Source of the DNA: Streptomyces deccanensis
GTDB taxonomy: Bacteria > Actinomycetota > Actinomycetes > Streptomycetales > Streptomycetaceae
Reading direction: 5' to 3'
Assembly: GCF_022385335.1 (NCBI RefSeq)
Contig: NZ_CP092431.1
Span: 6,262,001 to 6,326,000, forward strand
Length of the DNA: 64,000 nucleotides
The notes under the pieces are model-generated. The model was not told where the DNA came from and did not search any database. It worked only from the letters and a program-made list of their open reading frames with translations. The translations under genes and the position numbers were made by a program. Below, in pieces: positions 1-64,000 of this stretch (the stretch's first letter is position 1; every line of letters starts with the position of its first letter).

Positions 1-93
1 GCTGCTCAGGTCTTCCAGGCGCTCCCGTCGAAGCTCGTCCGCACCGTGGACGCGCTTCGTGCCAAGCAGGCCGAGCAGGGCGGTGCCGAGTAA
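1..93 (+). CDS. rplJ: 50S ribosomal protein L10, C-terminal end (partial)
   Basis: The first 30 codons visible, ending in TAA at 91-93, encode an alanine-rich helical tail with residues such as AAQVFQALPSKLVRTVDAL. This matches the C-terminal helix of L10, which forms the base of the ribosomal stalk and binds L7/L12 dimers. The start lies outside the window. The assignment rests on the tail sequence and on rplL following 115 bases downstream, the usual rplJ-rplL order. The gene is truncated only by the window edge. Confidence 0.85.
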   Translation, partial: AAQVFQALPSKLVRTVDALRAKQAEQGGAE

Positions 94-111
94 TTCGGCT
101 CGCGCATTGAT

Positions 112-131
112 CCGCGCCGCCTGAGGCGCGG
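112..131 (+). promoter_or_regulatory. rplJ-rplL intergenic hairpin
   Basis: CCGCGCC (112-118) and GGCGCGG (125-131) form a perfect 7-bp stem with a 6-base loop. There is no U-tract. In this position it may act as an RNA processing site or partial attenuator between rplJ and rplL; that role is inferred. Confidence 0.5.
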
Positions 132-208
132 GTCGTAGCGGGCCGTAAGTACGCCCGCCGTTTCGATACATCCGGCACCTGCCGACATTAGTGGAAGGAT
201 CGCCCATC

Positions 209-592
209 ATGGCGAAGCTCAGCCAGGAAGACCTGCTCGCGCAGTTCGAGGAGATGACCCTCATCGAGCTCTCCGAGTTCGTGAAGGCCTTCGAGGAGAA
301 GTTCGACGTCACCGCCGCCGCGGCCGTCGCCGTCGCGGGCCCGGCCCAGGGTGGCCCCGCCGCCCCGGTCGAGGAGGAGAAGGACGAGTTCGACGTCATC
401 CTCACCGGTGCCGGCGACAAGAAGATCCAGGTCATCAAGGTCGTGCGTGAGCTGACCTCCCTGGGTCTGAAGGAGGCCAAGGACCTCGTGGACGGCGCCC
501 CGAAGCCCGTTCTCGAGAAGGTCGCCAAGGACGCCGCCGAGAAGGCCGCCGAGTCCCTCAAGGGCGCCGGCGCCTCCGTCGAGGTCAAGTAA
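209..592 (+). CDS. rplL: 50S ribosomal protein L7/L12
   Basis: This is the multicopy stalk protein that recruits translation factors (EF-Tu, EF-G, IF2) to the ribosome. The 127-aa product starts [20 protein letters not shown], has an N-terminal dimerisation helix, an Ala/Val-rich hinge near residues 36-53, and a C-terminal factor-binding domain with the typical [17 protein letters not shown] helix. ATG at 209 is chosen because GGAAGGA lies at 192-198. An upstream in-frame GTG at 191 would bury that site. It is followed by a strong hairpin before rpoB. Confidence 0.97.
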
Positions 593-663
593 GGCCCACG
601 GGTCCGCACCGGACCCGCTGCTCGCGCACGGCCCCCGACGTGGGGCTGTAACGCGGACGCACT

Positions 664-697
664 GAAAGGCGATCACCCATGTGGGTGGTCGCCTTTC
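664..697 (+). terminator. rplL: Hairpin after rplL (terminator or attenuator)
   Basis: A 15-base left arm (664-678) and right arm (683-697) pair with one G-U wobble around a 4-base loop. The arms read GAAAGGCGATCACCC and GGGTGGTCGCCTTTC. Transcription beyond rplL probably drops here, which would set rplJL expression above rpoBC. Confidence 0.75.
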
Positions 698-1003
698 GGC
701 GTTCGGGGACGTCGAGTGACGGCTGCCTTGCACTGTCGGTGGCGGCGAGTATGGTGATCTTCGTCGTGCCTCCGAGCACCCCTGGTGACCGGCCGCGAGT
801 GACGATCGCAGCATCTGGTTCGGGCATGGGGGGCCTTGACGAACTGCACGCAGCGCGCAATTCTCAGGACGCGTCGTCACACGGATCCGAACTCCGAGGC
901 ATGGATCGACGGCGAAGAGGGCAGTATCGATGTGCATCGAGGGCGTGGCTTGCCGCAGGCGTTGAGGAACAACGAGGGTTTCCGAGGGTCCGTAAACCCG
1001 CAC

Positions 1004-1032
1004 TGGACATCAGTGGGCCAACTGGCTACACT
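1004..1032 (+). promoter_or_regulatory. rpoB: Probable rpoB promoter
   Basis: TGGACA (1004-1009) is separated by 17 bases from TACACT (1027-1032), a good match to the principal-sigma (HrdB) consensus. It lies about 165 bases upstream of rpoB, leaving a leader of roughly 160 nt. This is sequence evidence only. Confidence 0.65.
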
Positions 1033-1197
1033 GACCCTTTGCGCTGCCTGTTAGCTGCCTCCTGCCCGTCACCAGGGGCATGCCCTCGCTCGAGCACCGA
1101 CGATTGAACGTCCCTCAACTGGGGCTTTCCATCTCCGCGCCCGGTCGAGGGGGCCGGTACGCGCGTAGTGAGTCCGAGCCCTCGGAAGGACCCCCTC

Positions 1198-4100
1198 TTG
1201 GCCGCCTCGCGCAACGCCTCGACCGCGAATACGAACAACGGCGCCAGCACCGCCCCGCTGCGCATCTCTTTTGCAAAGATCAAGGAGCCTCTCGAGGTTC
1301 CCAACCTGCTCGCGCTGCAGACCGAGAGCTTTGACTGGCTGCTCGGGAACACCGCCTGGCAGAGTCGGGTCGAGGAGGCCCTGGAGAACGGACAGGACGT
1401 CCCCACCAAGTCCGGTCTGGAGGAGATCTTCGAGGAGATCTCCCCGATCGAGGACTTCTCCGGGTCGATGTCGCTGACGTTCCGCGACCACCGCTTCGAG
1501 CCGCCGAAGAACAGCATCGACGAGTGCAAGGACCGCGACTTCACGTACGCGGCCCCGCTCTTCGTCACCGCCGAGTTCACCAACAACGAGACCGGCGAGA
1601 TCAAGTCCCAGACGGTCTTCATGGGCGACTTCCCGCTCATGACCCACAAGGGCACCTTCGTGATCAACGGCACCGAGCGTGTCGTCGTGTCGCAGCTGGT
1701 CCGCTCGCCCGGTGTCTACTTCGACTCCTCCATCGACAAGACCTCCGACAAGGACATCTTCTCCGCCAAGATCATCCCGTCCCGGGGTGCCTGGCTGGAG
1801 ATGGAGATCGACAAGCGCGACATGGTCGGTGTGCGTATCGACCGCAAGCGCAAGCAGTCCGTGACCGTCCTCCTCAAGGCACTCGGCTGGACCACCGAGC
1901 AGATCCTGGAGGAGTTCGGCGAGTACGAGTCCATGCGCGCCACCCTGGAGAAGGACCACACCCAGGGGCAGGACGACGCGCTGCTCGACATCTACCGCAA
2001 GCTGCGTCCGGGCGAGCCCCCCACGCGTGAGGCCGCGCAGACGCTGCTCGAGAACCTCTACTTCAACCCCAAGCGCTACGACCTCGCGAAGGTCGGCCGC
2101 TACAAGGTCAACAAGAAGCTGGGTGCGGAGGCGCCGCTCGACGCGGGCGTCCTGACCGTCGAGGACGTCATCTCGACGATCAAGTACCTGGTGAAGCTGC
2201 ACGCGGGCGAGACCGAGACGGCCGCGGACAACGGCCAGACGATCGTCGTCGAGACCGACGACATCGACCACTTCGGCAACCGTCGTCTGCGTAGCGTCGG
2301 CGAGCTCATCCAGAACCAGGTCCGTACGGGTCTGGCGCGTATGGAGCGAGTCGTCCGCGAGCGCATGACGACCCAGGACGTCGAGGCGATCACGCCCCAG
2401 ACCCTGATCAACATCCGGCCGGTCGTCGCCTCCATCAAGGAGTTCTTCGGCACCAGCCAGCTGTCGCAGTTCATGGACCAGAACAACCCGCTGTCGGGTC
2501 TGACGCACAAGCGTCGTCTCTCGGCGCTGGGTCCCGGTGGTCTGTCCCGTGAGCGGGCCGGCTTCGAGGTCCGTGACGTGCACCCCTCGCACTACGGCCG
2601 CATGTGCCCGATCGAGACGCCCGAAGGCCCGAACATCGGTCTGATCGGTTCGCTCGCCTCCTACGGCCGCGTCAACGCGTTCGGTTTCGTGGAGACGCCG
2701 TACCGCCGGGTCACCGACGGTGTCGTCACCGACGAGGTCGACTACCTGACGGCCGACGAAGAGGACCGCTTCGTCATCGCGCAGGCCAACGCCACGCTCG
2801 ACGAGGGCATGCGCTTCACCGAGAACCGCGTCCTGGTCCGCCGCCGTGGCGGCGAGGTCGACTACGTCCCCGGTGACGACGTCGACTACATGGACGTCTC
2901 GCCGCGCCAGATGGTGTCGGTCGCGACCGCCATGATCCCCTTCCTGGAGCACGACGACGCCAACCGTGCCCTCATGGGCGCGAACATGATGCGTCAGGCC
3001 GTGCCGCTCATCAAGAGCGAGTCCCCGCTCGTCGGCACCGGCATGGAGTACCGCTCCGCCGTCGACGCCGGCGACGTGGTCAAGGCCGAGAAGGCGGGTG
3101 TGGTCCAGGAGGTCTCCGCGGACTACATCACCACCACCAACGACGACGGCACGTACATCACGTACCGCCTGGCCAAGTTCGCCCGCTCCAACCAGGGCAC
3201 CTCGGTCAACCAGAAGGTCATCGTCAACGAGGGCGACCGGATCATCGAGGGCCAGGTCCTGGCCGACGGTCCGGCCACCGAGAACGGCGAGATGGCCCTC
3301 GGCAAGAACCTGCTCGTGGCGTTCATGCCGTGGGAGGGTCACAACTACGAGGACGCGATCATCCTGTCGCAGCGCCTCGTGCAGGACGACGTCCTCTCCT
3401 CGATCCACATCGAGGAGCACGAGGTCGACGCCCGTGACACCAAGCTCGGCCCCGAGGAGATCACCCGGGACATCCCGAACGTCTCCGAGGAGGTCCTCGC
3501 CGACCTCGACGAGCGCGGCATCATCCGCATCGGTGCCGAGGTCGTCGCCGGCGACATCCTCGTCGGCAAGGTCACGCCCAAGGGTGAGACCGAGCTGACC
3601 CCCGAGGAGCGCCTGCTTCGCGCGATCTTCGGTGAGAAGGCCCGTGAGGTCCGTGACACCTCGCTGAAGGTGCCGCACGGCGAGATCGGCAAGGTCATCG
3701 GCGTCCGCGTCTTCGACCGTGAGGAGGGCGACGAGCTGCCGCCGGGCGTGAACCAGCTGGTTCGTGTCTACGTGGCGCAGAAGCGCAAGATCACGGACGG
3801 TGACAAGCTCGCCGGCCGCCACGGCAACAAGGGTGTCATCTCCAAGATCCTGCCGATCGAGGACATGCCGTTCCTGGAGGACGGCACCCCGGTCGACATC
3901 ATCCTCAACCCGCTGGGTGTGCCGTCCCGAATGAACCCGGGACAGGTGCTGGAGATCCACCTCGGCTGGCTCGCCAGCCGCGGCTGGGACGTCTCCGGCC
4001 TCGGCGAGGACTGGGCGAAGCGTCTGCAGGCCATCGGCGCCGACTCCGTCGCCCCCGGCACCAACGTCGCGACCCCGGTCTTCGACGGTGCCCGTGAGGA

Positions 4101-4683
4101 CGAGCTGGCCGGCCTGCTCCAGCACACCATCCCGAACCGCGACGGCGAGCGCATGGTGCAGCCGACCGGTAAGGCGAGGCTGTTCGACGGCCGCTCCGGT
4201 GAGCCGTTCCCGGACCCGATCTCGATCGGGTACATGTACATCCTGAAGCTCCACCACCTGGTCGACGACAAGCTGCACGCCCGGTCGACCGGTCCGTACT
4301 CGATGATCACCCAGCAGCCGCTGGGTGGTAAGGCCCAGTTCGGTGGCCAGCGCTTCGGTGAGATGGAGGTGTGGGCGCTGGAGGCTTATGGCGCCGCGTA
4401 CGCCCTCCAGGAGCTGCTGACCATCAAGTCCGACGACGTCACCGGCCGCGTGAAGGTCTACGAGGCCATCGTCAAGGGCGAGAACATTCCCGAGCCCGGC
4501 ATCCCCGAGTCCTTCAAGGTTCTCATCAAGGAGATGCAGTCCCTGTGCCTCAACGTGGAGGTGCTGTCCTCGGACGGCATGTCCATCGAGATGCGCGACA
4601 CCGACGAGGACGTCTTCCGCGCTGCGGAGGAGCTTGGCATCGACCTGTCCCGGCGCGAGCCGAGCAGCGTCGAAGAGGTCTGA
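1198..4683 (+). CDS. rpoB: DNA-directed RNA polymerase beta subunit
   Basis: This is the catalytic beta subunit of RNA polymerase. The TTG at 1198 is chosen as start because GGAAGGA lies at 1184-1190 and the product then begins (M)[14 protein letters not shown], giving 1161 aa, the Streptomyces length. The rifampicin pocket is wild type: Q424, D427, S433, H437, R440 and S442 are all the sensitive-form residues, and only one rpoB is in the window. The conserved C-terminal segment [19 protein letters not shown] is intact. It is followed after 97 bases by rpoC, with an internal hairpin. Confidence 0.98.
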
Positions 4684-4692
4684 CGGGAGTTC

Positions 4693-4720
4693 GGACGGGC
4701 TCAGCCTTCTGAGCCCGTCC
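4693..4720 (+). promoter_or_regulatory. rpoB-rpoC intercistronic hairpin
   Basis: GGACGGGCTCA (4693-4703) and TGAGCCCGTCC (4710-4720) are perfect complements with a 6-base loop and no U-tract. rpoC has no obvious promoter of its own, so this is more likely a processing or stabilising stem than a full terminator. Confidence 0.65.
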
Positions 4721-4780
4721 GGCCCCAGGACCCCCGTATCAGACCCCATGACTTACAACCCTGAGAGGGATTGACGCATA

Positions 4781-8680
<3,900 letters not shown>

Positions 8681-8709
8681 GCGAGCGGTTGTCAGTCGCT
8701 TGAGTTGAG

Positions 8710-8735
8710 GGGCGGTCACCTTCGGGTGGCCGCCC
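8710..8735 (+). terminator. rpoC: rpoC terminator
   Basis: GGGCGGTCACC and GGTGGCCGCCC form an 11-bp stem (one G-U pair) closed by a TTCG tetraloop 30 bases after the rpoC stop. It is of the U-poor kind usual in Streptomyces. Confidence 0.8.
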
Positions 8736-8879
8736 TTCGGCGTTCCGTCGGGGTGCCCGGCGTGGGCGTACGGATGTTCGGTGTGGCAGAACCGGGACAC
8801 AAGTGGTGCGGGGAACCGATGCCGTGCGGCGCGCGTTGTCGCATCATGGGGGGACAACCAGTCCGGGGGAGGGTTTCTC

Positions 8880-9434
8880 GTGTCGAACCCGTCGTGGCAG
8901 CCGATGCCGTGGCAGCAGGCGCAGGGCAGCAGCCCGTCCCTGCTCGCCGCCCATGCCGACCGTGAGCGTGCCGTCGATGTCCTGAAGGCGGGCTTCTCCG
9001 AGGGGCGTCTTCCGCAGGACGAGTACGAGAGGCGCGTCGAGAGGGCCTATCAGGCGCGCACGGTGGGGGAGCTGGCTCTCCTGGTCGCCGACCTGCCTCA
9101 GGGGCCCTCAGCGATGCAGCCGAGCGCCATGGCGCCCATGACGCCGATGGTCCCGAGAACGTTCATGCCGGCGCCCGCGCTGCCCCCGCCCACCAACAGC
9201 AAGGCCGTGGGCGCGATGGTCTGCGGTGTGCTCACGACCATGTCGTTCGGGCTCACCGGCATCCCGGCGGTCATCCTGGGCCACACCGCCCGTGCGGAGA
9301 TCAAGCGCACAGGTGAGGGCGGTGAGGGCTTCGCCCTCGCCGGCGTCATCCTGGGCTGGCTCTCCGTGGCGGGCTGGGCGTTCTTCCTCCTGCTTTTTAT
9401 GATCGCGGGAGTCTCGTCGAGCAGCGGGATCTGA
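8880..9434 (+). CDS. DUF1707 and DUF4190 domain membrane protein
   Basis: This is a 184-aa protein of unknown function. GTG at 8880 is preferred because GGGGGAGGG precedes it by about 8 bases. Residues about 20-72 form a DUF1707/SHOCT-like segment (DRERAVDVLKAGFSEGRL, then EYERRVERAYQART and LVADLP). A Pro/Met-rich linker follows, then two hydrophobic segments of the DUF4190 type near residues 105-175 separated by a short basic loop. It is probably anchored in the cell membrane. It lies between rpoC and rpsL and is bracketed by hairpins, so it is likely a separate transcript. Confidence 0.8.
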   Translation: MSNPSWQPMPWQQAQGSSPSLLAAHADRERAVDVLKAGFSEGRLPQDEYERRVERAYQARTVGELALLVADLPQGPSAMQPSAMAPMTPMVPRTFMPAPALPPPTNSKAVGAMVCGVLTTMSFGLTGIPAVILGHTARAEIKRTGEGGEGFALAGVILGWLSVAGWAFFLLLFMIAGVSSSSGI

Positions 9435-9438
9435 GGCC

Positions 9439-9486
9439 GGGCGGGGGCTCGACCGCGCGGATGCGCCCGTCCTTAAACCCCCGCCC
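9439..9486 (+). terminator. Long inverted repeat after the DUF1707 gene
   Basis: GGGCGGGGG (9439-9447) and CCCCCGCCC (9478-9486) are perfect complements across a 30-base loop that itself contains GC-rich self-complementary sequence. It is probably the end of the upstream transcript, just before the rpsL promoter. Confidence 0.5.
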
Positions 9487-9497
9487 GCCCATTTGTT

Positions 9498-9526
9498 TTG
9501 ACCATAGCGAATGAGGTAGGTACGCT
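9498..9526 (+). promoter_or_regulatory. rpsL: str operon (rpsL) promoter
   Basis: TTGACC (9498-9503), 17 bases, TACGCT (9521-9526) is a near-ideal HrdB-type promoter. Its hexamers are identical to those of the rplM promoter at 62622-62651. It gives an rpsL leader of roughly 190 nt. Confidence 0.85.
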
Positions 9527-9646
9527 CAGACCTTGTGCCTGGGGTGTGCCCTGGCTCTCGTGCGTGCCTTCAACCGCACAGGGGGAGCCGTAAGCGGCCG
9601 CCGTACTCTGCGCCCTTTCTGCCTCGCGGCGGGAGTTCAGCAGTTT

Positions 9647-9671
9647 CGACACACCCGACCGCGTGGGTCGG
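9647..9671 (+). promoter_or_regulatory. Leader hairpin element shared with the S10 operon
   Basis: A 25-base element begins CGACACACCCGACC and ends GGGTCGG. It contains a stem CCGACC (9655-9660) with GGTCGG (9666-9671). It is identical at 24 of 25 positions to 42181-42205 in the rpsJ leader. In both places it sits 50-65 bases before the first start codon. The function is unknown; shared post-transcriptional control of the str and S10 operons is an inference. Confidence 0.75.
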
Positions 9672-9722
9672 CGAATGTTCCGGGTTAGCTTCACCATTCG
9701 GCACACAGAAACCGGAGAAGTA

Positions 9723-10094
9723 GTGCCTACGATCCAGCAGCTGGTCCGTAAGGGCCGGCAGGACAAGGTCGAGAAGAACAAGACGCCCGCACTCGAGGGT
9801 TCGCCCCAGCGTCGCGGCGTCTGCACGCGTGTGTTCACGACCACCCCGAAGAAGCCGAACTCGGCCCTGCGTAAGGTCGCGCGTGTGCGTCTGACCAGCG
9901 GGATCGAGGTCACCGCTTACATTCCGGGTGAGGGACACAACCTGCAGGAGCACTCCATCGTGCTCGTGCGTGGTGGCCGTGTGAAGGACCTGCCGGGTGT
10001 TCGCTACAAGATCATCCGCGGTTCCCTCGACACCCAGGGTGTCAAGAACCGCAAGCAGGCCCGCAGCCGCTACGGCGCCAAGAAGGAGAAGTAA
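9723..10094 (+). CDS. rpsL: 30S ribosomal protein S12
   Basis: This 123-aa decoding-centre protein starts at GTG 9723 with GGAGAAG just upstream and begins [15 protein letters not shown]. An upstream in-frame ATG is rejected because it lies in the conserved leader. Lysines K43 (TTTPKKPNS) and K88 (GGRVKDLPG) are the streptomycin-sensitive residues, so no classical rpsL resistance change is present. It is the first gene of the str operon. rpsG starts 3 bases after its stop, and the SD of rpsG lies inside this gene. Confidence 0.98.
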
Positions 10095-10096
10095 GA

Positions 10097-10567
10097 ATGC
10101 CTCGTAAGGGCCCCGCCCCGAAGCGCCCGGTCATCATCGACCCGGTCTACGGTTCTCCTCTGGTGACCTCCCTTATCAACAAGGTGCTGCTGAACGGCAA
10201 GCGCTCCACCGCCGAGCGCATCGTCTACGGCGCCATGGAGGGCCTGCGTGAGAAGACGGGCAACGACCCGATCATCACGCTGAAGCGCGCTCTGGAGAAC
10301 ATCAAGCCGACCCTCGAGGTCAAGTCCCGCCGTGTCGGTGGTGCGACGTACCAGGTTCCGATCGAGGTCAAGCCCGGTCGTGCCAACACGCTCGCGCTGC
10401 GCTGGCTGGTCGGTTACTCCCGCGCCCGTCGCGAGAAGACCATGACCGAGCGTCTGCTCAACGAGCTTCTCGACGCCTCCAACGGCCTGGGTGCCGCTGT
10501 GAAGAAGCGCGAGGACACGCACAAGATGGCCGAGTCCAACAAGGCCTTCGCGCACTACCGCTGGTAG
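10097..10567 (+). CDS. rpsG: 30S ribosomal protein S7
   Basis: This 156-aa protein begins [21 protein letters not shown]7 nucleates assembly of the 3-prime major domain of 16S rRNA and lines the E site. The start follows the rpsL stop by 2 bases, so translation is almost certainly coupled, with AAGGAGAAG in the end of rpsL as ribosome site. Length and the C-terminal sequence [14 protein letters not shown] fit the family. Confidence 0.98.
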
Positions 10568-10606
10568 TCGCAGACCCCATCGAGACCGAGAGAAGACTGA
10601 AGCCTT

Positions 10607-12733
10607 ATGGCTACCACTTCGCTTGACCTGGCCAGGGTCCGCAACATCGGGATCATGGCCCACATCGACGCGGGCAAGACGACCACCACCGAGCGGATCC
10701 TGTTCTACACCGGCGTTTCGTACAAGATCGGTGAGGTCCACGACGGCGCCGCCACCATGGACTGGATGGAGCAGGAGCAGGAGCGTGGCATCACGATCAC
10801 CTCTGCTGCCACCACCTGTCACTGGCCGCTCGAGGGCGTCGACCACACCATCAACATCATCGACACGCCGGGTCACGTCGACTTCACCGTCGAGGTGGAG
10901 CGTTCGCTCCGCGTCCTCGACGGCGCCGTGACGGTGTTCGACGGCGTCGCCGGTGTGGAGCCGCAGTCCGAGACGGTGTGGCGTCAGGCCGACCGTTACG
11001 GCGTGCCCCGCATCTGCTTCGTCAACAAGCTGGACCGTACCGGCGCCGAGTTCCACCGCTGCGTGGACATGATCTCGGACCGCCTGGGCGCCCAGCCGCT
11101 CGTCATGCAGCTCCCGATCGGCGCCGAGGCCGACTTCAAGGGCGTCGTCGACCTCGTGACGATGAAGGCCCTGGTCTGGTCCGCCGAGGCCGCCAAGGGT
11201 GAGATGTACGACGTCGTCGACATCCCGGCCACGCACACCGAGGCTGCCGAGGAGTACCGCGGCAAGCTCGTCGAGGCCGTCGCCGAGAACGACGAAGAGA
11301 TCATGGAGCTGTACCTGGAGGGCGTCGAGCCCACCGAGGAGCAGCTGTACGCCGCGATCCGTCGCATCACCATCGCGTCCGGCAAGTCCAACGACACCAC
11401 GGTCACCCCGGTGTTCTGTGGCACCGCGTTCAAGAACAAGGGCGTCCAGCCCCTGCTCGACGCGGTCGTGCGCTACCTGCCGACCCCGCTCGACGTCGAG
11501 GCCATCGAGGGCCACGACGTGAAGGACCCCGAGCTGGTCGTCAAGCGCAAGCCGTCCGACGACGAGCCGCTGTCCGCGCTGGCGTTCAAGATCATGAGCG
11601 ACCCGCACCTCGGCAAGCTCACCTTCGTCCGGGTCTACTCGGGCCGCCTGGAGTCCGGCACCGCCGTGCTGAACTCCGTCAAGGGCAAGAAGGAGCGCAT
11701 CGGCAAGATCTACCGCATGCACGCGAACAAGCGTGAGGAGATCGAGTCGGTGGGCGCCGGCGACATCATCGCCGTCATGGGTCTGAAGCAGACCACGACC
11801 GGTGAGACGCTGTGCGACGACAAGCAGCCGGTGATCCTGGAGTCCATGGACTTCCCGGCGCCGGTCATCCAGGTCGCCATCGAGCCCAAGTCCAAGGGTG
11901 ACCAGGAGAAGCTGGGTGTCGCCATCCAGCGTCTCGCGGAGGAGGACCCCTCCTTCCAGGTCCACTCGGACGAGGAGACCGGCCAGACCATCATCGGTGG
12001 TATGGGCGAGCTGCACCTCGAGGTGCTGGTCGACCGTATGCGCCGTGAGTTCAAGGTCGAGGCCAACGTCGGCAAGCCGCAGGTCGCCTACCGCGAGACG
12101 ATCCGCAAGGCCGTCGAGCGCGTCGACTACACGCACAAGAAGCAGACTGGTGGTACCGGCCAGTTCGCCAAGGTGCAGATCGCGATCGAGCCGATCGAGG
12201 GCGGCGACGCCTCGTACGAGTTCGTGAACAAGGTGACCGGTGGCCGCATCCCGAAGGAGTACATCCCTTCGGTGGACGCCGGTGCGCAGGAGGCCATGCA
12301 GTTCGGCATCCTCGCGGGCTACGAGATGACGGGCGTCCGCGTCACGCTCATCGACGGTGGCTACCACGAGGTCGACTCCTCCGAACTCGCGTTCAAGATC
12401 GCCGGTTCGCAGGCCTTCAAGGAGGCCGCGCGCAAGGCCAGCCCCGTGCTGCTCGAGCCGATGATGGCCGTCGAGGTCACCACGCCCGAGGACTACATGG
12501 GTGAGGTCATCGGCGACATCAACTCCCGCCGTGGTCAGATCCAGGCCATGGAGGAGCGGGCCGGTGCCCGCGTCGTGAAGGGCCTCGTGCCCCTCTCGGA
12601 GATGTTCGGCTACGTCGGAGACCTCCGCAGCAAGACCTCGGGTCGCGCAAGCTACTCGATGCAGTTCGACTCCTACGCCGAGGTTCCGCGGAACGTCGCC
12701 GAGGAGATCATCGCGAAGGCCAAGGGCGAGTAA
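10607..12733 (+). CDS. fusA: Elongation factor G
   Basis: This 708-aa translocase GTPase drives movement of tRNA and mRNA after peptide transfer. Its P-loop AHIDAGKT spans 18-25, DTPGH is at 86-90 and NKLD at 140-143. The switch I region contains [11 protein letters not shown]. The C-terminal domains continue to [11 protein letters not shown] without interruption. It is third in the str operon, 39 bases after rpsG, with GAGAGAAG upstream. No fusidic-acid resistance paralogue is seen in the window. Confidence 0.98.
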
Positions 12734-12773
12734 CGCACCGCGTTCACACGCCGTAGGCTTGACTCCGGAGCCT

Positions 12774-12813
12774 CACGGGACATTCCGCCGCAGGGCGGAG
12801 GGAATGTCCCGTG
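12774..12813 (+). terminator. fusA-tuf intergenic hairpin
   Basis: CACGGGACATTCC (12774-12786) and GGAATGTCCCGTG (12801-12813) form a perfect 13-bp stem. The loop contains a second GC-rich stem (CCGC with GCGG). It is a strong terminator or attenuator. tuf downstream may use read-through or its own promoter; a -10-like TAGGCT is at 12754-12759 but no good -35 was found. Confidence 0.75.
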
Positions 12814-12889
12814 GATCCGGGCCATCCAGCAAAGATCACCTGGCGCCGATGAAGTAAGGCGTACCAGAACCACTCCCAGGAGGACCCCA

Positions 12890-14083
<1,194 letters not shown>

Positions 14084-14131
14084 GCTTGTCGATCTGACCT
14101 GGTAGCTCCAGCACCAGCTGAGCTCCTGAAG

Positions 14132-14163
14132 GGGCCCGTACGACTTCGGTCGTACGGGCCCTT
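14132..14163 (+). terminator. tuf: tuf terminator
   Basis: GGGCCCGTACGAC (14132-14144), TTCG loop, GTCGTACGGGCCC (14149-14161), then TTT. This perfect 13-bp stem with a stable tetraloop is one of the strongest terminators in the window. Confidence 0.92.
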
Positions 14164-14178
14164 TCGCTGTGCGGGCTT

Positions 14179-14190
14179 CGAAACTATTCG
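14179..14190. promoter_or_regulatory. Candidate operator upstream of the xylan genes
   Basis: CGAA-ACTA-TTCG is a 4+4 inverted repeat 85 bases before the GH115 start. CGAAA/TTTCG-type motifs have been discussed for Streptomyces xylanase promoters, so a repressor site is plausible. A short palindrome like this can also arise by chance. Confidence 0.3.
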
Positions 14191-14274
14191 ACGGTCACGA
14201 CCCATTCCCCCCGCCGGTCACTCCCTTCACTATTTGTCATGCCGCTGACCAAATACGGGATCGAGGGGTGTGGC

Positions 14275-17200
14275 ATGTCTGGGTACGTCAGCCGTAGGGG
14301 TGTGCTCGGAGCGGGGATCGGTGCCGTGCCGGTGTTGTCGCTGGGGGCCGGGGGTGCGTGGGCCGAGGGTGCGTGGGCCGAGGGTGTGGGGGCCGAGGGG
14401 GCCGGCGGGACTCCGCGGGTGACGGACCCGGGGGCGTATCTCTCTTTCTCGCCCGTGGCGGGTGGGTTTTCCCTGGTCGGGGCCCCGGTCGTGGTCAGCT
14501 CCGAGGATCACCCCGGTGTCGTTCGGGTCGCGGGGGATCTGCGGGACGACATCGCGCGGGTGACGGGGGTGCGGCCGGGGAGTGAGGTCGCGCGGGAGGT
14601 GGTTCTGGTGGGGACCATCGGGCGGAGTCCCCTGATCGACGGGCTGATCGAGGCCGGGAAGCTGGATGTCGGCGGGGTGCGGGGGAAGTGGGAGACCTCG
14701 TTGCAGACGGTTGTCGAGCGGCCGATGCCCGGGGTGCGGCGGGCCTTCGTCATCGCCGGCAGCGACCCGCGCGGCACGATCTTCGGGGCGTACGACGTCT
14801 CGTACGGGATCGGGGTCTCGCCCTGGTACTGGTGGGACGACGTGCCGCCGGTCCGGAGGGACGCGGTGTACGTGCGGCCGGGGCGGTTCAGTCAGGGGAC
14901 GCCGGTCGTGAAGTACCGGGGGATCTTCATCAACGACGAGAACCCGGCGCTCGGGACGTGGGCGCCGGCGTACTTCGGGCCCGGGAAGGCGCCGGGGTAC
15001 CCCGGGGGCTTCACCGCGGACTTCTGGGCCAAGGTCTTCGAGGCGCTGCTGCGGCTGAAGGGCAACTACGTCTGGCCGGCGGTGTGGGGGCGGGCCTTCG
15101 CCGAGGACGATCCGGAGAACCACGCCCGGGCGACGGAGTACGGGATTGTCATGGGCACGTCTCACGAGGCGCCCATGATGCGGGGGATCGAGGAGTGGAA
15201 CCGCCATGCCGTGCCGGCGGTCCGGGACAGCTCCGGCAACGTGGTCACCCCCGGGCGCGACCCTTACGGGGGCACCGGGGAATGGTCGTACCGGCGCAAC
15301 GCCGAGGCCGTCCGGGCGTACTGGCGCGACGGCATCCGGCGCATGGTGGACCAGGGCTTCGAGGGCGTCATCACGCTGGGGATGCGGGGGAACGGCGACA
15401 CGAGCCTCCCGGACGGCGACGGCATCGAGCTGATGCAGGAGATCATCGCGGCGCAGCGCAGGATCATCGAGGAGGAGACGGGGCGGCCCGCCTCGGAGAC
15501 CCCGCAGGTGTGGACCCTCTACAAGGAGGTCCAGCGGTACTGGGACCGGGGGCTGCGGGCGCCGGACGACGTGACCGTCGTCCTCACGGACGACAACTGG
15601 GGGAACATCCGCAAGCATCCGGACCCCGGGGAGCCCGTACGGGCCGGGGGGTACGGGTTGTACTACCACTTCGACTACGTCGGGGTCGGGCGCAACTACA
15701 AGTGGGTCGACACGGTCAACCTGGCGAATCTGTGGGAGCAGCTCCACGAGGCCGACGCCTACGGCAATCACGGGCTGTGGGTGGCGAACGTCGGCGATCT
15801 GAAGGGCAACGAGCTGCCCACCACGTTCTTCCTCGACTACGCCTGGAATCCGGGGCGTTGGGGCCAGGACCGGCTGGAGGAGTGGGAGCGGCGGTTCGCG
15901 CGGCAGAACTTCGGGGAGGAGACGGCCGCCGAGATCGCCGAGGTGCTGAGCGTCTACGGGCAGCTCCAGGCCCGCCGCAAGCCCGAACTGCTGAACCGCC
16001 GGATCACCCTCGACACGACGAAGGACCCCACGAAGGACGAGCGGGCGATCGTCTACGACGACCAGGAGACGCCGTACTACTTCGGTCACCGTGAGCTGGA
16101 GCGCGTCACGGAGGAGTGGCGGGCCCTGGCGAAGCGGGCCGAGCGGGTGGGGCGGCGGCTCCCGGCGGCCGTGCTGGACGCGTGGTTCGAGCTGGTCGGG
16201 TACGAGGTGGCCGCGACCGCGAACCTGTACGGGTTACGGGAGGCCGAGTTCCGGAACCTGCTGTACGCGCGGCAGGGGCGGGCGGCGACGAATCGTCTGG
16301 CGGCCGAGGCGGAGAAGGGGCTGGAGCGGGACTTCGCGCTCGCCGACCACTTCAACTCCGAGGTGGCGGGCGGGAAGTGGCGGGGCTTCCAGACGCAGCC
16401 GCACATCGGGTACGGGGACGTGGAGCGGTACGGCCCGAACGCCGGGTGGCAGCAGCCGGAGAAGGACCATGTGGCGCTGCCGGACGAGATCTTTCCCAAG
16501 GTGCGGCGGATCGAGGTGCCGGAGGCCGCCGGGCTGGGGGTGTCGGTCGACGGGGCCGATGACGCGGGGGAGTGGTGGCCTGGTGCCGGTGCCGGTGCCG
16601 GTGTCGCGGAGGCGGTGCTTCCGGTGTTCAGCCCGTACCAGACCAGGCCCCAGCAGTACGTGGAGATCTTCAACCGGGGGCGTACGCCCTACTCGTACCG
16701 GATCGAGTCGTCGGTGCCGTGGCTGGTGGTGGAGCGGTCGCGGGGGCGGGTCGAGGAGCAGGTGCGGGTGGCGGTGCGGGTGGACTGGGCGCGGGTGCCG
16801 GGCGGGGGGCGCGCGGAGGGGGCGTTGACGGTGAGCGGGGCGGGCGCCTCGGTCACGGTGAAGGCCGTGGCGGAGAAGCCGTCGGCGCGGGAGGTCCGGG
16901 GGCTGCGGGGGTTCGTCGAGGCGGGCGGCTATGTGGCGATCGACGCGGAGCACTACGCGCGGGCGGTGGGGTCGGCCGACGGACGGGTGCGTTGGCGCCG
17001 GATCGAACGGATCGGGCGTACGGGGGCGGGAGTGACGCCGTGGCCCGTGACGGCGGCCCGGCAGACGCCGGGCGGGGCGGGGCCGCGGCTGGAGTACGAG
17101 GTCGCTCTCCTGTCGGACGTGGACGAGGTGACGGTCCATGCGTACGTGTCGCCGAGGAATCCGGCGCTCGCGACGGGCGGTCTGCGGTACGGGGTGTCGT

Positions 17201-17457
17201 TCGACGGCGGGGAACCCCAGGTCGTCGACATCAACGCCGTCACCGGGGCCGACGACGGGGTCATGAACAAGCAGTGGGCGCGCAACACGTCGGACAACGT
17301 GAACGTGACGGTGACCCGGCACGCGATCGCCGGGCCCGGGGCGCACCGGCTGACGTTCTGGATGGTCGATCCGACGGTGGTGCTGCAGCGCCTGGTGATC
17401 GACACGGGCGGGTTGACGCCGACGTATCTGGGGCCGCTGGAGAGCCGCCGGATCTGA
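14275..17457 (+). CDS. Secreted GH115 xylan alpha-1,2-glucuronidase
   Basis: This 1060-aa enzyme is predicted to remove (methyl)glucuronic acid side chains from xylan. ATG 14275 is chosen because GAGGGG lies 8 bases upstream and the protein then begins with a twin-arginine signal (SRRGVLGAGIG, arginines 7-8) ending near AWA. A short AWAEG-type repeat follows. The GH115 core shows YRGIFINDENPALGTWAP, LLRLKGNYVWPAVWG, YGIVMGTSHEAPMMRG and WVANVGDLKGNELPTTFFLD. The C-terminal third is the GH115 beta-sandwich region. It is 14 bases upstream of the GH10 gene, clearly one operon. Confidence 0.88.
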   Translation: MSGYVSRRGVLGAGIGAVPVLSLGAGGAWAEGAWAEGVGAEGAGGTPRVTDPGAYLSFSPVAGGFSLVGAPVVVSSEDHPGVVRVAGDLRDDIARVTGVRPGSEVAREVVLVGTIGRSPLIDGLIEAGKLDVGGVRGKWETSLQTVVERPMPGVRRAFVIAGSDPRGTIFGAYDVSYGIGVSPWYWWDDVPPVRRDAVYVRPGRFSQGTPVVKYRGIFINDENPALGTWAPAYFGPGKAPGYPGGFTADFWAKVFEALLRLKGNYVWPAVWGRAFAEDDPENHARATEYGIVMGTSHEAPMMRGIEEWNRHAVPAVRDSSGNVVTPGRDPYGGTGEWSYRRNAEAVRAYWRDGIRRMVDQGFEGVITLGMRGNGDTSLPDGDGIELMQEIIAAQRRIIEEETGRPASETPQVWTLYKEVQRYWDRGLRAPDDVTVVLTDDNWGNIRKHPDPGEPVRAGGYGLYYHFDYVGVGRNYKWVDTVNLANLWEQLHEADAYGNHGLWVANVGDLKGNELPTTFFLDYAWNPGRWGQDRLEEWERRFARQNFGEETAAEIAEVLSVYGQLQARRKPELLNRRITLDTTKDPTKDERAIVYDDQETPYYFGHRELERVTEEWRALAKRAERVGRRLPAAVLDAWFELVGYEVAATANLYGLREAEFRNLLYARQGRAATNRLAAEAEKGLERDFALADHFNSEVAGGKWRGFQTQPHIGYGDVERYGPNAGWQQPEKDHVALPDEIFPKVRRIEVPEAAGLGVSVDGADDAGEWWPGAGAGAGVAEAVLPVFSPYQTRPQQYVEIFNRGRTPYSYRIESSVPWLVVERSRGRVEEQVRVAVRVDWARVPGGGRAEGALTVSGAGASVTVKAVAEKPSAREVRGLRGFVEAGGYVAIDAEHYARAVGSADGRVRWRRIERIGRTGAGVTPWPVTAARQTPGGAGPRLEYEVALLSDVDEVTVHAYVSPRNPALATGGLRYGVSFDGGEPQVVDINAVTGADDGVMNKQWARNTSDNVNVTVTRHAIAGPGAHRLTFWMVDPTVVLQRLVIDTGGLTPTYLGPLESRRI

Positions 17458-17471
17458 GAAGGGACTTGAGG

Positions 17472-18551
17472 ATGACGTACCTGAACCGTTTTCGCCTGCC
17501 CGCGCTCGGGGTGGTCGCCGGGGCTCTGCTGTCCACGGTCGTGGTCGCGCAGCCGGCCTCGGCGCACGGACCTCATTCCGGCCCCTCGCTGCGGACGCTC
17601 GCCGACCGGGCGGGGGTCCGTATCGGCACGGCCGTCGACATGGCTGCCCTCGCCGACGACCGGACGTACCGCCGGACGACCGTACGCGAGTTCAACTCGG
17701 TGACCGCCGAGAACGTCATGAAGTGGGAGTCGGTGGAGCCGCAGCGGGGGGTGTACGACTGGAAGGCCGCCGACGACCTGGTCCGTTTCGCGCGGGCGAA
17801 CGGGCAGGTGGTGCGCGGGCACACCCTGGTCTGGCACAGCCAGCTGCCGGGGTGGCTGACAGCGGGGGTGGCCGACGGGTCGATCGGCGCGGCGGAGCTG
17901 CGCGGGATCCTGCGCAAGCACATCACCACCGAGGTGAAGCGGTACAAGGGCAAGATCCAGCAGTGGGACGTGGTCAACGAGGTCTTCGAGGAGGACGGCA
18001 GCCTGCGGAACTCGATCTGGCTGCGTGAGCTGGGCCCGTCGTACATCGCGGACGCGTTCCGCTGGGCCCACGCCGCCGATCCGAAGGCGAAGCTCTTCCT
18101 CAACGACTACAACGTGGAGGGCGTCAACGCGAAGTCCACGGCGTATTACGAACTGGCGAAGCGGTTGCGCGCGGAGGGCGTACCGGTGCAAGGGTTCGGC
18201 GCGCAGGGGCACCTCGCGATCCAGTACGGCTTCCCGGGGCAGGTCGCCGAGAACCTCGCCCGCTTCGAGGCGCTGGGGATGCGGACGGCGTTCACGGAGG
18301 TGGACGTGCGGATGATCCTGCCGGCGGACGAGGCGAAGCAGGCGACCCAGGCGGAGTACTACCGGCGGCTGCTGGACGCCTGTCTGGGCGCCCGGAGCTG
18401 CGGGTCCTTCACCGTGTGGGGCTTCACGGACAAGTACTCCTGGGTGCCGGGCGTCTTCGAGGGCCAGGGCTCTGCGACTCCGATGGACGAGGAGTACGGG
18501 AGGAAGCCGGCGTACGGGGCGCTGCGGGAGGGGCTTGCGGTGGGGCGGTGA
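17472..18551 (+). CDS. Secreted GH10 endo-beta-1,4-xylanase
   Basis: This 359-aa enzyme cuts the xylan backbone outside the cell. A Sec signal peptide (hydrophobic 10-26) ends at AQPASA, residue 31. The GH10 barrel shows WHSQLPGWL, QWDVVNEVFEEDG with acid/base E170, and TAFTEVDVRM with nucleophile E276, then VWGFTDKYSWVPG. There is no carbohydrate-binding module, so it is the compact single-domain form. ATG 17472 has TTGAGGATG context with GAGG just upstream. Together with the GH115 enzyme it would debranch and depolymerise glucuronoxylan. Confidence 0.93.
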   Translation: MTYLNRFRLPALGVVAGALLSTVVVAQPASAHGPHSGPSLRTLADRAGVRIGTAVDMAALADDRTYRRTTVREFNSVTAENVMKWESVEPQRGVYDWKAADDLVRFARANGQVVRGHTLVWHSQLPGWLTAGVADGSIGAAELRGILRKHITTEVKRYKGKIQQWDVVNEVFEEDGSLRNSIWLRELGPSYIADAFRWAHAADPKAKLFLNDYNVEGVNAKSTAYYELAKRLRAEGVPVQGFGAQGHLAIQYGFPGQVAENLARFEALGMRTAFTEVDVRMILPADEAKQATQAEYYRRLLDACLGARSCGSFTVWGFTDKYSWVPGVFEGQGSATPMDEEYGRKPAYGALREGLAVGR

Positions 18552-18569
18552 TCCCGGCGCCCGGCGTCG

Positions 18570-19217
18570 TCAGCCCTTGTCCGGGTAGAGGGGCAGGTTC
18601 TCCGTGGAGATGGTCCAGTCGGCGATGGTGACGTCCTCGCCGTAGACGAAGTCCTTGCGGGTGGCGTAGCGCGGGCCGTCCGGGGTGGCGTGGATGTCGG
18701 TGAGGACGGCGCCTGTGCCGGTGCGGGGGTCGAAGACTGCGTAGACGGCGATGCCGAGCAGGGGGTAGTCGCGCATCTTGGTGACCCAGTCGTTGTCCGG
18801 GTTGGAGCGGGAGACGACCTCGACGGCGGCGTGAATGGTGCGGGGCTCGAAGGCTCCCTCGACCTCCATGTCGGCTTCGGCGATCACCATCACGTCGGGG
18901 CGTCGCATGATGCCTTCGGCCTCGCCCTCCACGTCCGGCTCACCGGTATGGGCCACGATCTCTTCCGGCATCACCTTTTCCAGGCGCTTCCGCAGACGCA
19001 GCACGGTGAGCTCGTGCGGTCCGATGGGCGACATCATGTCGTGGACGATCCCTTCCTTGGTGATCTCGAACTTGCCGGGGAGGGTGTCGTCCATCGACTG
19101 AACGAAGTCCCGCATGGCCCGGTAGACGTGGGGGGCGCCGTGCTGCGCGTTGTCCGAGGCGATGGTCATGGCGCTCGCTCCTCGTGTGGGCCCGTGGGCA
19201 AGGATCGTCACGTTCAT
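18570..19217 (-). CDS. Uma2 family (DUF820) putative endonuclease
   Basis: Up to 215 aa, a PD-(D/E)xK-fold family common in Streptomyces. The visible core is RRPDVMVI (D108), AAVEVVSRSNPDND (E133), K147, then YPLLGIAVYAVFDPR. The family is predicted to be nuclease-like; the substrate is unknown. The start shown overlaps the stop of the upstream HTH gene as ATGA and has GGAGG about 11 bases before it. An alternative ATG at 19169 (199 aa) has a better spaced GAGGAG, so the true start is uncertain. It faces the xylanase gene, which ends 18 bases away. Confidence 0.78.
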   Translation of the reverse strand: MNVTILAHGPTRGASAMTIASDNAQHGAPHVYRAMRDFVQSMDDTLPGKFEITKEGIVHDMMSPIGPHELTVLRLRKRLEKVMPEEIVAHTGEPDVEGEAEGIMRRPDVMVIAEADMEVEGAFEPRTIHAAVEVVSRSNPDNDWVTKMRDYPLLGIAVYAVFDPRTGTGAVLTDIHATPDGPRYATRKDFVYGEDVTIADWTISTENLPLYPDKG

Positions 19218-20119
19218 GCTAGGCGGCCTCCATGCGGGTGCACGGGATCGGACGTGCAGTCGCGGCAGCGGCTGCCCTGCGGGCTCCGGAAGCCGCGGTC
19301 GCAGCCGTCGCAGTTCGTCATGTCGTAGTGGACGGCAGGTGGTGACGCGGGTTCCCGGAACGGCGGCAGGGGCGGCAGCTGCGCGATGAGCCGGTGGGCC
19401 AGGAACGCGGCCGGGCGGTGGAGGGGCTCGTTCGGGAGATCGTCGGTCAGGGCGTGGCGTACGGCGGTGGGGGTGAGGTCGCGCTCCAGCCAGGCGGCGA
19501 CGCCTGGAGCGAGGTGCGCGGCGTCGCAGGCGGAGAACAGCAGCCGGGGGTCTGTGCGGCGCAGGTCGGCGAGGAGATCGGTGGCGGTCTGGAGCAGGGT
19601 GGGGGAGCGGTAGGCGGGCTGGGGGACGGCGGGGAGGGGCTTGCGGGGGGTCTTTTGCTTCGGGTCCTGGCGGTCCTTCCGGGGCGCGTGCGCCGGGCGT
19701 GCGGGCTCGTCCGCCGCGTGACTGCGGCCGGGCTGATTGCAGGAGGTGGTGCGGGTGACGATCCGGCCGCCGGGGATGCGTACGCGCTCCCGGCGCAGGT
19801 AGCCGTGGTCCTGCAACTCGTTCAGCGCTGCGGCGATCCGGGTCGCGCCCTCCTTGAAGCGGGCCGCGAGGCTCTTGATGTCGACGCGGGCGCCCTTCGG
19901 CAGCGACTGGATGTGCGTCGCCAGCCCGATCGCGAGGAGCGACAGTTCCGGGTGCTGGGCGAGGTGGTTGCCGATCACCGTGAAGCGGGTGGTGTGGCGG
20001 GTGTGGTCGTGGATCAGGCCGCCGCCGGAGGGGGATTGGTCCGGGTGCCGTTTCGGGTGGTTGTTGTCGGCAAGCCGGGCGTGGGCGCGCGGGGGCGCGC
20101 TAGGGTGCTGCGTATCCAT
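19214..20119 (-). CDS. Helix-turn-helix protein with C-terminal zinc ribbon
   Basis: This 301-aa protein of unknown role starts at MDTQHPSAPPRAH (ATG 20119, with AAGGAAGAG a little far upstream). The frame stays open upstream to 20263. A winged-helix-like region lies near residues 45-125 (HLAQHPELSLLAIGLATHIQ, then VDIKSLAARFKEGATRIAAALNELQDHGYL). A basic Pro-rich linker follows, then a helical region, and the C-terminus has CDGCDRGFRSPQGSRCRDC, a CxxC/CxxC zinc ribbon. Such proteins recur in Streptomyces genomes. Its stop overlaps the Uma2 start, so the two are probably coupled. Confidence 0.65.
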   Translation of the reverse strand: MDTQHPSAPPRAHARLADNNHPKRHPDQSPSGGGLIHDHTRHTTRFTVIGNHLAQHPELSLLAIGLATHIQSLPKGARVDIKSLAARFKEGATRIAAALNELQDHGYLRRERVRIPGGRIVTRTTSCNQPGRSHAADEPARPAHAPRKDRQDPKQKTPRKPLPAVPQPAYRSPTLLQTATDLLADLRRTDPRLLFSACDAAHLAPGVAAWLERDLTPTAVRHALTDDLPNEPLHRPAAFLAHRLIAQLPPLPPFREPASPPAVHYDMTNCDGCDRGFRSPQGSRCRDCTSDPVHPHGGRLA

Positions 20120-20423
20120 CGGGAAGCTGTTCTCTTCCTTGGTGGTCAGGCCCTCGCACTGGGATTGCCGTCCCGGCGGGGGCCGTTGTCTGTCTGCGGT
20201 TGTGTTGCGCCGAGCGTAGGGCAGGTGACCGCTCCCGAATCCAGCCGAGTGGGCGATGTTCACCCGCGAGGGTGAGGCGGCCTGCCGGGCGGGAGGAGGG
20301 GTGGGGTTTGGTGGGGTTCTTTCTCTCCCGGGGTTCTTGGGGAAAGACCGTCCGCCGCACCGGAGCGCACATTTCCGGGTTCCGGTAGTACTCGCACCTC
20401 ACGGCTCGGAGAGGATGTCTGCC
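20120..20423. other. Divergent intergenic region
   Basis: These 304 bases separate the HTH gene (minus) from the NIPSNAP gene (plus). The HTH frame continues to 20263 but its composition there does not look coding. No promoter with two good hexamers and no repeat was recognised. Confidence 0.5.
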
Positions 20424-20723
20424 ATGCCGAAGACCACGAAACTGCGCACGTACACCGTCCGGGACGGTCTGCTCGACGAGTGGGTGCAGCGTTGGCGGAG
20501 CGAAATCGTGCCGTTGCGGCTGGAGTTGGGGTTCACGATCGGTGGAGCTTGGGTGGATCGAGAGAGCAACCGGTTCATCTGGCTCATCTCGTACGACGGT
20601 CCGGAGACCTTCGCCGAGCGCAATGCCCTGTACTGGTCGTCGCCCGAGCGCAAGGCCATGGGCCTGAACCCAGACGACTACCTCGTCGGCGACGACGAGC
20701 TCACCATCGAACAGGTCTACTGA
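20424..20723 (+). CDS. NIPSNAP family protein
   Basis: This is a small 99-aa protein with the NIPSNAP ferredoxin-like fold pattern: LRTYTVRDGLLDEWVQRWRS near the start, then FIWLISYDG and NALYWSSPERKAMGLNP. Bacterial members are of unclear function; some relate to small-molecule or stress processes. ATG 20424 is preferred over ATG 20415, because GGAGAGG ends at 20414, directly against the earlier codon. The gene ends 9 bases from the convergent WD40 gene. Confidence 0.75.
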   Translation: MPKTTKLRTYTVRDGLLDEWVQRWRSEIVPLRLELGFTIGGAWVDRESNRFIWLISYDGPETFAERNALYWSSPERKAMGLNPDDYLVGDDELTIEQVY

Positions 20724-20732
20724 TGCACGACG

Positions 20733-23700
20733 TCACATGGGGTCGAGCGACAGCAGATGCTGCCGCCGTTCCTCGTGCGTGAGGGTGCGGAAGACCCTTC
20801 CCCGGGCGGTCGCCTCCAGCCCGTCGTAGTCCGGCTCCGCCCGCCACACCCGCGCCGTCCCGTCGGCCGATGCTGTGAGCAGTCGTGCACCGTCCGGGGA
20901 CCAGGACACGGAGGTCACCTTGTCCTGGTGCACGCCGACTACGGCGATTTCCTTGAGGGTGGAGGCGGACCAGACCCGTACGGTGCCGTCGTCGGAGGCC
21001 GTGGCGATGTACCGGCCGTCGGGTGACCAGGCGACGGCGCGAAGCCGCCCTTCGTGCCCCTTGAGCGCGTCGATGCGCCGTCCGGTGGCGGCATCCCACA
21101 CGGCGGCCGTCCAATCGGCCGAAGCGGTGGCGATCCTCGTCTCGTCCGGTGACCAGGCCACGTCCTCGACGTAGTTCTCGTGGCCGCGTAACACGGTGAA
21201 CTGACGCCCCTCCTCGATGTCCCAGAGCCGGCACGTACGGTCGTCAGAACTGCTGGCGAGCCGCCGCCCGCTCGGCGACCAGGCCAAGCGCCCCACCCAG
21301 TCCTGGTGTTCCGTCAGTTTCAGCAGCTGGGTGCCATCGCGTGCGGACAGGACACACACGGCGCCGTCGTGACCACCGGTGGCGATCCGGCCGCCGTCCG
21401 GGGACCATGCGCACCCCTCGACGACCTCGCCCTGTCGTTCGAACAGTGTGCCGCCGTGTCCGTCGACAATCCGGAACTGGCCGTTGTTGGTGCCGAACGC
21501 GAGCCGTTCGCCCTGCGGAGCCCAGGCGACGGCCCAGACCCGGTCCGTCACCTCGGTCACCGGTCCGGCCACGACGCCGGTGTCCGAGTCCCACACACGC
21601 ACGGTGCCGTCGTCCGAGGCCGTGGCGAAACGGCTGCCGTCACCGGACCAGGCAGCCTGGTTCACCGGGCGCCGGTGTCCGTCGGCCATGACGGTCTCGG
21701 CACCACGCGGACGCAGGTCCCACACCATGCCGGTGCCGTCGCTGGAGCTGGTGGCGAGCGCGGTCCCGCAGGGTGCCCAGGTGACGCCCCACACCGTGTC
21801 GGCGTGGCCACGCAGCACGGCCAGGACCTTGGCGTCCGCTGTGTCCACGATGCGCACTGTGCGATCGGAAGAGGCACTGGCCAGCATGCGGCCGTCCGGC
21901 GACCAGGCCAGGTTCCAGACGTAGTCGGTGTGTCCGCGCAGCAACAGGCGCAGTTCGCCGGTCCCGGCATCCCAGATGCGGGCGGTGTGGTCCCCGGAGC
22001 CGGTGGCGATGTGCCGCCCGTCCGGCGACCAGGCGATGCCCTCGACGAAGTCCGAGTGCCCGGTGAGCGTGGTGACCGCCTCCCCTGTCGCCAGGTCCCA
22101 GACGATCGCGCTCTGATCGTGGGAGGCGGAGGCGAGGCGGCTGCTGTCCGGTGACCACGCCACGCCCCAGATGTCTTCGCAGTGCCCACGTAGTTCGTGC
22201 GCGAGCCGCCCGGTATCGGCTTCCCAGACCCGTACGACCCGGTCCTTGGAACTTGCGGCGACATGTCTGCCGTCCGGCGACCAGGCCACCTGTCTGCTGA
22301 CGTCCTCGGCACCGGTGAGCAGCCCGACCGGCTCCCCTGAGGCGGCGTCCCAGATACGGACGACCCGGTCACGGCCGACGGTGGCCAGTCTCGCCGAGTC
22401 CGGTGACCAGGCGACGGACTCGACCATGACGCCGTCGCACGGCAGAACCAGCAACGGGCGTCCGGAGAGCGCGTCGTAGACGCGGCCGGTGCCGTCCCTG
22501 GAGGCCGTGGCCAGCATGCGGCCGTCCGGAGACCAGGCGATGTGCCGAACGGTGTCCGTGTGCCCGTCGAGCCGCGAGCGGAGGTGACTCGCCGCCAGCG
22601 CCGCCATCAGCCCACGCCTGGCAGAGGGCGTGGGTGCGCACTCGTCCAGCGCGGCGAGCGAGAGCAGCAGGGAACGTTCCGGTTCGCTCTGGGCGCTCAG
22701 CAGAACCTGACGGCCGATGCTGTCGGAGATCCTGCTCAGGAAAGTCAGGTCACGGCGCTGCGAGGACTCGACGAGCGCGCGGGCGGCTGCGGACGCCTGC
22801 CCGGATTCCTCCAGCGCTTCGAGCCAGCGCCGGGCCGCGGTGAGACGTTCCCCGGTGAGGAGATAGTCGTCACTTCGTCCGGCCCGCTCCCAGTCGGCCG
22901 CCCACCGCTCCAGTTCGGCGCGCTCACGGAGTCGTTCGGCCCGGGCCTCGACCTCCTGCCGCAACGGGGCCCACTGGCGGAACAGCGCCTCGTGGGTGAC
23001 CTGCGCGAACGGCTCACCGTCGGTCGCGGAACCGCGACCCGTGGCATCGGTGCGCAACAACCGGGCCTCGACGAAGGCGTCGACGACAAGGCGGTCCCGT
23101 TCGTCGAGTTCGGACAACGGCACATGGCGACGGGCCACGTCCTGGCCCTCGACGGTGACGAACTTGAGCAGGACCCGGAGGACGGAGTCGATGCCCAGGC
23201 CCGCACCGAGCCCGGTCACGGTGTTGTCCGCCTGGCGCGCGAGCGCGCCGGGCACTCCGCCGAGCCGCTGGTACAGCTCCTCGGTCACCGTCCCGCCGGG
23301 GCCAGCGGCGAAGAACAACTCCTGTAGGAGATAGGCGAGCAGCGGAAGCGCGTCGTCCGTCCCGGTCTCGCCGACGATCGAGTCGACGACACCGGACTCG
23401 AAGCGGAGCCCGACGAGGGCGCCGGGTCGCTCAACGGCTTCGACGAGCTGGGCCCGGCCCAGAGTTCCGATGGCGATGGGATGTTGGAGCAGCTCTGCTT
23501 GCCCCGTGCCGAGGAGCCTGCCGAGCAGATCCACACGGAGGGTGACCAGGACCCGAACCGCCGGGTCCTGGTCCACACAGTTGCGAAGCGCTTCCAGGAA
23601 CTGGGCTCGTTCCCGCTCGCCCGCCAGGGTGACGACCTCCTCGAACTGGTCGATTACGAGGAGTATCCGCCGGAACCGCCCACCACGCAGCCGCGCCAAC

Positions 23701-24275
23701 TCGGCTCGCAGCGCGTCCGGCCCCAGGCGAAGCCTGCGCAGCACGGCGCTCGCCGGTTCCTGTCCCTCCGAGGCAGCCGCCAGCGCCCCGGCGAGGGCGC
23801 CCAGCGGGCCGGCGCCCGGGGCGAAGGCCGGCACGACGGTCCAACGGCGTTGCCGAAGCCGGGGCATCACCCCGGCTCGGACCAGCGAGGACTTTCCGCT
23901 TCCGGAGGCCCCGACCAGCACCAGAAACCGTTCCGCCGGGCTGGCGGCAGTGGCATGCAGCCGACGCGTCAGTTCGGCCGCCTGCGCCTCGCGGCCGAAG
24001 AAGACGGCCGCCTCGTCCTCGTCGAACGCGTCGAGCCCCGGGTAGGGAACCCTGTCACGCGGCCACTCGATCCGCGGGGGCGCGGGATTCTCCAGCCGGT
24101 GGGCGACGACCTGCCCGACCACAAGCGCCAGGATCAGTACGCCGATGGCCGGAACGGAGAAGCGCTGAATGGCCTCCAGCGCCCAGGGAGCGTTGTCGGT
24201 ACTGGTCGCGTAGTTGGTGGCGATCCCGAGCAAGCAGGCGACCAGCGCCAGCAGGACCTGGAGCACGACCTGCAT
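20733..24275 (-). CDS. Membrane-anchored nSTAND NTPase with 14 WD40 repeats
   Basis: This 1180-aa signalling NTPase starts at ATG 24275 with GAGGA 7 bases before it; an ATG at 24287 lacks a ribosome site. Two hydrophobic segments (about 3-18 and 36-58) anchor it. The motif YPGLDAF plus VFFGRE marks the nSTAND1 class, with P-loop GASGSGKSS at 122-130 and Walker B VIDQFEE at 207-213. From about residue 565 come 14 WD40 units, each carrying a version of AWSPDG and ATASxDG, enough for two seven-bladed propellers. STAND proteins act as ligand-triggered switches, some in immunity. The output domain is not obvious here. Confidence 0.85.
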   Translation of the reverse strand: MQVVLQVLLALVACLLGIATNYATSTDNAPWALEAIQRFSVPAIGVLILALVVGQVVAHRLENPAPPRIEWPRDRVPYPGLDAFDEDEAAVFFGREAQAAELTRRLHATAASPAERFLVLVGASGSGKSSLVRAGVMPRLRQRRWTVVPAFAPGAGPLGALAGALAAASEGQEPASAVLRRLRLGPDALRAELARLRGGRFRRILLVIDQFEEVVTLAGERERAQFLEALRNCVDQDPAVRVLVTLRVDLLGRLLGTGQAELLQHPIAIGTLGRAQLVEAVERPGALVGLRFESGVVDSIVGETGTDDALPLLAYLLQELFFAAGPGGTVTEELYQRLGGVPGALARQADNTVTGLGAGLGIDSVLRVLLKFVTVEGQDVARRHVPLSELDERDRLVVDAFVEARLLRTDATGRGSATDGEPFAQVTHEALFRQWAPLRQEVEARAERLRERAELERWAADWERAGRSDDYLLTGERLTAARRWLEALEESGQASAAARALVESSQRRDLTFLSRISDSIGRQVLLSAQSEPERSLLLSLAALDECAPTPSARRGLMAALAASHLRSRLDGHTDTVRHIAWSPDGRMLATASRDGTGRVYDALSGRPLLVLPCDGVMVESVAWSPDSARLATVGRDRVVRIWDAASGEPVGLLTGAEDVSRQVAWSPDGRHVAASSKDRVVRVWEADTGRLAHELRGHCEDIWGVAWSPDSSRLASASHDQSAIVWDLATGEAVTTLTGHSDFVEGIAWSPDGRHIATGSGDHTARIWDAGTGELRLLLRGHTDYVWNLAWSPDGRMLASASSDRTVRIVDTADAKVLAVLRGHADTVWGVTWAPCGTALATSSSDGTGMVWDLRPRGAETVMADGHRRPVNQAAWSGDGSRFATASDDGTVRVWDSDTGVVAGPVTEVTDRVWAVAWAPQGERLAFGTNNGQFRIVDGHGGTLFERQGEVVEGCAWSPDGGRIATGGHDGAVCVLSARDGTQLLKLTEHQDWVGRLAWSPSGRRLASSSDDRTCRLWDIEEGRQFTVLRGHENYVEDVAWSPDETRIATASADWTAAVWDAATGRRIDALKGHEGRLRAVAWSPDGRYIATASDDGTVRVWSASTLKEIAVVGVHQDKVTSVSWSPDGARLLTASADGTARVWRAEPDYDGLEATARGRVFRTLTHEERRQHLLSLDPM

Positions 24276-24418
24276 ACGGTTCCTCATCGAGTACCGCCCA
24301 CCCCCGTCGTACCAGCCCCGAAGACCGGCATCGCGTCACCCGTTCATGACCATCTTCTGGGGGCTCGCGGCGGTGTTCAACGGCGCGTACGGGTTTCGGC
24401 CATCACCAGGCGATCGGC

Positions 24419-24847
24419 TCAGGGTGCGAGCTTCACCTCGGCCCATACGGTCTTGCGCGGTGGCCTTCCCGGCGCGGTGCCCCAGCGGTCGGCGAAAGCC
24501 TCGACGAGGAGGAGGCCTCGGCCGGACTCGGCTTCGGGGGAGGGGGGTTCGGGGTGGGGCAGCCGTTCGGTGCGCGTGTCCGTCACCTCGATGCGGAGGG
24601 TGACGCCGATGACGTACATCGTCAGATCGAAGTCACGACCCCGGACCCGTCCGTGCGTCGCCGCGTTGGCCGCCAGCTCGGCGACCAGGTGGTCCGCCGG
24701 GTGCAAGGGCAGCTCCCACGCGCGCAGTTGCTCGGTGGCGAGGAGGCGGGCGAGGCGGGCTCCGCGAGGTGTGGGTGACAGCCGGACGCTGAAGTTGCGG
24801 ATGGGACTGACGAGTTCGGTGTCGGGGGCGACGGTTTCCGGATTCAC
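24419..24847 (-). CDS. Anti-sigma-factor-like ATP-binding protein (HATPase_c_2)
   Basis: This 142-aa GHKL ATPase resembles RsbW/SpoIIAB-type anti-sigma kinases. The N box is ELAANAATHG (N61), the next box VTDTR (D90), and the glycine box ESGRGLLLVEAFADRWG near 107-123. It starts at GTG 24847. It is divergent from an XRE/DUF397 pair across 155 bases, an arrangement repeated in Streptomyces around whiJ/abaA-like loci linked to development and antibiotic production. Partner sigma factor and target are unknown. Confidence 0.8.
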   Translation of the reverse strand: MNPETVAPDTELVSPIRNFSVRLSPTPRGARLARLLATEQLRAWELPLHPADHLVAELAANAATHGRVRGRDFDLTMYVIGVTLRIEVTDTRTERLPHPEPPSPEAESGRGLLLVEAFADRWGTAPGRPPRKTVWAEVKLAP

Positions 24848-24909
24848 GTCACTCAGCGTGGCGGTGCGCGCCTAGTGTGAACAGTGACTAAGCCGGTACG
24901 TACGGTTAC

Positions 24910-24946
24910 TGTCCAGGGCTTGTCCGGCGCTGTCCAGCCTGTCCGG
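24910..24946. repeat. Four helically phased TGTCC(A/G)G repeats
   Basis: TGTCCAG (24910), TGTCCGG (24921), TGTCCAG (24931) and TGTCCGG (24940) begin 11, 10 and 9 bases apart, so all fall on one face of the helix. They lie between the divergent ATPase and XRE genes, 57-93 bases before the XRE start. They are a candidate operator for the XRE regulator; this is an inference from position and phasing. Confidence 0.6.
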
Positions 24947-25002
24947 AACCGGCGTACGGGTAGGGGGCGTTACGTCACGGCGGTACGGCGGAGGGGTGCG
25001 CG

Positions 25003-25866
25003 ATGAGTGTGGACGGGCTCAAGGACGCTACGGACGAGCCGGGTTGGGAGGTGGACCCGGACGATGACTGGGGCGTCGCGGTCGTCGAGACCGTGGGGCG
25101 ACAGCTGAGGCTGAGGCGCGAGGCCGTCGGGATGCGGGTCGCTGACTTCGCGGTGGCGATCGGGTACGGCGAGGACCTGGTCTACAAGATCGAGTCCGGC
25201 AAGCGGATTCCCCGGCAGGAGTACCTGGACAAGTCCGACGAGATGCTGGAGGCGGGCGGGCTCATCTCGGCCACCTGGGAGGACGTGAAGAAGGTCCGGT
25301 ACCCGAAGAAGGTGCGGGAACTGGGGAAGCTGGAGGGGCAGGCGGTTGAGATCGGGGTGTACGTCTGCAACAGCCTCAGTGGGCTGTTGCAGACGCCGGA
25401 ACACGCGCGGACTCTGATCGAGGCATGGAAGCCGGCGTACTCACCGGACGACGTGGAGCGGATGGTCGCCGCTCGTGTGGCGCGCCAAGCGGTGTTCGAC
25501 CGGGCCCCGGCACCTTCGATTGCCTTCGTGCTGGAAGAGGCCCCGCTGCGGCGGGAAGTCGGAGGCACAATGGTGTGGCGGCAGCAACTCCACCGTCTGC
25601 TGGAGGTGGGCCAGATGCGTAATGTGACGCTCCAGGTGATGCCGACCAACAGCGGCGCGCACCCCGGACTGGACGGACGGGTCGAGTTGCTGAAGTTCGA
25701 GGACGGCACGGCAGTGGGACGCGCCGACGGTGTCTTTCAGGGACGGCCTGTCTCCGATCTACGGCAACTGCGCATCATCGAGCTGCTGTACGGCACCATC
25801 CGAGCGCAAGCTCTCCCCACACGGGAGTCGCTGGCCTTCATCGAGCAACTGCTGGGAGAGACATGA
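25003..25866 (+). CDS. XRE family regulator with DUF5753 (WhiJ-like)
   Basis: This 287-aa protein starts at ATG 25003 with GGAGGGG upstream. An XRE helix-turn-helix covers about 31-75 (VGRQLRLRREAVGMRVADFA, then GYGEDLVYKIESGKRIP). The remainder is the DUF5753 ligand/partner domain (GLLQTPEHARTLIEA, then FVLEEAPLRREVGG and NVTLQVMPTNSGAHPGLDG). This is the architecture of WhiJ and its many Streptomyces paralogues, which work with a DUF397 protein. Its stop overlaps the DUF397 start (ATGA). Confidence 0.88.
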   Translation: MSVDGLKDATDEPGWEVDPDDDWGVAVVETVGRQLRLRREAVGMRVADFAVAIGYGEDLVYKIESGKRIPRQEYLDKSDEMLEAGGLISATWEDVKKVRYPKKVRELGKLEGQAVEIGVYVCNSLSGLLQTPEHARTLIEAWKPAYSPDDVERMVAARVARQAVFDRAPAPSIAFVLEEAPLRREVGGTMVWRQQLHRLLEVGQMRNVTLQVMPTNSGAHPGLDGRVELLKFEDGTAVGRADGVFQGRPVSDLRQLRIIELLYGTIRAQALPTRESLAFIEQLLGET

Positions 25867-26072
25867 TCCGCAAGGCCTCCGCCGGAGACGCCTCCGCACT
25901 GGCGTGGTTCAAGAGCAGCTACAGCGACGGCACCAACGGTGAGTCCTGCGTCGAGATCGCCCACGCCCCCGGCATCATCCACGTCCGTGACTCGAAGGAC
26001 ATACGGCTTCCTGGGCTCACGCTCACGCCGACCGCCTGGGCGGACTTCGTGTCGTACGCCGCCGGGGGCTGA
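25863..26072 (+). CDS. DUF397 protein
   Basis: This 69-aa protein has the DUF397 signature: WFKSSYSDGTNGESCVEIAH near residues 15-34, then IHVRDSKD and WADFV near the end. DUF397 proteins are encoded beside WhiJ-like XRE regulators and are thought to antagonise or modulate them. The start overlaps the upstream stop by 4 bases, so the two are translationally coupled. Six bases after its stop begins debris of a vapC gene on the other strand. Confidence 0.87.
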   Translation: MIRKASAGDASALAWFKSSYSDGTNGESCVEIAHAPGIIHVRDSKDIRLPGLTLTPTAWADFVSYAAGG

Positions 26073-26077
26073 CGGCG

Positions 26078-26107
26078 GACGGCAGAGGTGTCGGCGAGAT
26101 AGGTCAC
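26078..26107 (-). pseudogene. vapC toxin remnant (first 10 codons)
   Basis: GTG at 26107 overlaps the stop of the vapB-like frame and reads (M)TYLADTSAV, the typical first strand of PIN-domain VapC toxins with its first catalytic aspartate. The similarity then stops and the frame runs antisense into the DUF397 gene, so all of the remaining toxin is lost. Confidence 0.6.
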
Positions 26108-26283
26108 CGCCCTGCCCGCTCCCTGGCTTCGAATACCTCGAAGTCGAGGAAGCCGTCAGCATTGGCTTGAAGCCAGTGCAACGCACGGGCTCGGTTGATG
26201 GTGTCTCGCTTGGTCCTGGTGTCCAGCCGCTGCTGGGCGAAGGCCGGTAGCGCGTCGTCGATGTCGATCAGAGTGCGGTTCAG
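26104..26283 (-). pseudogene. vapB-like antitoxin, probably a remnant
   Basis: A 59-codon frame reads NRTLIDIDDALPAFAQQRLD, then TRTKRDTINRARALHWLQ and a DFEVFEARER tail. This is the ribbon-helix-helix pattern of VapB antitoxins (RTLIDIDD, TKRDTVN). No ATG, GTG or TTG lies in frame before the stop of the upstream restriction gene. The first codon in the expected place is CTG at 26283, with GAAGG upstream, so a start mutation (ATG to CTG) is likely. It could still be weakly translated from CTG. Confidence 0.6.
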
Positions 26284-26301
26284 GGGACCTTCACGCGGTA
26301 G

Positions 26302-26311
26302 GCGTATACGC
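26302..26311. promoter_or_regulatory. Palindrome upstream of the vapB remnant
   Basis: GCGTATACGC is a perfect 10-base palindrome 18 bases before the vapB-like frame, containing a -10-like TATACG. Autoregulatory operators of toxin-antitoxin operons are often of this kind, so it may be the old vapBC operator. Confidence 0.4.
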
Positions 26312-26367
26312 GTGTCGGAGGCGTCCCCTGCCGGAGTGCTGTCGGCACGGGACGCGTTCTCGTCGAG

Positions 26368-29300
26368 TCAGGCGGCGTCTTCGATGATGTCGAGCGGCGG
26401 GAGGTGCTTGACGATCTCGATGGTCGCGAGGCTCACCGTCACGACGCGCATGAGCAGCTTGACGATGTACTCCGGGTCGTCGGACCAATCGTTGGGGTCG
26501 TTGACGATGCCGGACTTTGGGTCGGTCTTCACCTGGTACCGGTCGATGATCCACTCGATCGCCGAACGGGCGCCGAGCTGGTACTCGTACGCCTCCTCCG
26601 GGATGTTCTCCAGCGTGACGTGGTTGTTGTAGACGATCCGCGTCCGGTCCTGGACACCCTTCACCTTCGGGATCTTCATCTTCGTCACCCGCAACAGCTC
26701 GTCCTGGGGCATGTCCGGACGGGTGTTGGTGAGCGTCCTCACGATGCCGCCGAAGGGCTTCGCGGACTCGTAGTTGATGTGCAGCTCGGAGAGCTGGCGG
26801 CCGGCCTCGGCGAACGCCCGGAAGGCGCGCACCTTCGGGATACGCGGCAGGGACTTCTTCAGGTCGGCGGCGTAGGCCTCGCGGTAGGCGGGGGAGTGGA
26901 GGAGGCCGTAGACGTAGAAGAATATGTCGTCCGTCGTCAGGTCGGGGGCCGTGTCCGCGTACGTCTTGCGGTACGCGGCGAGGGTGGCGCTCGTGATGTT
27001 GTCGATGCGCTCGTAGGCGGCGCCTCCGTCTTCGTCGCCGAAGTCGAAGCCGCCTTCTACGGCGAGCTCGCGGTAGGTGTAGCGGGCGAAGTGCGGGCCC
27101 ACGCTCTTGGTGCCGACGGCGTGGAGGTCGGGGATCGCGTCCGTCATCAACACCGAGAAGGGTTCTTCGGAGCCGGTGCCGGTGATGTAGAAACCGAAGT
27201 TCTGGTGGTCCGGCGACGGGAATAGCTGTGGCATCTTGCCAGGACGGTGGTTGAGATCTCGGTCGAAATACACGGCTTGGCGGCTGAAGGGGCGATACAG
27301 GCCCGTGGTGACGCGTTCCGGGGAGTACTCCACACGTTTGCCCTGCGCCAGCTTCGCGATCAGGCTCGACGACCAGCTGATTCGTTCCGCATCGCGGTCG
27401 ATGTAGCGGTCCGCGTCGGCAACTTGAGGCTGCGTAACGCCTGAAACCTTGCAGTGCTCTTGAAAACCAGTCACCTGCTCGTTGTAGAAGTCCACCATCG
27501 ACTCAACGTTCTCGCGGAGCCGCTGCTCGGAGAAGTTGTAAACCCAGGGGTCGCGATTGGTCTGGAGCCCGGCTGAGTGAAGCGCGAAGATGGCTCGGCC
27601 CCGAGCGGCGGTCTCGCTGATAGGAGCGAACGTCGCGAACCGCTCGTCCCTCTGGTTGATCCAGTCACCGTCCGCGTTCGGTGTGATCCGCTCCCACTCC
27701 ACCGTCTCCAGGCTCTGCCCGGCGATGAGGCCGAGCTTCTCCTCGCGGCTGCGGTAGTCCCCGATGTCCCGGTAGAACAGCCCGCGCGGCGCATCCGTGC
27801 GGCCGCCCTTGACCAGGACGATCACGGCGACCGTGTTGCGGCTGCCGGAACCGAAGATCTTGCCGCCCTCCTTGCGGGACAGCTCACCGGCCGTTCGCTG
27901 GTTGCCGCGCAGGTTGTAGCAGTACACCGCGTCGAACTCGTCCGTCAGGCACTTGCGGACGCCGTCCGCCGTGTTGCCGTCGATGTAGCCGCCGTTGGAG
28001 ACGAACGCCACGACGCCCTCGTCCTTGATGCGGTCCGAGGCCCAGCGGAAGGCGCGCAGGTAGGAGTCGTAGAGGGAGTTCTTGTTCTTCGCCGTCGACC
28101 TGGCCGCGTAGGTCTCCTGGATACGGTCGTCCAGGGCCTCGTACTTGATGTTCTGGTTGTCGTCGTTCTGGCTGTCCTGCCCCACCGAGTACGGCGGATT
28201 CCCCAGCACGACCCGGATGTCCTGCCCCATTTGCTTCCGCGCCCGCTCGCTGTTCCCCGACAGCACGTCCCCGAACAGCCGCCCCTCCTCGGACTCCGCG
28301 AGCTGGAACGTGTCCGTCAGGACGATGCCCTCGAACGGCACGTACGCGTCGGCCCCGGTGTCAGCCGCGTCCGCCCTGGCCTCCGCGTACAGGTCGTGGA
28401 ACGCCGCCTCGATGTTGACCGCCGCGATGTAGTACGCCAGCAGCACGATCTCGTTCGCGTGCAGTTCACGCGTGTACTTGCGCAGCAGGTCCGCCTGTTT
28501 GATCAGGCCGGACTGGAGGAGCCGTACGACGAACGTGCCCGTGCCCGTGAACGGATCGAGTACGTGTACGTCCTCGTCGGACAAAGACCGGCCGAAGTGT
28601 CGTCCGAGCGCCTGGTCGGCCGAGCGCAGGATGAAGTCGACGACCTCGGTCGGTGTGTATACGATGCCGAGCGCGTCCGCGGTCTTGGGCAGCGCCGTCT
28701 TGAAGAACTTCTCGTACAGCTCCGTGATGACGCGCTGGCGGCCCTCGTGGTCGGTGATGCCCTCCGCGCGCACCCGTACCGACTCGTAGAACCCCTCAAG
28801 GGTCTTGGCCTCCGCCGAGATCGTGTCGTCGTCCAGGACGTCCAGCATCCGCTGCATCGCCTGTGAGACGGGGTTGTGGTCGGCGAACGCGTAGTCCTGG
28901 AACAGCGCGTCGAAGACCGGCTTGGTGATGAGGTGCTGGGCGAGCATGTCGATGGCGTCGGAGTCGGTGACACCAGGGTTTATGTTCGAGCGCAGTTCCT
29001 CGACGAACTCACTGAAGGCCGCCGCCTTGTGGGGGACCGTCAGGCCCGCCCTGATGCGGGCGACATGCCGCTCCGCGATCAGTGCGATGTCCTTGGCCCA
29101 CTGCTCCCAGTAGGTGCGCTCACCGACCTTGTCGACGATCCGGGCGTAGATGGCCGTGCGCCACGCCTCGTCGAACTCCAGACGGTCCTGGACGTACTGG
29201 GCGGACTGCCGCTCCTTGTCCTTCTTGGCCTGGGCGCTTTCCTGGGTGCTGCTGCCGTCCCGGTCGCCGACCGATTCGTCCCCGGCGCCGATCGTGCCGA

Positions 29301-31308
29301 TGCCGATGGTGTTCGGGGCCTTCTTGTTGAGCTCGATCTGGTTGACGGACGCGTTGAAACGGTCGTCGTGGGCGCGCAGGGCCTGGAGGACCTGCCAGAC
29401 GGTCTTGAAGCGGCGGTTGTCCGCCAGGGCCTCCTCCGGGGACATTCCGGCGGGGACGGCGACGGGCAGGATGATGTAGCCGTAGCGCTTGTCCGGTGCC
29501 AGGCGCATCACGCGGCCGACGGACTGCACGACGTCGACGACGGAGTTGCGCGGCTGAAGAAAGAGGACTGCGTCCAGGTTCGGGACGTCGACGCCCTCGG
29601 ACAGGCAGCGGGCGTTGGACAGGATGCGGGCGTTGTTCGGGCCCGGGTCCTGCTTGAGCCAATCAAGGAGGTCGTTGCGGCGGAGTGTGTTGAACGTGCC
29701 GTCGATGTGCTGGACATCGCAGTTCAGCAGCTCGTCGTCCGCGTCCTGGTACGAGGAGACGATCTCGTTGAAGTGGTTGGCGACGGCCTGGGAGTCCTTG
29801 ATGGAGCGGGCGAAGGCGACCGCCCGGCGCATCGGCTCCTCGCCGGGCTCGAAGTGGGTGCCGTCGCCGAAGGTGCCGGTGCGCTTCGCCAGGCCGTTCC
29901 AACAGCCGATGATCTTGGCGGCGTCGTCGAGGTTCAGCTCGGGGCCGCCGGCCGCCAGACCCTGCTGGTAGGACTTGGCGACCACGTCCTGGTCGACGGT
30001 GAGGATGAGTACCCGATAGTCGGTGAGCAGGCCCTGTTCGACGGCCTTGCCGAAGCCGAGACGGTGGAACTCCGGGCCGTACAGGCTCTCGTCGTCCATC
30101 GAGGCCAGGACGGCGGAGGCGTCCTTGGCGTCCGCCTTGGTGTCCTCGTTGTAGATCCTCGGGGTCGCCGTCATGTAGAGGCGGCGGGTGGCGCGTACGA
30201 CGTCGTTGTCATGGACCCGGACGAAGTTCGACTCGTCGTGCCCCGCGAGCGTGACGCCCGTGGTCCGGTGCGCCTCGTCGCACAGAATCAGGTCGAAGGA
30301 GTCGAGTCCCATCTCCTGCGCCTTGGCGATCGTGCCGATCGACTGGTAGGTGGAGAAGACCACCGTCAGGCCGGGACCGGCGGGCGGCTCGGTCCCGTCG
30401 CCTTCGACCTGGGCGAGCAGGCGGGCGGGGTCCGTGGTGGCGGGCAGCGCCAGGTCATGCGTGGCCATGTCCAGGTCGTCGGCGTCGACCTGGCCCCGGG
30501 AGACCTTGGCGTCGGAGCAGACCGCGAAGGCCCGCAGCGGGGTCTCGGCTTCCGACCTCCACTCCCGCAAAGTCTGCGAGAGCAGCGCGATGGAGGGCAC
30601 GAGGAAGAGGACCCGGGTGTGCTCGCCCAGTCCGCCGGCGGCCCGCTCGGCCGCCAACCGCTCCACGATTTTCAGGCCCGTGAACGTCTTGCCGGTGCCG
30701 CAGGCCATGATCAGCTTGCCGCGCTCGTGCTCCGCGAAGCCCTCGAACACCGCGTCGATGGCCTCGCGCTGGTGCGCGCGGGGAGACTTCTTGCCCCGCA
30801 AGGAGAGCTCCACCCCGCTTGCCTCGCCGCTCGCGGGCAGTCGCCACTCCACCCGGCTCGCGGCGATCTCCGACAGACCGAGCCGCTGTACGGGGGGCTG
30901 CTGGCCGTACAGGGCCGCCTCGGCGTTCGGGCCCCATTTATCCGTCGTCGAGATGATCAGACGGCGGGCGAAGCCGCCCTGTCCGGAGGCGGTGAAGAAG
31001 GAGTCGATGTCAGGCTTCTGGACCGTGTGATCCGCTTCGTAGCACTTGCACTGGATCGCCCAGAGGGCGCCGGTCTCCCGCTCCTGGGCCACCAGATCGA
31101 TACCGAGATCCTTCTGGCTACCGGCCGTGTGGCTACCGGCCGCGCCCGGCCACTCGCCGTACATCCACACACGGCTGAACTGCTCGCTCCACACCGGGTC
31201 CGTACTGAGAAAGCGCACCATGAGTCGCTCGAAGGCGGTCCCGAGTTCTCGATTGGTCCTCGACTTCTCGCGAATCACCCGAAGCACGTCATGCACGGTG
31301 GTGGACAC
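26368..31308 (-). CDS. Type ISP restriction-modification enzyme (single chain)
   Basis: This 1646-aa protein combines nuclease, translocase, methylase and target recognition, as in LlaGI/LlaBIII. An Mrr-like nuclease lies at the N-terminus (GIDL with D71, then QCK with K88). The SF2 helicase has Walker A ACGTGKT at 202-208, DEAH at 344-347 and MTATPR near 379-384. A coupler follows. The N6-adenine methylase has YTPTEVVDF at 884-892, DPFTGTG at 918-924 and NPPY at 1037-1040. The C-terminal about 450 residues are the recognition region. It starts at GTG 31308. It should methylate and cut its target as one polypeptide; the site cannot be predicted. No frameshift was seen. Confidence 0.9.
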   Translation of the reverse strand: MSTTVHDVLRVIREKSRTNRELGTAFERLMVRFLSTDPVWSEQFSRVWMYGEWPGAAGSHTAGSQKDLGIDLVAQERETGALWAIQCKCYEADHTVQKPDIDSFFTASGQGGFARRLIISTTDKWGPNAEAALYGQQPPVQRLGLSEIAASRVEWRLPASGEASGVELSLRGKKSPRAHQREAIDAVFEGFAEHERGKLIMACGTGKTFTGLKIVERLAAERAAGGLGEHTRVLFLVPSIALLSQTLREWRSEAETPLRAFAVCSDAKVSRGQVDADDLDMATHDLALPATTDPARLLAQVEGDGTEPPAGPGLTVVFSTYQSIGTIAKAQEMGLDSFDLILCDEAHRTTGVTLAGHDESNFVRVHDNDVVRATRRLYMTATPRIYNEDTKADAKDASAVLASMDDESLYGPEFHRLGFGKAVEQGLLTDYRVLILTVDQDVVAKSYQQGLAAGGPELNLDDAAKIIGCWNGLAKRTGTFGDGTHFEPGEEPMRRAVAFARSIKDSQAVANHFNEIVSSYQDADDELLNCDVQHIDGTFNTLRRNDLLDWLKQDPGPNNARILSNARCLSEGVDVPNLDAVLFLQPRNSVVDVVQSVGRVMRLAPDKRYGYIILPVAVPAGMSPEEALADNRRFKTVWQVLQALRAHDDRFNASVNQIELNKKAPNTIGIGTIGAGDESVGDRDGSSTQESAQAKKDKERQSAQYVQDRLEFDEAWRTAIYARIVDKVGERTYWEQWAKDIALIAERHVARIRAGLTVPHKAAAFSEFVEELRSNINPGVTDSDAIDMLAQHLITKPVFDALFQDYAFADHNPVSQAMQRMLDVLDDDTISAEAKTLEGFYESVRVRAEGITDHEGRQRVITELYEKFFKTALPKTADALGIVYTPTEVVDFILRSADQALGRHFGRSLSDEDVHVLDPFTGTGTFVVRLLQSGLIKQADLLRKYTRELHANEIVLLAYYIAAVNIEAAFHDLYAEARADAADTGADAYVPFEGIVLTDTFQLAESEEGRLFGDVLSGNSERARKQMGQDIRVVLGNPPYSVGQDSQNDDNQNIKYEALDDRIQETYAARSTAKNKNSLYDSYLRAFRWASDRIKDEGVVAFVSNGGYIDGNTADGVRKCLTDEFDAVYCYNLRGNQRTAGELSRKEGGKIFGSGSRNTVAVIVLVKGGRTDAPRGLFYRDIGDYRSREEKLGLIAGQSLETVEWERITPNADGDWINQRDERFATFAPISETAARGRAIFALHSAGLQTNRDPWVYNFSEQRLRENVESMVDFYNEQVTGFQEHCKVSGVTQPQVADADRYIDRDAERISWSSSLIAKLAQGKRVEYSPERVTTGLYRPFSRQAVYFDRDLNHRPGKMPQLFPSPDHQNFGFYITGTGSEEPFSVLMTDAIPDLHAVGTKSVGPHFARYTYRELAVEGGFDFGDEDGGAAYERIDNITSATLAAYRKTYADTAPDLTTDDIFFYVYGLLHSPAYREAYAADLKKSLPRIPKVRAFRAFAEAGRQLSELHINYESAKPFGGIVRTLTNTRPDMPQDELLRVTKMKIPKVKGVQDRTRIVYNNHVTLENIPEEAYEYQLGARSAIEWIIDRYQVKTDPKSGIVNDPNDWSDDPEYIVKLLMRVVTVSLATIEIVKHLPPLDIIEDAA

Positions 31309-31540
31309 GGAGGCTCGCTCTCTGCTCAGCCCGGTATGACCCGAAGGCGTCTGGAAGGCCGGCTAGGCCGACTTCCCAGCACAGTAGTCCGGCGCACTGA
31401 CAAGAGGGGAACGGACGACGGGGGAACCTCTGTGCTCGGCGTCGCCGACGCGGTTGCCGCGACGATCGTCACAGAGCACCTCGACAACGATACTTTCCCC
31501 AGCATCACCATGCCCTTACTGTTCGTGGCCGGTCAGACCC

Positions 31541-33571
31541 TCACTGTGTGACCTCGGCGACGCCGGTACTCCGAGGGCCCGGAACCGTCCCGTCGGCGAC
31601 CAGTTCCGCCACCGCGTCGCCGTGGTTGCGGACCAGGTAGTCCATGGCGTGCTCGGTGGAGGACTGGTACTCCAGCTGTTGCCCGTAGAAGCGGAGCCGA
31701 GCCTCGCAGTCCTGGACGAGTTCGCCCCAGGTGCGGACCCAGATCCGGTACGTCGGCTGGTTCAGGGCGCATCCGGGGGGATTGTGAGGCTGGTGGGACA
31801 GCTCGCGCAGCGTGTCCGTCATGTCGTTTCCGACCAGCCAGAAGTCCCATGTGGTGCGGGTGTCCCGGAACCGGTCGTCCTTCCGGACGGCCTGTGCGTA
31901 GCTGCTGAGCTGCTCGAACTCGCCCGATCCCAGGGTGAGGCCGGGGCGTTTGAGTTCGACCACCAGGTGGTGCCGTTCGTCATGCCGGTGCCGGGACGCT
32001 CTCGACAGCATGAGGTCGACAATCCCCTGGCGCCCGTCGGGCCGGAGCACGGGAGGGCCCGCCGGCTGCTCGCGGCCCAGCAGGTGGCAGTGCTTCCGCA
32101 GAACCTCGGTGAGGCTTCTATCGCTCACATGCAGGCCGTACTCCTCGCCGAAGATCCAGCACTCGTTCTCCAGGATGCGGTGGAGTTCGGAGCGCTCCTT
32201 CACGCGCTTCTTGGCGTGGGGGTCGAAGACGAGGTGCTCCAGAGCCGCCAGGAAGTCCAGCCGACTGGTCGCGGCCGTGGAGGCCTTGAGCAGAGCTGAC
32301 AAGGGAGTGCGGTCGAGGAGTCGGTTGAGCTGCTCCCGTTCCTGCTTGGAAAGGCTGAACAGCTCCTCGGCGATGCGCAGGACGTCCGAGGGCTCGTGGG
32401 CGAGCACGGACCGAAGCAGGGCGAACGTGGTCCTGCGCGTTCCGGTGGACTTGGGCAGGTGACGGAAGACGGTCGTGGCCACCGCGTCGAACGTCTCGCG
32501 CTCGGTGCGTTCGCGTGCGTCGGCGGGTTGCTCCGCGTACGGGTAGATGCCTTCCCGACGCCATTGCGCGACCTGTTCCCGTCGTCGTTCGTCGACGCGT
32601 GCGCGGAAGTGAGCCTTGAGCCGGTCACGGGCCGTGGTGAGGACTTCGGCCAGCGGTCCGTGCGGCGCCCAGTCGGTGAAGGCGAGGTCTTCGGAGTCGA
32701 CGTCGTCGAAGCCGGACCAGCTGAGATGCGCCGTGAACTCGAAGCCCGGGGCCTGGATGCCCGGCTTGAGCTGCCCTCGCGACATGCCCTCGCCGTCGCA
32801 GAGGAAGAGCGCGCGGGTGACCGGCTTGCGCCACTCGACCACCTTCAGGCGTGCGGGGTCGCCCCTCAGGCCGCCCCGAGCGGCGGGGGAAGGCAGGTCG
32901 TAGTCGCTGACGTGCGACTGCTCGGCAGCCGGGTCGAGGTCCTGGCCGTCGTACTCGATCCGGACGTCCGGGTACTTCTCCAGGTACGTGGCGAAGGCCG
33001 TGGTGAGCGATGAGCGGGCCCGGTCCTCCGCGAGGATGTCCAACTGCTCGTCCCCGCCGAACGCCTCGAAGAGCGTGCCGGTCGGATCGTCGGTGGGTTC
33101 CGGGTCGCCGATGTCGAACTCGTCCATCGAGCGCCGGTCCGCCTCTATCACCAACTGCTGTCGGCCCCCGAGCGCGTCGCTGACGCTGGTCCAGCGGACC
33201 TGGATGCCGAGGGCGAAGGCACGCACCCGGCCTCGCCCGTTCTTGCCGTGCAGGGCGCGCTTCTTCACCGGGCTGCCCTGCGCGCGCTTCTTCCAGGAGG
33301 CGCCGATCGGCCGGAAGTACTCCTCGCAGTGCTCGGCCGACATCCCGCTGCCGTCGTCCTGGACGCTGACCCGATCCACGCCGCCCAGGTCGTTGCGCTC
33401 CAGCGTGACGACGACGTGCCCGGCGTCGGCGTCTACGCTGTTCCAGATCAGCTCCTCGACCGCGCCGATCGGATCGCGCAGCCGCGCCAGCTCGGCGACG
33501 TGTTCCCGACTGGTCTCCAGCCGCACCTTCACCATGACGTCGGTTTCTCCGGTTCTTTCATGTTCTGCCAT
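31541..33571 (-). CDS. GHKL (MORC/MutL-like) ATPase fused to a PD-(D/E)xK nuclease
   Basis: This 676-aa protein starts at ATG 33571 with AGGG close upstream. The GHKL ATPase has DPIGAVEELIWNSVDADA (E40, N44), QDDGSGM (D72) and GKNGRGR (109-115). After a middle domain, the C-terminal part carries IFGEEYGLHVSD, GIVDLML (D519) and VVELKRP (E539, K541), a restriction-type nuclease core resembling Shedu/DUF4263 proteins. Prokaryotic MORC-like ATPases are known to cluster with restriction-modification genes, and here the type ISP gene follows on the same strand after 232 bases. It probably belongs to the same defence locus. Confidence 0.8.
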   Translation of the reverse strand: MAEHERTGETDVMVKVRLETSREHVAELARLRDPIGAVEELIWNSVDADAGHVVVTLERNDLGGVDRVSVQDDGSGMSAEHCEEYFRPIGASWKKRAQGSPVKKRALHGKNGRGRVRAFALGIQVRWTSVSDALGGRQQLVIEADRRSMDEFDIGDPEPTDDPTGTLFEAFGGDEQLDILAEDRARSSLTTAFATYLEKYPDVRIEYDGQDLDPAAEQSHVSDYDLPSPAARGGLRGDPARLKVVEWRKPVTRALFLCDGEGMSRGQLKPGIQAPGFEFTAHLSWSGFDDVDSEDLAFTDWAPHGPLAEVLTTARDRLKAHFRARVDERRREQVAQWRREGIYPYAEQPADARERTERETFDAVATTVFRHLPKSTGTRRTTFALLRSVLAHEPSDVLRIAEELFSLSKQEREQLNRLLDRTPLSALLKASTAATSRLDFLAALEHLVFDPHAKKRVKERSELHRILENECWIFGEEYGLHVSDRSLTEVLRKHCHLLGREQPAGPPVLRPDGRQGIVDLMLSRASRHRHDERHHLVVELKRPGLTLGSGEFEQLSSYAQAVRKDDRFRDTRTTWDFWLVGNDMTDTLRELSHQPHNPPGCALNQPTYRIWVRTWGELVQDCEARLRFYGQQLEYQSSTEHAMDYLVRNHGDAVAELVADGTVPGPRSTGVAEVTQ

Positions 33572-33691
33572 GCATCCCTGATCGAGGGCAAAGTCTGCCC
33601 TCTCCCGTGGGTTTGACGAGGGAAATCGCCGCGAGATCACTCTTGGTACCCTGCCGCCTCCTAATGAGAGCATCTGTTCGAAGAGGTGTGA

Positions 33692-34519
33692 ATGAAGACA
33701 GGCAGACGGACCGTCGCGGTGGCCGCGCTCGTGGGGGCGCTAGGGCTTTCGGTGTTGAACGCGCCGGCGGCGAACGCGGCGGACACCGGTATCACCGTGT
33801 CGGACATCGTCATCAACAAGGGCAAGCCGATCGTGGTCGGCACGTCGAAGGAGGTGGCGCCTCCGATCTCCTTCAACATCGCCCTGCCGACCGGGCAGAC
33901 CACTGCCAAGCCCTCCGGCTACACCGCGCACCCCTTCATCTACCGCGGCAAACTGAAGACGGCCGTCGACACCGGCGACGGCTACATAGGCCCGGGGATC
34001 TACACCTGCTTCGAGATCGACGCGAAGCACGCCCGCTGCGAGGGTGAGTTCCACATCGACCCGCACCCCAGTCGCAGGCAGGTCGACACCAACGCCGCCG
34101 CCACGACCTGGAAGGTCGCCGTCGCGCTGCGCCTGTGGAAGTCCAACGGCGGTCTCAAGACCGAGGAGTACGAGACCCGGTCCAAGACCGTGCAGCTCAA
34201 GCGCGCGGCCAAAGCCACCGGCGCGGCCACGCCGGAGACGGTCGCCAAGGGGAAGAAGGTCACCGTCACGGGCAAGCTGACCCGGGCGAACTGGAGCACC
34301 AAGAAGTACGGCGGCTACAGCGGCCGTACGGTCAGCCTCCAGTACCGCGCCTCGGACGCCACCTCGTTCAAGACGGTCAAGAAGGTCACCACCGGCAGCA
34401 CCGGTGCTCTGAAGACCACGGTCAACGCCTCCGCCGACGGCTTCTACCGCTGGGTGTACTACGGCAACTCGACGACCGCCGCCGCCACCAGCCCGGCGAA
34501 CTACGTCGACGTGCGCTGA
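33692..34519 (+). CDS. Secreted protein, Streptomyces-specific beta-rich type
   Basis: This 275-aa exported protein has a clear signal peptide (MKTGRRTVAVAALVGALGLS, cleavage near ANA-AD at residue 29) and AGAGG before its ATG. The mature part is beta-rich with two halves. The second begins near TVAKGKKVTVTGKLTRANW and ends with GGYSGRTVSLQYR and ASADGFYRWVYYG, a repeat unit seen in many secreted Streptomyces proteins often labelled calcium-binding or DUF5707. No catalytic motif is visible, and the function is unknown. It is divergent from the MORC-like gene and convergent with the RNA-repair genes. Confidence 0.75.
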   Translation: MKTGRRTVAVAALVGALGLSVLNAPAANAADTGITVSDIVINKGKPIVVGTSKEVAPPISFNIALPTGQTTAKPSGYTAHPFIYRGKLKTAVDTGDGYIGPGIYTCFEIDAKHARCEGEFHIDPHPSRRQVDTNAAATTWKVAVALRLWKSNGGLKTEEYETRSKTVQLKRAAKATGAATPETVAKGKKVTVTGKLTRANWSTKKYGGYSGRTVSLQYRASDATSFKTVKKVTTGSTGALKTTVNASADGFYRWVYYGNSTTAAATSPANYVDVR

Positions 34520-34532
34520 CCGACCCGGCCCC

Positions 34533-37361
34533 TCAGTACAGGGTCGGCACCTCGCCGCCCTCCGCCCGCGTCAGCGTGACTCCCGCCAGACCGCGTAGCC
34601 GGCGTTCCGCCACGGCGGTCAGTTCGTCGGTGGTCGGCGGGGTCTGCCCCAGGCCGATGGCGTAGCGGGCGGGGGTCGTGGTGAAGGGGCGGGGCCAGGC
34701 GTGGCAGTCGGGGGCCAGTTCGGCGAGGTCCGTGATCAGGGCCCGCATCCTGCCCCGGACCCGGCCCTCGTCAGCGCTTCCGCCCCGGGCGCCCTCCACC
34801 GTCACGATCGCCCAGGCCGCGTGGCGGCGGTGGAGCGGGGGAGGGGCGAGGAGGGCGGGGAACGAGCCGTCTTCCTCCAGCAACTCCCAGGCGCGGAACA
34901 GCTCTTGGGTGATGAGGTCGCGCATGCCCTCCGTGACCTGGTCCGTGCAGGAACGGACCGGGGCGGAGGGGGTGGCGACAGTGAGGGCCCCGGCGGCGAC
35001 GCCGTCGAGTTCTCCCACCGGCTCGCGCCAGTCCCACGCCGCCCACGTCGCGAAGAAGTGCCGGAGGAGGGCCGCCGGGGGCAGGTCGCCTGCCTCGTTC
35101 ACCGTGCGGGCCGCCAGCACGGACCACGCCAGGCCCGGCAGCCCGCCGAACGGTGCCGAGTCCAGGCCCCGGGCCCTCGCCCACGCCTTGACCTGCCGGG
35201 CCAGCCGGGCCAGCCGGGCGAACGCCGGTCCGTGGGTGCCCACCGAGGTGAACACCGCCTCCGCGTCGCTCACCGCGCTGAGCGCGATCGCCGCCGCCTC
35301 GCCCAGTTCGGCCCGCCGGGCCACCGCCTCGACGGGATCCATCGCGCCGGTCGCCACCACCGCCAGGTCGACGTCCAGGCCGTCCAGCCGCAGCCGGAGG
35401 CCGGGTACACGGGCTCCGACCACCTCGCGCATGCCGCCCGCCCCGGGCAGGGACTCGGTCAACTGCGCCTGTATGGAGGGAAGTTCGACCGAGCCGGGCA
35501 GCGCCGCCACCAGGTCCAGATCCGCGCCGGGCAGCGCACAGCCCATCCGCCGCGAGCCGACGACGTGCACGACACCGTCGGGGAGCGCGTCCGCCACGAG
35601 GCGTGCGACCCGGTCGGCCACGGCGAGGTCGGTGCCGCTGTCCTCACCGACCCCTTCAACCTCGTACGGCGTCGGCTCTTCCCACCACCGCACCTCTCCC
35701 GTCCCCAGGCTCACCGTCGCCCGCACCCGCATCGGCTCGTCCCCGCGCCTCGACAGCAGTGCCAGCTCGCCGACCCTGGCCGACAGGGGCGTGAGCCGGG
35801 CCGCGCAGGCCGTCGCCAACGTGTTCGGGTCGGTGGTGCGGCCCAGGCTCAGATGCGGGGTGAAGCCCTCGTGCCGGCCGCGACAGCGCGGGAAGTGGCG
35901 TACGAGGGTGCCGTGCAGGTCGGCCCACGGTCCCTCGCCGGCCGCCGCCGGGTCGAGCCAGACCGTCGCGTCGTCCCGGTGGCCGAACCAATGCACGCCC
36001 TCCAGCCGGGCGTCGAACGGGACCGTCCCAGTCGTCAGCGCCGACGCGAGCACCGCGGCCGCCTCGTCGAAGGCGTGTTCCGGTGCGAAGCCGAAGAGGA
36101 CGTTCACATGCGGGGGCCAGCGGTGGATCTGCGGGTCGTGGTCGCGGCGGATCTCCTGGAGCGGCGGCCACAGCTCCTCGGGCGGCAGCCACGCCAGCGC
36201 CGTACGGGCCGTCGGCCGCACGTCGAGGCGCGCGGGGGTGCCTGTGGCCGGGGTGTCCGTGCCCGGGGCGTCCGGGGTCACCTCCGCCCGCACCCCGTAG
36301 TGGTCCGAGATGTGCAGCCCCTCCGGCGTCGGCGCGTCTCCGTAGAGCTCGGCGCTTGCCACCCGGAGCCCCTCCCCGCGCACGAGCACCCGGTCCAGCC
36401 GGGACGCCCGTCCCGACAGGGACGAGACCGCGGCCAGCGGATTCGCGACCGGGTCGAAGGTCGGGGTCGCGTCGGCGGGGCCGTGCGTCTCGCTCCACGC
36501 GTCCCGCATACCGAGGGTCGTCTGTGGCGTGTCACCGCCGTCGTTGAAGTCGCCCAGCACCAGCAGATCGGCGTCCAGACCCGCCAACCCCTCGGCGACA
36601 CGCGCCAGTTCGGCGGCCCGGCGGCCGGCGCCGTCCGCGGAGTGGTCACTGCTCAGGTGGGTCCCCGCCACGACGAGGGGGCGTGCGCCGGTCTCCACGA
36701 CCACGGCCGTCACCGCCTTGTGCGGGCCCAGCGTGTGGAACGCCGCCTCGCGGACCGGCAACCGGCTGAGGAGGAGCAGACCGCACGCGTCCACGTCCCG
36801 TCCGCGCGGGTCCGTCCCCAGCGTCCAGCCGTCCCGCACCCAGGGCTCGCGCAGCAGCATCGTCAGCAGCTCCGCCTCGACCTCCTGCAACGCGATCACG
36901 TCCACGTCGGCGTCGCGCAGCGCCCGCATCAGCAGGGGTCTGCGCCGGGCGCTGTCGATGAGGTCGGCGTCGTAGCGGTCCCAGAGGGTGTTCCAGGTCA
37001 GCACCCGTACGGATGCCGAGGCGAGTCCTCGCGGTGCGCGCGTGGGGGTCCAGTGCTCCCCGTCCCACGTGTGCGGCGTGCGCGCCGTGAAGAAGGGCGC
37101 CCGGAGCAGACGCGCTTCCCGTACGCGCCCCGCGTCCGTGGCGTCGATCCGGTCCACGCCCGTGGAGCGGTCCCAGACCAGCTCGCCGTCGGCCTCGAAG
37201 AACAGCACCCGGTGCCAGGGGATCTCGCCGCCGGGCACGAACGCGGGCAGCGGGACCCGCTTGGGCGCGGCGTTCCGTTGCAGGACGCCGAGCACGAAGC
37301 GGGCCGGGTCGAAGCGCGCGTCCCAGCGCACCCGGTGGTAGATCTCCTCGCTCGTCCGCAC
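34533..37361 (-). CDS. Multidomain RNA repair protein: DUF504, EEP, 2H phosphoesterase, nucleotidyltransferase
   Basis: This 942-aa protein starts at GTG 37361 with GAGGA 7 bases upstream. Residues 1-75 form DUF504/MJ1316, predicted to bind RNA cyclic ends. An endonuclease/exonuclease/phosphatase domain spans about 118-360 (N124, E160, GDFND 270-274, SDH 352-354). A 2H phosphoesterase spans about 385-560 (HVN 418-420, HLS 503-505). A poly(A)-polymerase-like nucleotidyltransferase begins near 580 (GS 602-603, D614, D616, D665) with a helical partner domain. It would trim, open and extend broken RNA ends. It lies 19 bases after the ligase-kinase gene, in one operon. Confidence 0.85.
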
Positions 37362-37380
37362 GGTTCCTCAGCCCTCTTCC

Positions 37381-39099
37381 TCAGTGCTCGTCCTCTATGG
37401 TCCCGCTCGCCCCCACGTACCAGGTGCGGTGCGCGTCGCCCGGATACGGCGGGGCGAAGCGGCGCAGCTGGGCGGTGAGCACGTCCGGCGGCACGGGGTG
37501 CTCGCGGCGGCCGTTGCGGCGGACCAGCTCGTCCTCGTCGACCAGGACCACGGCGTGGGTGACCAGGGCGTCGCGGCGCTGGGCGACCGCGTGGACCAGC
37601 GAGCGCTGCTGGTGCGTGAGCGAGGTGGCGTCCCACACCGTGGTCCCGCCGGCGGCCAGCGCCCCGTCCAGCCGGTCGAGCCCCGCGCGCAGCACGTCCG
37701 CGTTGGCGCGCTGGTCGGCCCGGTCGCCGCGCGCCTCGCGCAGATCGTCCAGCGACACATACGCGTCCGCACCCGTGAGCCCTCGCGCGAACGTGCTCTT
37801 GCCGCTGCCGGCCGGACCCACCAGCTGGACCAGCCTCGGAAAGGCCCCCGACCGCCACCGCCACGTCGCCGCGACGGCCTCGCCCGTGGGCCCGCCTCCG
37901 CCCCCGGCGAACCCGCCCCCACGCCCAGTGAACCCACCGATGCGCCCCCGCGCGTACGCCTCCCGTGCCTCGGCCCGGCACCGTACGGCCGCTTCGGTCG
38001 GCAGTTCGGCGAACGCCTCCGCCAAGGCCCCCTCGTCGAGGCCCCTTACCTCCTCGGCGTGCAGCGCCGACCACTCGACCTGCTCGCGGGCCTCGTCCGT
38101 GGCCGCCGTGGCGCGGGCGACCGCGTGCAGCAGCCCGAGATCGGCGGCGAGGGAGAGCCGCGCCAGGCCGGTGGGGCGGTCCTCGTCCGGGTACGGCCGG
38201 TGCAACGCGGAGTGCAGCCCCACGAGGTCGGCCACCCGACGGGCGAGCGGCATGCCCACGGCCCCGGCGAGCCGCGCGGCCACCCGGGCCCGCCGGCCGC
38301 CCGGGGCGTGCCCGTGCAGCAGCGCGGCCAGGACGCCGGCGAGCCGCTCGTCCCCGGTGCGCCCCTCCGCGTCGAAGCGGGCCACCGCCTCCCCGTCCCC
38401 CTCGCCGGGCAGTCCGACGGCCTTCGCCAGCGCGTCGGCGTCCGCGGGCGCGCCGGAGCGCACCGCCCACAGCGGCGCACGCGCCCCCAGCCCGTTCTCC
38501 ACGACGGCCGCGTGCATCCAGTGGGTGTCCGTCCGCACGTGCCCGGCCCGCACCCACTTGGCGACGCGCGCGCCGAACTCGTCCGCGGCGAAACCGTCCA
38601 CGACCCGGACGACGTACCCCTCCTGCCGCCCGAGGTCCAGCCGCAGCGCGCGCAGCGCCCTCTCGTCGAACACGCCCCGCCACAGCACGCGCGGCACGGG
38701 GATCCCGAGACCGCGCAGCAGGTCCACCGTCCGGTCCCAGCCCAGGCAGCGTCCGTCCGCGTCCCACACCGAGAAGCCGTAGAACCAGCTGTCCAGGTCG
38801 TCGTAGGCGAGGGAGTGGCGGGCGAACATGTTCTCGCCGCACACCCGCCAGCCCGGCGGGACGGCGTGGCCGATCCGGGCCTGGAGCGCCTTGACCCAGG
38901 TACGGGAGGGGTGGTGCGCGGAGTCCAGTGAGCGGGCGTGCAGGCCGTCGCGGTACAGCGTGGTGTTCTCGCCGTCGAGTTTCTCGGACACGACGACCTC
39001 GCGGCCGCGCAGGCCGGACAGGTCGGTGACCCGCAGATCGTCGGCGGTCGCGCCGGGGGACCAGGGCAGATGCCGGGTCCGCGGATAGTGCGTGCGCAT
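37381..39099 (-). CDS. RNA ligase fused to polynucleotide kinase
   Basis: This 572-aa protein seals and phosphorylates RNA. The N-terminal Rnl2-like ligase has motif I EKLDGEN with nucleophile K40, CGENMFARHS near 88-96, motif IV QEGYVVRV (E160) and motif V AKWVR (K181). A helical spacer covers about 200-390, followed by a glycine-rich stretch. The C-terminal kinase has P-loop GPAGSGKST at 428-436, then SLDDLREARGD. It starts at ATG 39099 with GGGGGA upstream. It is the first gene of the RNA-repair pair. An insertion sequence sits 88 bases upstream. Confidence 0.87.
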   Translation of the reverse strand: MRTHYPRTRHLPWSPGATADDLRVTDLSGLRGREVVVSEKLDGENTTLYRDGLHARSLDSAHHPSRTWVKALQARIGHAVPPGWRVCGENMFARHSLAYDDLDSWFYGFSVWDADGRCLGWDRTVDLLRGLGIPVPRVLWRGVFDERALRALRLDLGRQEGYVVRVVDGFAADEFGARVAKWVRAGHVRTDTHWMHAAVVENGLGARAPLWAVRSGAPADADALAKAVGLPGEGDGEAVARFDAEGRTGDERLAGVLAALLHGHAPGGRRARVAARLAGAVGMPLARRVADLVGLHSALHRPYPDEDRPTGLARLSLAADLGLLHAVARATAATDEAREQVEWSALHAEEVRGLDEGALAEAFAELPTEAAVRCRAEAREAYARGRIGGFTGRGGGFAGGGGGPTGEAVAATWRWRSGAFPRLVQLVGPAGSGKSTFARGLTGADAYVSLDDLREARGDRADQRANADVLRAGLDRLDGALAAGGTTVWDATSLTHQQRSLVHAVAQRRDALVTHAVVLVDEDELVRRNGRREHPVPPDVLTAQLRRFAPPYPGDAHRTWYVGASGTIEDEH

Positions 39100-39186
39100 G
39101 ATGGACGTTCCCCCGTGCCGGCCGACTTACCTGATCAGCGTAGGAGCGGGGCTCGGGGGTGGGCGAGCGGATTATGCGCGGACTAG

Positions 39187-40791
39187 CTTGATCTTTAACG
39201 TCCAGCATCGAATGATGTCTCGAACTTGATCACTCGGTCCGGTAACTGCCGTACACGAAAGCGGCCCTCGGCTGAACATGTGCTCCGACCAAGGAACACA
39301 CACGTCCAGCACGAAGGCCGTGAGGGTGAGTTTGCTGCATCGCGATGCCCGGCGAGAGCCGTTGGCGGAACTGTCACGCTTCCGGGGCGAGTTCTACTCC
39401 TGCCTGACCAGGCGTTCGGATGCGCTGTTCGAGCTGGCCGACGCGGTGCTGTGTGCGGATGGCCCAATCCGCTCGCTGGTGGAGCTGTCGCTGGTGGGCG
39501 AGCATCGCCGTGGACACGGCGGGCTGTATGGCGCCCTGGCCGCGGGCCGGGTGGACATCGCCCGGCTGCGGCGGGCACTGGCCACGGTGCCGCTTCCGCG
39601 GGCGGCGGACGGCCGGCTGGTGCTGGCGGCCGACATCACCTGCTGGCTGCGCCCCGACGCTCACACCTCACCCGAGCGGATCCTGTGCCACACCTACGGA
39701 CGCGGCAAGGACCAGCACATCCCCGTCCCCGGCTGGCCGTATTCGGTGGTCTGTGCGCTGGAAGCGGGCCGCAGCTCATGGACCGCGCCGCTGGACGCGC
39801 TGCGTCTGGTGCCGGGCGACGACGCTGCCACGGTCACCGCCCGGCAGCTGCGTGAGCTGACCGAGCGGCTGATGGCGGCCGGACAGTGGAAGGACGGCGA
39901 CCCGGACGTGCTGATCGTGGTGGACGCCGGATACGACGTGCCCCGGCTGGCCTACCTTCTCAAGGATCTGCCGGTGCAGGTGCTGGGCCGGATGCGCTCG
40001 GACCGGGTCCTGCGCCGGGCGGCGCCGCCCCGAGAGCCGGGCACCCGGGGCCGTCCGCCCCGCCACGGCGGCGAGTTCGTCTTCGGCAACCCTGCCACCT
40101 GGAACACTCCCGATGCGGCGACCGTGACCGATACCCGTCTGTATGGCACAGCCATCGCCAGAGCCTGGGACCGGCTCCACCCCCGGCTGACTCACCGCTC
40201 CGCATGGGTCTCCCAGCTGGGCGCTCTGCCAGTCATCGAGGGCACGGTGATCCGTCTGCAGGTCGAGTACCTGCCCAGCGGCGCGAGGCCGAAGCCGGTG
40301 TGGCTGTGGTGGTCGGGCACCGACGCGACCGACACCCAGGTCGACCTGCTCTGGCAGGTCTTCCTGCGACGCTTCGATATCGAGCACACCTTCCGGCTGT
40401 TCAAGCAGACCCTGGGCTGGACCTGCCCGAAGGTCCGTACTCCTGAGGCGGCTGACCGGTGGACCTGGCTGATCCTCGCCGTCTACACCCAGCTGCGGCT
40501 GGCCCGCCCACTGGCGGCCGACCTGCGCCGGCCGTGGGAGAAACCGAGCCCGCCGAACAGACTCACCCCTGCCCGCGTCCGCCGCGACTTTCGGCACCTC
40601 CGCCCGCAGGCGGCCTGCCCCGCCCAAGCACCGAAACCCTCCCGACCCGGCCCGGGACGACCACCCGGACGCAAGAACACCCGGCCCACCCCGCGCCACG
40701 ACGTGCACACCGTCCGCAAACCCGGCACTACGAAACAGCGAACGAAGAAGTCAGAGAACCCACGACCCCGCCGCACAGGTTAAAGATCAAG
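39187..40791 (+). mobile_element. Complete insertion sequence, 1605 bp
   Basis: The element is bounded by perfect 13-bp inverted repeats CTTGATCTTTAAC (39187-39199) and GTTAAAGATCAAG (40779-40791), extended to 17 bp by the palindromic CTAG target copies. It holds one transposase gene reading rightwards. Perfect ends and an identical target duplication point to a recent, probably active insertion. It sits between the RNA-repair operon promoter region and the DUF1275 gene. Confidence 0.92.
39326..40783 (+). CDS. DDE transposase (NF041680-like family)
   Basis: This 485-aa transposase is best started at GTG 39326, giving (M)SLLHRDARREPLAELSRFR as in relatives, with GAAGG upstream. The frame remains open back to ATG 39278. 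The likely catalytic triad is D103 (LAADITCW), D200 (LIVVDAGYD) and E353 (RRFDIEHTFRLFKQTLGW). The basic, Pro-rich tail is typical. The stop codon TAA (40781-40783) lies inside the right inverted repeat. The frame is intact, so the element may be mobile. Confidence 0.88.
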   Translation: MSLLHRDARREPLAELSRFRGEFYSCLTRRSDALFELADAVLCADGPIRSLVELSLVGEHRRGHGGLYGALAAGRVDIARLRRALATVPLPRAADGRLVLAADITCWLRPDAHTSPERILCHTYGRGKDQHIPVPGWPYSVVCALEAGRSSWTAPLDALRLVPGDDAATVTARQLRELTERLMAAGQWKDGDPDVLIVVDAGYDVPRLAYLLKDLPVQVLGRMRSDRVLRRAAPPREPGTRGRPPRHGGEFVFGNPATWNTPDAATVTDTRLYGTAIARAWDRLHPRLTHRSAWVSQLGALPVIEGTVIRLQVEYLPSGARPKPVWLWWSGTDATDTQVDLLWQVFLRRFDIEHTFRLFKQTLGWTCPKVRTPEAADRWTWLILAVYTQLRLARPLAADLRRPWEKPSPPNRLTPARVRRDFRHLRPQAACPAQAPKPSRPGPGRPPGRKNTRPTPRHDVHTVRKPGTTKQRTKKSENPRPRRTG

Positions 40792-40804
40792 CTAGGGTCC
40801 GGGT

Positions 40805-41533
40805 ATGAAGCCCAGAGCGGGAGTCGGGCTCACCTCGATCATGGTGGTGCTCACGGTGACGACCGGCATGATCGAGGCCGTCAGCTTCCTGGTGCTCGGC
40901 CCGGTGTTCACCGCCGTGCAGACCGGCAACCTCCTCTTCCTGTCCTTCGCGCTCACCGGTGCCGCCGGGCTGTCCCCGGCCGCCTCGGGCGTCTCGTTCG
41001 CCGGGTTCGTGGTCGGCGCGGTGCTCGGTTCCCGCTTCGAGTCCGGCGTGGACGCGCACGGCCGCCGCTGGTTCGGGCCCGCGCTGATCGTCGAGGCCGT
41101 GCTGCTGGGACTGGGCGGACTGGTCGCCTGGCGCACCGGCCTCGACACCCCGGGCGCCCTGACCGACGGCCCGCACCACGTGGTGATCGCCCTGGTCGCC
41201 GTCGCCATGGGCATGCGCAACATCACCACCCTGCGGGCCCGCGTCCCCGACCTGCCCACCACGGTGTCCACCCGCGCCCTGACCGCCCTCCTCGGCGGCC
41301 TGGCCCCGCACCCGGACACCCGCATCGGCTCGGGCCCCGCCGACGAAGGCCGCCGCCTCGCCTCGGTCGGCGCGATGTTCGCCGGGGGCCTGCTGGGCGC
41401 GTGGCTGCTGGTGCGGGTGGAGGTGCACCCGGCGCTGGTTCTGCTGATCCCCGCCACGCTGGTCCTCGCCTTGGGCGCGGGCTCCTGGGTGCTGCCGCGG
41501 GGGCGTGCGCCGGAGCCGTCGGAGTCCGGCTGA
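40805..41533 (+). CDS. YoaK/DUF1275 family membrane protein
   Basis: This 242-aa integral membrane protein has about six hydrophobic segments. Family signatures are TGMIEAVSFLVLGPVFTAVQTGNLLFL near the N-terminus and MGMRNITTLRARVPDLPTTVST in the middle. The family's function is unknown. The ATG at 40805 is only 9 bases beyond the target duplication of the insertion sequence, and its weak ribosome site AGGG at the junction includes bases of CTAG. Its original promoter has therefore been displaced by 1.6 kb and it may now depend on read-through from the transposase gene. Confidence 0.85.
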   Translation: MKPRAGVGLTSIMVVLTVTTGMIEAVSFLVLGPVFTAVQTGNLLFLSFALTGAAGLSPAASGVSFAGFVVGAVLGSRFESGVDAHGRRWFGPALIVEAVLLGLGGLVAWRTGLDTPGALTDGPHHVVIALVAVAMGMRNITTLRARVPDLPTTVSTRALTALLGGLAPHPDTRIGSGPADEGRRLASVGAMFAGGLLGAWLLVRVEVHPALVLLIPATLVLALGAGSWVLPRGRAPEPSESG

Positions 41534-41573
41534 ATCAGTACACCGCCGCGAAGTTGCTGTGGATCATGGACGC

Positions 41574-41861
41574 ATGAGTCTTCCAGTGAGCCGCCTCATC
41601 GGCGCCGTTCTCGCACTCGCCGGGATCAGTGGCGTCCTCTGGGCGGCCCTCGGCGTGCCCCAGGACTGGACCGGAGGGATGCGGTGGATGCGGACCGTGC
41701 TGGCGCTGACGTCCTTGGGGGCGATCAGCCTGGCGGCCCGCTTCATATATCCCGATCGCGCGACGGACACCCCGGACGACGCCCCGGCGAACGCCGATGC
41801 CGATGCCTCGCACGGCGCCGATGCCGCTGCCCCGGACTGCCCCGACGGCTCGCGGGTTTGA
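41574..41861 (+). CDS. Small hypothetical membrane protein
   Basis: This 95-aa protein begins MSLPVSRLIGAVLALAGISG at ATG 41574. The ribosome site is poor and an in-frame GTG lies upstream. Two hydrophobic segments (about 7-25 and 40-58) are followed by an acidic, Ala/Asp-rich tail. I do not recognise a family. It lies 40 bases after the DUF1275 gene on the same strand and just before the S10 leader. Confidence 0.55.
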   Translation: MSLPVSRLIGAVLALAGISGVLWAALGVPQDWTGGMRWMRTVLALTSLGAISLAARFIYPDRATDTPDDAPANADADASHGADAAAPDCPDGSRV

Positions 41862-41896
41862 CCTCCGTCACTCTCGGGGTAATCTCTCCGGCTCGA

Positions 41897-41927
41897 TTGG
41901 CGGAGGCGCTGCGCCGTATGGCAGACT
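41897..41927 (+). promoter_or_regulatory. rpsJ: Candidate S10 operon promoter
   Basis: TTGGCG (41897-41902) and CAGACT (41922-41927) are separated by 19 bases. The -10 match is good and the spacing slightly long. If used it gives a leader of roughly 335 nt. Confidence 0.45.
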
Positions 41928-42180
41928 AGCGGGGTTGCTCGGTCGAGTGTTGATGCTGCGCGCCTCCCGCCGGGAGGACCGGAAGCGAGTCCCACAGTAC
42001 TCGTCGCCCCAACTGCCCCATGGGCAGCGCTGGAGCGGACGTACGGGAATCTTTCGGGAAGCAAGGTGCGGCGCCGACCAGGCACCCGGTGGGCTTCCGC
42101 CCCCGGCTCGCGGTACCGGAAGGGCCGTGTTTCCCGGACTGGGGATGCTCGAACAAGGGGCATCTGTGTCAGCGGAAGCG

Positions 42181-42205
42181 CGACACGCCCGACCGCGTGG
42201 GTCGG
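42181..42205 (+). promoter_or_regulatory. Leader hairpin element shared with the str operon
   Basis: This is the second copy of the element at 9647-9671, with one difference (G for A at position 7). It holds the stem CCGACC with GGTCGG around a GCGTG loop, 64 bases before the rpsJ start. A second small stem (GGAAC with GTTCC) follows. In rpsL a CCGGGTT/AACCGG pairing occupies a similar place. Confidence 0.75.
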
Positions 42206-42269
42206 AGGAGCGGGTGACGGAACACCGGGTTCCAGAGCGTTAAACGAGACAAAGGACTACTGAGTAGCC

Positions 42270-42578
42270 ATGGCGGGACAGAAGATCCGCATCCGGCTCA
42301 AGGCCTACGACCACGAGGTCATCGACTCCTCGGCGAAGAAGATCGTCGAGACGGTGACCCGCACTGGTGCGTCGGTCGCGGGCCCGGTGCCGCTGCCCAC
42401 TGAGAAGAACGTGTACTGCGTCATCAAGTCGCCGCACAAGTACAAGGACTCGCGCGAGCACTTCGAGATGCGCACGCACAAGCGCCTGATCGACATCCTC
42501 GACCCCACCCCCAAGACCGTTGACTCTCTGATGCGACTCGACCTCCCGGCCGGTGTCGACATCGAGATCAAGCTCTGA
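42270..42578 (+). CDS. rpsJ: 30S ribosomal protein S10
   Basis: This 102-aa protein begins [21 protein letters not shown]10 sits in the 30S head and, as NusE, also takes part in antitermination with NusB. The start at ATG 42270 has AAAGGA about 13 bases upstream. It is the first gene of the S10 operon. The tail [13 protein letters not shown] is standard and no anomalies are seen. Confidence 0.98.
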
Positions 42579-42595
42579 GGGTCGGTGAGCTGAGA

Positions 42596-43240
42596 ATGGC
42601 TAAGCAGATCAAGGGCATCCTGGGCGAGAAGCTCGGCATGACGCAGGTGTGGGACGAGAACAACCGTGTTGTTCCGGTCACCGTCGTCAAGGCCGGCCCC
42701 AACGTCGTGACCCAGGTCCGTACGAACGATGTCGACGGCTACGAGTCGGTCCAGATCGCCTTCGGCGAGATCGACCCGCGCAAGGTGAACAAGCCCCTCA
42801 AGGGCCACTTCGCCAAGGCCGACGTCACCCCCCGCCGCCACCTCGTCGAGATCCGCACCGCGGACGCCTCCGAGTACACGCTGGGCCAGGAGATCTCCGC
42901 CGAGGTCTTCGAGGCCGGCGTCAAGGTGGACGTGACCGGCAAGAGCAAGGGCAAGGGCTTCGCCGGTGTCATGAAGCGTCACAACTTCAAGGGCCTCGGC
43001 GCCGGTCACGGCACCCAGCGCAAGCACCGCTCTCCCGGCTCCATCGGTGGCTGCGCCACCCCGGGCCGTGTGTTCAAGGGCCTCCGCATGGCGGGTCGCA
43101 TGGGCAACGAGCGGGTCACCACCCAGAACCTGACCGTCCACGCCGTTGACGCGGAGAAGGGTCTGCTGCTCATCAAGGGCGCGGTTCCCGGTCCGAACGG
43201 CGGCCTCGTCCTGGTCCGCACCGCGGCCAAGGGGGCCTGA
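42596..43240 (+). CDS. rplC: 50S ribosomal protein L3
   Basis: This 214-aa early assembly protein has a loop that reaches the peptidyl-transferase centre. It starts [20 protein letters not shown], 17 bases after rpsJ. The conserved loop [18 protein letters not shown] near 137-154 is intact, including the region where pleuromutilin-resistance changes map; nothing unusual is seen there. Confidence 0.98.
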
Positions 43241-43247
43241 GGTACCG

Positions 43248-43907
43248 ATGAGCACTGTTGACATCCTTTCGCCTGCCGGCGAGAAGACCGGAAGCGTCGA
43301 ACTCCCCGCGGAGATCTTCGGCGTGGAGAAGGTCAGCATCCCGCTGATCCACCAGGTCGTCGTCGCGCAGAACGCGGCTGCCCGTCAGGGCACGCACAAG
43401 ACCAAGACCCGCGGCGAAGTCCGTGGTGGCGGCAAGAAGCCGTACCGGCAGAAGGGCACCGGCCGCGCCCGTCAGGGCTCGACCCGCGCGCCGCAGTTCG
43501 CCGGTGGTGGCGTCGTGCACGGTCCCGTGCCGCGTGACTACTCGCAGCGGACCCCGAAGAAGATGAAGGCCGCGGCCCTGCGCCACGCCCTCACCGACCG
43601 GGCCCGCCACAACCGCATCCACGTCGTCTCCGGCGTGATCGAGGGCGAGACCCCCTCCACGAAGGCCGCCAAGTCGCTGTTCGGCAAGATCTCGGAGCGC
43701 AAGAACCTGCTCCTGGTCGTCGAGCGTGCCGACGAGGCCGCGTGGCTCTCCGCCCGCAACCTGCCCCAGGTCCACATCCTGGAGCCGGGCCAGCTGAACA
43801 CGTACGACGTGATCGTCTCCGACGATGTGGTCTTCACCCAGGGCGCCCTGGAGTCCTTCGTGTCCGGCCCGAACAAGGCCAACGACACCGAAGGGACTGA
43901 AGGCTGA
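43248..43907 (+). CDS. rplD: 50S ribosomal protein L4
   Basis: This 219-aa protein starts at ATG 43248 ([20 protein letters not shown]), 7 bases after rplC. An earlier in-frame GTG inside rplC is rejected. The exit-tunnel loop [20 protein letters not shown] (about 62-81) is wild type at the macrolide-resistance positions. In other bacteria L4 represses the S10 operon. Its stop overlaps the rplW start as TGATG. Confidence 0.97.
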
Positions 43908-44326
43908 TGGCTATCCGTCACCCCTCCATCGCCTCCAAGGCGGCCAAGGCCGCCAAGGCCGCGCGCGTCGCCAAGGCGCGTCGCCACGAGGCCGAGGGCA
44001 AGAACACCGTCGTCACCGCGCCCAGCAAGGCGTTCACGGACCCCCGTGACGTGCTGCTGAAGCCGGTCGTGTCGGAGAAGAGCTACGCGCTTCTCGACGA
44101 GGGCAAGTACACGTTCATCGTGGCTCCCGGCGCCAACAAGACCCAGATCAAGCAGGCCGTCCAGGCGGTCTTCTCGGTCAAGGTCACCGGGGTCAACACG
44201 ATCAACCGCCAGGGCAAGCGCAAGCGGACCCGCACGGGCTTCGGCAAGCGTGCCGACAGCAAGCGCGCGATCGTGACCCTTGCCGAGGGCGACCGTATCG
44301 ACATCTTCGGCGGTCCGACCGCGTAA
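43907..44326 (+). CDS. rplW: 50S ribosomal protein L23
   Basis: This 139-aa protein lies at the tunnel exit and is the docking site for trigger factor and SRP. The first 40 residues are a Lys/Ala-rich extension ([19 protein letters not shown]) typical of Streptomyces L23; the conserved fold starts near [18 protein letters not shown]. Translation is coupled to rplD through a 1-base overlap. Confidence 0.97.
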
Positions 44327-44364
44327 GCGGGTCGGATCGTCCGATATCGGACGAGGACTGAGAA

Positions 44365-45201
44365 ATGGGAATCCGCAAGTACAAGCCGACTACGCCGGGC
44401 CGTCGTGGTTCCAGCGTCGCCGACTTCGTCGAGATCACGCGGTCCACGCCGGAGAAGTCGCTGGTCCGCCCCCTGCACAGCAAGGGCGGCCGTAACAACG
44501 CCGGTCGTGTGACCGTTCGCCACCAGGGTGGCGGACACAAGCGCGCCTACCGTGTCATCGACTTCCGTCGTCACGACAAGGACGGCGTGCCGGCGAAGGT
44601 CGCGCACATCGAGTACGACCCCAACCGCACCGCGCGCATCGCGCTGCTGCACTACGCGGACGGCGAGAAGCGCTACATCCTCGCCCCGCGCAACCTGCAG
44701 CAGGGTGACCGCGTGGAGAACGGTCCCGGGGCCGACATCAAGCCGGGCAACAACCTGGCGCTCCGCAACATCCCGGTCGGTACCACGATCCACGCGATCG
44801 AGCTCCGTCCCGGTGGCGGCGCCAAGTTCGCCCGCTCCGCCGGTGCCTCCGTGCAGCTGCTCGCGAAGGAGGGCGCCTACGCCCACCTCCGCATGCCGTC
44901 CGGTGAGATCCGCCTGGTCGACGTGCGCTGCCGCGCCACCGTCGGCGAGGTCGGCAACGCCGAGCAGAGCAACATCAACTGGGGCAAGGCCGGCCGCAAG
45001 CGCTGGCTGGGCGTCCGTCCGACCGTCCGCGGTGTGGCGATGAACCCGGTTGACCACCCCCACGGTGGTGGTGAGGGCAAGACCTCCGGTGGTCGCCACC
45101 CGGTCAGCCCCTGGGGTCAGAAGGAGGGTCGTACTCGTTCGCCGAAGAAGGCTTCGAACAAGTACATCGTCCGCCGCCGCAAGACGAACAAGAAGCGCTA
45201 G
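44365..45201 (+). CDS. rplB: 50S ribosomal protein L2
   Basis: This 278-aa protein is needed for subunit association and peptidyl transfer. It begins [20 protein letters not shown]. The conserved loop [20 protein letters not shown] is present, with H231 equivalent to the important E. coli H229. It follows rplW after 38 bases, with GAGGACTGAG upstream. Confidence 0.98.
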
Positions 45202-45213
45202 GAGCGGGTTTAG

Positions 45214-45495
45214 ATGCCGCGCAGTCTCAAGAAGGGGCCCTTCGTCGACGACCACCTGATCAAGAAGGTGGACGCCCAGAACGAAGCAGGCACCAAGAAC
45301 GTCATCAAGACCTGGTCCCGTCGCTCGATGATCATCCCGGCCATGCTCGGCCACACGATCGCGGTGCACAACGGCAAGACCCACATTCCGGTGTTCGTCA
45401 CCGAGTCGATGGTCGGCCACAAGCTCGGCGAGTTCTCGCCGACGCGCACCTTCCGGGGTCACGTCAAGGACGACCGGAAGTCGAAGCGCCGCTAA
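45214..45495 (+). CDS. rpsS: 30S ribosomal protein S19
   Basis: This 93-aa protein forms part of the 30S head and contacts S13 and the A-site tRNA. It begins [20 protein letters not shown] and ends in a basic tail, DDRKSKRR. It starts 12 bases after rplB with GGAGCGGG upstream. Confidence 0.98.
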
Positions 45496-45537
45496 CAGCG
45501 GGGTGGAATGACCATGACAGACACTGGAAGGACAACC

Positions 45538-45885
45538 ATGGAAGCCAGGGCCCAGGCGCGGTACATCCGCGTCACGCCCATGAAGGCCCGCCGCGTGGTG
45601 GACCTCATCCGTGGCCTCGACGCCACGGAGGCTCAGGCGGTCCTGCGTTTCGCCCCGCAGGCCGCGAGCGTGCCGGTCGGCAAGGTGCTGGACAGCGCCA
45701 TCGCCAACGCCGCGCACAACTACGACCACACGGACGCCTCCTCGCTGTTCATCAGCGAGGCGTACGTCGACGAGGGCCCGACCCTGAAGCGGTTCCGTCC
45801 GCGTGCGCAGGGCCGTGCCTACCGGATCCGCAAGCGGACCAGCCACATCACCGTGGTCGTCAGCAGCAAGGAAGGAACCCGGTAA
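45538..45885 (+). CDS. rplV: 50S ribosomal protein L22
   Basis: This 115-aa protein starts [20 protein letters not shown] at ATG 45538 because GGAAGGA stands 8 bases before it. The frame is open upstream to ATG 45508 (125 aa), which has a weaker site, so the longer form is possible. The beta-hairpin loop lining the exit tunnel ([19 protein letters not shown]) is intact at the macrolide-resistance positions. The stop overlaps the rpsC start (TAATG). Confidence 0.95.
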
Positions 45886-46712
45886 TGGGCCAGAAGGTAA
45901 ACCCGCATGGGTTCCGGCTCGGTGTCACGACCGACTTCAAGTCGCGTTGGTACGCCGACAAGCTGTACAAGGACTACGTCAAGGAAGACGTCGCCATCCG
46001 TCGGATGATGACGTCCGGCATGGAGCGCGCCGGCATCTCCAAGGTCGAGATCGAGCGCACCCGTGACCGCGTCCGTGTGGACATCCACACCGCGCGTCCG
46101 GGCATCGTGATCGGCCGCCGTGGCGCCGAGGCCGACCGCATCCGCGGTGACCTCGAGAAGCTCACGGGCAAGCAGGTCCAGCTGAACATCCTCGAGGTCA
46201 AGAACCCCGAGACGGACGCTCAGCTGGTTGCTCAGGCCGTCGCCGAGCAGCTCTCCTCCCGCGTCTCCTTCCGCCGCGCCATGCGTAAGAGCATGCAGTC
46301 GGCGATGAAGGCGGGCGCCAAGGGCATCAAGATCCAGTGCGGTGGCCGCCTCGGTGGCGCCGAGATGTCCCGCTCGGAGTTCTACCGCGAGGGCCGTGTG
46401 CCCCTGCACACGCTCCGCGCGAACGTGGACTACGGCTTCTTCGAGGCCAAGACGACCTTCGGCCGCATCGGTGTGAAGGTCTGGATCTACAAGGGCGACG
46501 TCAAGAACATCGCCGAGGTCCGCGCCGAGAACGCTGCCGCCCGTGCGGGTAACCGCCCGGCTCGCGGTGGCGGTGCAGACCGCCCGGCCCGTGGTGGCCG
46601 CGGTGGCGAGCGGCGCGGTCGCAAGCCGCAGCAGGCTGCCGGCGCCGAGGCCCCCAAGGCCGAGGCTCCCGCCGCCGCCGCTCCGGCTGAGAGCACCGGA
46701 ACGGAGGCCTGA
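45885..46712 (+). CDS. rpsC: 30S ribosomal protein S3
   Basis: This 275-aa protein lies at the mRNA entry channel. It begins [20 protein letters not shown]. The KH domain carries [19 protein letters not shown] near 69-87. The C-terminal 60 residues form an Arg/Gly-rich then Ala/Glu-rich extension ([19 protein letters not shown]), usual in actinomycetes and probably disordered. It is coupled to rplV by a 1-base overlap. Confidence 0.98.
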
Positions 46713-46717
46713 CCGAC

Positions 46718-47137
46718 ATGCTGATCCCCCGTAGGGTCAAGCACCGCAAGCAGCACCACCCGAAGCGCCGTGGTCAGGCCAAGGGCGGTACGACGGTCGC
46801 GTTCGGCGAGTACGGCATTCAGGCCCTCACGCCGGCGTACGTGACCAACCGCCAGATCGAGGCGGCCCGTATCGCGATGACCCGCCACATCAAGCGTGGC
46901 GGCAAGGTCTGGATCAACATCTACCCGGACCGCCCGCTCACGAAGAAGCCCGCCGAGACCCGCATGGGTTCCGGTAAGGGTTCGCCGGAGTGGTGGATCG
47001 CGAACGTGCACCCGGGCCGGGTCATGTTCGAGCTGTCCTACCCCAACGAGAAGATCGCCCGTGAGGCCCTGACTCGCGCAGCCCACAAGCTGCCGATGAA
47101 GTGCCGGATCGTCAAGCGCGAGGCAGGTGAAGCGTGA
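46718..47137 (+). CDS. rplP: 50S ribosomal protein L16
   Basis: This 139-aa protein contacts the A-site tRNA and 5S/23S junctions. It begins [20 protein letters not shown] and contains the conserved [12 protein letters not shown] near 82-93. It follows rpsC after 5 bases. Its stop TGA overlaps the rpmC ATG (TGATG). Confidence 0.98.
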
Positions 47138-47361
47138 TGTCGGCCGGTACCAAGGCGTCCGAGCTGCGCGAGCTGGGTGACGAGGAGCTGCTGAACAAGC
47201 TCCGCGAAGCCAAGGAAGAACTGTTCAACCTCCGCTTCCAGGCGGCGACCGGACAGCTCGAGAACCATGGCCGTCTGAAGGCGGTCCGCAAGGACATCGC
47301 GCGGATCTACACCCTGATGCGCGAGCGTGAGCTGGGCATCGAAACGGTGGAGAACGCCTGA
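47137..47361 (+). CDS. rpmC: 50S ribosomal protein L29
   Basis: This 74-aa protein begins [23 protein letters not shown] 47137 overlaps the rplP stop and is preferred to the GTG one codon earlier. It is a helical hairpin protein at the tunnel exit beside L23. The motif [19 protein letters not shown] is present. The stop overlaps rpsQ (TGATG). Confidence 0.97.
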
Positions 47362-47648
47362 TGAGCGAGAACAACGTGACTGAGACGAACACCGAGGCGC
47401 GCGGATTCCGCAAGACCCGTGAGGGCATCGTCGTCAGCGACAAGATGGACAAGACCGTCGTCGTCGCCGTCGAGGACCGCAAGAAGCACGCCCTGTACGG
47501 CAAGGTCATCCGCAGCACGAGCAAGCTCAAGGCTCACGACGAGCAGAACGCCGCCGGCGTCGGCGACCGCGTCCTCCTGATGGAGACCCGGCCGCTGTCC
47601 GCCACGAAGCACTGGCGCGTCGTCGAGATCCTCGAGAAGGCCAAGTAA
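47361..47648 (+). CDS. rpsQ: 30S ribosomal protein S17
   Basis: This 95-aa protein is an OB-fold primary binder of 16S rRNA helix 11. It begins [20 protein letters not shown] with a slightly acidic N-terminal extension, then [19 protein letters not shown]. It ends the S10 operon; two strong hairpins separate it from rplN. Confidence 0.97.
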
Positions 47649-47651
47649 TTT

Positions 47652-47671
47652 CCTGCGGGCAAACCCGCAGG
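47652..47671 (+). promoter_or_regulatory. rpsQ-rplN hairpin 1
   Basis: CCTGCGGG, CAAA loop, CCCGCAGG: a perfect 8-bp stem starting 4 bases after the rpsQ stop. Confidence 0.7.
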
Positions 47672-47687
47672 ACAGTTCCGCCAGGCT

Positions 47688-47732
47688 CCAACGGGGCTAC
47701 CGCGTTTGATGAAAGCGCGTCAGCCCCGTTGG
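47688..47732 (+). promoter_or_regulatory. rpsQ-rplN hairpin 2
   Basis: CCAACGGGGCT (47688-47698) pairs perfectly with AGCCCCGTTGG (47722-47732). The loop contains a further CGCG/CGCG pairing. It stands 29 bases before rplN. With hairpin 1 it marks the S10/spc border as terminator, attenuator or binding site for a regulatory r-protein. Confidence 0.75.
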
Positions 47733-47760
47733 GGAACCGGCAGACAATCAGGAGATAGAC

Positions 47761-48129
47761 GTGATCCAGCAGGAGTCGCGACTGCGTGTCGCCGACAACA
47801 CTGGTGCGAAGGAGATCCTTTGCATCCGTGTGCTCGGTGGCTCCGGTCGCCGCTACGCGGGCATCGGTGACGTCATCGTCGCCACCGTCAAGGACGCGAT
47901 CCCCGGTGGCAACGTGAAGAAGGGTGACGTCGTCAAGGCGGTCATCGTTCGCACCGTCAAGGAGCGCCGCCGTCCGGACGGCTCGTACATCCGCTTCGAC
48001 GAGAACGCCGCCGTCATTCTGAAGAACGACGGCGACCCTCGCGGCACCCGTATCTTCGGCCCCGTCGGCCGTGAGCTGCGCGAGAAGAAGTTCATGAAGA
48101 TCATCTCGCTCGCGCCGGAGGTGCTGTAA
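47761..48129 (+). CDS. rplN: 50S ribosomal protein L14
   Basis: This 122-aa protein of the 50S interface begins at GTG 47761 ([20 protein letters not shown]) with AGGAG 8 bases upstream. Conserved [20 protein letters not shown] is present. It binds the ribosome silencing factor RsfS in other bacteria. It is the first gene of the spc operon. Confidence 0.98.
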
Positions 48130-48131
48130 GC

Positions 48132-48455
48132 ATGAAGATCAAGAAGGGCGACCTGGTCCAGGTCATCACCGGTAAGGACAAGGGCAAGCAGGGCAAGGTC
48201 ATCGCGGCCTTCCCCCGCGAGGACCGTGTCCTGGTCGAGGGTGTCAACCGGGTCAAGAAGCACACCAAGGCCGGCCCGACCGCTCGCGGTTCGCAGGCCG
48301 GTGGCATCGTCACGACCGAGGCCCCGATCCACGTCTCCAACGTCCAGCTGGTCGTGGAGAAGGACGGCAAGAAGGTCGTCACGCGTGTCGGTTACCGCTT
48401 CGACGACGAGGGCAACAAGGTTCGCGTTGCCAAGCGGACGGGTGAGGACATCTGA
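48132..48455 (+). CDS. rplX: 50S ribosomal protein L24
   Basis: This 107-aa KOW-domain protein initiates 50S assembly. It begins [20 protein letters not shown], the KOW motif. It lies 2 bases after rplN and overlaps the rplE start by 1 base (TGATG), so translation is coupled through the operon. Confidence 0.98.
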
Positions 48456-49012
48456 TGGCTACCACCACGACTCCGCGTCTCAAGACGAAGTACCGCGAGG
48501 AGATCGCGGGCAAGCTGCGTGACGAGTTCAAGTACGAGAACGTCATGCAGATCCCCGGTCTCGTCAAGATCGTGGTCAACATGGGTGTGGGCGACGCCGC
48601 CCGCGACTCCAAGCTGATCGAGGGCGCCATCCGCGACCTCACCACGATCACCGGTCAGAAGCCGGCCGTCACCAAGGCCCGCAAGTCCATCGCGCAGTTC
48701 AAGCTGCGTGAGGGCCAGCCGATCGGTGCCCACGTCACGCTCCGTGGCGACCGCATGTGGGAGTTCCTGGACCGCACCCTGTCGCTCGCGCTCCCGCGCA
48801 TCCGCGACTTCCGTGGTCTGTCCCCCAAGCAGTTCGACGGCCGTGGCAACTACACCTTCGGTCTCACCGAGCAGGTCATGTTCCACGAGATCGACCAGGA
48901 CAAGATCGACCGTACCCGGGGCATGGACATCACCGTGGTGACCACGGCGACCAACGACGCTGAGGGCCGCGCGCTCCTTCGTCACCTCGGCTTCCCCTTC
49001 AAGGAGGCGTGA
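48455..49012 (+). CDS. rplE: 50S ribosomal protein L5
   Basis: This 185-aa 5S rRNA-binding protein of the central protuberance begins [20 protein letters not shown]. Family motifs [16 protein letters not shown] and [20 protein letters not shown] are present. It ends [11 protein letters not shown]; the next gene starts 5 bases later. Confidence 0.98.
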
Positions 49013-49017
49013 GCGAG

Positions 49018-49203
49018 ATGGCGAAGAAGGCTCTGATTGCCAAGGCTGCTCGTAAGCCCAAGTTCGCCGTGCGTGGCTACACCCGCTGCCAGCGGTGTGG
49101 CCGTCCGCACTCCGTGTACCGCAAGTTCGGCCTGTGCCGCGTGTGCCTCCGTGAGATGGCTCACCGTGGCGAGCTGCCGGGCGTGACCAAGAGCTCCTGG
49201 TAA
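49018..49203 (+). CDS. rpsZ: 30S ribosomal protein S14, zinc-binding type Z
   Basis: This 61-aa protein starts at ATG 49018 with AAGGAGG about 9 bases upstream; a GTG at 49009 is rejected. The zinc ribbon is C24, C27, C40, C43 (RCQRCGRP and GLCRVC). This is the short C+ form. Streptomyces usually also encode a zinc-independent S14 elsewhere, under Zur control, which is not in this window. Confidence 0.97.
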
Positions 49204-49249
49204 TCCCGTCTTTTAGGGATTCCCGAAGCTCTCGGTAAGCAATGGGCGT

Positions 49250-49300
49250 GTCAGGCGCCCTCCCTTCCATGGCTTAGGCTTGGAGGGTTGGGCGCCTGAC
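49250..49300 (+). promoter_or_regulatory. rpsZ-rpsH large hairpin
   Basis: GTCAGGCGCCC (49250-49260) and GGGCGCCTGAC (49290-49300) are perfect complements. The loop adds CCCTCC/GGAGGG pairing. It lies in a 213-base gap inside the spc operon, with a smaller stem AATCCC/GGGATT at 49202-49221. In E. coli S8 represses spc; a regulatory role here is inferred. Confidence 0.7.
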
Positions 49301-49416
49301 GGTCGCCCGTACGACTTACTACGCCGTAGGTCCACCGCACCGCACCCGCCTCGTCTCGGATCGAGGAGAGGGATGGGCACCTGGAAACCCCGGCGAGAGA
49401 GGCCGAAGGCCAATTC

Positions 49417-49815
49417 ATGACCATGACTGATCCGATCGCAGACATGCTTACGCGTCTGCGGAACGCGAACTCGGCATACCACGACTCCGTGACGATGCCG
49501 GCATCGAAGATCAAGTCTCACATCGCGGAGATCCTCCAGCAGGAGGGCTTCATCACGGGCTGGAAGGTCGAGGACGCCGAGGTCGGCAAGAACCTCGTCC
49601 TGGAGCTGAAGTTCGGCCCCAACCGTGAGCGCTCCATCGCGGGCATCAAGCGGATCTCCAAGCCCGGTCTCCGGGTGTACGCGAAGTCCACCAACCTGCC
49701 CAAGGTGCTGGGCGGCCTCGGCGTGGCGATCATCTCCACGTCGCACGGGCTCCTCACCGACAAGCAGGCCGGCAAGAAGGGCGTAGGCGGAGAAGTTCTC
49801 GCCTACGTCTGGTAG
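49417..49815 (+). CDS. rpsH: 30S ribosomal protein S8
   Basis: This 132-aa primary 16S-binding protein begins [20 protein letters not shown] and ends [13 protein letters not shown], both standard. The 213-base gap before it is unusually long for this operon and holds the large hairpin. A second in-frame ATG two codons on is possible. Confidence 0.97.
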
Positions 49816-49840
49816 CGGAAAGGAATCGGAGGAAAAAGCT

Positions 49841-50380
49841 ATGTCGCGTATTGGCAAGCTCCCCATCACGGTTCCCGCCGGCGTGGACGTCACCATCGAC
49901 GGCCAGACGGTCTCGGTCAAGGGCCCCAAGGGCACGCTGACCCACACCGTCGTCGCGCCGATCGAGATCGCCAAGGGTGAGGACGGCGTCCTGAACGTCA
50001 CCCGCCCCAACGACGAGCGTCAGAGCAAGGCCCTGCACGGCCTGTCCCGCACGCTGGTGGCGAACATGATCACCGGCGTGACCCAGGGTTACGTGAAGAA
50101 GCTCGAGATCAGCGGTGTCGGTTACCGCGTGCAGGCCAAGGGTTCGAACCTCGAGTTCGCGCTCGGCTACAGCCACCCGATCACCGTCGAGGCGCCCGAG
50201 GGCATCACCTTCAAGGTGGAGACCCCGACCCGCTTCCAGGTCGAGGGCATCGACAAGCAGAAGGTCGGCGAGGTTGCGGCCAACATCCGCAAGCTGCGCA
50301 AGCCCGACCCGTACAAGGCCAAGGGCGTCAAGTACGAGGGCGAAGTCATCCGCCGCAAGGTCGGAAAGGCGGGTAAGTAA
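49841..50380 (+). CDS. rplF: 50S ribosomal protein L6
   Basis: This 179-aa protein lies near the sarcin-ricin loop and factor-binding site. It begins [20 protein letters not shown]. The second domain carries the conserved [20 protein letters not shown] near its end. GGAGGAAAA precedes the ATG. Confidence 0.98.
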
Positions 50381-50383
50381 GCC

Positions 50384-50767
50384 ATGGCATACGGTACGAA
50401 GATCGCTAAGGGCGACGCTTACAAGCGTGCTGCCATCAAGCGGCGCCACATCCGGATCCGTAAGAAGGTCAACGGTACGGCTGAGCGTCCCCGCCTGGTC
50501 GTGACCCGCTCGAACCGCCACATCGTGGCCCAGGTGATCGACGACCTCAAGGGTCACACCCTTGCGTCGGCGTCCACCCTGGACTCGTCGATCCGCGGTG
50601 CGTCCGAGGACAAGTCGGCGCAGGCCGGCAAGGTCGGCGCCCTGGTCGCCGAGCGTGCCAAGGCCGCCGGTGTCGAGGCCGTTGTGTTCGACCGAGGTGG
50701 TAACCGGTACGCGGGTCGCATCGCGGCCCTGGCCGACGCCGCCCGCGAGGCCGGGCTCAAGTTCTGA
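50384..50767 (+). CDS. rplR: 50S ribosomal protein L18
   Basis: This 127-aa 5S rRNA-binding protein begins [20 protein letters not shown], with conserved [20 protein letters not shown] and the C-terminal [20 protein letters not shown]. It starts 3 bases after rplF, so translation is probably coupled. Confidence 0.98.
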
Positions 50768-50806
50768 GCTCGCTGCGTAGCTAGCGGAAAGAGAGAGGTA
50801 AATCCA

Positions 50807-51412
50807 ATGGCTGGACCCCAGCGCCGCGGTGGCGGTGCCGGTGGCGGCGAGCGGCGGGACCGGAAGGGCCGTGACGGCGGCGCAGCTGCCGCCGAGAAGA
50901 CCGCGTACGTTGAGCGCGTTGTCGCGATCAACCGCGTCGCCAAGGTTGTGAAGGGTGGTCGTCGCTTCAGCTTCACTGCGCTCGTCGTAGTGGGCGATGG
51001 TGACGGCACCGTGGGTGTCGGTTACGGCAAGGCCAAGGAGGTGCCGGCCGCCATCGCCAAGGGTGTTGAGGAGGCCAAGAAGCACTTCTTCAAGGTCCCC
51101 CGTATCCAGGGCACCATCCCGCACCCCATCCAGGGTGAGAAGGCTGCCGGCGTCGTCCTGCTCAAGCCCGCGTCCCCCGGTACCGGTGTTATCGCCGGTG
51201 GTCCGGTGCGTGCCGTGCTCGAGTGCGCCGGTATCCACGACGTGCTGTCGAAGTCGCTCGGCTCCGACAACGCGATCAACATCGTGCACGCGACCGTGGA
51301 GGCCCTGAAGGGTCTGCAGCGTCCCGAGGAGATCGCGGCCCGCCGTGGTCTGCCCCTCGAGGACGTCGCCCCCGCGGCTCTTCTCCGTGCGCGTGCCGGG
51401 GCGGGTGCGTAA
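50807..51412 (+). CDS. rpsE: 30S ribosomal protein S5
   Basis: This 201-aa fidelity protein begins with a Gly/Arg-rich extension ([20 protein letters not shown]), then the dsRBD-like core with [20 protein letters not shown]. The spectinomycin-site loop VKGGRRF has no change. It is preceded by AAAGAGAGG. Confidence 0.98.
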
Positions 51413-51414
51413 TC

Positions 51415-51597
51415 ATGGCGCAGCTCAAGATCACGCAGGTCAAGTCCTACATCGGCAGCAAGCAGAACCACCGTGACACCCTGCGTTCCCTTGGTCTCAA
51501 GGGCATCAACACGCAGGTCGTCAAGGAGGACCGCCCCGAGTTCCGCGGCATGGTGCACACCGTCCGCCACCTCGTGTCGGTCGAGGAGGTCGACTGA
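51415..51597 (+). CDS. rpmD: 50S ribosomal protein L30
   Basis: This 60-aa protein begins [20 protein letters not shown] at ATG 51415, 2 bases after the rpsE stop. The frame is open further upstream inside rpsE, but this start matches family length. It ends [11 protein letters not shown]. Confidence 0.97.
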
Positions 51598-51599
51598 TC

Positions 51600-52055
51600 A
51601 TGGCGGAGAACAACCCGCTCAAGATCCACAACCTCCGTCCCGCCCCCGGTGCCAAGACCGCGAAGACCCGTGTCGGTCGTGGTGAGGCGTCGAAGGGTAA
51701 GACGGCCGGTCGTGGTACCAAGGGTACGAAGGCCCGCTACCAGGTTCCGGAGCGCTTCGAGGGTGGCCAGATGCCCCTCCACATGCGTCTCCCGAAGCTG
51801 AAGGGCTTCAAGAACCCCTTCAAGACGGAGTTCCAGGTCGTGAACCTGGACAAGCTCGCCGCCCTCTACCCCGAGGGTGGGGAGGTCACCGTTGCCGACC
51901 TGGTCGCCAAGGGTGCCGTCCGCAAGAACAGCCTCGTCAAGGTCCTCGGCCAGGGCGAGCTCTCCGTGGCGCTGCAGGTGACGGTCGACGCCGTCTCCGG
52001 CTCCGCCAAGGAGAAGATCACCGCCGCCGGCGGTACCGTCACCGAGCTCGTGTAG
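51600..52055 (+). CDS. rplO: 50S ribosomal protein L15
   Basis: This 151-aa late assembly protein begins [20 protein letters not shown], with the glycine-rich [20 protein letters not shown] near 22-41. It lies 2 bases after rpmD. In the usual order secY follows directly; here 2 kb with two opposite-strand genes intervene. Confidence 0.98.
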
Positions 52056-52118
52056 GCTCCCGGCGCCTCAGCCTTGGGTCTCCGTAACGGGCATCACCGA
52101 CGGTGATGTGTAATGCGC

Positions 52119-52157
52119 ATCCAGCCCCACTCCGCGATTTGCCGGGTGGGGCTGGAT
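52119..52157 (+). terminator. rplO: rplO downstream hairpin
   Basis: ATCCAGCCCCAC (52119-52130) and GTGGGGCTGGAT (52146-52157) form a perfect 12-bp stem. A smaller perfect stem CATCACC/GGTGATG lies just before (52092-52108). This is a probable end of the spc transcript. Confidence 0.75.
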
Positions 52158-52223
52158 CCGTTGGTCAGGGAGTGCCCGGTTGAGGCACCCCAAGTGCCTC
52201 GAAAGAGGTGCAGTAAGAAATTG

Positions 52224-52260
52224 GGGTGGGCATGCCCGCTTTTGTGCGGTATGCCCACCC
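52224..52260. terminator. Bidirectional terminator between rplO and the lipoprotein gene
   Basis: GGGTGGGCAT (52224-52233) and ATGCCCACCC (52251-52260) are perfect complements with an inner CCGC/GCGG stem and a T-rich tip. Lying between convergent genes, it can serve both strands. Confidence 0.75.
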
Positions 52261-52285
52261 GAGGTCTTTCGGCCATGCCCTGGGG

Positions 52286-53227
52286 TTATCGTATGACCTG
52301 CTTGGCGTTCTGATCCCAGGACTCACGCAGATCGAGAAACTCCTTCATGCGGCCGGAATGCTGCTTGATGTAGCGGTTCTCGTAGGCCGTCTCGACTGCA
52401 ACGACGATATCGAGGTAGCGGACACGCTTCTTGCAGTCCATGTCTGCCGTAGCAGCCGCTATCTCGTCACGACTCGTCTTGTCGTTTCCTGCCTGCCGCC
52501 AGCGTTCGTCGTTGACGGCTTCGGCCGGTGACTTGTAGCTGTATCCTTGAGATTTCATGCACGCAGACCACTCGGATATGACTCGCTTTATCCTGGTGTC
52601 TTGCCGAATCTGGTAGGACAGTGCCTGCCTTATTACGCTGACATACGACTCGAGAAGCCCTCTGGGGCTGGCGTCGGCCACACGCGAGATGGTCATGCCG
52701 CTTTCCTCGAACTTCCGGGGCGGCTTAGCTCCCCGTGTGAGTTGGCGTCCCGCATCTCCATAGCATCCGCCTTCGGGGACCGGATGCCCTCTGTAAGAGG
52801 CGGTAGTCCCGTCGAGGAGCATCCGTTGAGTCGCTGGCACGGCGTCGTCCCACCCCATGTCCCCCAAGTTTTCTTCAGGGAAATAATAGCCGCGTTTTCC
52901 GGCCTCGGGGAAAAAGTAGAACTCGAAGATGTTCAGCTCTCTTTTTGGGTGTGAGGTTTCTTCGAGTGGATGCTTTGAATAGCCGAGAGTGCGGAGGCAG
53001 CGATTCACTGCCATGGCCTCTGCTTGCTTGAGGTGACTGCTCTGGGTGGCGCTCGGTACGTATCTGTCGAGGGGGCGCTCTACATGGAGCTCCTTGGTTT
53101 CCACGGCCGGCGTCCTGAGTACCTCGGGTTCTGCGGCGTTCGGGGGCGACGAGCTTCCGCCGTCCGAGCAGCCCGTCATGAGCGCCAGACTCGCGGCGGA
53201 GAGAAATGTGAGAGCTCTGAGTTTCAC
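52286..53227 (-). CDS. Hypothetical lipoprotein
   Basis: This 313-aa protein of unknown function starts at GTG 53227 with GTGGA just before. The N-terminus MKLRALTFLSAASLALMTGC ends in a lipobox with C20, so it should be lipidated and held on the outer face of the membrane. A Ser/Gly/Pro-rich spacer follows, then a domain with conserved-looking cysteines (NRCLRTLGY, GGCYGDAG, SACMKSQGYSY, DMDCKKRVRY) that may form disulphides. Similar proteins are common in Streptomyces. Base composition is visibly less GC-rich than in the flanking ribosomal genes, with codons such as ATA, which suggests acquisition. Confidence 0.72.
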   Translation of the reverse strand: MKLRALTFLSAASLALMTGCSDGGSSSPPNAAEPEVLRTPAVETKELHVERPLDRYVPSATQSSHLKQAEAMAVNRCLRTLGYSKHPLEETSHPKRELNIFEFYFFPEAGKRGYYFPEENLGDMGWDDAVPATQRMLLDGTTASYRGHPVPEGGCYGDAGRQLTRGAKPPRKFEESGMTISRVADASPRGLLESYVSVIRQALSYQIRQDTRIKRVISEWSACMKSQGYSYKSPAEAVNDERWRQAGNDKTSRDEIAAATADMDCKKRVRYLDIVVAVETAYENRYIKQHSGRMKEFLDLRESWDQNAKQVIR

Positions 53228-53304
53228 TGTTCCACCGGTTATGCGCGAAAAAGCCGTGTGGTCTCATGCCCCAGCGGGCATGAGACCACACGGCTGATGA
53301 GTGA

Positions 53305-53730
53305 CTAGGGGCAGCCGTACTTGGAGTACGAGGAGATGATGTCGTTGTAAGGCATGGTGAAGGGGCTGCTGAAGTTACCCTCCGTGCCCTTGGCGATCTG
53401 AATGCTGGCGCCCCTGTGGTCGACGTTCACCCAGAACTTGAAGCCGGTGCAGGAGGTGCCTGAGCCGGCATCCCAGCTGGAGATAGAATCCCCAATGTAC
53501 GCACCGTCGTTGAAGTAGTACCTGCCGTGGAAATTCTTGAGGGCAGGCGAGCCGAGGTCGTAGTAACCATCGCTCTTCCTGTGCCCCAGGTCGTTGAACA
53601 CGCAGATATCGCTGCTGGAGCATGTGCCGTCACCGCTTCCGGCCGCAGCGGCCGGTGCCAGCGTTACTCCCACTGCCAAGCTGGCTGCAAGGGCAGTCGT
53701 GACGGTAGCTATGGAGCGCTTTACGCGCAT
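53305..53730 (-). CDS. Secreted peptidase-inhibitor I36-like protein
   Basis: This 141-aa exported protein starts at ATG 53730 (MRVKRSIATV) with AGGGGG about 9 bases upstream. A signal peptide of about 30 residues ends near APAAAAG. The mature part has CSSSDICVFNDLGH, then YYDLGSPALKNFHG and a repeated short beta pattern with further cysteines at SCTGF and YGCP. This fits the I36/crystallin-like group of small secreted Streptomyces proteins. No experimental role can be assigned. It is relatively low in GC, like the neighbouring lipoprotein gene, and 77 bases upstream of it on the same strand. Confidence 0.65.
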   Translation of the reverse strand: MRVKRSIATVTTALAASLAVGVTLAPAAAAGSGDGTCSSSDICVFNDLGHRKSDGYYDLGSPALKNFHGRYYFNDGAYIGDSISSWDAGSGTSCTGFKFWVNVDHRGASIQIAKGTEGNFSSPFTMPYNDIISSYSKYGCP

Positions 53731-54105
53731 TGTTGAAAACCCCCTGTTTCTCAATTTATTCAGGGGTAGATGAGGTTGGTCGCCCTCGTCCCTGATACTT
53801 CACGACTTGATGATCAGTCGTTCGATTGCGGAGTCTATGGAGCAACGATCACTGGGGTCAAGGTGTTTTCCGTATGTGCGTTCGAAGTTGCTGTGGTGGT
53901 ACGGAGACCGTGCGAGGCGACTCGGCCCCATCGCTGGAGGGTGCTGGGAGTGTGGCGGAACGGTGGCCAGGGTGGTCCTTGTTGTAGGTAGGCTGTGCCG
54001 CTGGCGCCTTGCGCTGTCTTGGCATGCCGTAATCTCGTCCCTCAGGCCATCAATCCTTTTAACCATCACCTCACGCGCGCACACGCGGGGGTCGCAGGAG
54101 GCACC
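53731..54105 (+). other. Region between the I36-like gene and secY, 375 bases
   Basis: No gene is recognised. It must hold the promoter of the I36-like gene (minus) and the secY leader (plus). A -10-like TAGGCT is at 53989-53994. The GC-rich Streptomyces character returns from about 53890 on. A minus-strand frame end near 53807-53900 is of unknown origin and may be debris. Confidence 0.5.
53989..53994 (+). promoter_or_regulatory. secY: Candidate secY promoter -10
   Basis: TAGGCT is a strong Streptomyces -10, but the upstream hexamer (TGGCCA, 19-base spacer) is weak. With secY cut off from spc by two opposite-strand genes and terminators, a promoter in this stretch is needed. Confidence 0.4.
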
Positions 54106-55419
54106 GTGCTCACCGCGTTCGCCCGGGCGTTCAAGACGCCCGACCTGCGCAAGAAGCTGCTCTTCACGCTCGGCATCATCGTGATCTACCGGGTCGGTAC
54201 GCACGTCCCGATCCCGGGTGTCGACTACACCGTCGTCCAGTACTGCATCGACCAGACCAAGAGCAACTCCGGTCTCTTCGGGCTGGTCAACATGTTCAGT
54301 GGTGGCGCGCTGCTGCAGATCACGGTCTTCGCGCTCGGCATCATGCCGTACATCACGGCGAGCATCATTCTTCAGCTGCTGACCGTGGTGATCCCGCGTC
54401 TGGAAGCCCTGAAGAAGGAGGGGCAGGCCGGTACGGCGAAGATCACGCAGTACACGCGTTACCTGACGGTCGCCCTCGCCGTCCTCCAGGGCACGGGCCT
54501 CGTCGCCACAGCCCGCAGCGGCGCGCTGTTCAGTAGCTGTCCGCAGGGCTCCGAGATCGTTCCCGACCAGTCGATCTTCGCCACCATGGTCATGGTCATC
54601 ACGATGACCGCCGGTACGGCCGTCGTCATGTGGCTCGGTGAGCTGATCACCGACCGCGGTATCGGCAACGGTATGTCGATCCTGATGTTCATCTCGATTG
54701 CCGCCACGTTCCCCTCCTCGCTGTGGGCGATCAAGGAGCAGGGCGACCTGGCGGGCGGCTGGATCGAGTTCGCCGTCGTCATCGCCGTCGGTCTGGTCAT
54801 GGTCGCGCTGGTGGTCTTCGTCGAGCAGGCCCAGCGCCGGATCCCGGTGCAGTACGCGAAGCGCATGATCGGCCGTCGGTCCTACGGCGGCACCTCGACG
54901 TACATTCCGCTGAAGGTCAACCAGGCAGGCATCATCCCTGTGATCTTCGCCTCGTCGCTTCTCTACATCCCGGCGCTGGTCGCGCAGTTCGCCGGCGGAA
55001 CTTCCGGTTGGAAGACCTGGATCGAGAAGAACCTTGCGCTGCCGGACGCTCCGGCGCACATCACGCTCTACTTCTTCCTCATCATCTTCTTCGCCTTCTT
55101 CTACGTGGCCATCTCGTTCAACCCCGAGGAAGTCGCGGACAACATGAAGAAGTATGGTGGCTTCATCCCGGGCATCCGGGCTGGCCGACCGACCGCTGAG
55201 TACCTGAGCTACGTACTCAACCGGATCACCTGGCCGGGTTCGCTGTACCTGGCTCTGATCTCTCTTGTGCCGACAATGGCGTTGGCGCCTCTCGGGGCAA
55301 ACCAGAACTTCGTGTTCGGCGGGACCAGCATCCTGATCATCGTGGGTGTGGGTCTGGAGACCGTGAAGCAGATCGAGAGCCAGCTCCAGCAGCGCAATTA
55401 CGAAGGGTTCCTCCGCTGA
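54106..55419 (+). CDS. secY: Preprotein translocase subunit SecY
   Basis: This 437-aa channel protein of the Sec translocon spans the membrane ten times. GTG 54106 with AGGAGG 4 bases before it gives [20 protein letters not shown]. Family signatures are [20 protein letters not shown] and the cytosolic loop with [14 protein letters not shown]. The stop overlaps the adk start (TGATG), so secY-adk are coupled. Confidence 0.97.
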
Positions 55420-56081
55420 TGCGTATCGTCCTCGTCGGGCCGCCGGGTGCCGGTAAGGGAACGCAGGCCGCGTTCCTGGCCAAGAACCTGTCGATCCCGC
55501 ACATCTCCACGGGCGACCTGTTCCGGGCCAACATCAGCAAGCAGACGGAACTCGGCAAACTCGCGAAGTCCTACATGGACAAGGGCGAGCTGGTGCCGGA
55601 CGAGGTCACCATCGCGATGGCCAAGGACCGCATGGAGCAGCCGGACGCCGAGCACGGCTTCCTGCTCGACGGCTTCCCGCGCAACGTCTCGCAGGCCGAG
55701 GCGCTGGACGTGACGCTCCAGGACGAGTCCATGAACCTGGACGCGGTGCTGGACCTGGAGGTCCCCGAGGAAGAGGTCGTCAAGCGGATCGCCGGTCGGC
55801 GCATCTGCCGGAACGACTCCTCCCACGTCTTCCACGTCACGTACAAGAAGCCGAAGCAGGAGGGTGTCTGCGACGCCTGCGGCGGCGAGCTGTACCAGCG
55901 TGACGACGACTCCGAGGAGACCGTCCGCAAGCGCCTGGAGGTCTACCACACCCAGACCGAGCCGATCATCGACTACTACAAGGCCCAGGGCCTCGTGGTG
56001 ACGATCTCGGCCCTCGGCCCGGTGGAGGAAGTCACCCAGCGCGCCATGGAGGCGCTCAAGCGCGAGAACGACGACAACTAG
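55419..56081 (+). CDS. adk: Adenylate kinase
   Basis: This 220-aa enzyme interconverts ATP plus AMP and two ADP. It begins [20 protein letters not shown], with P-loop GPPGAGKGT at 7-15. The AMP-binding DGFPRN motif is near 85-90. It is the long-LID type ([18 protein letters not shown]), with cysteines ICR and CDACG that are incomplete for a classical four-Cys zinc site, as usual in Streptomyces. Confidence 0.97.
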
Positions 56082-56100
56082 GTCGTCGGGTCGGTACGTC

Positions 56101-56130
56101 GGCCGCGGTGCCCGTGAGGGCGCCGCGGCC
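56101..56130 (+). terminator. adk-map intergenic hairpin
   Basis: GGCCGCGG (56101-56108) and CCGCGGCC (56123-56130) pair perfectly, extended by GCCC/GGGC around a GTGA tip. It is 19 bases after the adk stop. Confidence 0.7.
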
Positions 56131-56210
56131 GTACTGTTGTGTAGGCAAAAACGCGAGAACGAGATCTCGTGCCTCGTGGACAAGAAGGAAGACGGAGAGC
56201 GCAGGCCCCC

Positions 56211-57047
56211 ATGGTGCAGATCAAGAGTCCCGAGCAGATCGCCAAGATGCGTGAGGCGGGGCTGGTCGTCGCCGCCATCCACGCGGCCACCCGGGAGGCC
56301 GCCGTGCCGGGCGCCTCCACGAAGGATCTCGACGAGGTCGCCCGCAAGGTGCTCGCGGAGCACGGGGCCAAGTCGAACTTCCTCGGGTACGGCGGTTTCC
56401 CGGCGACCATCTGCACCTCGGTGAACGAGGTCGTGGTCCACGGGATCCCGAGCGACGAGGTCGTCCTGAAGGACGGCGACATCATCTCCATCGACTGCGG
56501 CGCGATCGTCGACGGCTGGCACGGGGACGCCGCCTACACCGCCTTCGTCGGCTCCGGTCACGCTCCGGAGCTGATCGAGCTGTCGCGGGTGACCGAGGAG
56601 TCCATGTGGGCCGGGATCGCCGCGATGAAGCTGGGCAACCGGCTCGTGGACGTCTCCCGGGCCATCGAGACGTACATCCGCCGGCAGCCGAAGCCGGGTG
56701 GGGGGAAGTACGGGATCGTCGAGGACTACGGCGGCCACGGCATCGGGACCGAGATGCACATGGACCCGCACCTGCTGAACTACGTCGAGCGGCGGCGGGG
56801 CAAGGGGCCGAAGCTGGTGCCGGGGTTCTGCCTCGCGATCGAGCCGATGGTGTCGTTGGGTACGCCGAAGACGGAGGTCCTGGCGGACGACTGGACCGTG
56901 GTGACCACGGACGGGACGTGGTCGTCGCACTGGGAGCACTCGGTGGCGCTGACCGAGCAGGGGCCGCTGGTGCTGACGGCTCCCGACGGGGGCAAGGCGA
57001 AGCTGGCGGAGTTCGGGATCACCGCGGCGCCTGATCCGGTGGGCTGA
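56211..57047 (+). CDS. map: Type I methionine aminopeptidase
   Basis: This 278-aa metalloenzyme removes the initiator methionine. ATG 56211 is used (MVQIKSPEQIAKMREAGLVV) with GGAGAGCG upstream; the frame is open to 56169. Metal ligands are D95 (SIDCG), D106 (HGDAAYT), H176 (GGHGIG), E211 (AIEPM) and E242 (WEHS). Substrate-pocket H78 (VVHGIP) is present. A Streptomyces 3-prime repeat with a stem follows the stop. Confidence 0.97.
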   Translation: MVQIKSPEQIAKMREAGLVVAAIHAATREAAVPGASTKDLDEVARKVLAEHGAKSNFLGYGGFPATICTSVNEVVVHGIPSDEVVLKDGDIISIDCGAIVDGWHGDAAYTAFVGSGHAPELIELSRVTEESMWAGIAAMKLGNRLVDVSRAIETYIRRQPKPGGGKYGIVEDYGGHGIGTEMHMDPHLLNYVERRRGKGPKLVPGFCLAIEPMVSLGTPKTEVLADDWTVVTTDGTWSSHWEHSVALTEQGPLVLTAPDGGKAKLAEFGITAAPDPVG

Positions 57048-57082
57048 GTTCGCGTCGCCGGGTGCGGGTGGGTGGGGGCTGG

Positions 57083-57115
57083 TCGCGCAGTTCCCCGCGC
57101 CCCTTTCAGGGGCGC
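57083..57115 (+). repeat. Streptomyces intergenic repeat, copy 1 (map 3-prime)
   Basis: It begins TCGCGCAGTTCCCCGCGCCC and ends in the perfect stem GCGCCCCT (57097-57104), TTC, AGGGGCGC (57108-57115). Two further copies occur at 59905 and 60591. Probably a terminator built on a widespread repeat. Confidence 0.8.
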
Positions 57116-57163
57116 TCCCGCGGGGCGGAGTAAGGATCTTCCGCCCTGGGCATGCATACCGAA

Positions 57164-57193
57164 TTCGTGTTTCTGGAGGCCCTGGCGTAGACT
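57164..57193 (+). promoter_or_regulatory. infA: Probable infA promoter
   Basis: TAGACT (57188-57193) is a strong -10; TTCGTG (57164-57169), 18 bases upstream, is a weak -35. It lies about 80 bases before infA and after the map terminator. Confidence 0.55.
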
Positions 57194-57274
57194 GACTCGT
57201 CGGCTCTCGTGTTTCCGTGTGTCTTCATTCGGTTACGCGGAGTCGATCAAGGTAGTCGATTCGAAGGGCGAAGC

Positions 57275-57496
57275 GTGGCCAAGAAGCAAGGTGCCATCGA
57301 GATCGAGGGCACTGTCGTCGAGTCTCTTCCGAACGCCATGTTCAAGGTCGAGCTCCAGAACGGCCACCAGGTCCTGGCACACATCAGCGGCAAGATGCGT
57401 ATGCACTACATCCGCATCCTCCCTGACGACCGGGTCGTGGTGGAGCTGTCTCCGTACGACCTGACGCGTGGCCGGATCGTCTACCGCTACAAGTAG
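57275..57496 (+). CDS. infA: Translation initiation factor IF-1
   Basis: This 73-aa OB-fold protein occupies the A site during initiation. It starts at GTG 57275 with GAAGGG upstream ([20 protein letters not shown]). The conserved [20 protein letters not shown] is present. It begins the infA-rpmJ-rpsM-rpsK-rpoA-rplQ group. Confidence 0.98.
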
Positions 57497-57525
57497 ATCC
57501 CTCTGACTCGGAGAACCTCGATCCC

Positions 57526-57639
57526 ATGAAGGTCAAGCCGAGCGTCAAGAAGATCTGCGACAAGTGCAGGGTGATCCGCCGTCACGGTCGGGTCATGGTC
57601 ATCTGCGAGAACCCGCGCCACAAGCAGCGCCAGGGCTGA
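57526..57639 (+). CDS. rpmJ: 50S ribosomal protein L36, zinc-binding form
   Basis: This 37-aa protein reads [20 protein letters not shown] followed by [17 protein letters not shown]. Zinc ligands are C11, C14, C27 and H32, the C+ form. It lies 29 bases after infA, preceded by CGGAGAA. Confidence 0.97.
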
Positions 57640-57747
57640 CGCACGTTCGACCACTCCCTCTGCATCTTCATCGCAGGGATTCGCGCGACGCGAGCTGAAT
57701 TTGTTCATACGCAGGACCCAGGCACGGCTTTGCGACGTGTCTGACAC

Positions 57748-57767
57748 CCCCGGCTCGGAGGCCGGGG
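57748..57767 (+). promoter_or_regulatory. rpmJ-rpsM intergenic hairpin
   Basis: CCCCGGC (57748-57754) and GCCGGGG (57761-57767) form a perfect stem within the 203-base gap before rpsM. GTACCTGGTAC a little downstream is a second small palindrome. The function is unknown. Confidence 0.55.
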
Positions 57768-57842
57768 ACCCGGTTCGTACCTGGTACGGCGGCCGGGAGC
57801 CGGTTCTGTGGAAGACCTCCGACAATCACCAGGAGCCATTGA

Positions 57843-58223
57843 ATGGCACGCGTTTCCGGTGTTGACATCCCGCGCGACAAGCGCGTGGAGGTCGCCCTCA
57901 CCTACGTGTTCGGCATCGGCCGGACCCTCTCCCAGGAGACGCTGGCAGCGACCGGCGTCAACCCCGACACCCGCGTCCGCGACCTCTCCGAGGAGCAGCT
58001 CGTCGCGATCCGCGAGTACGTGGACAACAACATCAAGACCGAGGGTGACCTCCGTCGCGAGGTCCAGGCCGACATCCGCCGCAAGGTCGAGATCGGTTGC
58101 TACCAGGGTCTCCGTCACCGTCGCGGTCTGCCCGTCCGCGGTCAGCGCACCAGCACCAACGCTCGCACCCGCAAGGGCCCGCGTCGCGCCATCGCCGGTA
58201 AGAAGAAGCCGGGCAAGAAGTAG
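57843..58223 (+). CDS. rpsM: 30S ribosomal protein S13
   Basis: This 126-aa protein of the 30S head contacts P-site tRNA and the 50S subunit. It begins [20 protein letters not shown] and has the conserved [15 protein letters not shown] followed by a basic tail ending KKKPGKK. AGGAG stands 9 bases upstream of ATG. Confidence 0.98.
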
Positions 58224-58293
58224 TCCTCAGCGGACAACGCTTCATCAGCGGTCTTCGCTGTAGGACCGACCACCTCCCCGTAGGAGTTTGTAG

Positions 58294-58698
58294 ATGCCCC
58301 CCAAGGGTCGTCAGGGCGCTGCCAAGAAGGTGCGCCGCAAGGAAAAGAAGAACGTCGCTCACGGCCACGCGCACATCAAGAGCACGTTCAACAACACGAT
58401 CGTCTCCATCACGGACCCCTCGGGCAACGTGATCTCCTGGGCCTCCGCCGGCCACGTCGGCTTCAAGGGCTCCCGGAAGTCCACGCCGTTCGCCGCGCAG
58501 ATGGCCGCCGAGTCGGCCGCCCGTCGCGCGCAGGAGCACGGCATGCGCAAGGTCGACGTGTTCGTCAAGGGCCCGGGTTCGGGTCGTGAGACGGCCATCC
58601 GTTCGCTGCAGGCGACCGGTCTCGAGGTCGGCTCCATCCAGGACGTCACGCCCACCCCGCACAACGGCTGCCGTCCCCCCAAGCGCCGCCGCGTCTGA
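58294..58698 (+). CDS. rpsK: 30S ribosomal protein S11
   Basis: This 134-aa platform protein begins [20 protein letters not shown], with conserved [21 protein letters not shown] and the C-terminal [17 protein letters not shown] end ([15 protein letters not shown]). TAGGAG lies just upstream. rpsD does not follow, unlike in E. coli. Confidence 0.98.
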
Positions 58699-58739
58699 CC
58701 CTTCGGGTCGGATGCGCGACTGCTGGGTCTGAGGTTTTC

Positions 58740-58771
58740 GGGCGGTATGGCTCTTCGGGGCCATATCGCCC
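58740..58771 (+). promoter_or_regulatory. rpsK-rpoA intergenic hairpin
   Basis: GGGCGGTATGGC (58740-58751) and GCCATATCGCCC (58760-58771) pair with one G-U. It sits in the 134-base gap where rpsD would lie in E. coli and may modulate rpoA expression. Confidence 0.65.
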
Positions 58772-58832
58772 GTACCCTTGTAGTTCTCAAGGGCGTCAAA
58801 TAGCGGGCGCCCATGACTGAAGGATTCACCAC

Positions 58833-59855
58833 ATGCTGATCGCTCAGCGTCCCTCGTTGACCGAAGAGGTCGTCGACGAGTTCCGCTCCCGGTTCGTGAT
58901 CGAGCCGCTGGAGCCGGGCTTCGGCTACACCCTCGGCAACTCCCTGCGTCGTACGCTCCTGTCGTCGATCCCCGGTGCGGCTGTCACCAGCATCCGGGTC
59001 GACGGTGTCCTGCACGAGTTCACCACCGTGCCGGGTGTCAAGGAGGACGTCACCGACCTGATCCTCAACATCAAGCAGCTGGTCGTCTCCTCGGAGCACG
59101 ACGAGCCGGTCGTGATGTACCTGCGCAAGCAGGGTCCGGGTCTGGTCACCGCCGCCGACATCGCGCCGCCGGCCGGTGTCGAGGTGCACAACCCCGACCT
59201 GGTCCTGGCCACGCTCAACGGCAAGGGCAAGCTGGAGATGGAGCTGACGGTCGAGCGTGGCCGCGGTTATGTCTCCGCCGTGCAGAACAAGCAGGTGGGC
59301 CAGGAGATCGGGCGTATCCCGGTCGACTCGATCTACTCGCCGGTGCTGAAGGTCACGTACAAGGTCGAGGCCACGCGTGTCGAGCAGCGCACCGACTTCG
59401 ACAAGCTGATCGTCGACGTCGAGACCAAGCAGGCGATGCGTCCGCGTGACGCCATGGCGTCGGCCGGTAAGACCCTGGTCGAGCTGTTCGGTCTCGCCCG
59501 CGAGCTGAACATCGACGCCGAGGGCATCGACATGGGCCCGTCCCCCACGGACGCCGCCCTCGCCGCCGACCTGGCGCTGCCGATCGAGGAGCTGGAGCTC
59601 ACCGTTCGGTCGTACAACTGCCTCAAGCGTGAGGGCATCCACTCCGTGGGTGAGCTGGTCGCGCGCTCCGAGGCGGACCTGCTCGACATCCGCAACTTCG
59701 GTGCGAAGTCGATCGACGAGGTCAAGGCGAAGCTGGCCGGCATGGGTCTGGCGCTCAAGGACTCGCCTCCCGGGTTCGACCCCACCGCTGCGGCGGACGC
59801 GTTCGGCGCGGACGACGACGCGGACGCGGGCTTCGTGGAGACCGAGCAGTACTAA
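58833..59855 (+). CDS. rpoA: DNA-directed RNA polymerase alpha subunit
   Basis: This 340-aa assembly platform of RNA polymerase begins [20 protein letters not shown]. The N-terminal dimerisation domain (about 1-230) contains [20 protein letters not shown]. After a linker, the C-terminal domain (about 250-315) has [15 protein letters not shown] and [14 protein letters not shown] for UP-element and activator contacts. The tail is acidic ([16 protein letters not shown]). Preceded by a 134-base gap with a hairpin, followed by a Streptomyces repeat. Confidence 0.98.
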
Positions 59856-59904
59856 GAGCTCGGGCCCTTCGGTTCGATCTCGGGCGCGGGTGCGCTGTGG
59901 CTTG

Positions 59905-59948
59905 TCGCGCAGTTCCCCGCGCCCCTTCCGGGCCAGCCCCTTCGGGGC
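59905..59948 (+). repeat. Streptomyces intergenic repeat, copy 2 (rpoA 3-prime)
   Basis: TCGCGCAGTTCCCCGCGCCC begins at 59905, identical to copy 1 over this stretch. A stem GCCCC-TTC-GGGGC lies at 59936-59948. It follows the rpoA stop by 50 bases. Confidence 0.78.
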
Positions 59949-60036
59949 CTTGCCCGGATCTCTGACAGGCGACCGCCTGCTCAGATACTGACCCCGGTAC
60001 CTGATACGGCCGGGGCAGACACCTAGGAGAAACACC

Positions 60037-60543
60037 ATGCCGAAGCCCACCAAGGGTGCCCGTCTGGGCGGCAGCGCCGCGCACGAGAAGCTGCTCCTCG
60101 CGAACCTCGCGAAGTCGCTCTTCGAGCACGGCCGGATCACCACCACCGAGGCGAAGGCCCGTCGTCTGCGGCCGTACGCCGAGCGTCTGGTCACCAAGGC
60201 GAAGAAGGGCGACCTTCACAACCGTCGCCAGGTGCTCCAGGTCATCACGGACAAGAGCGTCGTGCACACGCTCTTCACCGAGATCGGCCCGCGGTACGAG
60301 AACCGTCCGGGTGGCTACACCCGGATCACCAAGATCGGTAACCGCCGTGGCGACAACGCGCCCATGGCTGTCATCGAGCTGGTCGAGGCGCTGACCGTCG
60401 CGCAGCAGGCGACGGGCGAGGCCGAGGCCGCGACGAAGCGTGCCGCCAAGGACGCGGAGACGCCGGCCGCCGAGGCCAAGGTGGACACCACCAAGGCTGA
60501 CGACGCCGCCGACGAGGCTGCCGAGGAGTCGAAGGACGCGTAA
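60037..60543 (+). CDS. rplQ: 50S ribosomal protein L17
   Basis: This 168-aa protein begins [20 protein letters not shown]. The conserved core ([20 protein letters not shown], then [20 protein letters not shown]) ends near residue 118. It is followed by an Ala/Lys/Asp-rich extension of about 45 residues typical of actinomycetes. CTAGGAG lies upstream. It ends the alpha group. Confidence 0.98.
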
Positions 60544-60590
60544 GCGTTCTGCGGGGGGCGCGTTTTCGGCCGCGGGTTCGTGGCGGTTGC

Positions 60591-60620
60591 TCGCGCAGTT
60601 CCCCGCGCCCCTTCAGGGCG
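60591..60620 (+). repeat. Streptomyces intergenic repeat, copy 3 (rplQ 3-prime)
   Basis: TCGCGCAGTTCCCCGCGCCC begins at 60591. The stem here is CGCCC-CTTCA-GGGCG (60606-60620). It lies 47 bases after the rplQ stop and 60 bases before truA. Confidence 0.78.
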
Positions 60621-60681
60621 TTGGCGGGTCCGTCCCTTTCGAGGGGCGGGCCCGTCTTTGTGTTGCTGAGAGGATCTCTGT

Positions 60682-61545
60682 GTGAGTGACGAAGTACAGC
60701 CCGGTCATGTGCGTGTGCGCCTCGACCTTTCCTACGACGGTTCCGAGTTCTCCGGGTGGGCCAAGCAGGCCGGGGGGCGGCGGACCGTGCAGGGGGAGAT
60801 CGAGGACGCGCTGCGGACCGTGACGCGGTCGCGGGAGACCTTCGAGCTGACCGTGGCCGGGCGGACCGACGCCGGGGTGCACGCGCGGGGGCAGGTGGCG
60901 CACGTCGACCTGCCGGAGGCGGTCTGGCGCGAGCACCACGAGAAGCTGCTGAAGCGGCTCGCGGGGCGGCTGTCGAGGGATGTGCGGGTGTGGGCGCTCA
61001 GGGAGGCGCCCAGTGGCTTCAACGCGCGGTTCTCGGCGATCTGGCGGCGGTACGCCTATCGGGTCACCGACAACCCCGGCGGTGTCGATCCGTTGCTGCG
61101 CGGTCACGTCCTGTGGCACGACTGGCCGCTGGACGTGGACGTCATGAACGAGGCGGCCGGGCGGCTGCTGGGGGAGCACGACTTCGCCGCGTACTGCAAG
61201 CGGCGGGAGGGCGCGACCACCATCCGCACGCTGCAGGACCTGAGCCTGGTGCGGGGCGACGACGGGATCATCACCGCCACCGTGCGGGCCGACGCGTTCT
61301 GCCACAACATGGTCCGGTCCCTGATCGGGGCGCTGCTGTTCGTCGGGGACGGCCACCGGGGGCCCGAGTGGCCCGGGAAGGTGCTGGCCGCCGGCGTACG
61401 GGACTCCGCCGTGCATGTCGTACGGCCGCACGGGCTGACCCTGGAGGAGGTCGGATACCCGGCGGACGAGCTGCTGGCCGCGCGGAGCAGGGAGGCGCGG
61501 AACCGGCGGAGTCTGCCGGGGGTGCCCGGGGGCGGCTGCTGCTGA
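60682..61545 (+). CDS. truA: tRNA pseudouridine(38-40) synthase
   Basis: This 287-aa enzyme converts uridines in the tRNA anticodon stem-loop to pseudouridine. It starts at GTG 60682 with GAGAGGA upstream. The catalytic aspartate is D63 in [16 protein letters not shown]. Other family segments are [12 protein letters not shown] and [15 protein letters not shown]. The short Cys-ending tail (GVPGGGCC) is a minor oddity. Confidence 0.95.
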
Positions 61546-61575
61546 CCCCGGGCGGCGGGGAACGGGGGGCCCGGG

Positions 61576-62460
61576 CTACTGGCCGTTGGCCGCGGCGGCC
61601 GCCTGGGTCTCGCCCCGGCGGCGGATCTGTTCGTACGTGGACTGGGCGAGGTCGTCGCCGGCGGTGAAGACGGTCTTGTCCTTCTCCGTGACGTCCTTGC
61701 CGTCGGTGAAGCCGGAAAGGGTGAAGTAGGCGTAGCGGCCCAGGGAGTTGGCGGTCGTTCGGCACACCGTCGTCCGGCAGAAGGTGGGCACACCCTCACC
61801 GGAGAGGGACACGATGGTGCTCACCTTGTCCCAGTCCTCCTTGACCTTGGTCGCCTGGGCCTCGGTGTCGAACAGGGCGACGCCGATGGTGGTCGCGACC
61901 TTCTCCCGGGAGTAGGTCACGCGCATGAAGCGGGTGCAGTCGTTGTCGGTGAGGAGCTTGTCGAGGGTGCCCTGGACGGCCGAGGCGCAGTCCTTCGTCG
62001 AGGCCGTGGCGCCCTTGACGTAGACGACACCCTCCCGCTTGGTCAGCTGGGAGCCCGGGAAGAGGATGTCCGGGCTGATCGGCGCCTTGTCCTTGCCCGA
62101 GCTGGAGATGAAGTCCTTCGGGTTCAGCGGGGGCGGGGCCGAGGTCGGCGCGAACGACGGGTCCGTCTTGGCGCTGGCGCTCGGGATGCCCGCCGTGGCC
62201 GGCAGGTCGTTCGGGCCGTTGGCCGTGGTGGAGCCGTTGTCGGTGTTGACGACGGCCATCGCCACGGCGACGCCTATGCCGACCGTGGCGAGGGCGCCGC
62301 CGACGATCAGCAGGAGTCTGCGGCGCCTGTTGCGTGTTTCGGACTGCTCGGCGAGTGACGCCCAGTCCGGGGTCTGGTTACTGGAGGAACTCCACTGACT
62401 GTCCCACGGATTGTGGGAACCCCCGGGGCTCCACTGAGACCCCCCCTGCCCAAAGCTCAT
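61576..62460 (-). CDS. Hypothetical single-pass membrane protein
   Basis: This 294-aa protein starts at ATG 62460 (MSFGQGGSQWSPGGSHNPWD). The N-terminal about 45 residues are Gly/Ser/Gln-rich and cytoplasmic, ending in RNRRRR. One membrane segment follows (LLLIVGGALATVGIGVAVAM, about 48-67). A Pro/Ser/Thr spacer leads to an exported domain of about 170 residues with DCASAVQGTLDKLL, CTRFMRVTYSR and CRTTVCRTT, so disulphides are possible. The family is conserved at this place in Streptomyces, function unknown. No ribosome site is visible; see the leaderless-promoter entry. Confidence 0.75.
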   Translation of the reverse strand: MSFGQGGSQWSPGGSHNPWDSQWSSSSNQTPDWASLAEQSETRNRRRRLLLIVGGALATVGIGVAVAMAVVNTDNGSTTANGPNDLPATAGIPSASAKTDPSFAPTSAPPPLNPKDFISSSGKDKAPISPDILFPGSQLTKREGVVYVKGATASTKDCASAVQGTLDKLLTDNDCTRFMRVTYSREKVATTIGVALFDTEAQATKVKEDWDKVSTIVSLSGEGVPTFCRTTVCRTTANSLGRYAYFTLSGFTDGKDVTEKDKTVFTAGDDLAQSTYEQIRRRGETQAAAAANGQ

Positions 62461-62467
62461 GGGCCGC

Positions 62468-62473
62468 ATTTTA
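62468..62473 (-). promoter_or_regulatory. -10 element for a possibly leaderless transcript
   Basis: On the minus strand TAAAAT ends 7 bases before ATG 62460, the spacing at which transcription would start on the A of ATG. A CTGACA hexamer lies 20 bases further upstream. This would explain the lack of a ribosome site. Confidence 0.4.
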
Positions 62474-62621
62474 GACGGGCGAGGGGAGGCCGTTGTCAGT
62501 TCCAGGTCACGCCCTGATACCGGGTTACTGCTCGGTACCGGGTCACGCCCTGTCCTTCCGGCCGGCGACGAGCTGGCGCGTGCTGTGGTCGCCAGGTTCC
62601 GGGGTCGGTTCCGGGGCCGTT

Positions 62622-62651
62622 TTGACCCGTCCGGGGCCGCCCGAGTACGCT
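62622..62651 (+). promoter_or_regulatory. rplM: rplM promoter
   Basis: TTGACC (62622-62627), 18 bases, TACGCT (62646-62651). Both hexamers are identical to those of the rpsL promoter at 9498-9526. Confidence 0.85.
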
Positions 62652-62832
62652 TGCCGATTGTTATGCGTATTGGCTTGGTCGCTCTCAGGCGAGAAGCCGT
62701 GCGTAGGTTCCCTGGAGCAGTTACCAGTGGGCGGCATACGGGCAGCGTTTCCGGCACTGTCGTCCCCAGCTGCACGATCGCTTCAGTGATGCCATGTGTC
62801 ACCACCCATCCACTGAAGAAGAAGGCTGCGAA

Positions 62833-63276
62833 GTGCGTACGTACAGCCCCAAGCCCGGCGATGTGACTCGCCAGTGGCACGTCATCGACGCACAGGACAT
62901 CGTCCTGGGTCGTCTGGCTACCACTGCCGCGAACCTCCTCCGCGGCAAGCACAAGCCGACCTATGCCCCTCACATGGACATGGGCGACTTCGTCATCATC
63001 ATCAACGCCGACAAGGTTCACCTGTCCGGCAACAAGAAGACCCAGAAGCTGGCGTACCGCCACTCCGGCTACCCGGGTGGTCTGCGCTCCGTCCGTTACG
63101 ACGAGCTGCTGGCGAAGAACCCCGAGAAGGCCGTCGAGAAGGCCATCAAGGGCATGATCCCCAAGAACTCCCTGGGTCGTCAGATGCTCTCGAAGCTGAA
63201 GGTCTACTCGGGCGACCAGCACCCCCACGCTGCCCAGCAGCCGGTGCCGTTCGAGATCACCCAGGTCGCGCAGTAG
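62833..63276 (+). CDS. rplM: 50S ribosomal protein L13
   Basis: This 147-aa early 50S assembly protein starts at GTG 62833 ([20 protein letters not shown]) with GAAGAAGAAGG upstream; an earlier in-frame ATG is rejected. Conserved [20 protein letters not shown] and [13 protein letters not shown] are present. It forms an operon with rpsI, 41 bases downstream. Confidence 0.98.
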
Positions 63277-63317
63277 TTCCGGCCACACCCCCAAACAGAA
63301 AAGATCTGAGGAGAATC

Positions 63318-63830
63318 GTGGCCGAGACCACTGCCGAGCAGCCGCTCGAAGAGCTTGACATCGACAGCTACACCACGGAGTCGGACGTCCCCGTCGAGGG
63401 CGAGTACACCTCCGAGTCCATGGCCTCCCGCTTCGGCGACCCGCAGCCGGCCGCCGGCCTGGGCCGTCGCAAGAACGCCATCGCCCGCGTCCGGATCGTC
63501 CCGGGCACCGGCAAGTGGAAGATCAACGGTCGCACCCTCGAGGACTACTTCCCCAACAAGGTGCACCAGCAGGAAGTCAACGAGCCCTTCAAGGTGCTGG
63601 AGCTCGAGGGCCGTTACGACGTCATCGCCCGCATCTCCGGCGGCGGTGTCTCCGGTCAGGCCGGTGCGCTCCGTCTCGGTGTCGCCCGCGCGCTCAACGA
63701 GGCCGACGTCGACAACAACCGTGGCGCCCTCAAGAAGGCCGGTTTCCTCCGCCGCGACGACCGTGCGGTCGAGCGCAAGAAGGCCGGTCTGAAGAAGGCC
63801 CGCAAGGCTCCGCAGTACAGCAAGCGCTAA
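63318..63830 (+). CDS. rpsI: 30S ribosomal protein S9
   Basis: This 170-aa protein has a C-terminal tail that contacts P-site tRNA. It starts at GTG 63318 with GAGGAG just upstream. The first about 45 residues are an acidic extension ([20 protein letters not shown]) typical of actinomycetes. The core has [20 protein letters not shown] and ends [11 protein letters not shown], with the conserved Lys-Arg terminus. Confidence 0.98.
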
Positions 63831-63882
63831 ATCGCGCTCGCGCCGCTGGGCGCGATTCGCGTGCGTCGCGCATTGCGCGTAT

Positions 63883-63919
63883 CGCCCCGGTGGCACGTAT
63901 CCGTGCCGCCGGGGCGGTT
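63883..63919 (+). terminator. rpsI: rpsI terminator
   Basis: CGCCCCGGTGGCAC (63883-63896) and GTGCCGCCGGGGCG (63903-63916) pair over 14 positions with a single mismatch, followed by GTTT. Strong end of the rplM-rpsI operon. Confidence 0.88.
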
Positions 63920-63990
63920 TGCTTCGCAGGGCGTACCAGCACGCGTCCATTCATCGCAGGCTTATACGCAGACTGTCGGTACAACCCCGA

Positions 63991-64000
63991 AAGGGGGAGG
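63991..64000 (+). promoter_or_regulatory. Ribosome site of the next gene (outside the window)
   Basis: The last bases, GGGGGAGG, look like a strong ribosome-binding site for a plus-strand gene that begins just beyond the edge. In Streptomyces the gene after rpsI is usually glmM; that identity is from synteny only. Confidence 0.4.

Follow-up and report, generated by a model that had tools for sequence, protein, structure and literature searches.

Two adjacent genes in the window, by which we mean the whole 64,000-nucleotide stretch of Streptomyces deccanensis DNA analysed here, raise the question of whether two proteins could make up a full pathway for the repair of broken RNA.

A linked gene pair in Streptomyces

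Gene A (positions 37381–39099, 572 aa) is a fusion of an RNA ligase, a degenerate HD domain and a polynucleotide kinase, and gene B (34533–37361, 942 aa) carries MJ1316, EEP, 2H and poly(A) polymerase (PAP) domains in that order, as assigned from open reading frames and Pfam; these and all features described below lie on the minus strand. A gap of 19 nt separates the two genes (37362–37380), and gene B starts with GTG, preceded by GAGG. This arrangement is as described in a previous, sequence-only reading of the DNA, whose list of "at least six" modules is recovered by Pfam profiles and folds and is extended here by a seventh, the degenerate HD domain of gene A. The AF2 model of gene B has a mean pLDDT of 85.8.

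That reading also treated the two genes as a unit and proposed profile searches and a survey of their co-occurrence in other genomes. Both checks were run; matches to the ligase and DUF504 (MJ1316) profiles were present and the genes co-occur, so neither check spoke against it. In the best 80 of 226 loci with gene B relatives, which show 56–87% identity in the best segment, one contig begins within gene B; at 75 of the remaining 79 loci, gene A lies directly upstream on the same strand, with an intergenic distance of −14 to +50 nt (median −1) across the linked loci. Among 246 Streptomyces genomes, by count of listed rows, gene A is present in 49, gene B, counted as an EEP- or PAP-containing protein, in 51, and both in 48. 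Pairwise distances of the two proteins are correlated (r 0.88 over 63 pairs, against 0.15 for the best of 500 permutations), and the association of A with B is not due to chance. Full-length A and B are found in 3/396 of the phylum.

The surroundings of the pair are less constant. The earlier suggestion of a link to biological conflict, based on nuclease and toxin genes nearby, is not upheld: within flanks of up to 10 kb at the best 80 of 226 loci, the adjoining Type ISP restriction enzyme recurs at none and the neighbouring GHKL ATPase at one, and we reject a conserved link to either. No conserved toxin or nuclease neighbour was found in this survey, which used a crude ORF caller that missed gene A itself at some loci, with many loci interrupted by contig ends. 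PADLOC, with a list dating from 2023, gave weak P-loop matches for gene A (0.017, 0.019) and none for gene B. A phage home for gene B is likewise unsupported: no match was obtained in 50,697 phage records, nor in IMG/VR with two gene B peptide patterns. Plasmid matches to gene B comprise eight records; in three, the match spans 80% or more of its length, each replicon being larger than 3 Mb.

The ligase, HD and kinase domains of gene A

The N-terminal domain of gene A (38500–39099, residues 1–200) matches the Pfam RNA_ligase profile PF09414 at residues 33–183 (3.3e-33; 115.7 bits against a cut-off of 27), and by this match is a predicted ATP-dependent RNA ligase family member. K40, E160 and K181, which we take to be the KxDG lysine, the motif IV Glu and the motif V Lys, are kept in all 34 alignment rows covering the domain. 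Residues 1–204 share 58.8% identity, K40 included, with a ligase of D. radiodurans MP1 that is presumably DRB0100; judged by this likeness, the gene A ligase is of the DRB0100 type. According to the accessible part of PMC1997131, K40 corresponds to the lysine mutated in DRB0100. The earlier description "Rnl2-like" stands only as a broad Pfam label. Two other candidates for closest ligase fared worse: the 342-aa ligase of the same D. radiodurans record, which we assume to be DraRnl, was rejected on a weak match (2e-4), and Rnl2 proper is unsupported, since the ligase-domain profile found no RNA ligase among solved structures at E values up to 1; a single DNA ligase appeared at 0.37, amid matches at chance level. 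The AF2 model of residues 1–200 is poor (average pLDDT ~51).

Gene A was previously read as a ligase fused to a P-loop kinase; both domains are there, with an HD domain between them (37900–38487, residues about 205–400) whose metal site is incomplete, as seen from hhalign, shuffled controls and ligand counts. The region aligns with the HD domain of HD-polynucleotide kinases (HD-Pnk) with an hhalign probability of 93 and an E of 3.5e-7, compared with a best E of 0.13 in 20 shuffles. A Deinococcus HD-Pnk directly matches gene A of Embleya, Nonomuraea and Streptomyces through the HD part; against this, it matches the window's own gene A through the kinase part only. Five ligands are common to all eight HD-Pnks compared (a ninth, from Vibrio, was dropped because its annotated start leaves out the N-terminal ligands), and the full set occurs in 0/65 gene A proteins, so we reject an intact HD phosphatase. 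The H and D of the HD motif are both present in six of the 65; on the other side, H81 persists in 53 and H139 in 46. Judged by these residues, the HD domain joining ligase and kinase is dead. A literature search for HD-Pnk/Runella returned nothing on topic.

The C-terminal polynucleotide kinase domain (37384–37845, residues 419–572) matches Pfam AAA_33 at residues 423–551 (1.9e-21) and has the P-loop, the catalytic Asp/Arg, the lid Arg and the fold of such kinases. Among the structures matched by fold are 9drz and 9d8a, both fungal kinases, which we take to be Trl1 kinases; the VIA-align structure rows for gene A are almost confined to this domain.

The four modules of gene B

The MJ1316 domain (37167–37361, residues 1–65) matches PF04457 (9.9e-19; 68.3 bits against a cut-off of 26.3), and W13, D14, R29 and P48–R51 are kept in 89/89 gene B proteins. 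Its profile found no solved relative, a literature search on DUF504 found nothing, and we know of no assay of cyclic-phosphate end binding by MJ1316. It is a predicted reader of such RNA ends, and the available text of PMC6514570 attributes to it, by citation, the binding of RNA ends with a 2',3'-cyclic phosphate.

The EEP nuclease/phosphatase domain follows (36267–37019, residues 115–365; Exo_endo_phos at 121–354, 9.8e-20). EEP enzymes use a catalytic set of N, E, H, DxN and DH, and N124, E160, H235, D271, N273, D353 and H354 are kept in 89/89 proteins. Profile search and fold both place the domain nearest to TDP2, which handles 5' adducts at DNA ends; this counts against the repair scheme proposed below. 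ANGEL2 was rejected as its nearest relative, being absent among the 22 profile matches.

The 2H phosphoesterase domain (35736–36185, residues 393–542) matches PF13563 at 393–542 (2.2e-31; 109.4 bits against a cut-off of 27), with B. subtilis 2d4g as the sole match of its profile among solved structures. Its motifs are HVN and HLS. The second, H503-x-S/T, is present in all 80 gene B proteins having the domain, and the first is non-canonical, HxN in 75 and HxT in 5; the earlier statement that all key residues are present is thus right for K40, E160 and K181, but not for this motif, which is H-V-N and not H-x-T/S. One Streptomyces clade lacks the 2H domain altogether, and this loss suggests that the EEP domain may perform the essential 3' step; no accompanying change was seen in that clade, which counts against the repair scheme proposed below.

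Residues 564–942 (34536–35672) comprise the catalytic, central and C-terminal parts of a PAP. PAP_central matches at 722–782 (5.7e-9), NTP_transf_2 falls below the Pfam cut-off, and the three-part canonical poly(A) polymerase fold was found across the region. What had been called a "poly(A)-polymerase-like nucleotidyltransferase" is therefore present, but as the front part of a complete eukaryotic-type PAP, a class whose other known members belong to animals and fungi. The catalytic aspartates are kept almost throughout (D614 in 89/89, D616 in 87/89, D665 in 88/89), the exceptions, which weigh against the scheme proposed below, being D616N in two and D665G in one of 80 proteins. Canonical eukaryotic PAPs (PAP gamma, Pap1) differ in not being part of such a fusion and in having, at the nucleotide site, a Tyr/Asn pair (presumably yeast Y224 and N226) where gene B has Asp734 (88/89) and Ala736 (89/89). 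A protein on a Calothrix brevissima NIES-22 plasmid, NIES22_69490, has the same MJ1316-EEP-2H-PAP order and 30.5% identity to gene B over 80%; unlike gene B, it retains the Tyr and Asn, and no gene A relative lies within the 22-kb stretch examined there. Streptomyces is said to be without PAP I and to make its RNA tails with PNPase (PMC5872136, in its accessible part), and one strain with an acquired pcnB has been reported (PMC8208693).

A proposed repair pathway and its alternatives

We consider it probable that A and B form an operon that repairs RNA by a heal-and-seal route, gene B having replaced the HD domain in 3'-end healing. In this scheme, whose substrates, order of steps, preference for RNA over DNA, direction of displacement and trigger we infer, MJ1316 would hold a broken RNA end bearing a 2',3'-cyclic phosphate, 2H and/or EEP would open the cyclic phosphate and take the phosphate off to leave a 3'-OH, and the PAP domain would restore nucleotides that the break had removed. 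The kinase of gene A would then phosphorylate the 5'-OH, and its ligase would seal the break. Gene A itself would have arisen by fusion of a ligase like DRB0100 with an HD-Pnk like DRB0098; the HD phosphoesterase of the latter would have died and remained as a linker or RNA-binding scaffold, with gene B taking over 3'-end healing from it.

Several known systems resemble parts of this scheme. Fungal and plant tRNA ligase Trl1 is a ligase-kinase-2H protein, and these activities are matched by domain in A and B; the pair differs in being split across two proteins, in the added MJ1316, EEP and PAP domains and in sometimes missing 2H. Burroughs and Aravind (2016) reportedly set out an RNA repair "syntax" of ligase, kinase, phosphoesterases and nucleotidyltransferase, with MJ1316 as end reader. 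That work is cited in PMC6514570 and its themes are taken up in PMC7824862, where, in the accessible portions, ligase, kinase, 2H and nucleotidyltransferase are described as a repair set of jumbo phages. An EEP phosphatase acting ahead of a PAP also has precedent, since ANGEL2 removes 3' phosphates before mitochondrial polyadenylation (PMC9525292, accessible part).

The Deinococcus operon DRB0100-DRB0099-DRB0098 encodes a ligase, a PARG and an HD-Pnk. In addition to the ligase, its kinase (43% identity) and HD domain are homologous to those of gene A. However, in D. radiodurans the ligase and HD-Pnk are separate genes flanking PARG, whereas gene A is a fusion; the HD domain is intact there and degenerate in gene A, and no gene B relative lies within the 24.6-kb stretch examined. 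The accessible part of PMC1997131 describes 5'-kinase activity for DRB0098 and adenylyltransferase activity for DRB0100; counting against our proposal, the same source records no DNA or RNA ligation by DRB0100 in vitro, and mutation of HD residues in DRB0098 did not lower the observed 3'-phosphatase signal.

Two aspects of gene distribution also weigh against a heal-and-seal operon: at four of the 79 loci (from the best 80 of 226) gene B occurs in a genome without gene A, and in one case gene B is reduced to MJ1316-EEP alone. Moreover, RtcB is present in 12/12 genomes tested (two apparently one genome), and thus another repair route exists. The four solitary loci would suit gene B as a disposal machine that finds cyclic-phosphate fragments, clears their 3' ends and tails them for PNPase or another exonuclease, with gene A repairing a separate or smaller set of RNAs. 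The succession of ANGEL2 and MTPAP follows the same order (PMC9525292), and tails promote decay in bacteria, Streptomyces being said to lack PAP I (PMC5872136), as far as the accessible text of each source goes; we nonetheless think this reading unlikely, as it leaves the near-strict operon linkage to a ligase-kinase unexplained if the product is destroyed.

Two further readings change the target or the occasion of the reaction, and we regard the first as improbable and the second as slightly more so. If the pair mended DNA ends, with broken DNA as the substrate of the ligase-kinase, the role originally suggested for DRB0098 and DRB0100, the closeness of EEP to TDP2 would be readily accommodated, but MJ1316, 2H and PAP belong to families of RNA modules. 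A housekeeping function in RNA processing, such as a cut-and-rejoin step in the maturation of tRNA or rRNA, would draw on the likeness to the fungal tRNA splicing set and on the 9drz and 9d8a kinase matches; the patchy spread of the genes, with gene A in about a fifth of sampled Streptomyces genomes and full-length pairs rarer still in the phylum, argues against such a role. The DNA reading also gains from the radiation induction of the Deinococcus operon and the phosphorylation of DNA by DRB0098, and loses from the lack of DNA ligation by DRB0100, all three as given in the accessible part of PMC1997131.

If the heal-and-seal proposal is correct, two proteins would between them carry RNA repair from start to finish, in steps that are clear and separable, in that fifth of the sampled genomes (49/246). 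A more specific "patch and seal" version, which we offer tentatively and think rather doubtful, has the remodelled PAP resynthesise lost bases before the DRB0100-type ligase seals, with the dead HD domain as a docking scaffold and MJ1316-EEP indispensable for reading and erasing the 3' end. RNA would then be patched and sealed without a template, and a canonical PAP would have a role in bacteria; no previous example of either is known to us. The heal-and-seal scheme also points to a function for the family of DRB0100 ligases, which adenylylates but had no substrate found for it in the accessible part of PMC1997131, and it places a complete eukaryotic-type PAP in a genus said to be without PAP I (PMC5872136, accessible part). 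Finally, with 2H naturally lost from one clade, the identity of the 3'-end healing domain can be tested directly.

Linkage and distribution of the gene pair

Gene A (37381-39099, minus strand), encoding a 572-aa protein with ligase and P-loop kinase (AAA_33) domains, and gene B (34533-37361, minus strand), encoding a 942-aa MJ1316-EEP-2H-poly(A) polymerase (PAP) protein, are open reading frames in a 10.1 Mb single-contig genome. As the sequence-only reading had stated, they are spaced by 19 nt. The GTG start of gene B is preceded by GAGG. The six modules it had named were all detected by Pfam, five above curated cut-offs and the polymerase via PAP_central above cut-off, with generic NTP_transf_2 in gene B scoring under its cut-off; the ligase residues it had listed, K40, E160 and K181, are present in 34/34 alignment rows containing the ligase domain.

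Among the best 80 of 226 gene B loci, all titled actinobacteria, the closest relatives are Streptomyces proteins (S. caniscabiei, 87%), and the genome is taken here to be that of a Streptomyces. Gene A lies directly upstream of gene B in 75 of 79 loci, with gaps of -14 to +50 nt (median -1); the 80th contig begins inside gene B, and the genomes of the other four yielded no gene A apart from one weak kinase match. With a crude ORF caller, no neighbour family besides gene A exceeded 16 of the 80 loci, and several at 16/80 are ribosomal genes of close relatives.

The tool's tally across 246 Streptomyces genomes places gene A in 49 and any part of gene B in 93. Among the matches listed, at least 51 carry an EEP- or PAP-containing gene B, the remaining 42 of the 93 matching via the 2H part; 48 genomes have both genes, one (a fragmented draft) has A only and three have B only (Fisher p 3e-46, a statistic ignoring kinship). 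In an even sample of 396 genomes of the phylum, three contain full-length A, and these are also the three with full-length B; three further genomes match gene A through one domain. Across 63 pairs, the distances of A and those of B show a correlation of 0.88. The pair holds up as real, is conserved and makes a coherent whole; its general kind is ordinary, its component parts unusual.

One genome, G411, has gene A split over positions 8842244-8842948 and 6010961-6011695 of its contig C1, the ligase part about 2.8 Mb from the kinase-bearing part, which still adjoins gene B. Another locus (L121, genome G593) holds a seemingly decayed copy, with gene A truncated and gene B in broken pieces.

Ligase and middle region of gene A

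Residues 1-204 share 58.8% identity with a gene on D. radiodurans plasmid MP1 (tblastn against plasmids), which is followed by a PARG-type protein and then an HD-kinase. This gene order, and the correspondence of K40 to the lysine mutated in published DRB0100 work, identify the MP1 ligase as DRB0100 (PMC1997131; PMC11833690). The ligase domain also stands alone in jumbo phages (38-52% identity; 20 matches listed of 32 records), and its profile matched no solved RNA ligase. A 342-aa 'RNA ligase (ATP)' of the same D. radiodurans record, which we take to be DraRnl, was rejected as the closest ligase, matching only at 2e-4.

Residues about 205-400, which lack a Pfam assignment, align to the HD region of HD-polynucleotide kinases (hhalign with 65 gene A sequences on one side and 9 HD-kinases on the other: probability 93, E 3.5e-7, 149 columns; best control E 0.13 in 20 column shuffles and 0.055 in five gene B regions). 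With the D. taeanensis HD-kinase as query, gene A was matched over HD-kinase residues 12-405 in Embleya (33%), 117-405 in Nonomuraea and 89-406, 100-406 and 105-406 in three Streptomyces; that of the window was matched over 252-406 only, the kinase part. These Deinococcus matches independently suggest HD homology of the middle region, for which an AF2 model gives an all-helical domain, confident for the most part. We scored the five ligands common to 8/8 HD-kinases (the Vibrio protein, whose annotated start omits the N-terminal ligands, was set aside). Among 65 gene A, H43 and H51 are each kept in 0, H81 in 53, D82 in 7 and H107 in 3, with H81 and D82 together in 6 and all five in 0; a further histidine, H139, is kept in 46. 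Judged by these residues, the HD site of gene A is incomplete.

HD-polynucleotide kinases also occur, with differing neighbours, on large plasmids (loci L104-L108) of Miltoncostaea, Vibrio, a cyanobacterium, Pseudomonas and Variovorax, an annotated RNA ligase lying nearby in Variovorax only.

Gene B variants and a possible end-healing route

At least ten Streptomyces genomes, among the matches listed, have two matching pieces of gene B too close to accommodate 2H. Pfam on eight of these found 2H missing in 8/8, with MJ1316, EEP and PAP_central above cut-off in all. Nine such proteins form one branch amid 2H-bearing forms (SH-aLRT 92; the tool's mark is 95), with EEP, PAP-triad and MJ1316 residues intact in 9/9. 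In 10/10 the adjoining gene is gene A or, where the contig stops, the end of gene A, and separate 2H proteins are encoded in 9/9 searched genomes. One genome encodes MJ1316-EEP alone (402 aa). From these variants, gene B seems able to do without 2H, and its most constant portion is MJ1316-EEP.

A separate two-domain MJ1316-2H protein, like animal LENG9, is encoded on a plasmid (L102:4298-5158, plus strand). MJ1316 beside 2H, apart from the pair, occurs in at least 16 of 246 Streptomyces genomes among the matches listed, one of which also carries the pair.

The simplest account of the pair is RNA end healing and sealing. With the genes arranged as in Deinococcus, 3'-end healing would fall to the HD domain, a putative role for DRB0098, the D. 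radiodurans HD-Pnk; such healing has reportedly been assigned biochemically to the HD domain of Runella HD-Pnk. In actinobacteria the HD site is dead, and the second protein supplies a pair of different phosphoesterase folds together with a predicted end reader and a polymerase, so that one healing enzyme may have been displaced by another within a known set of RNA-repair parts. Sets of this kind are described in earlier work (PMC7824862; PMC6514570), and ANGEL2 with MTPAP offers a precedent for an EEP phosphatase working just ahead of a poly(A) polymerase (PMC9525292). RtcB is present in 12/12 genome handles tested (G397 and G481 are apparently one genome), and the pair would therefore serve ends that RtcB does not.

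Neighbourhood and the question of conflict

The sequence-only reading had linked the pair to conflict through its adjoining genes; this link was not supported across related loci, where the Type ISP enzyme occurs in 0/80 and the GHKL ATPase in 1/80 within flanks of at most 10 kb. A role in stress or conflict is a possibility with which the patchy distribution of the pair would agree.

In the window, the Type ISP restriction-modification enzyme (26368-31308, minus strand; PADLOC 2202 bits) and the GHKL ATPase (31541-33673, minus strand), with weak, below-cut-off similarity to BbrUII/HgiDII-type restriction enzymes, lie beside the pair. The almost 30 kb from the EF-G gene to the S10 ribosomal operon (12730-42270), which starts at 42270 (ORFs recognised by eye), holds defence-like genes and is possibly an insertion hot spot. 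An NF041680-family putative transposase lies within it at 39278-40783. Also present are an nSTAND1 NTPase-WD40 repeat fusion (20733-24287, minus strand), possibly a defence or signalling protein, and the Streptomyces sRNA scr4677 (20120-20367, minus strand; Rfam RF02673, 206.8 bits).
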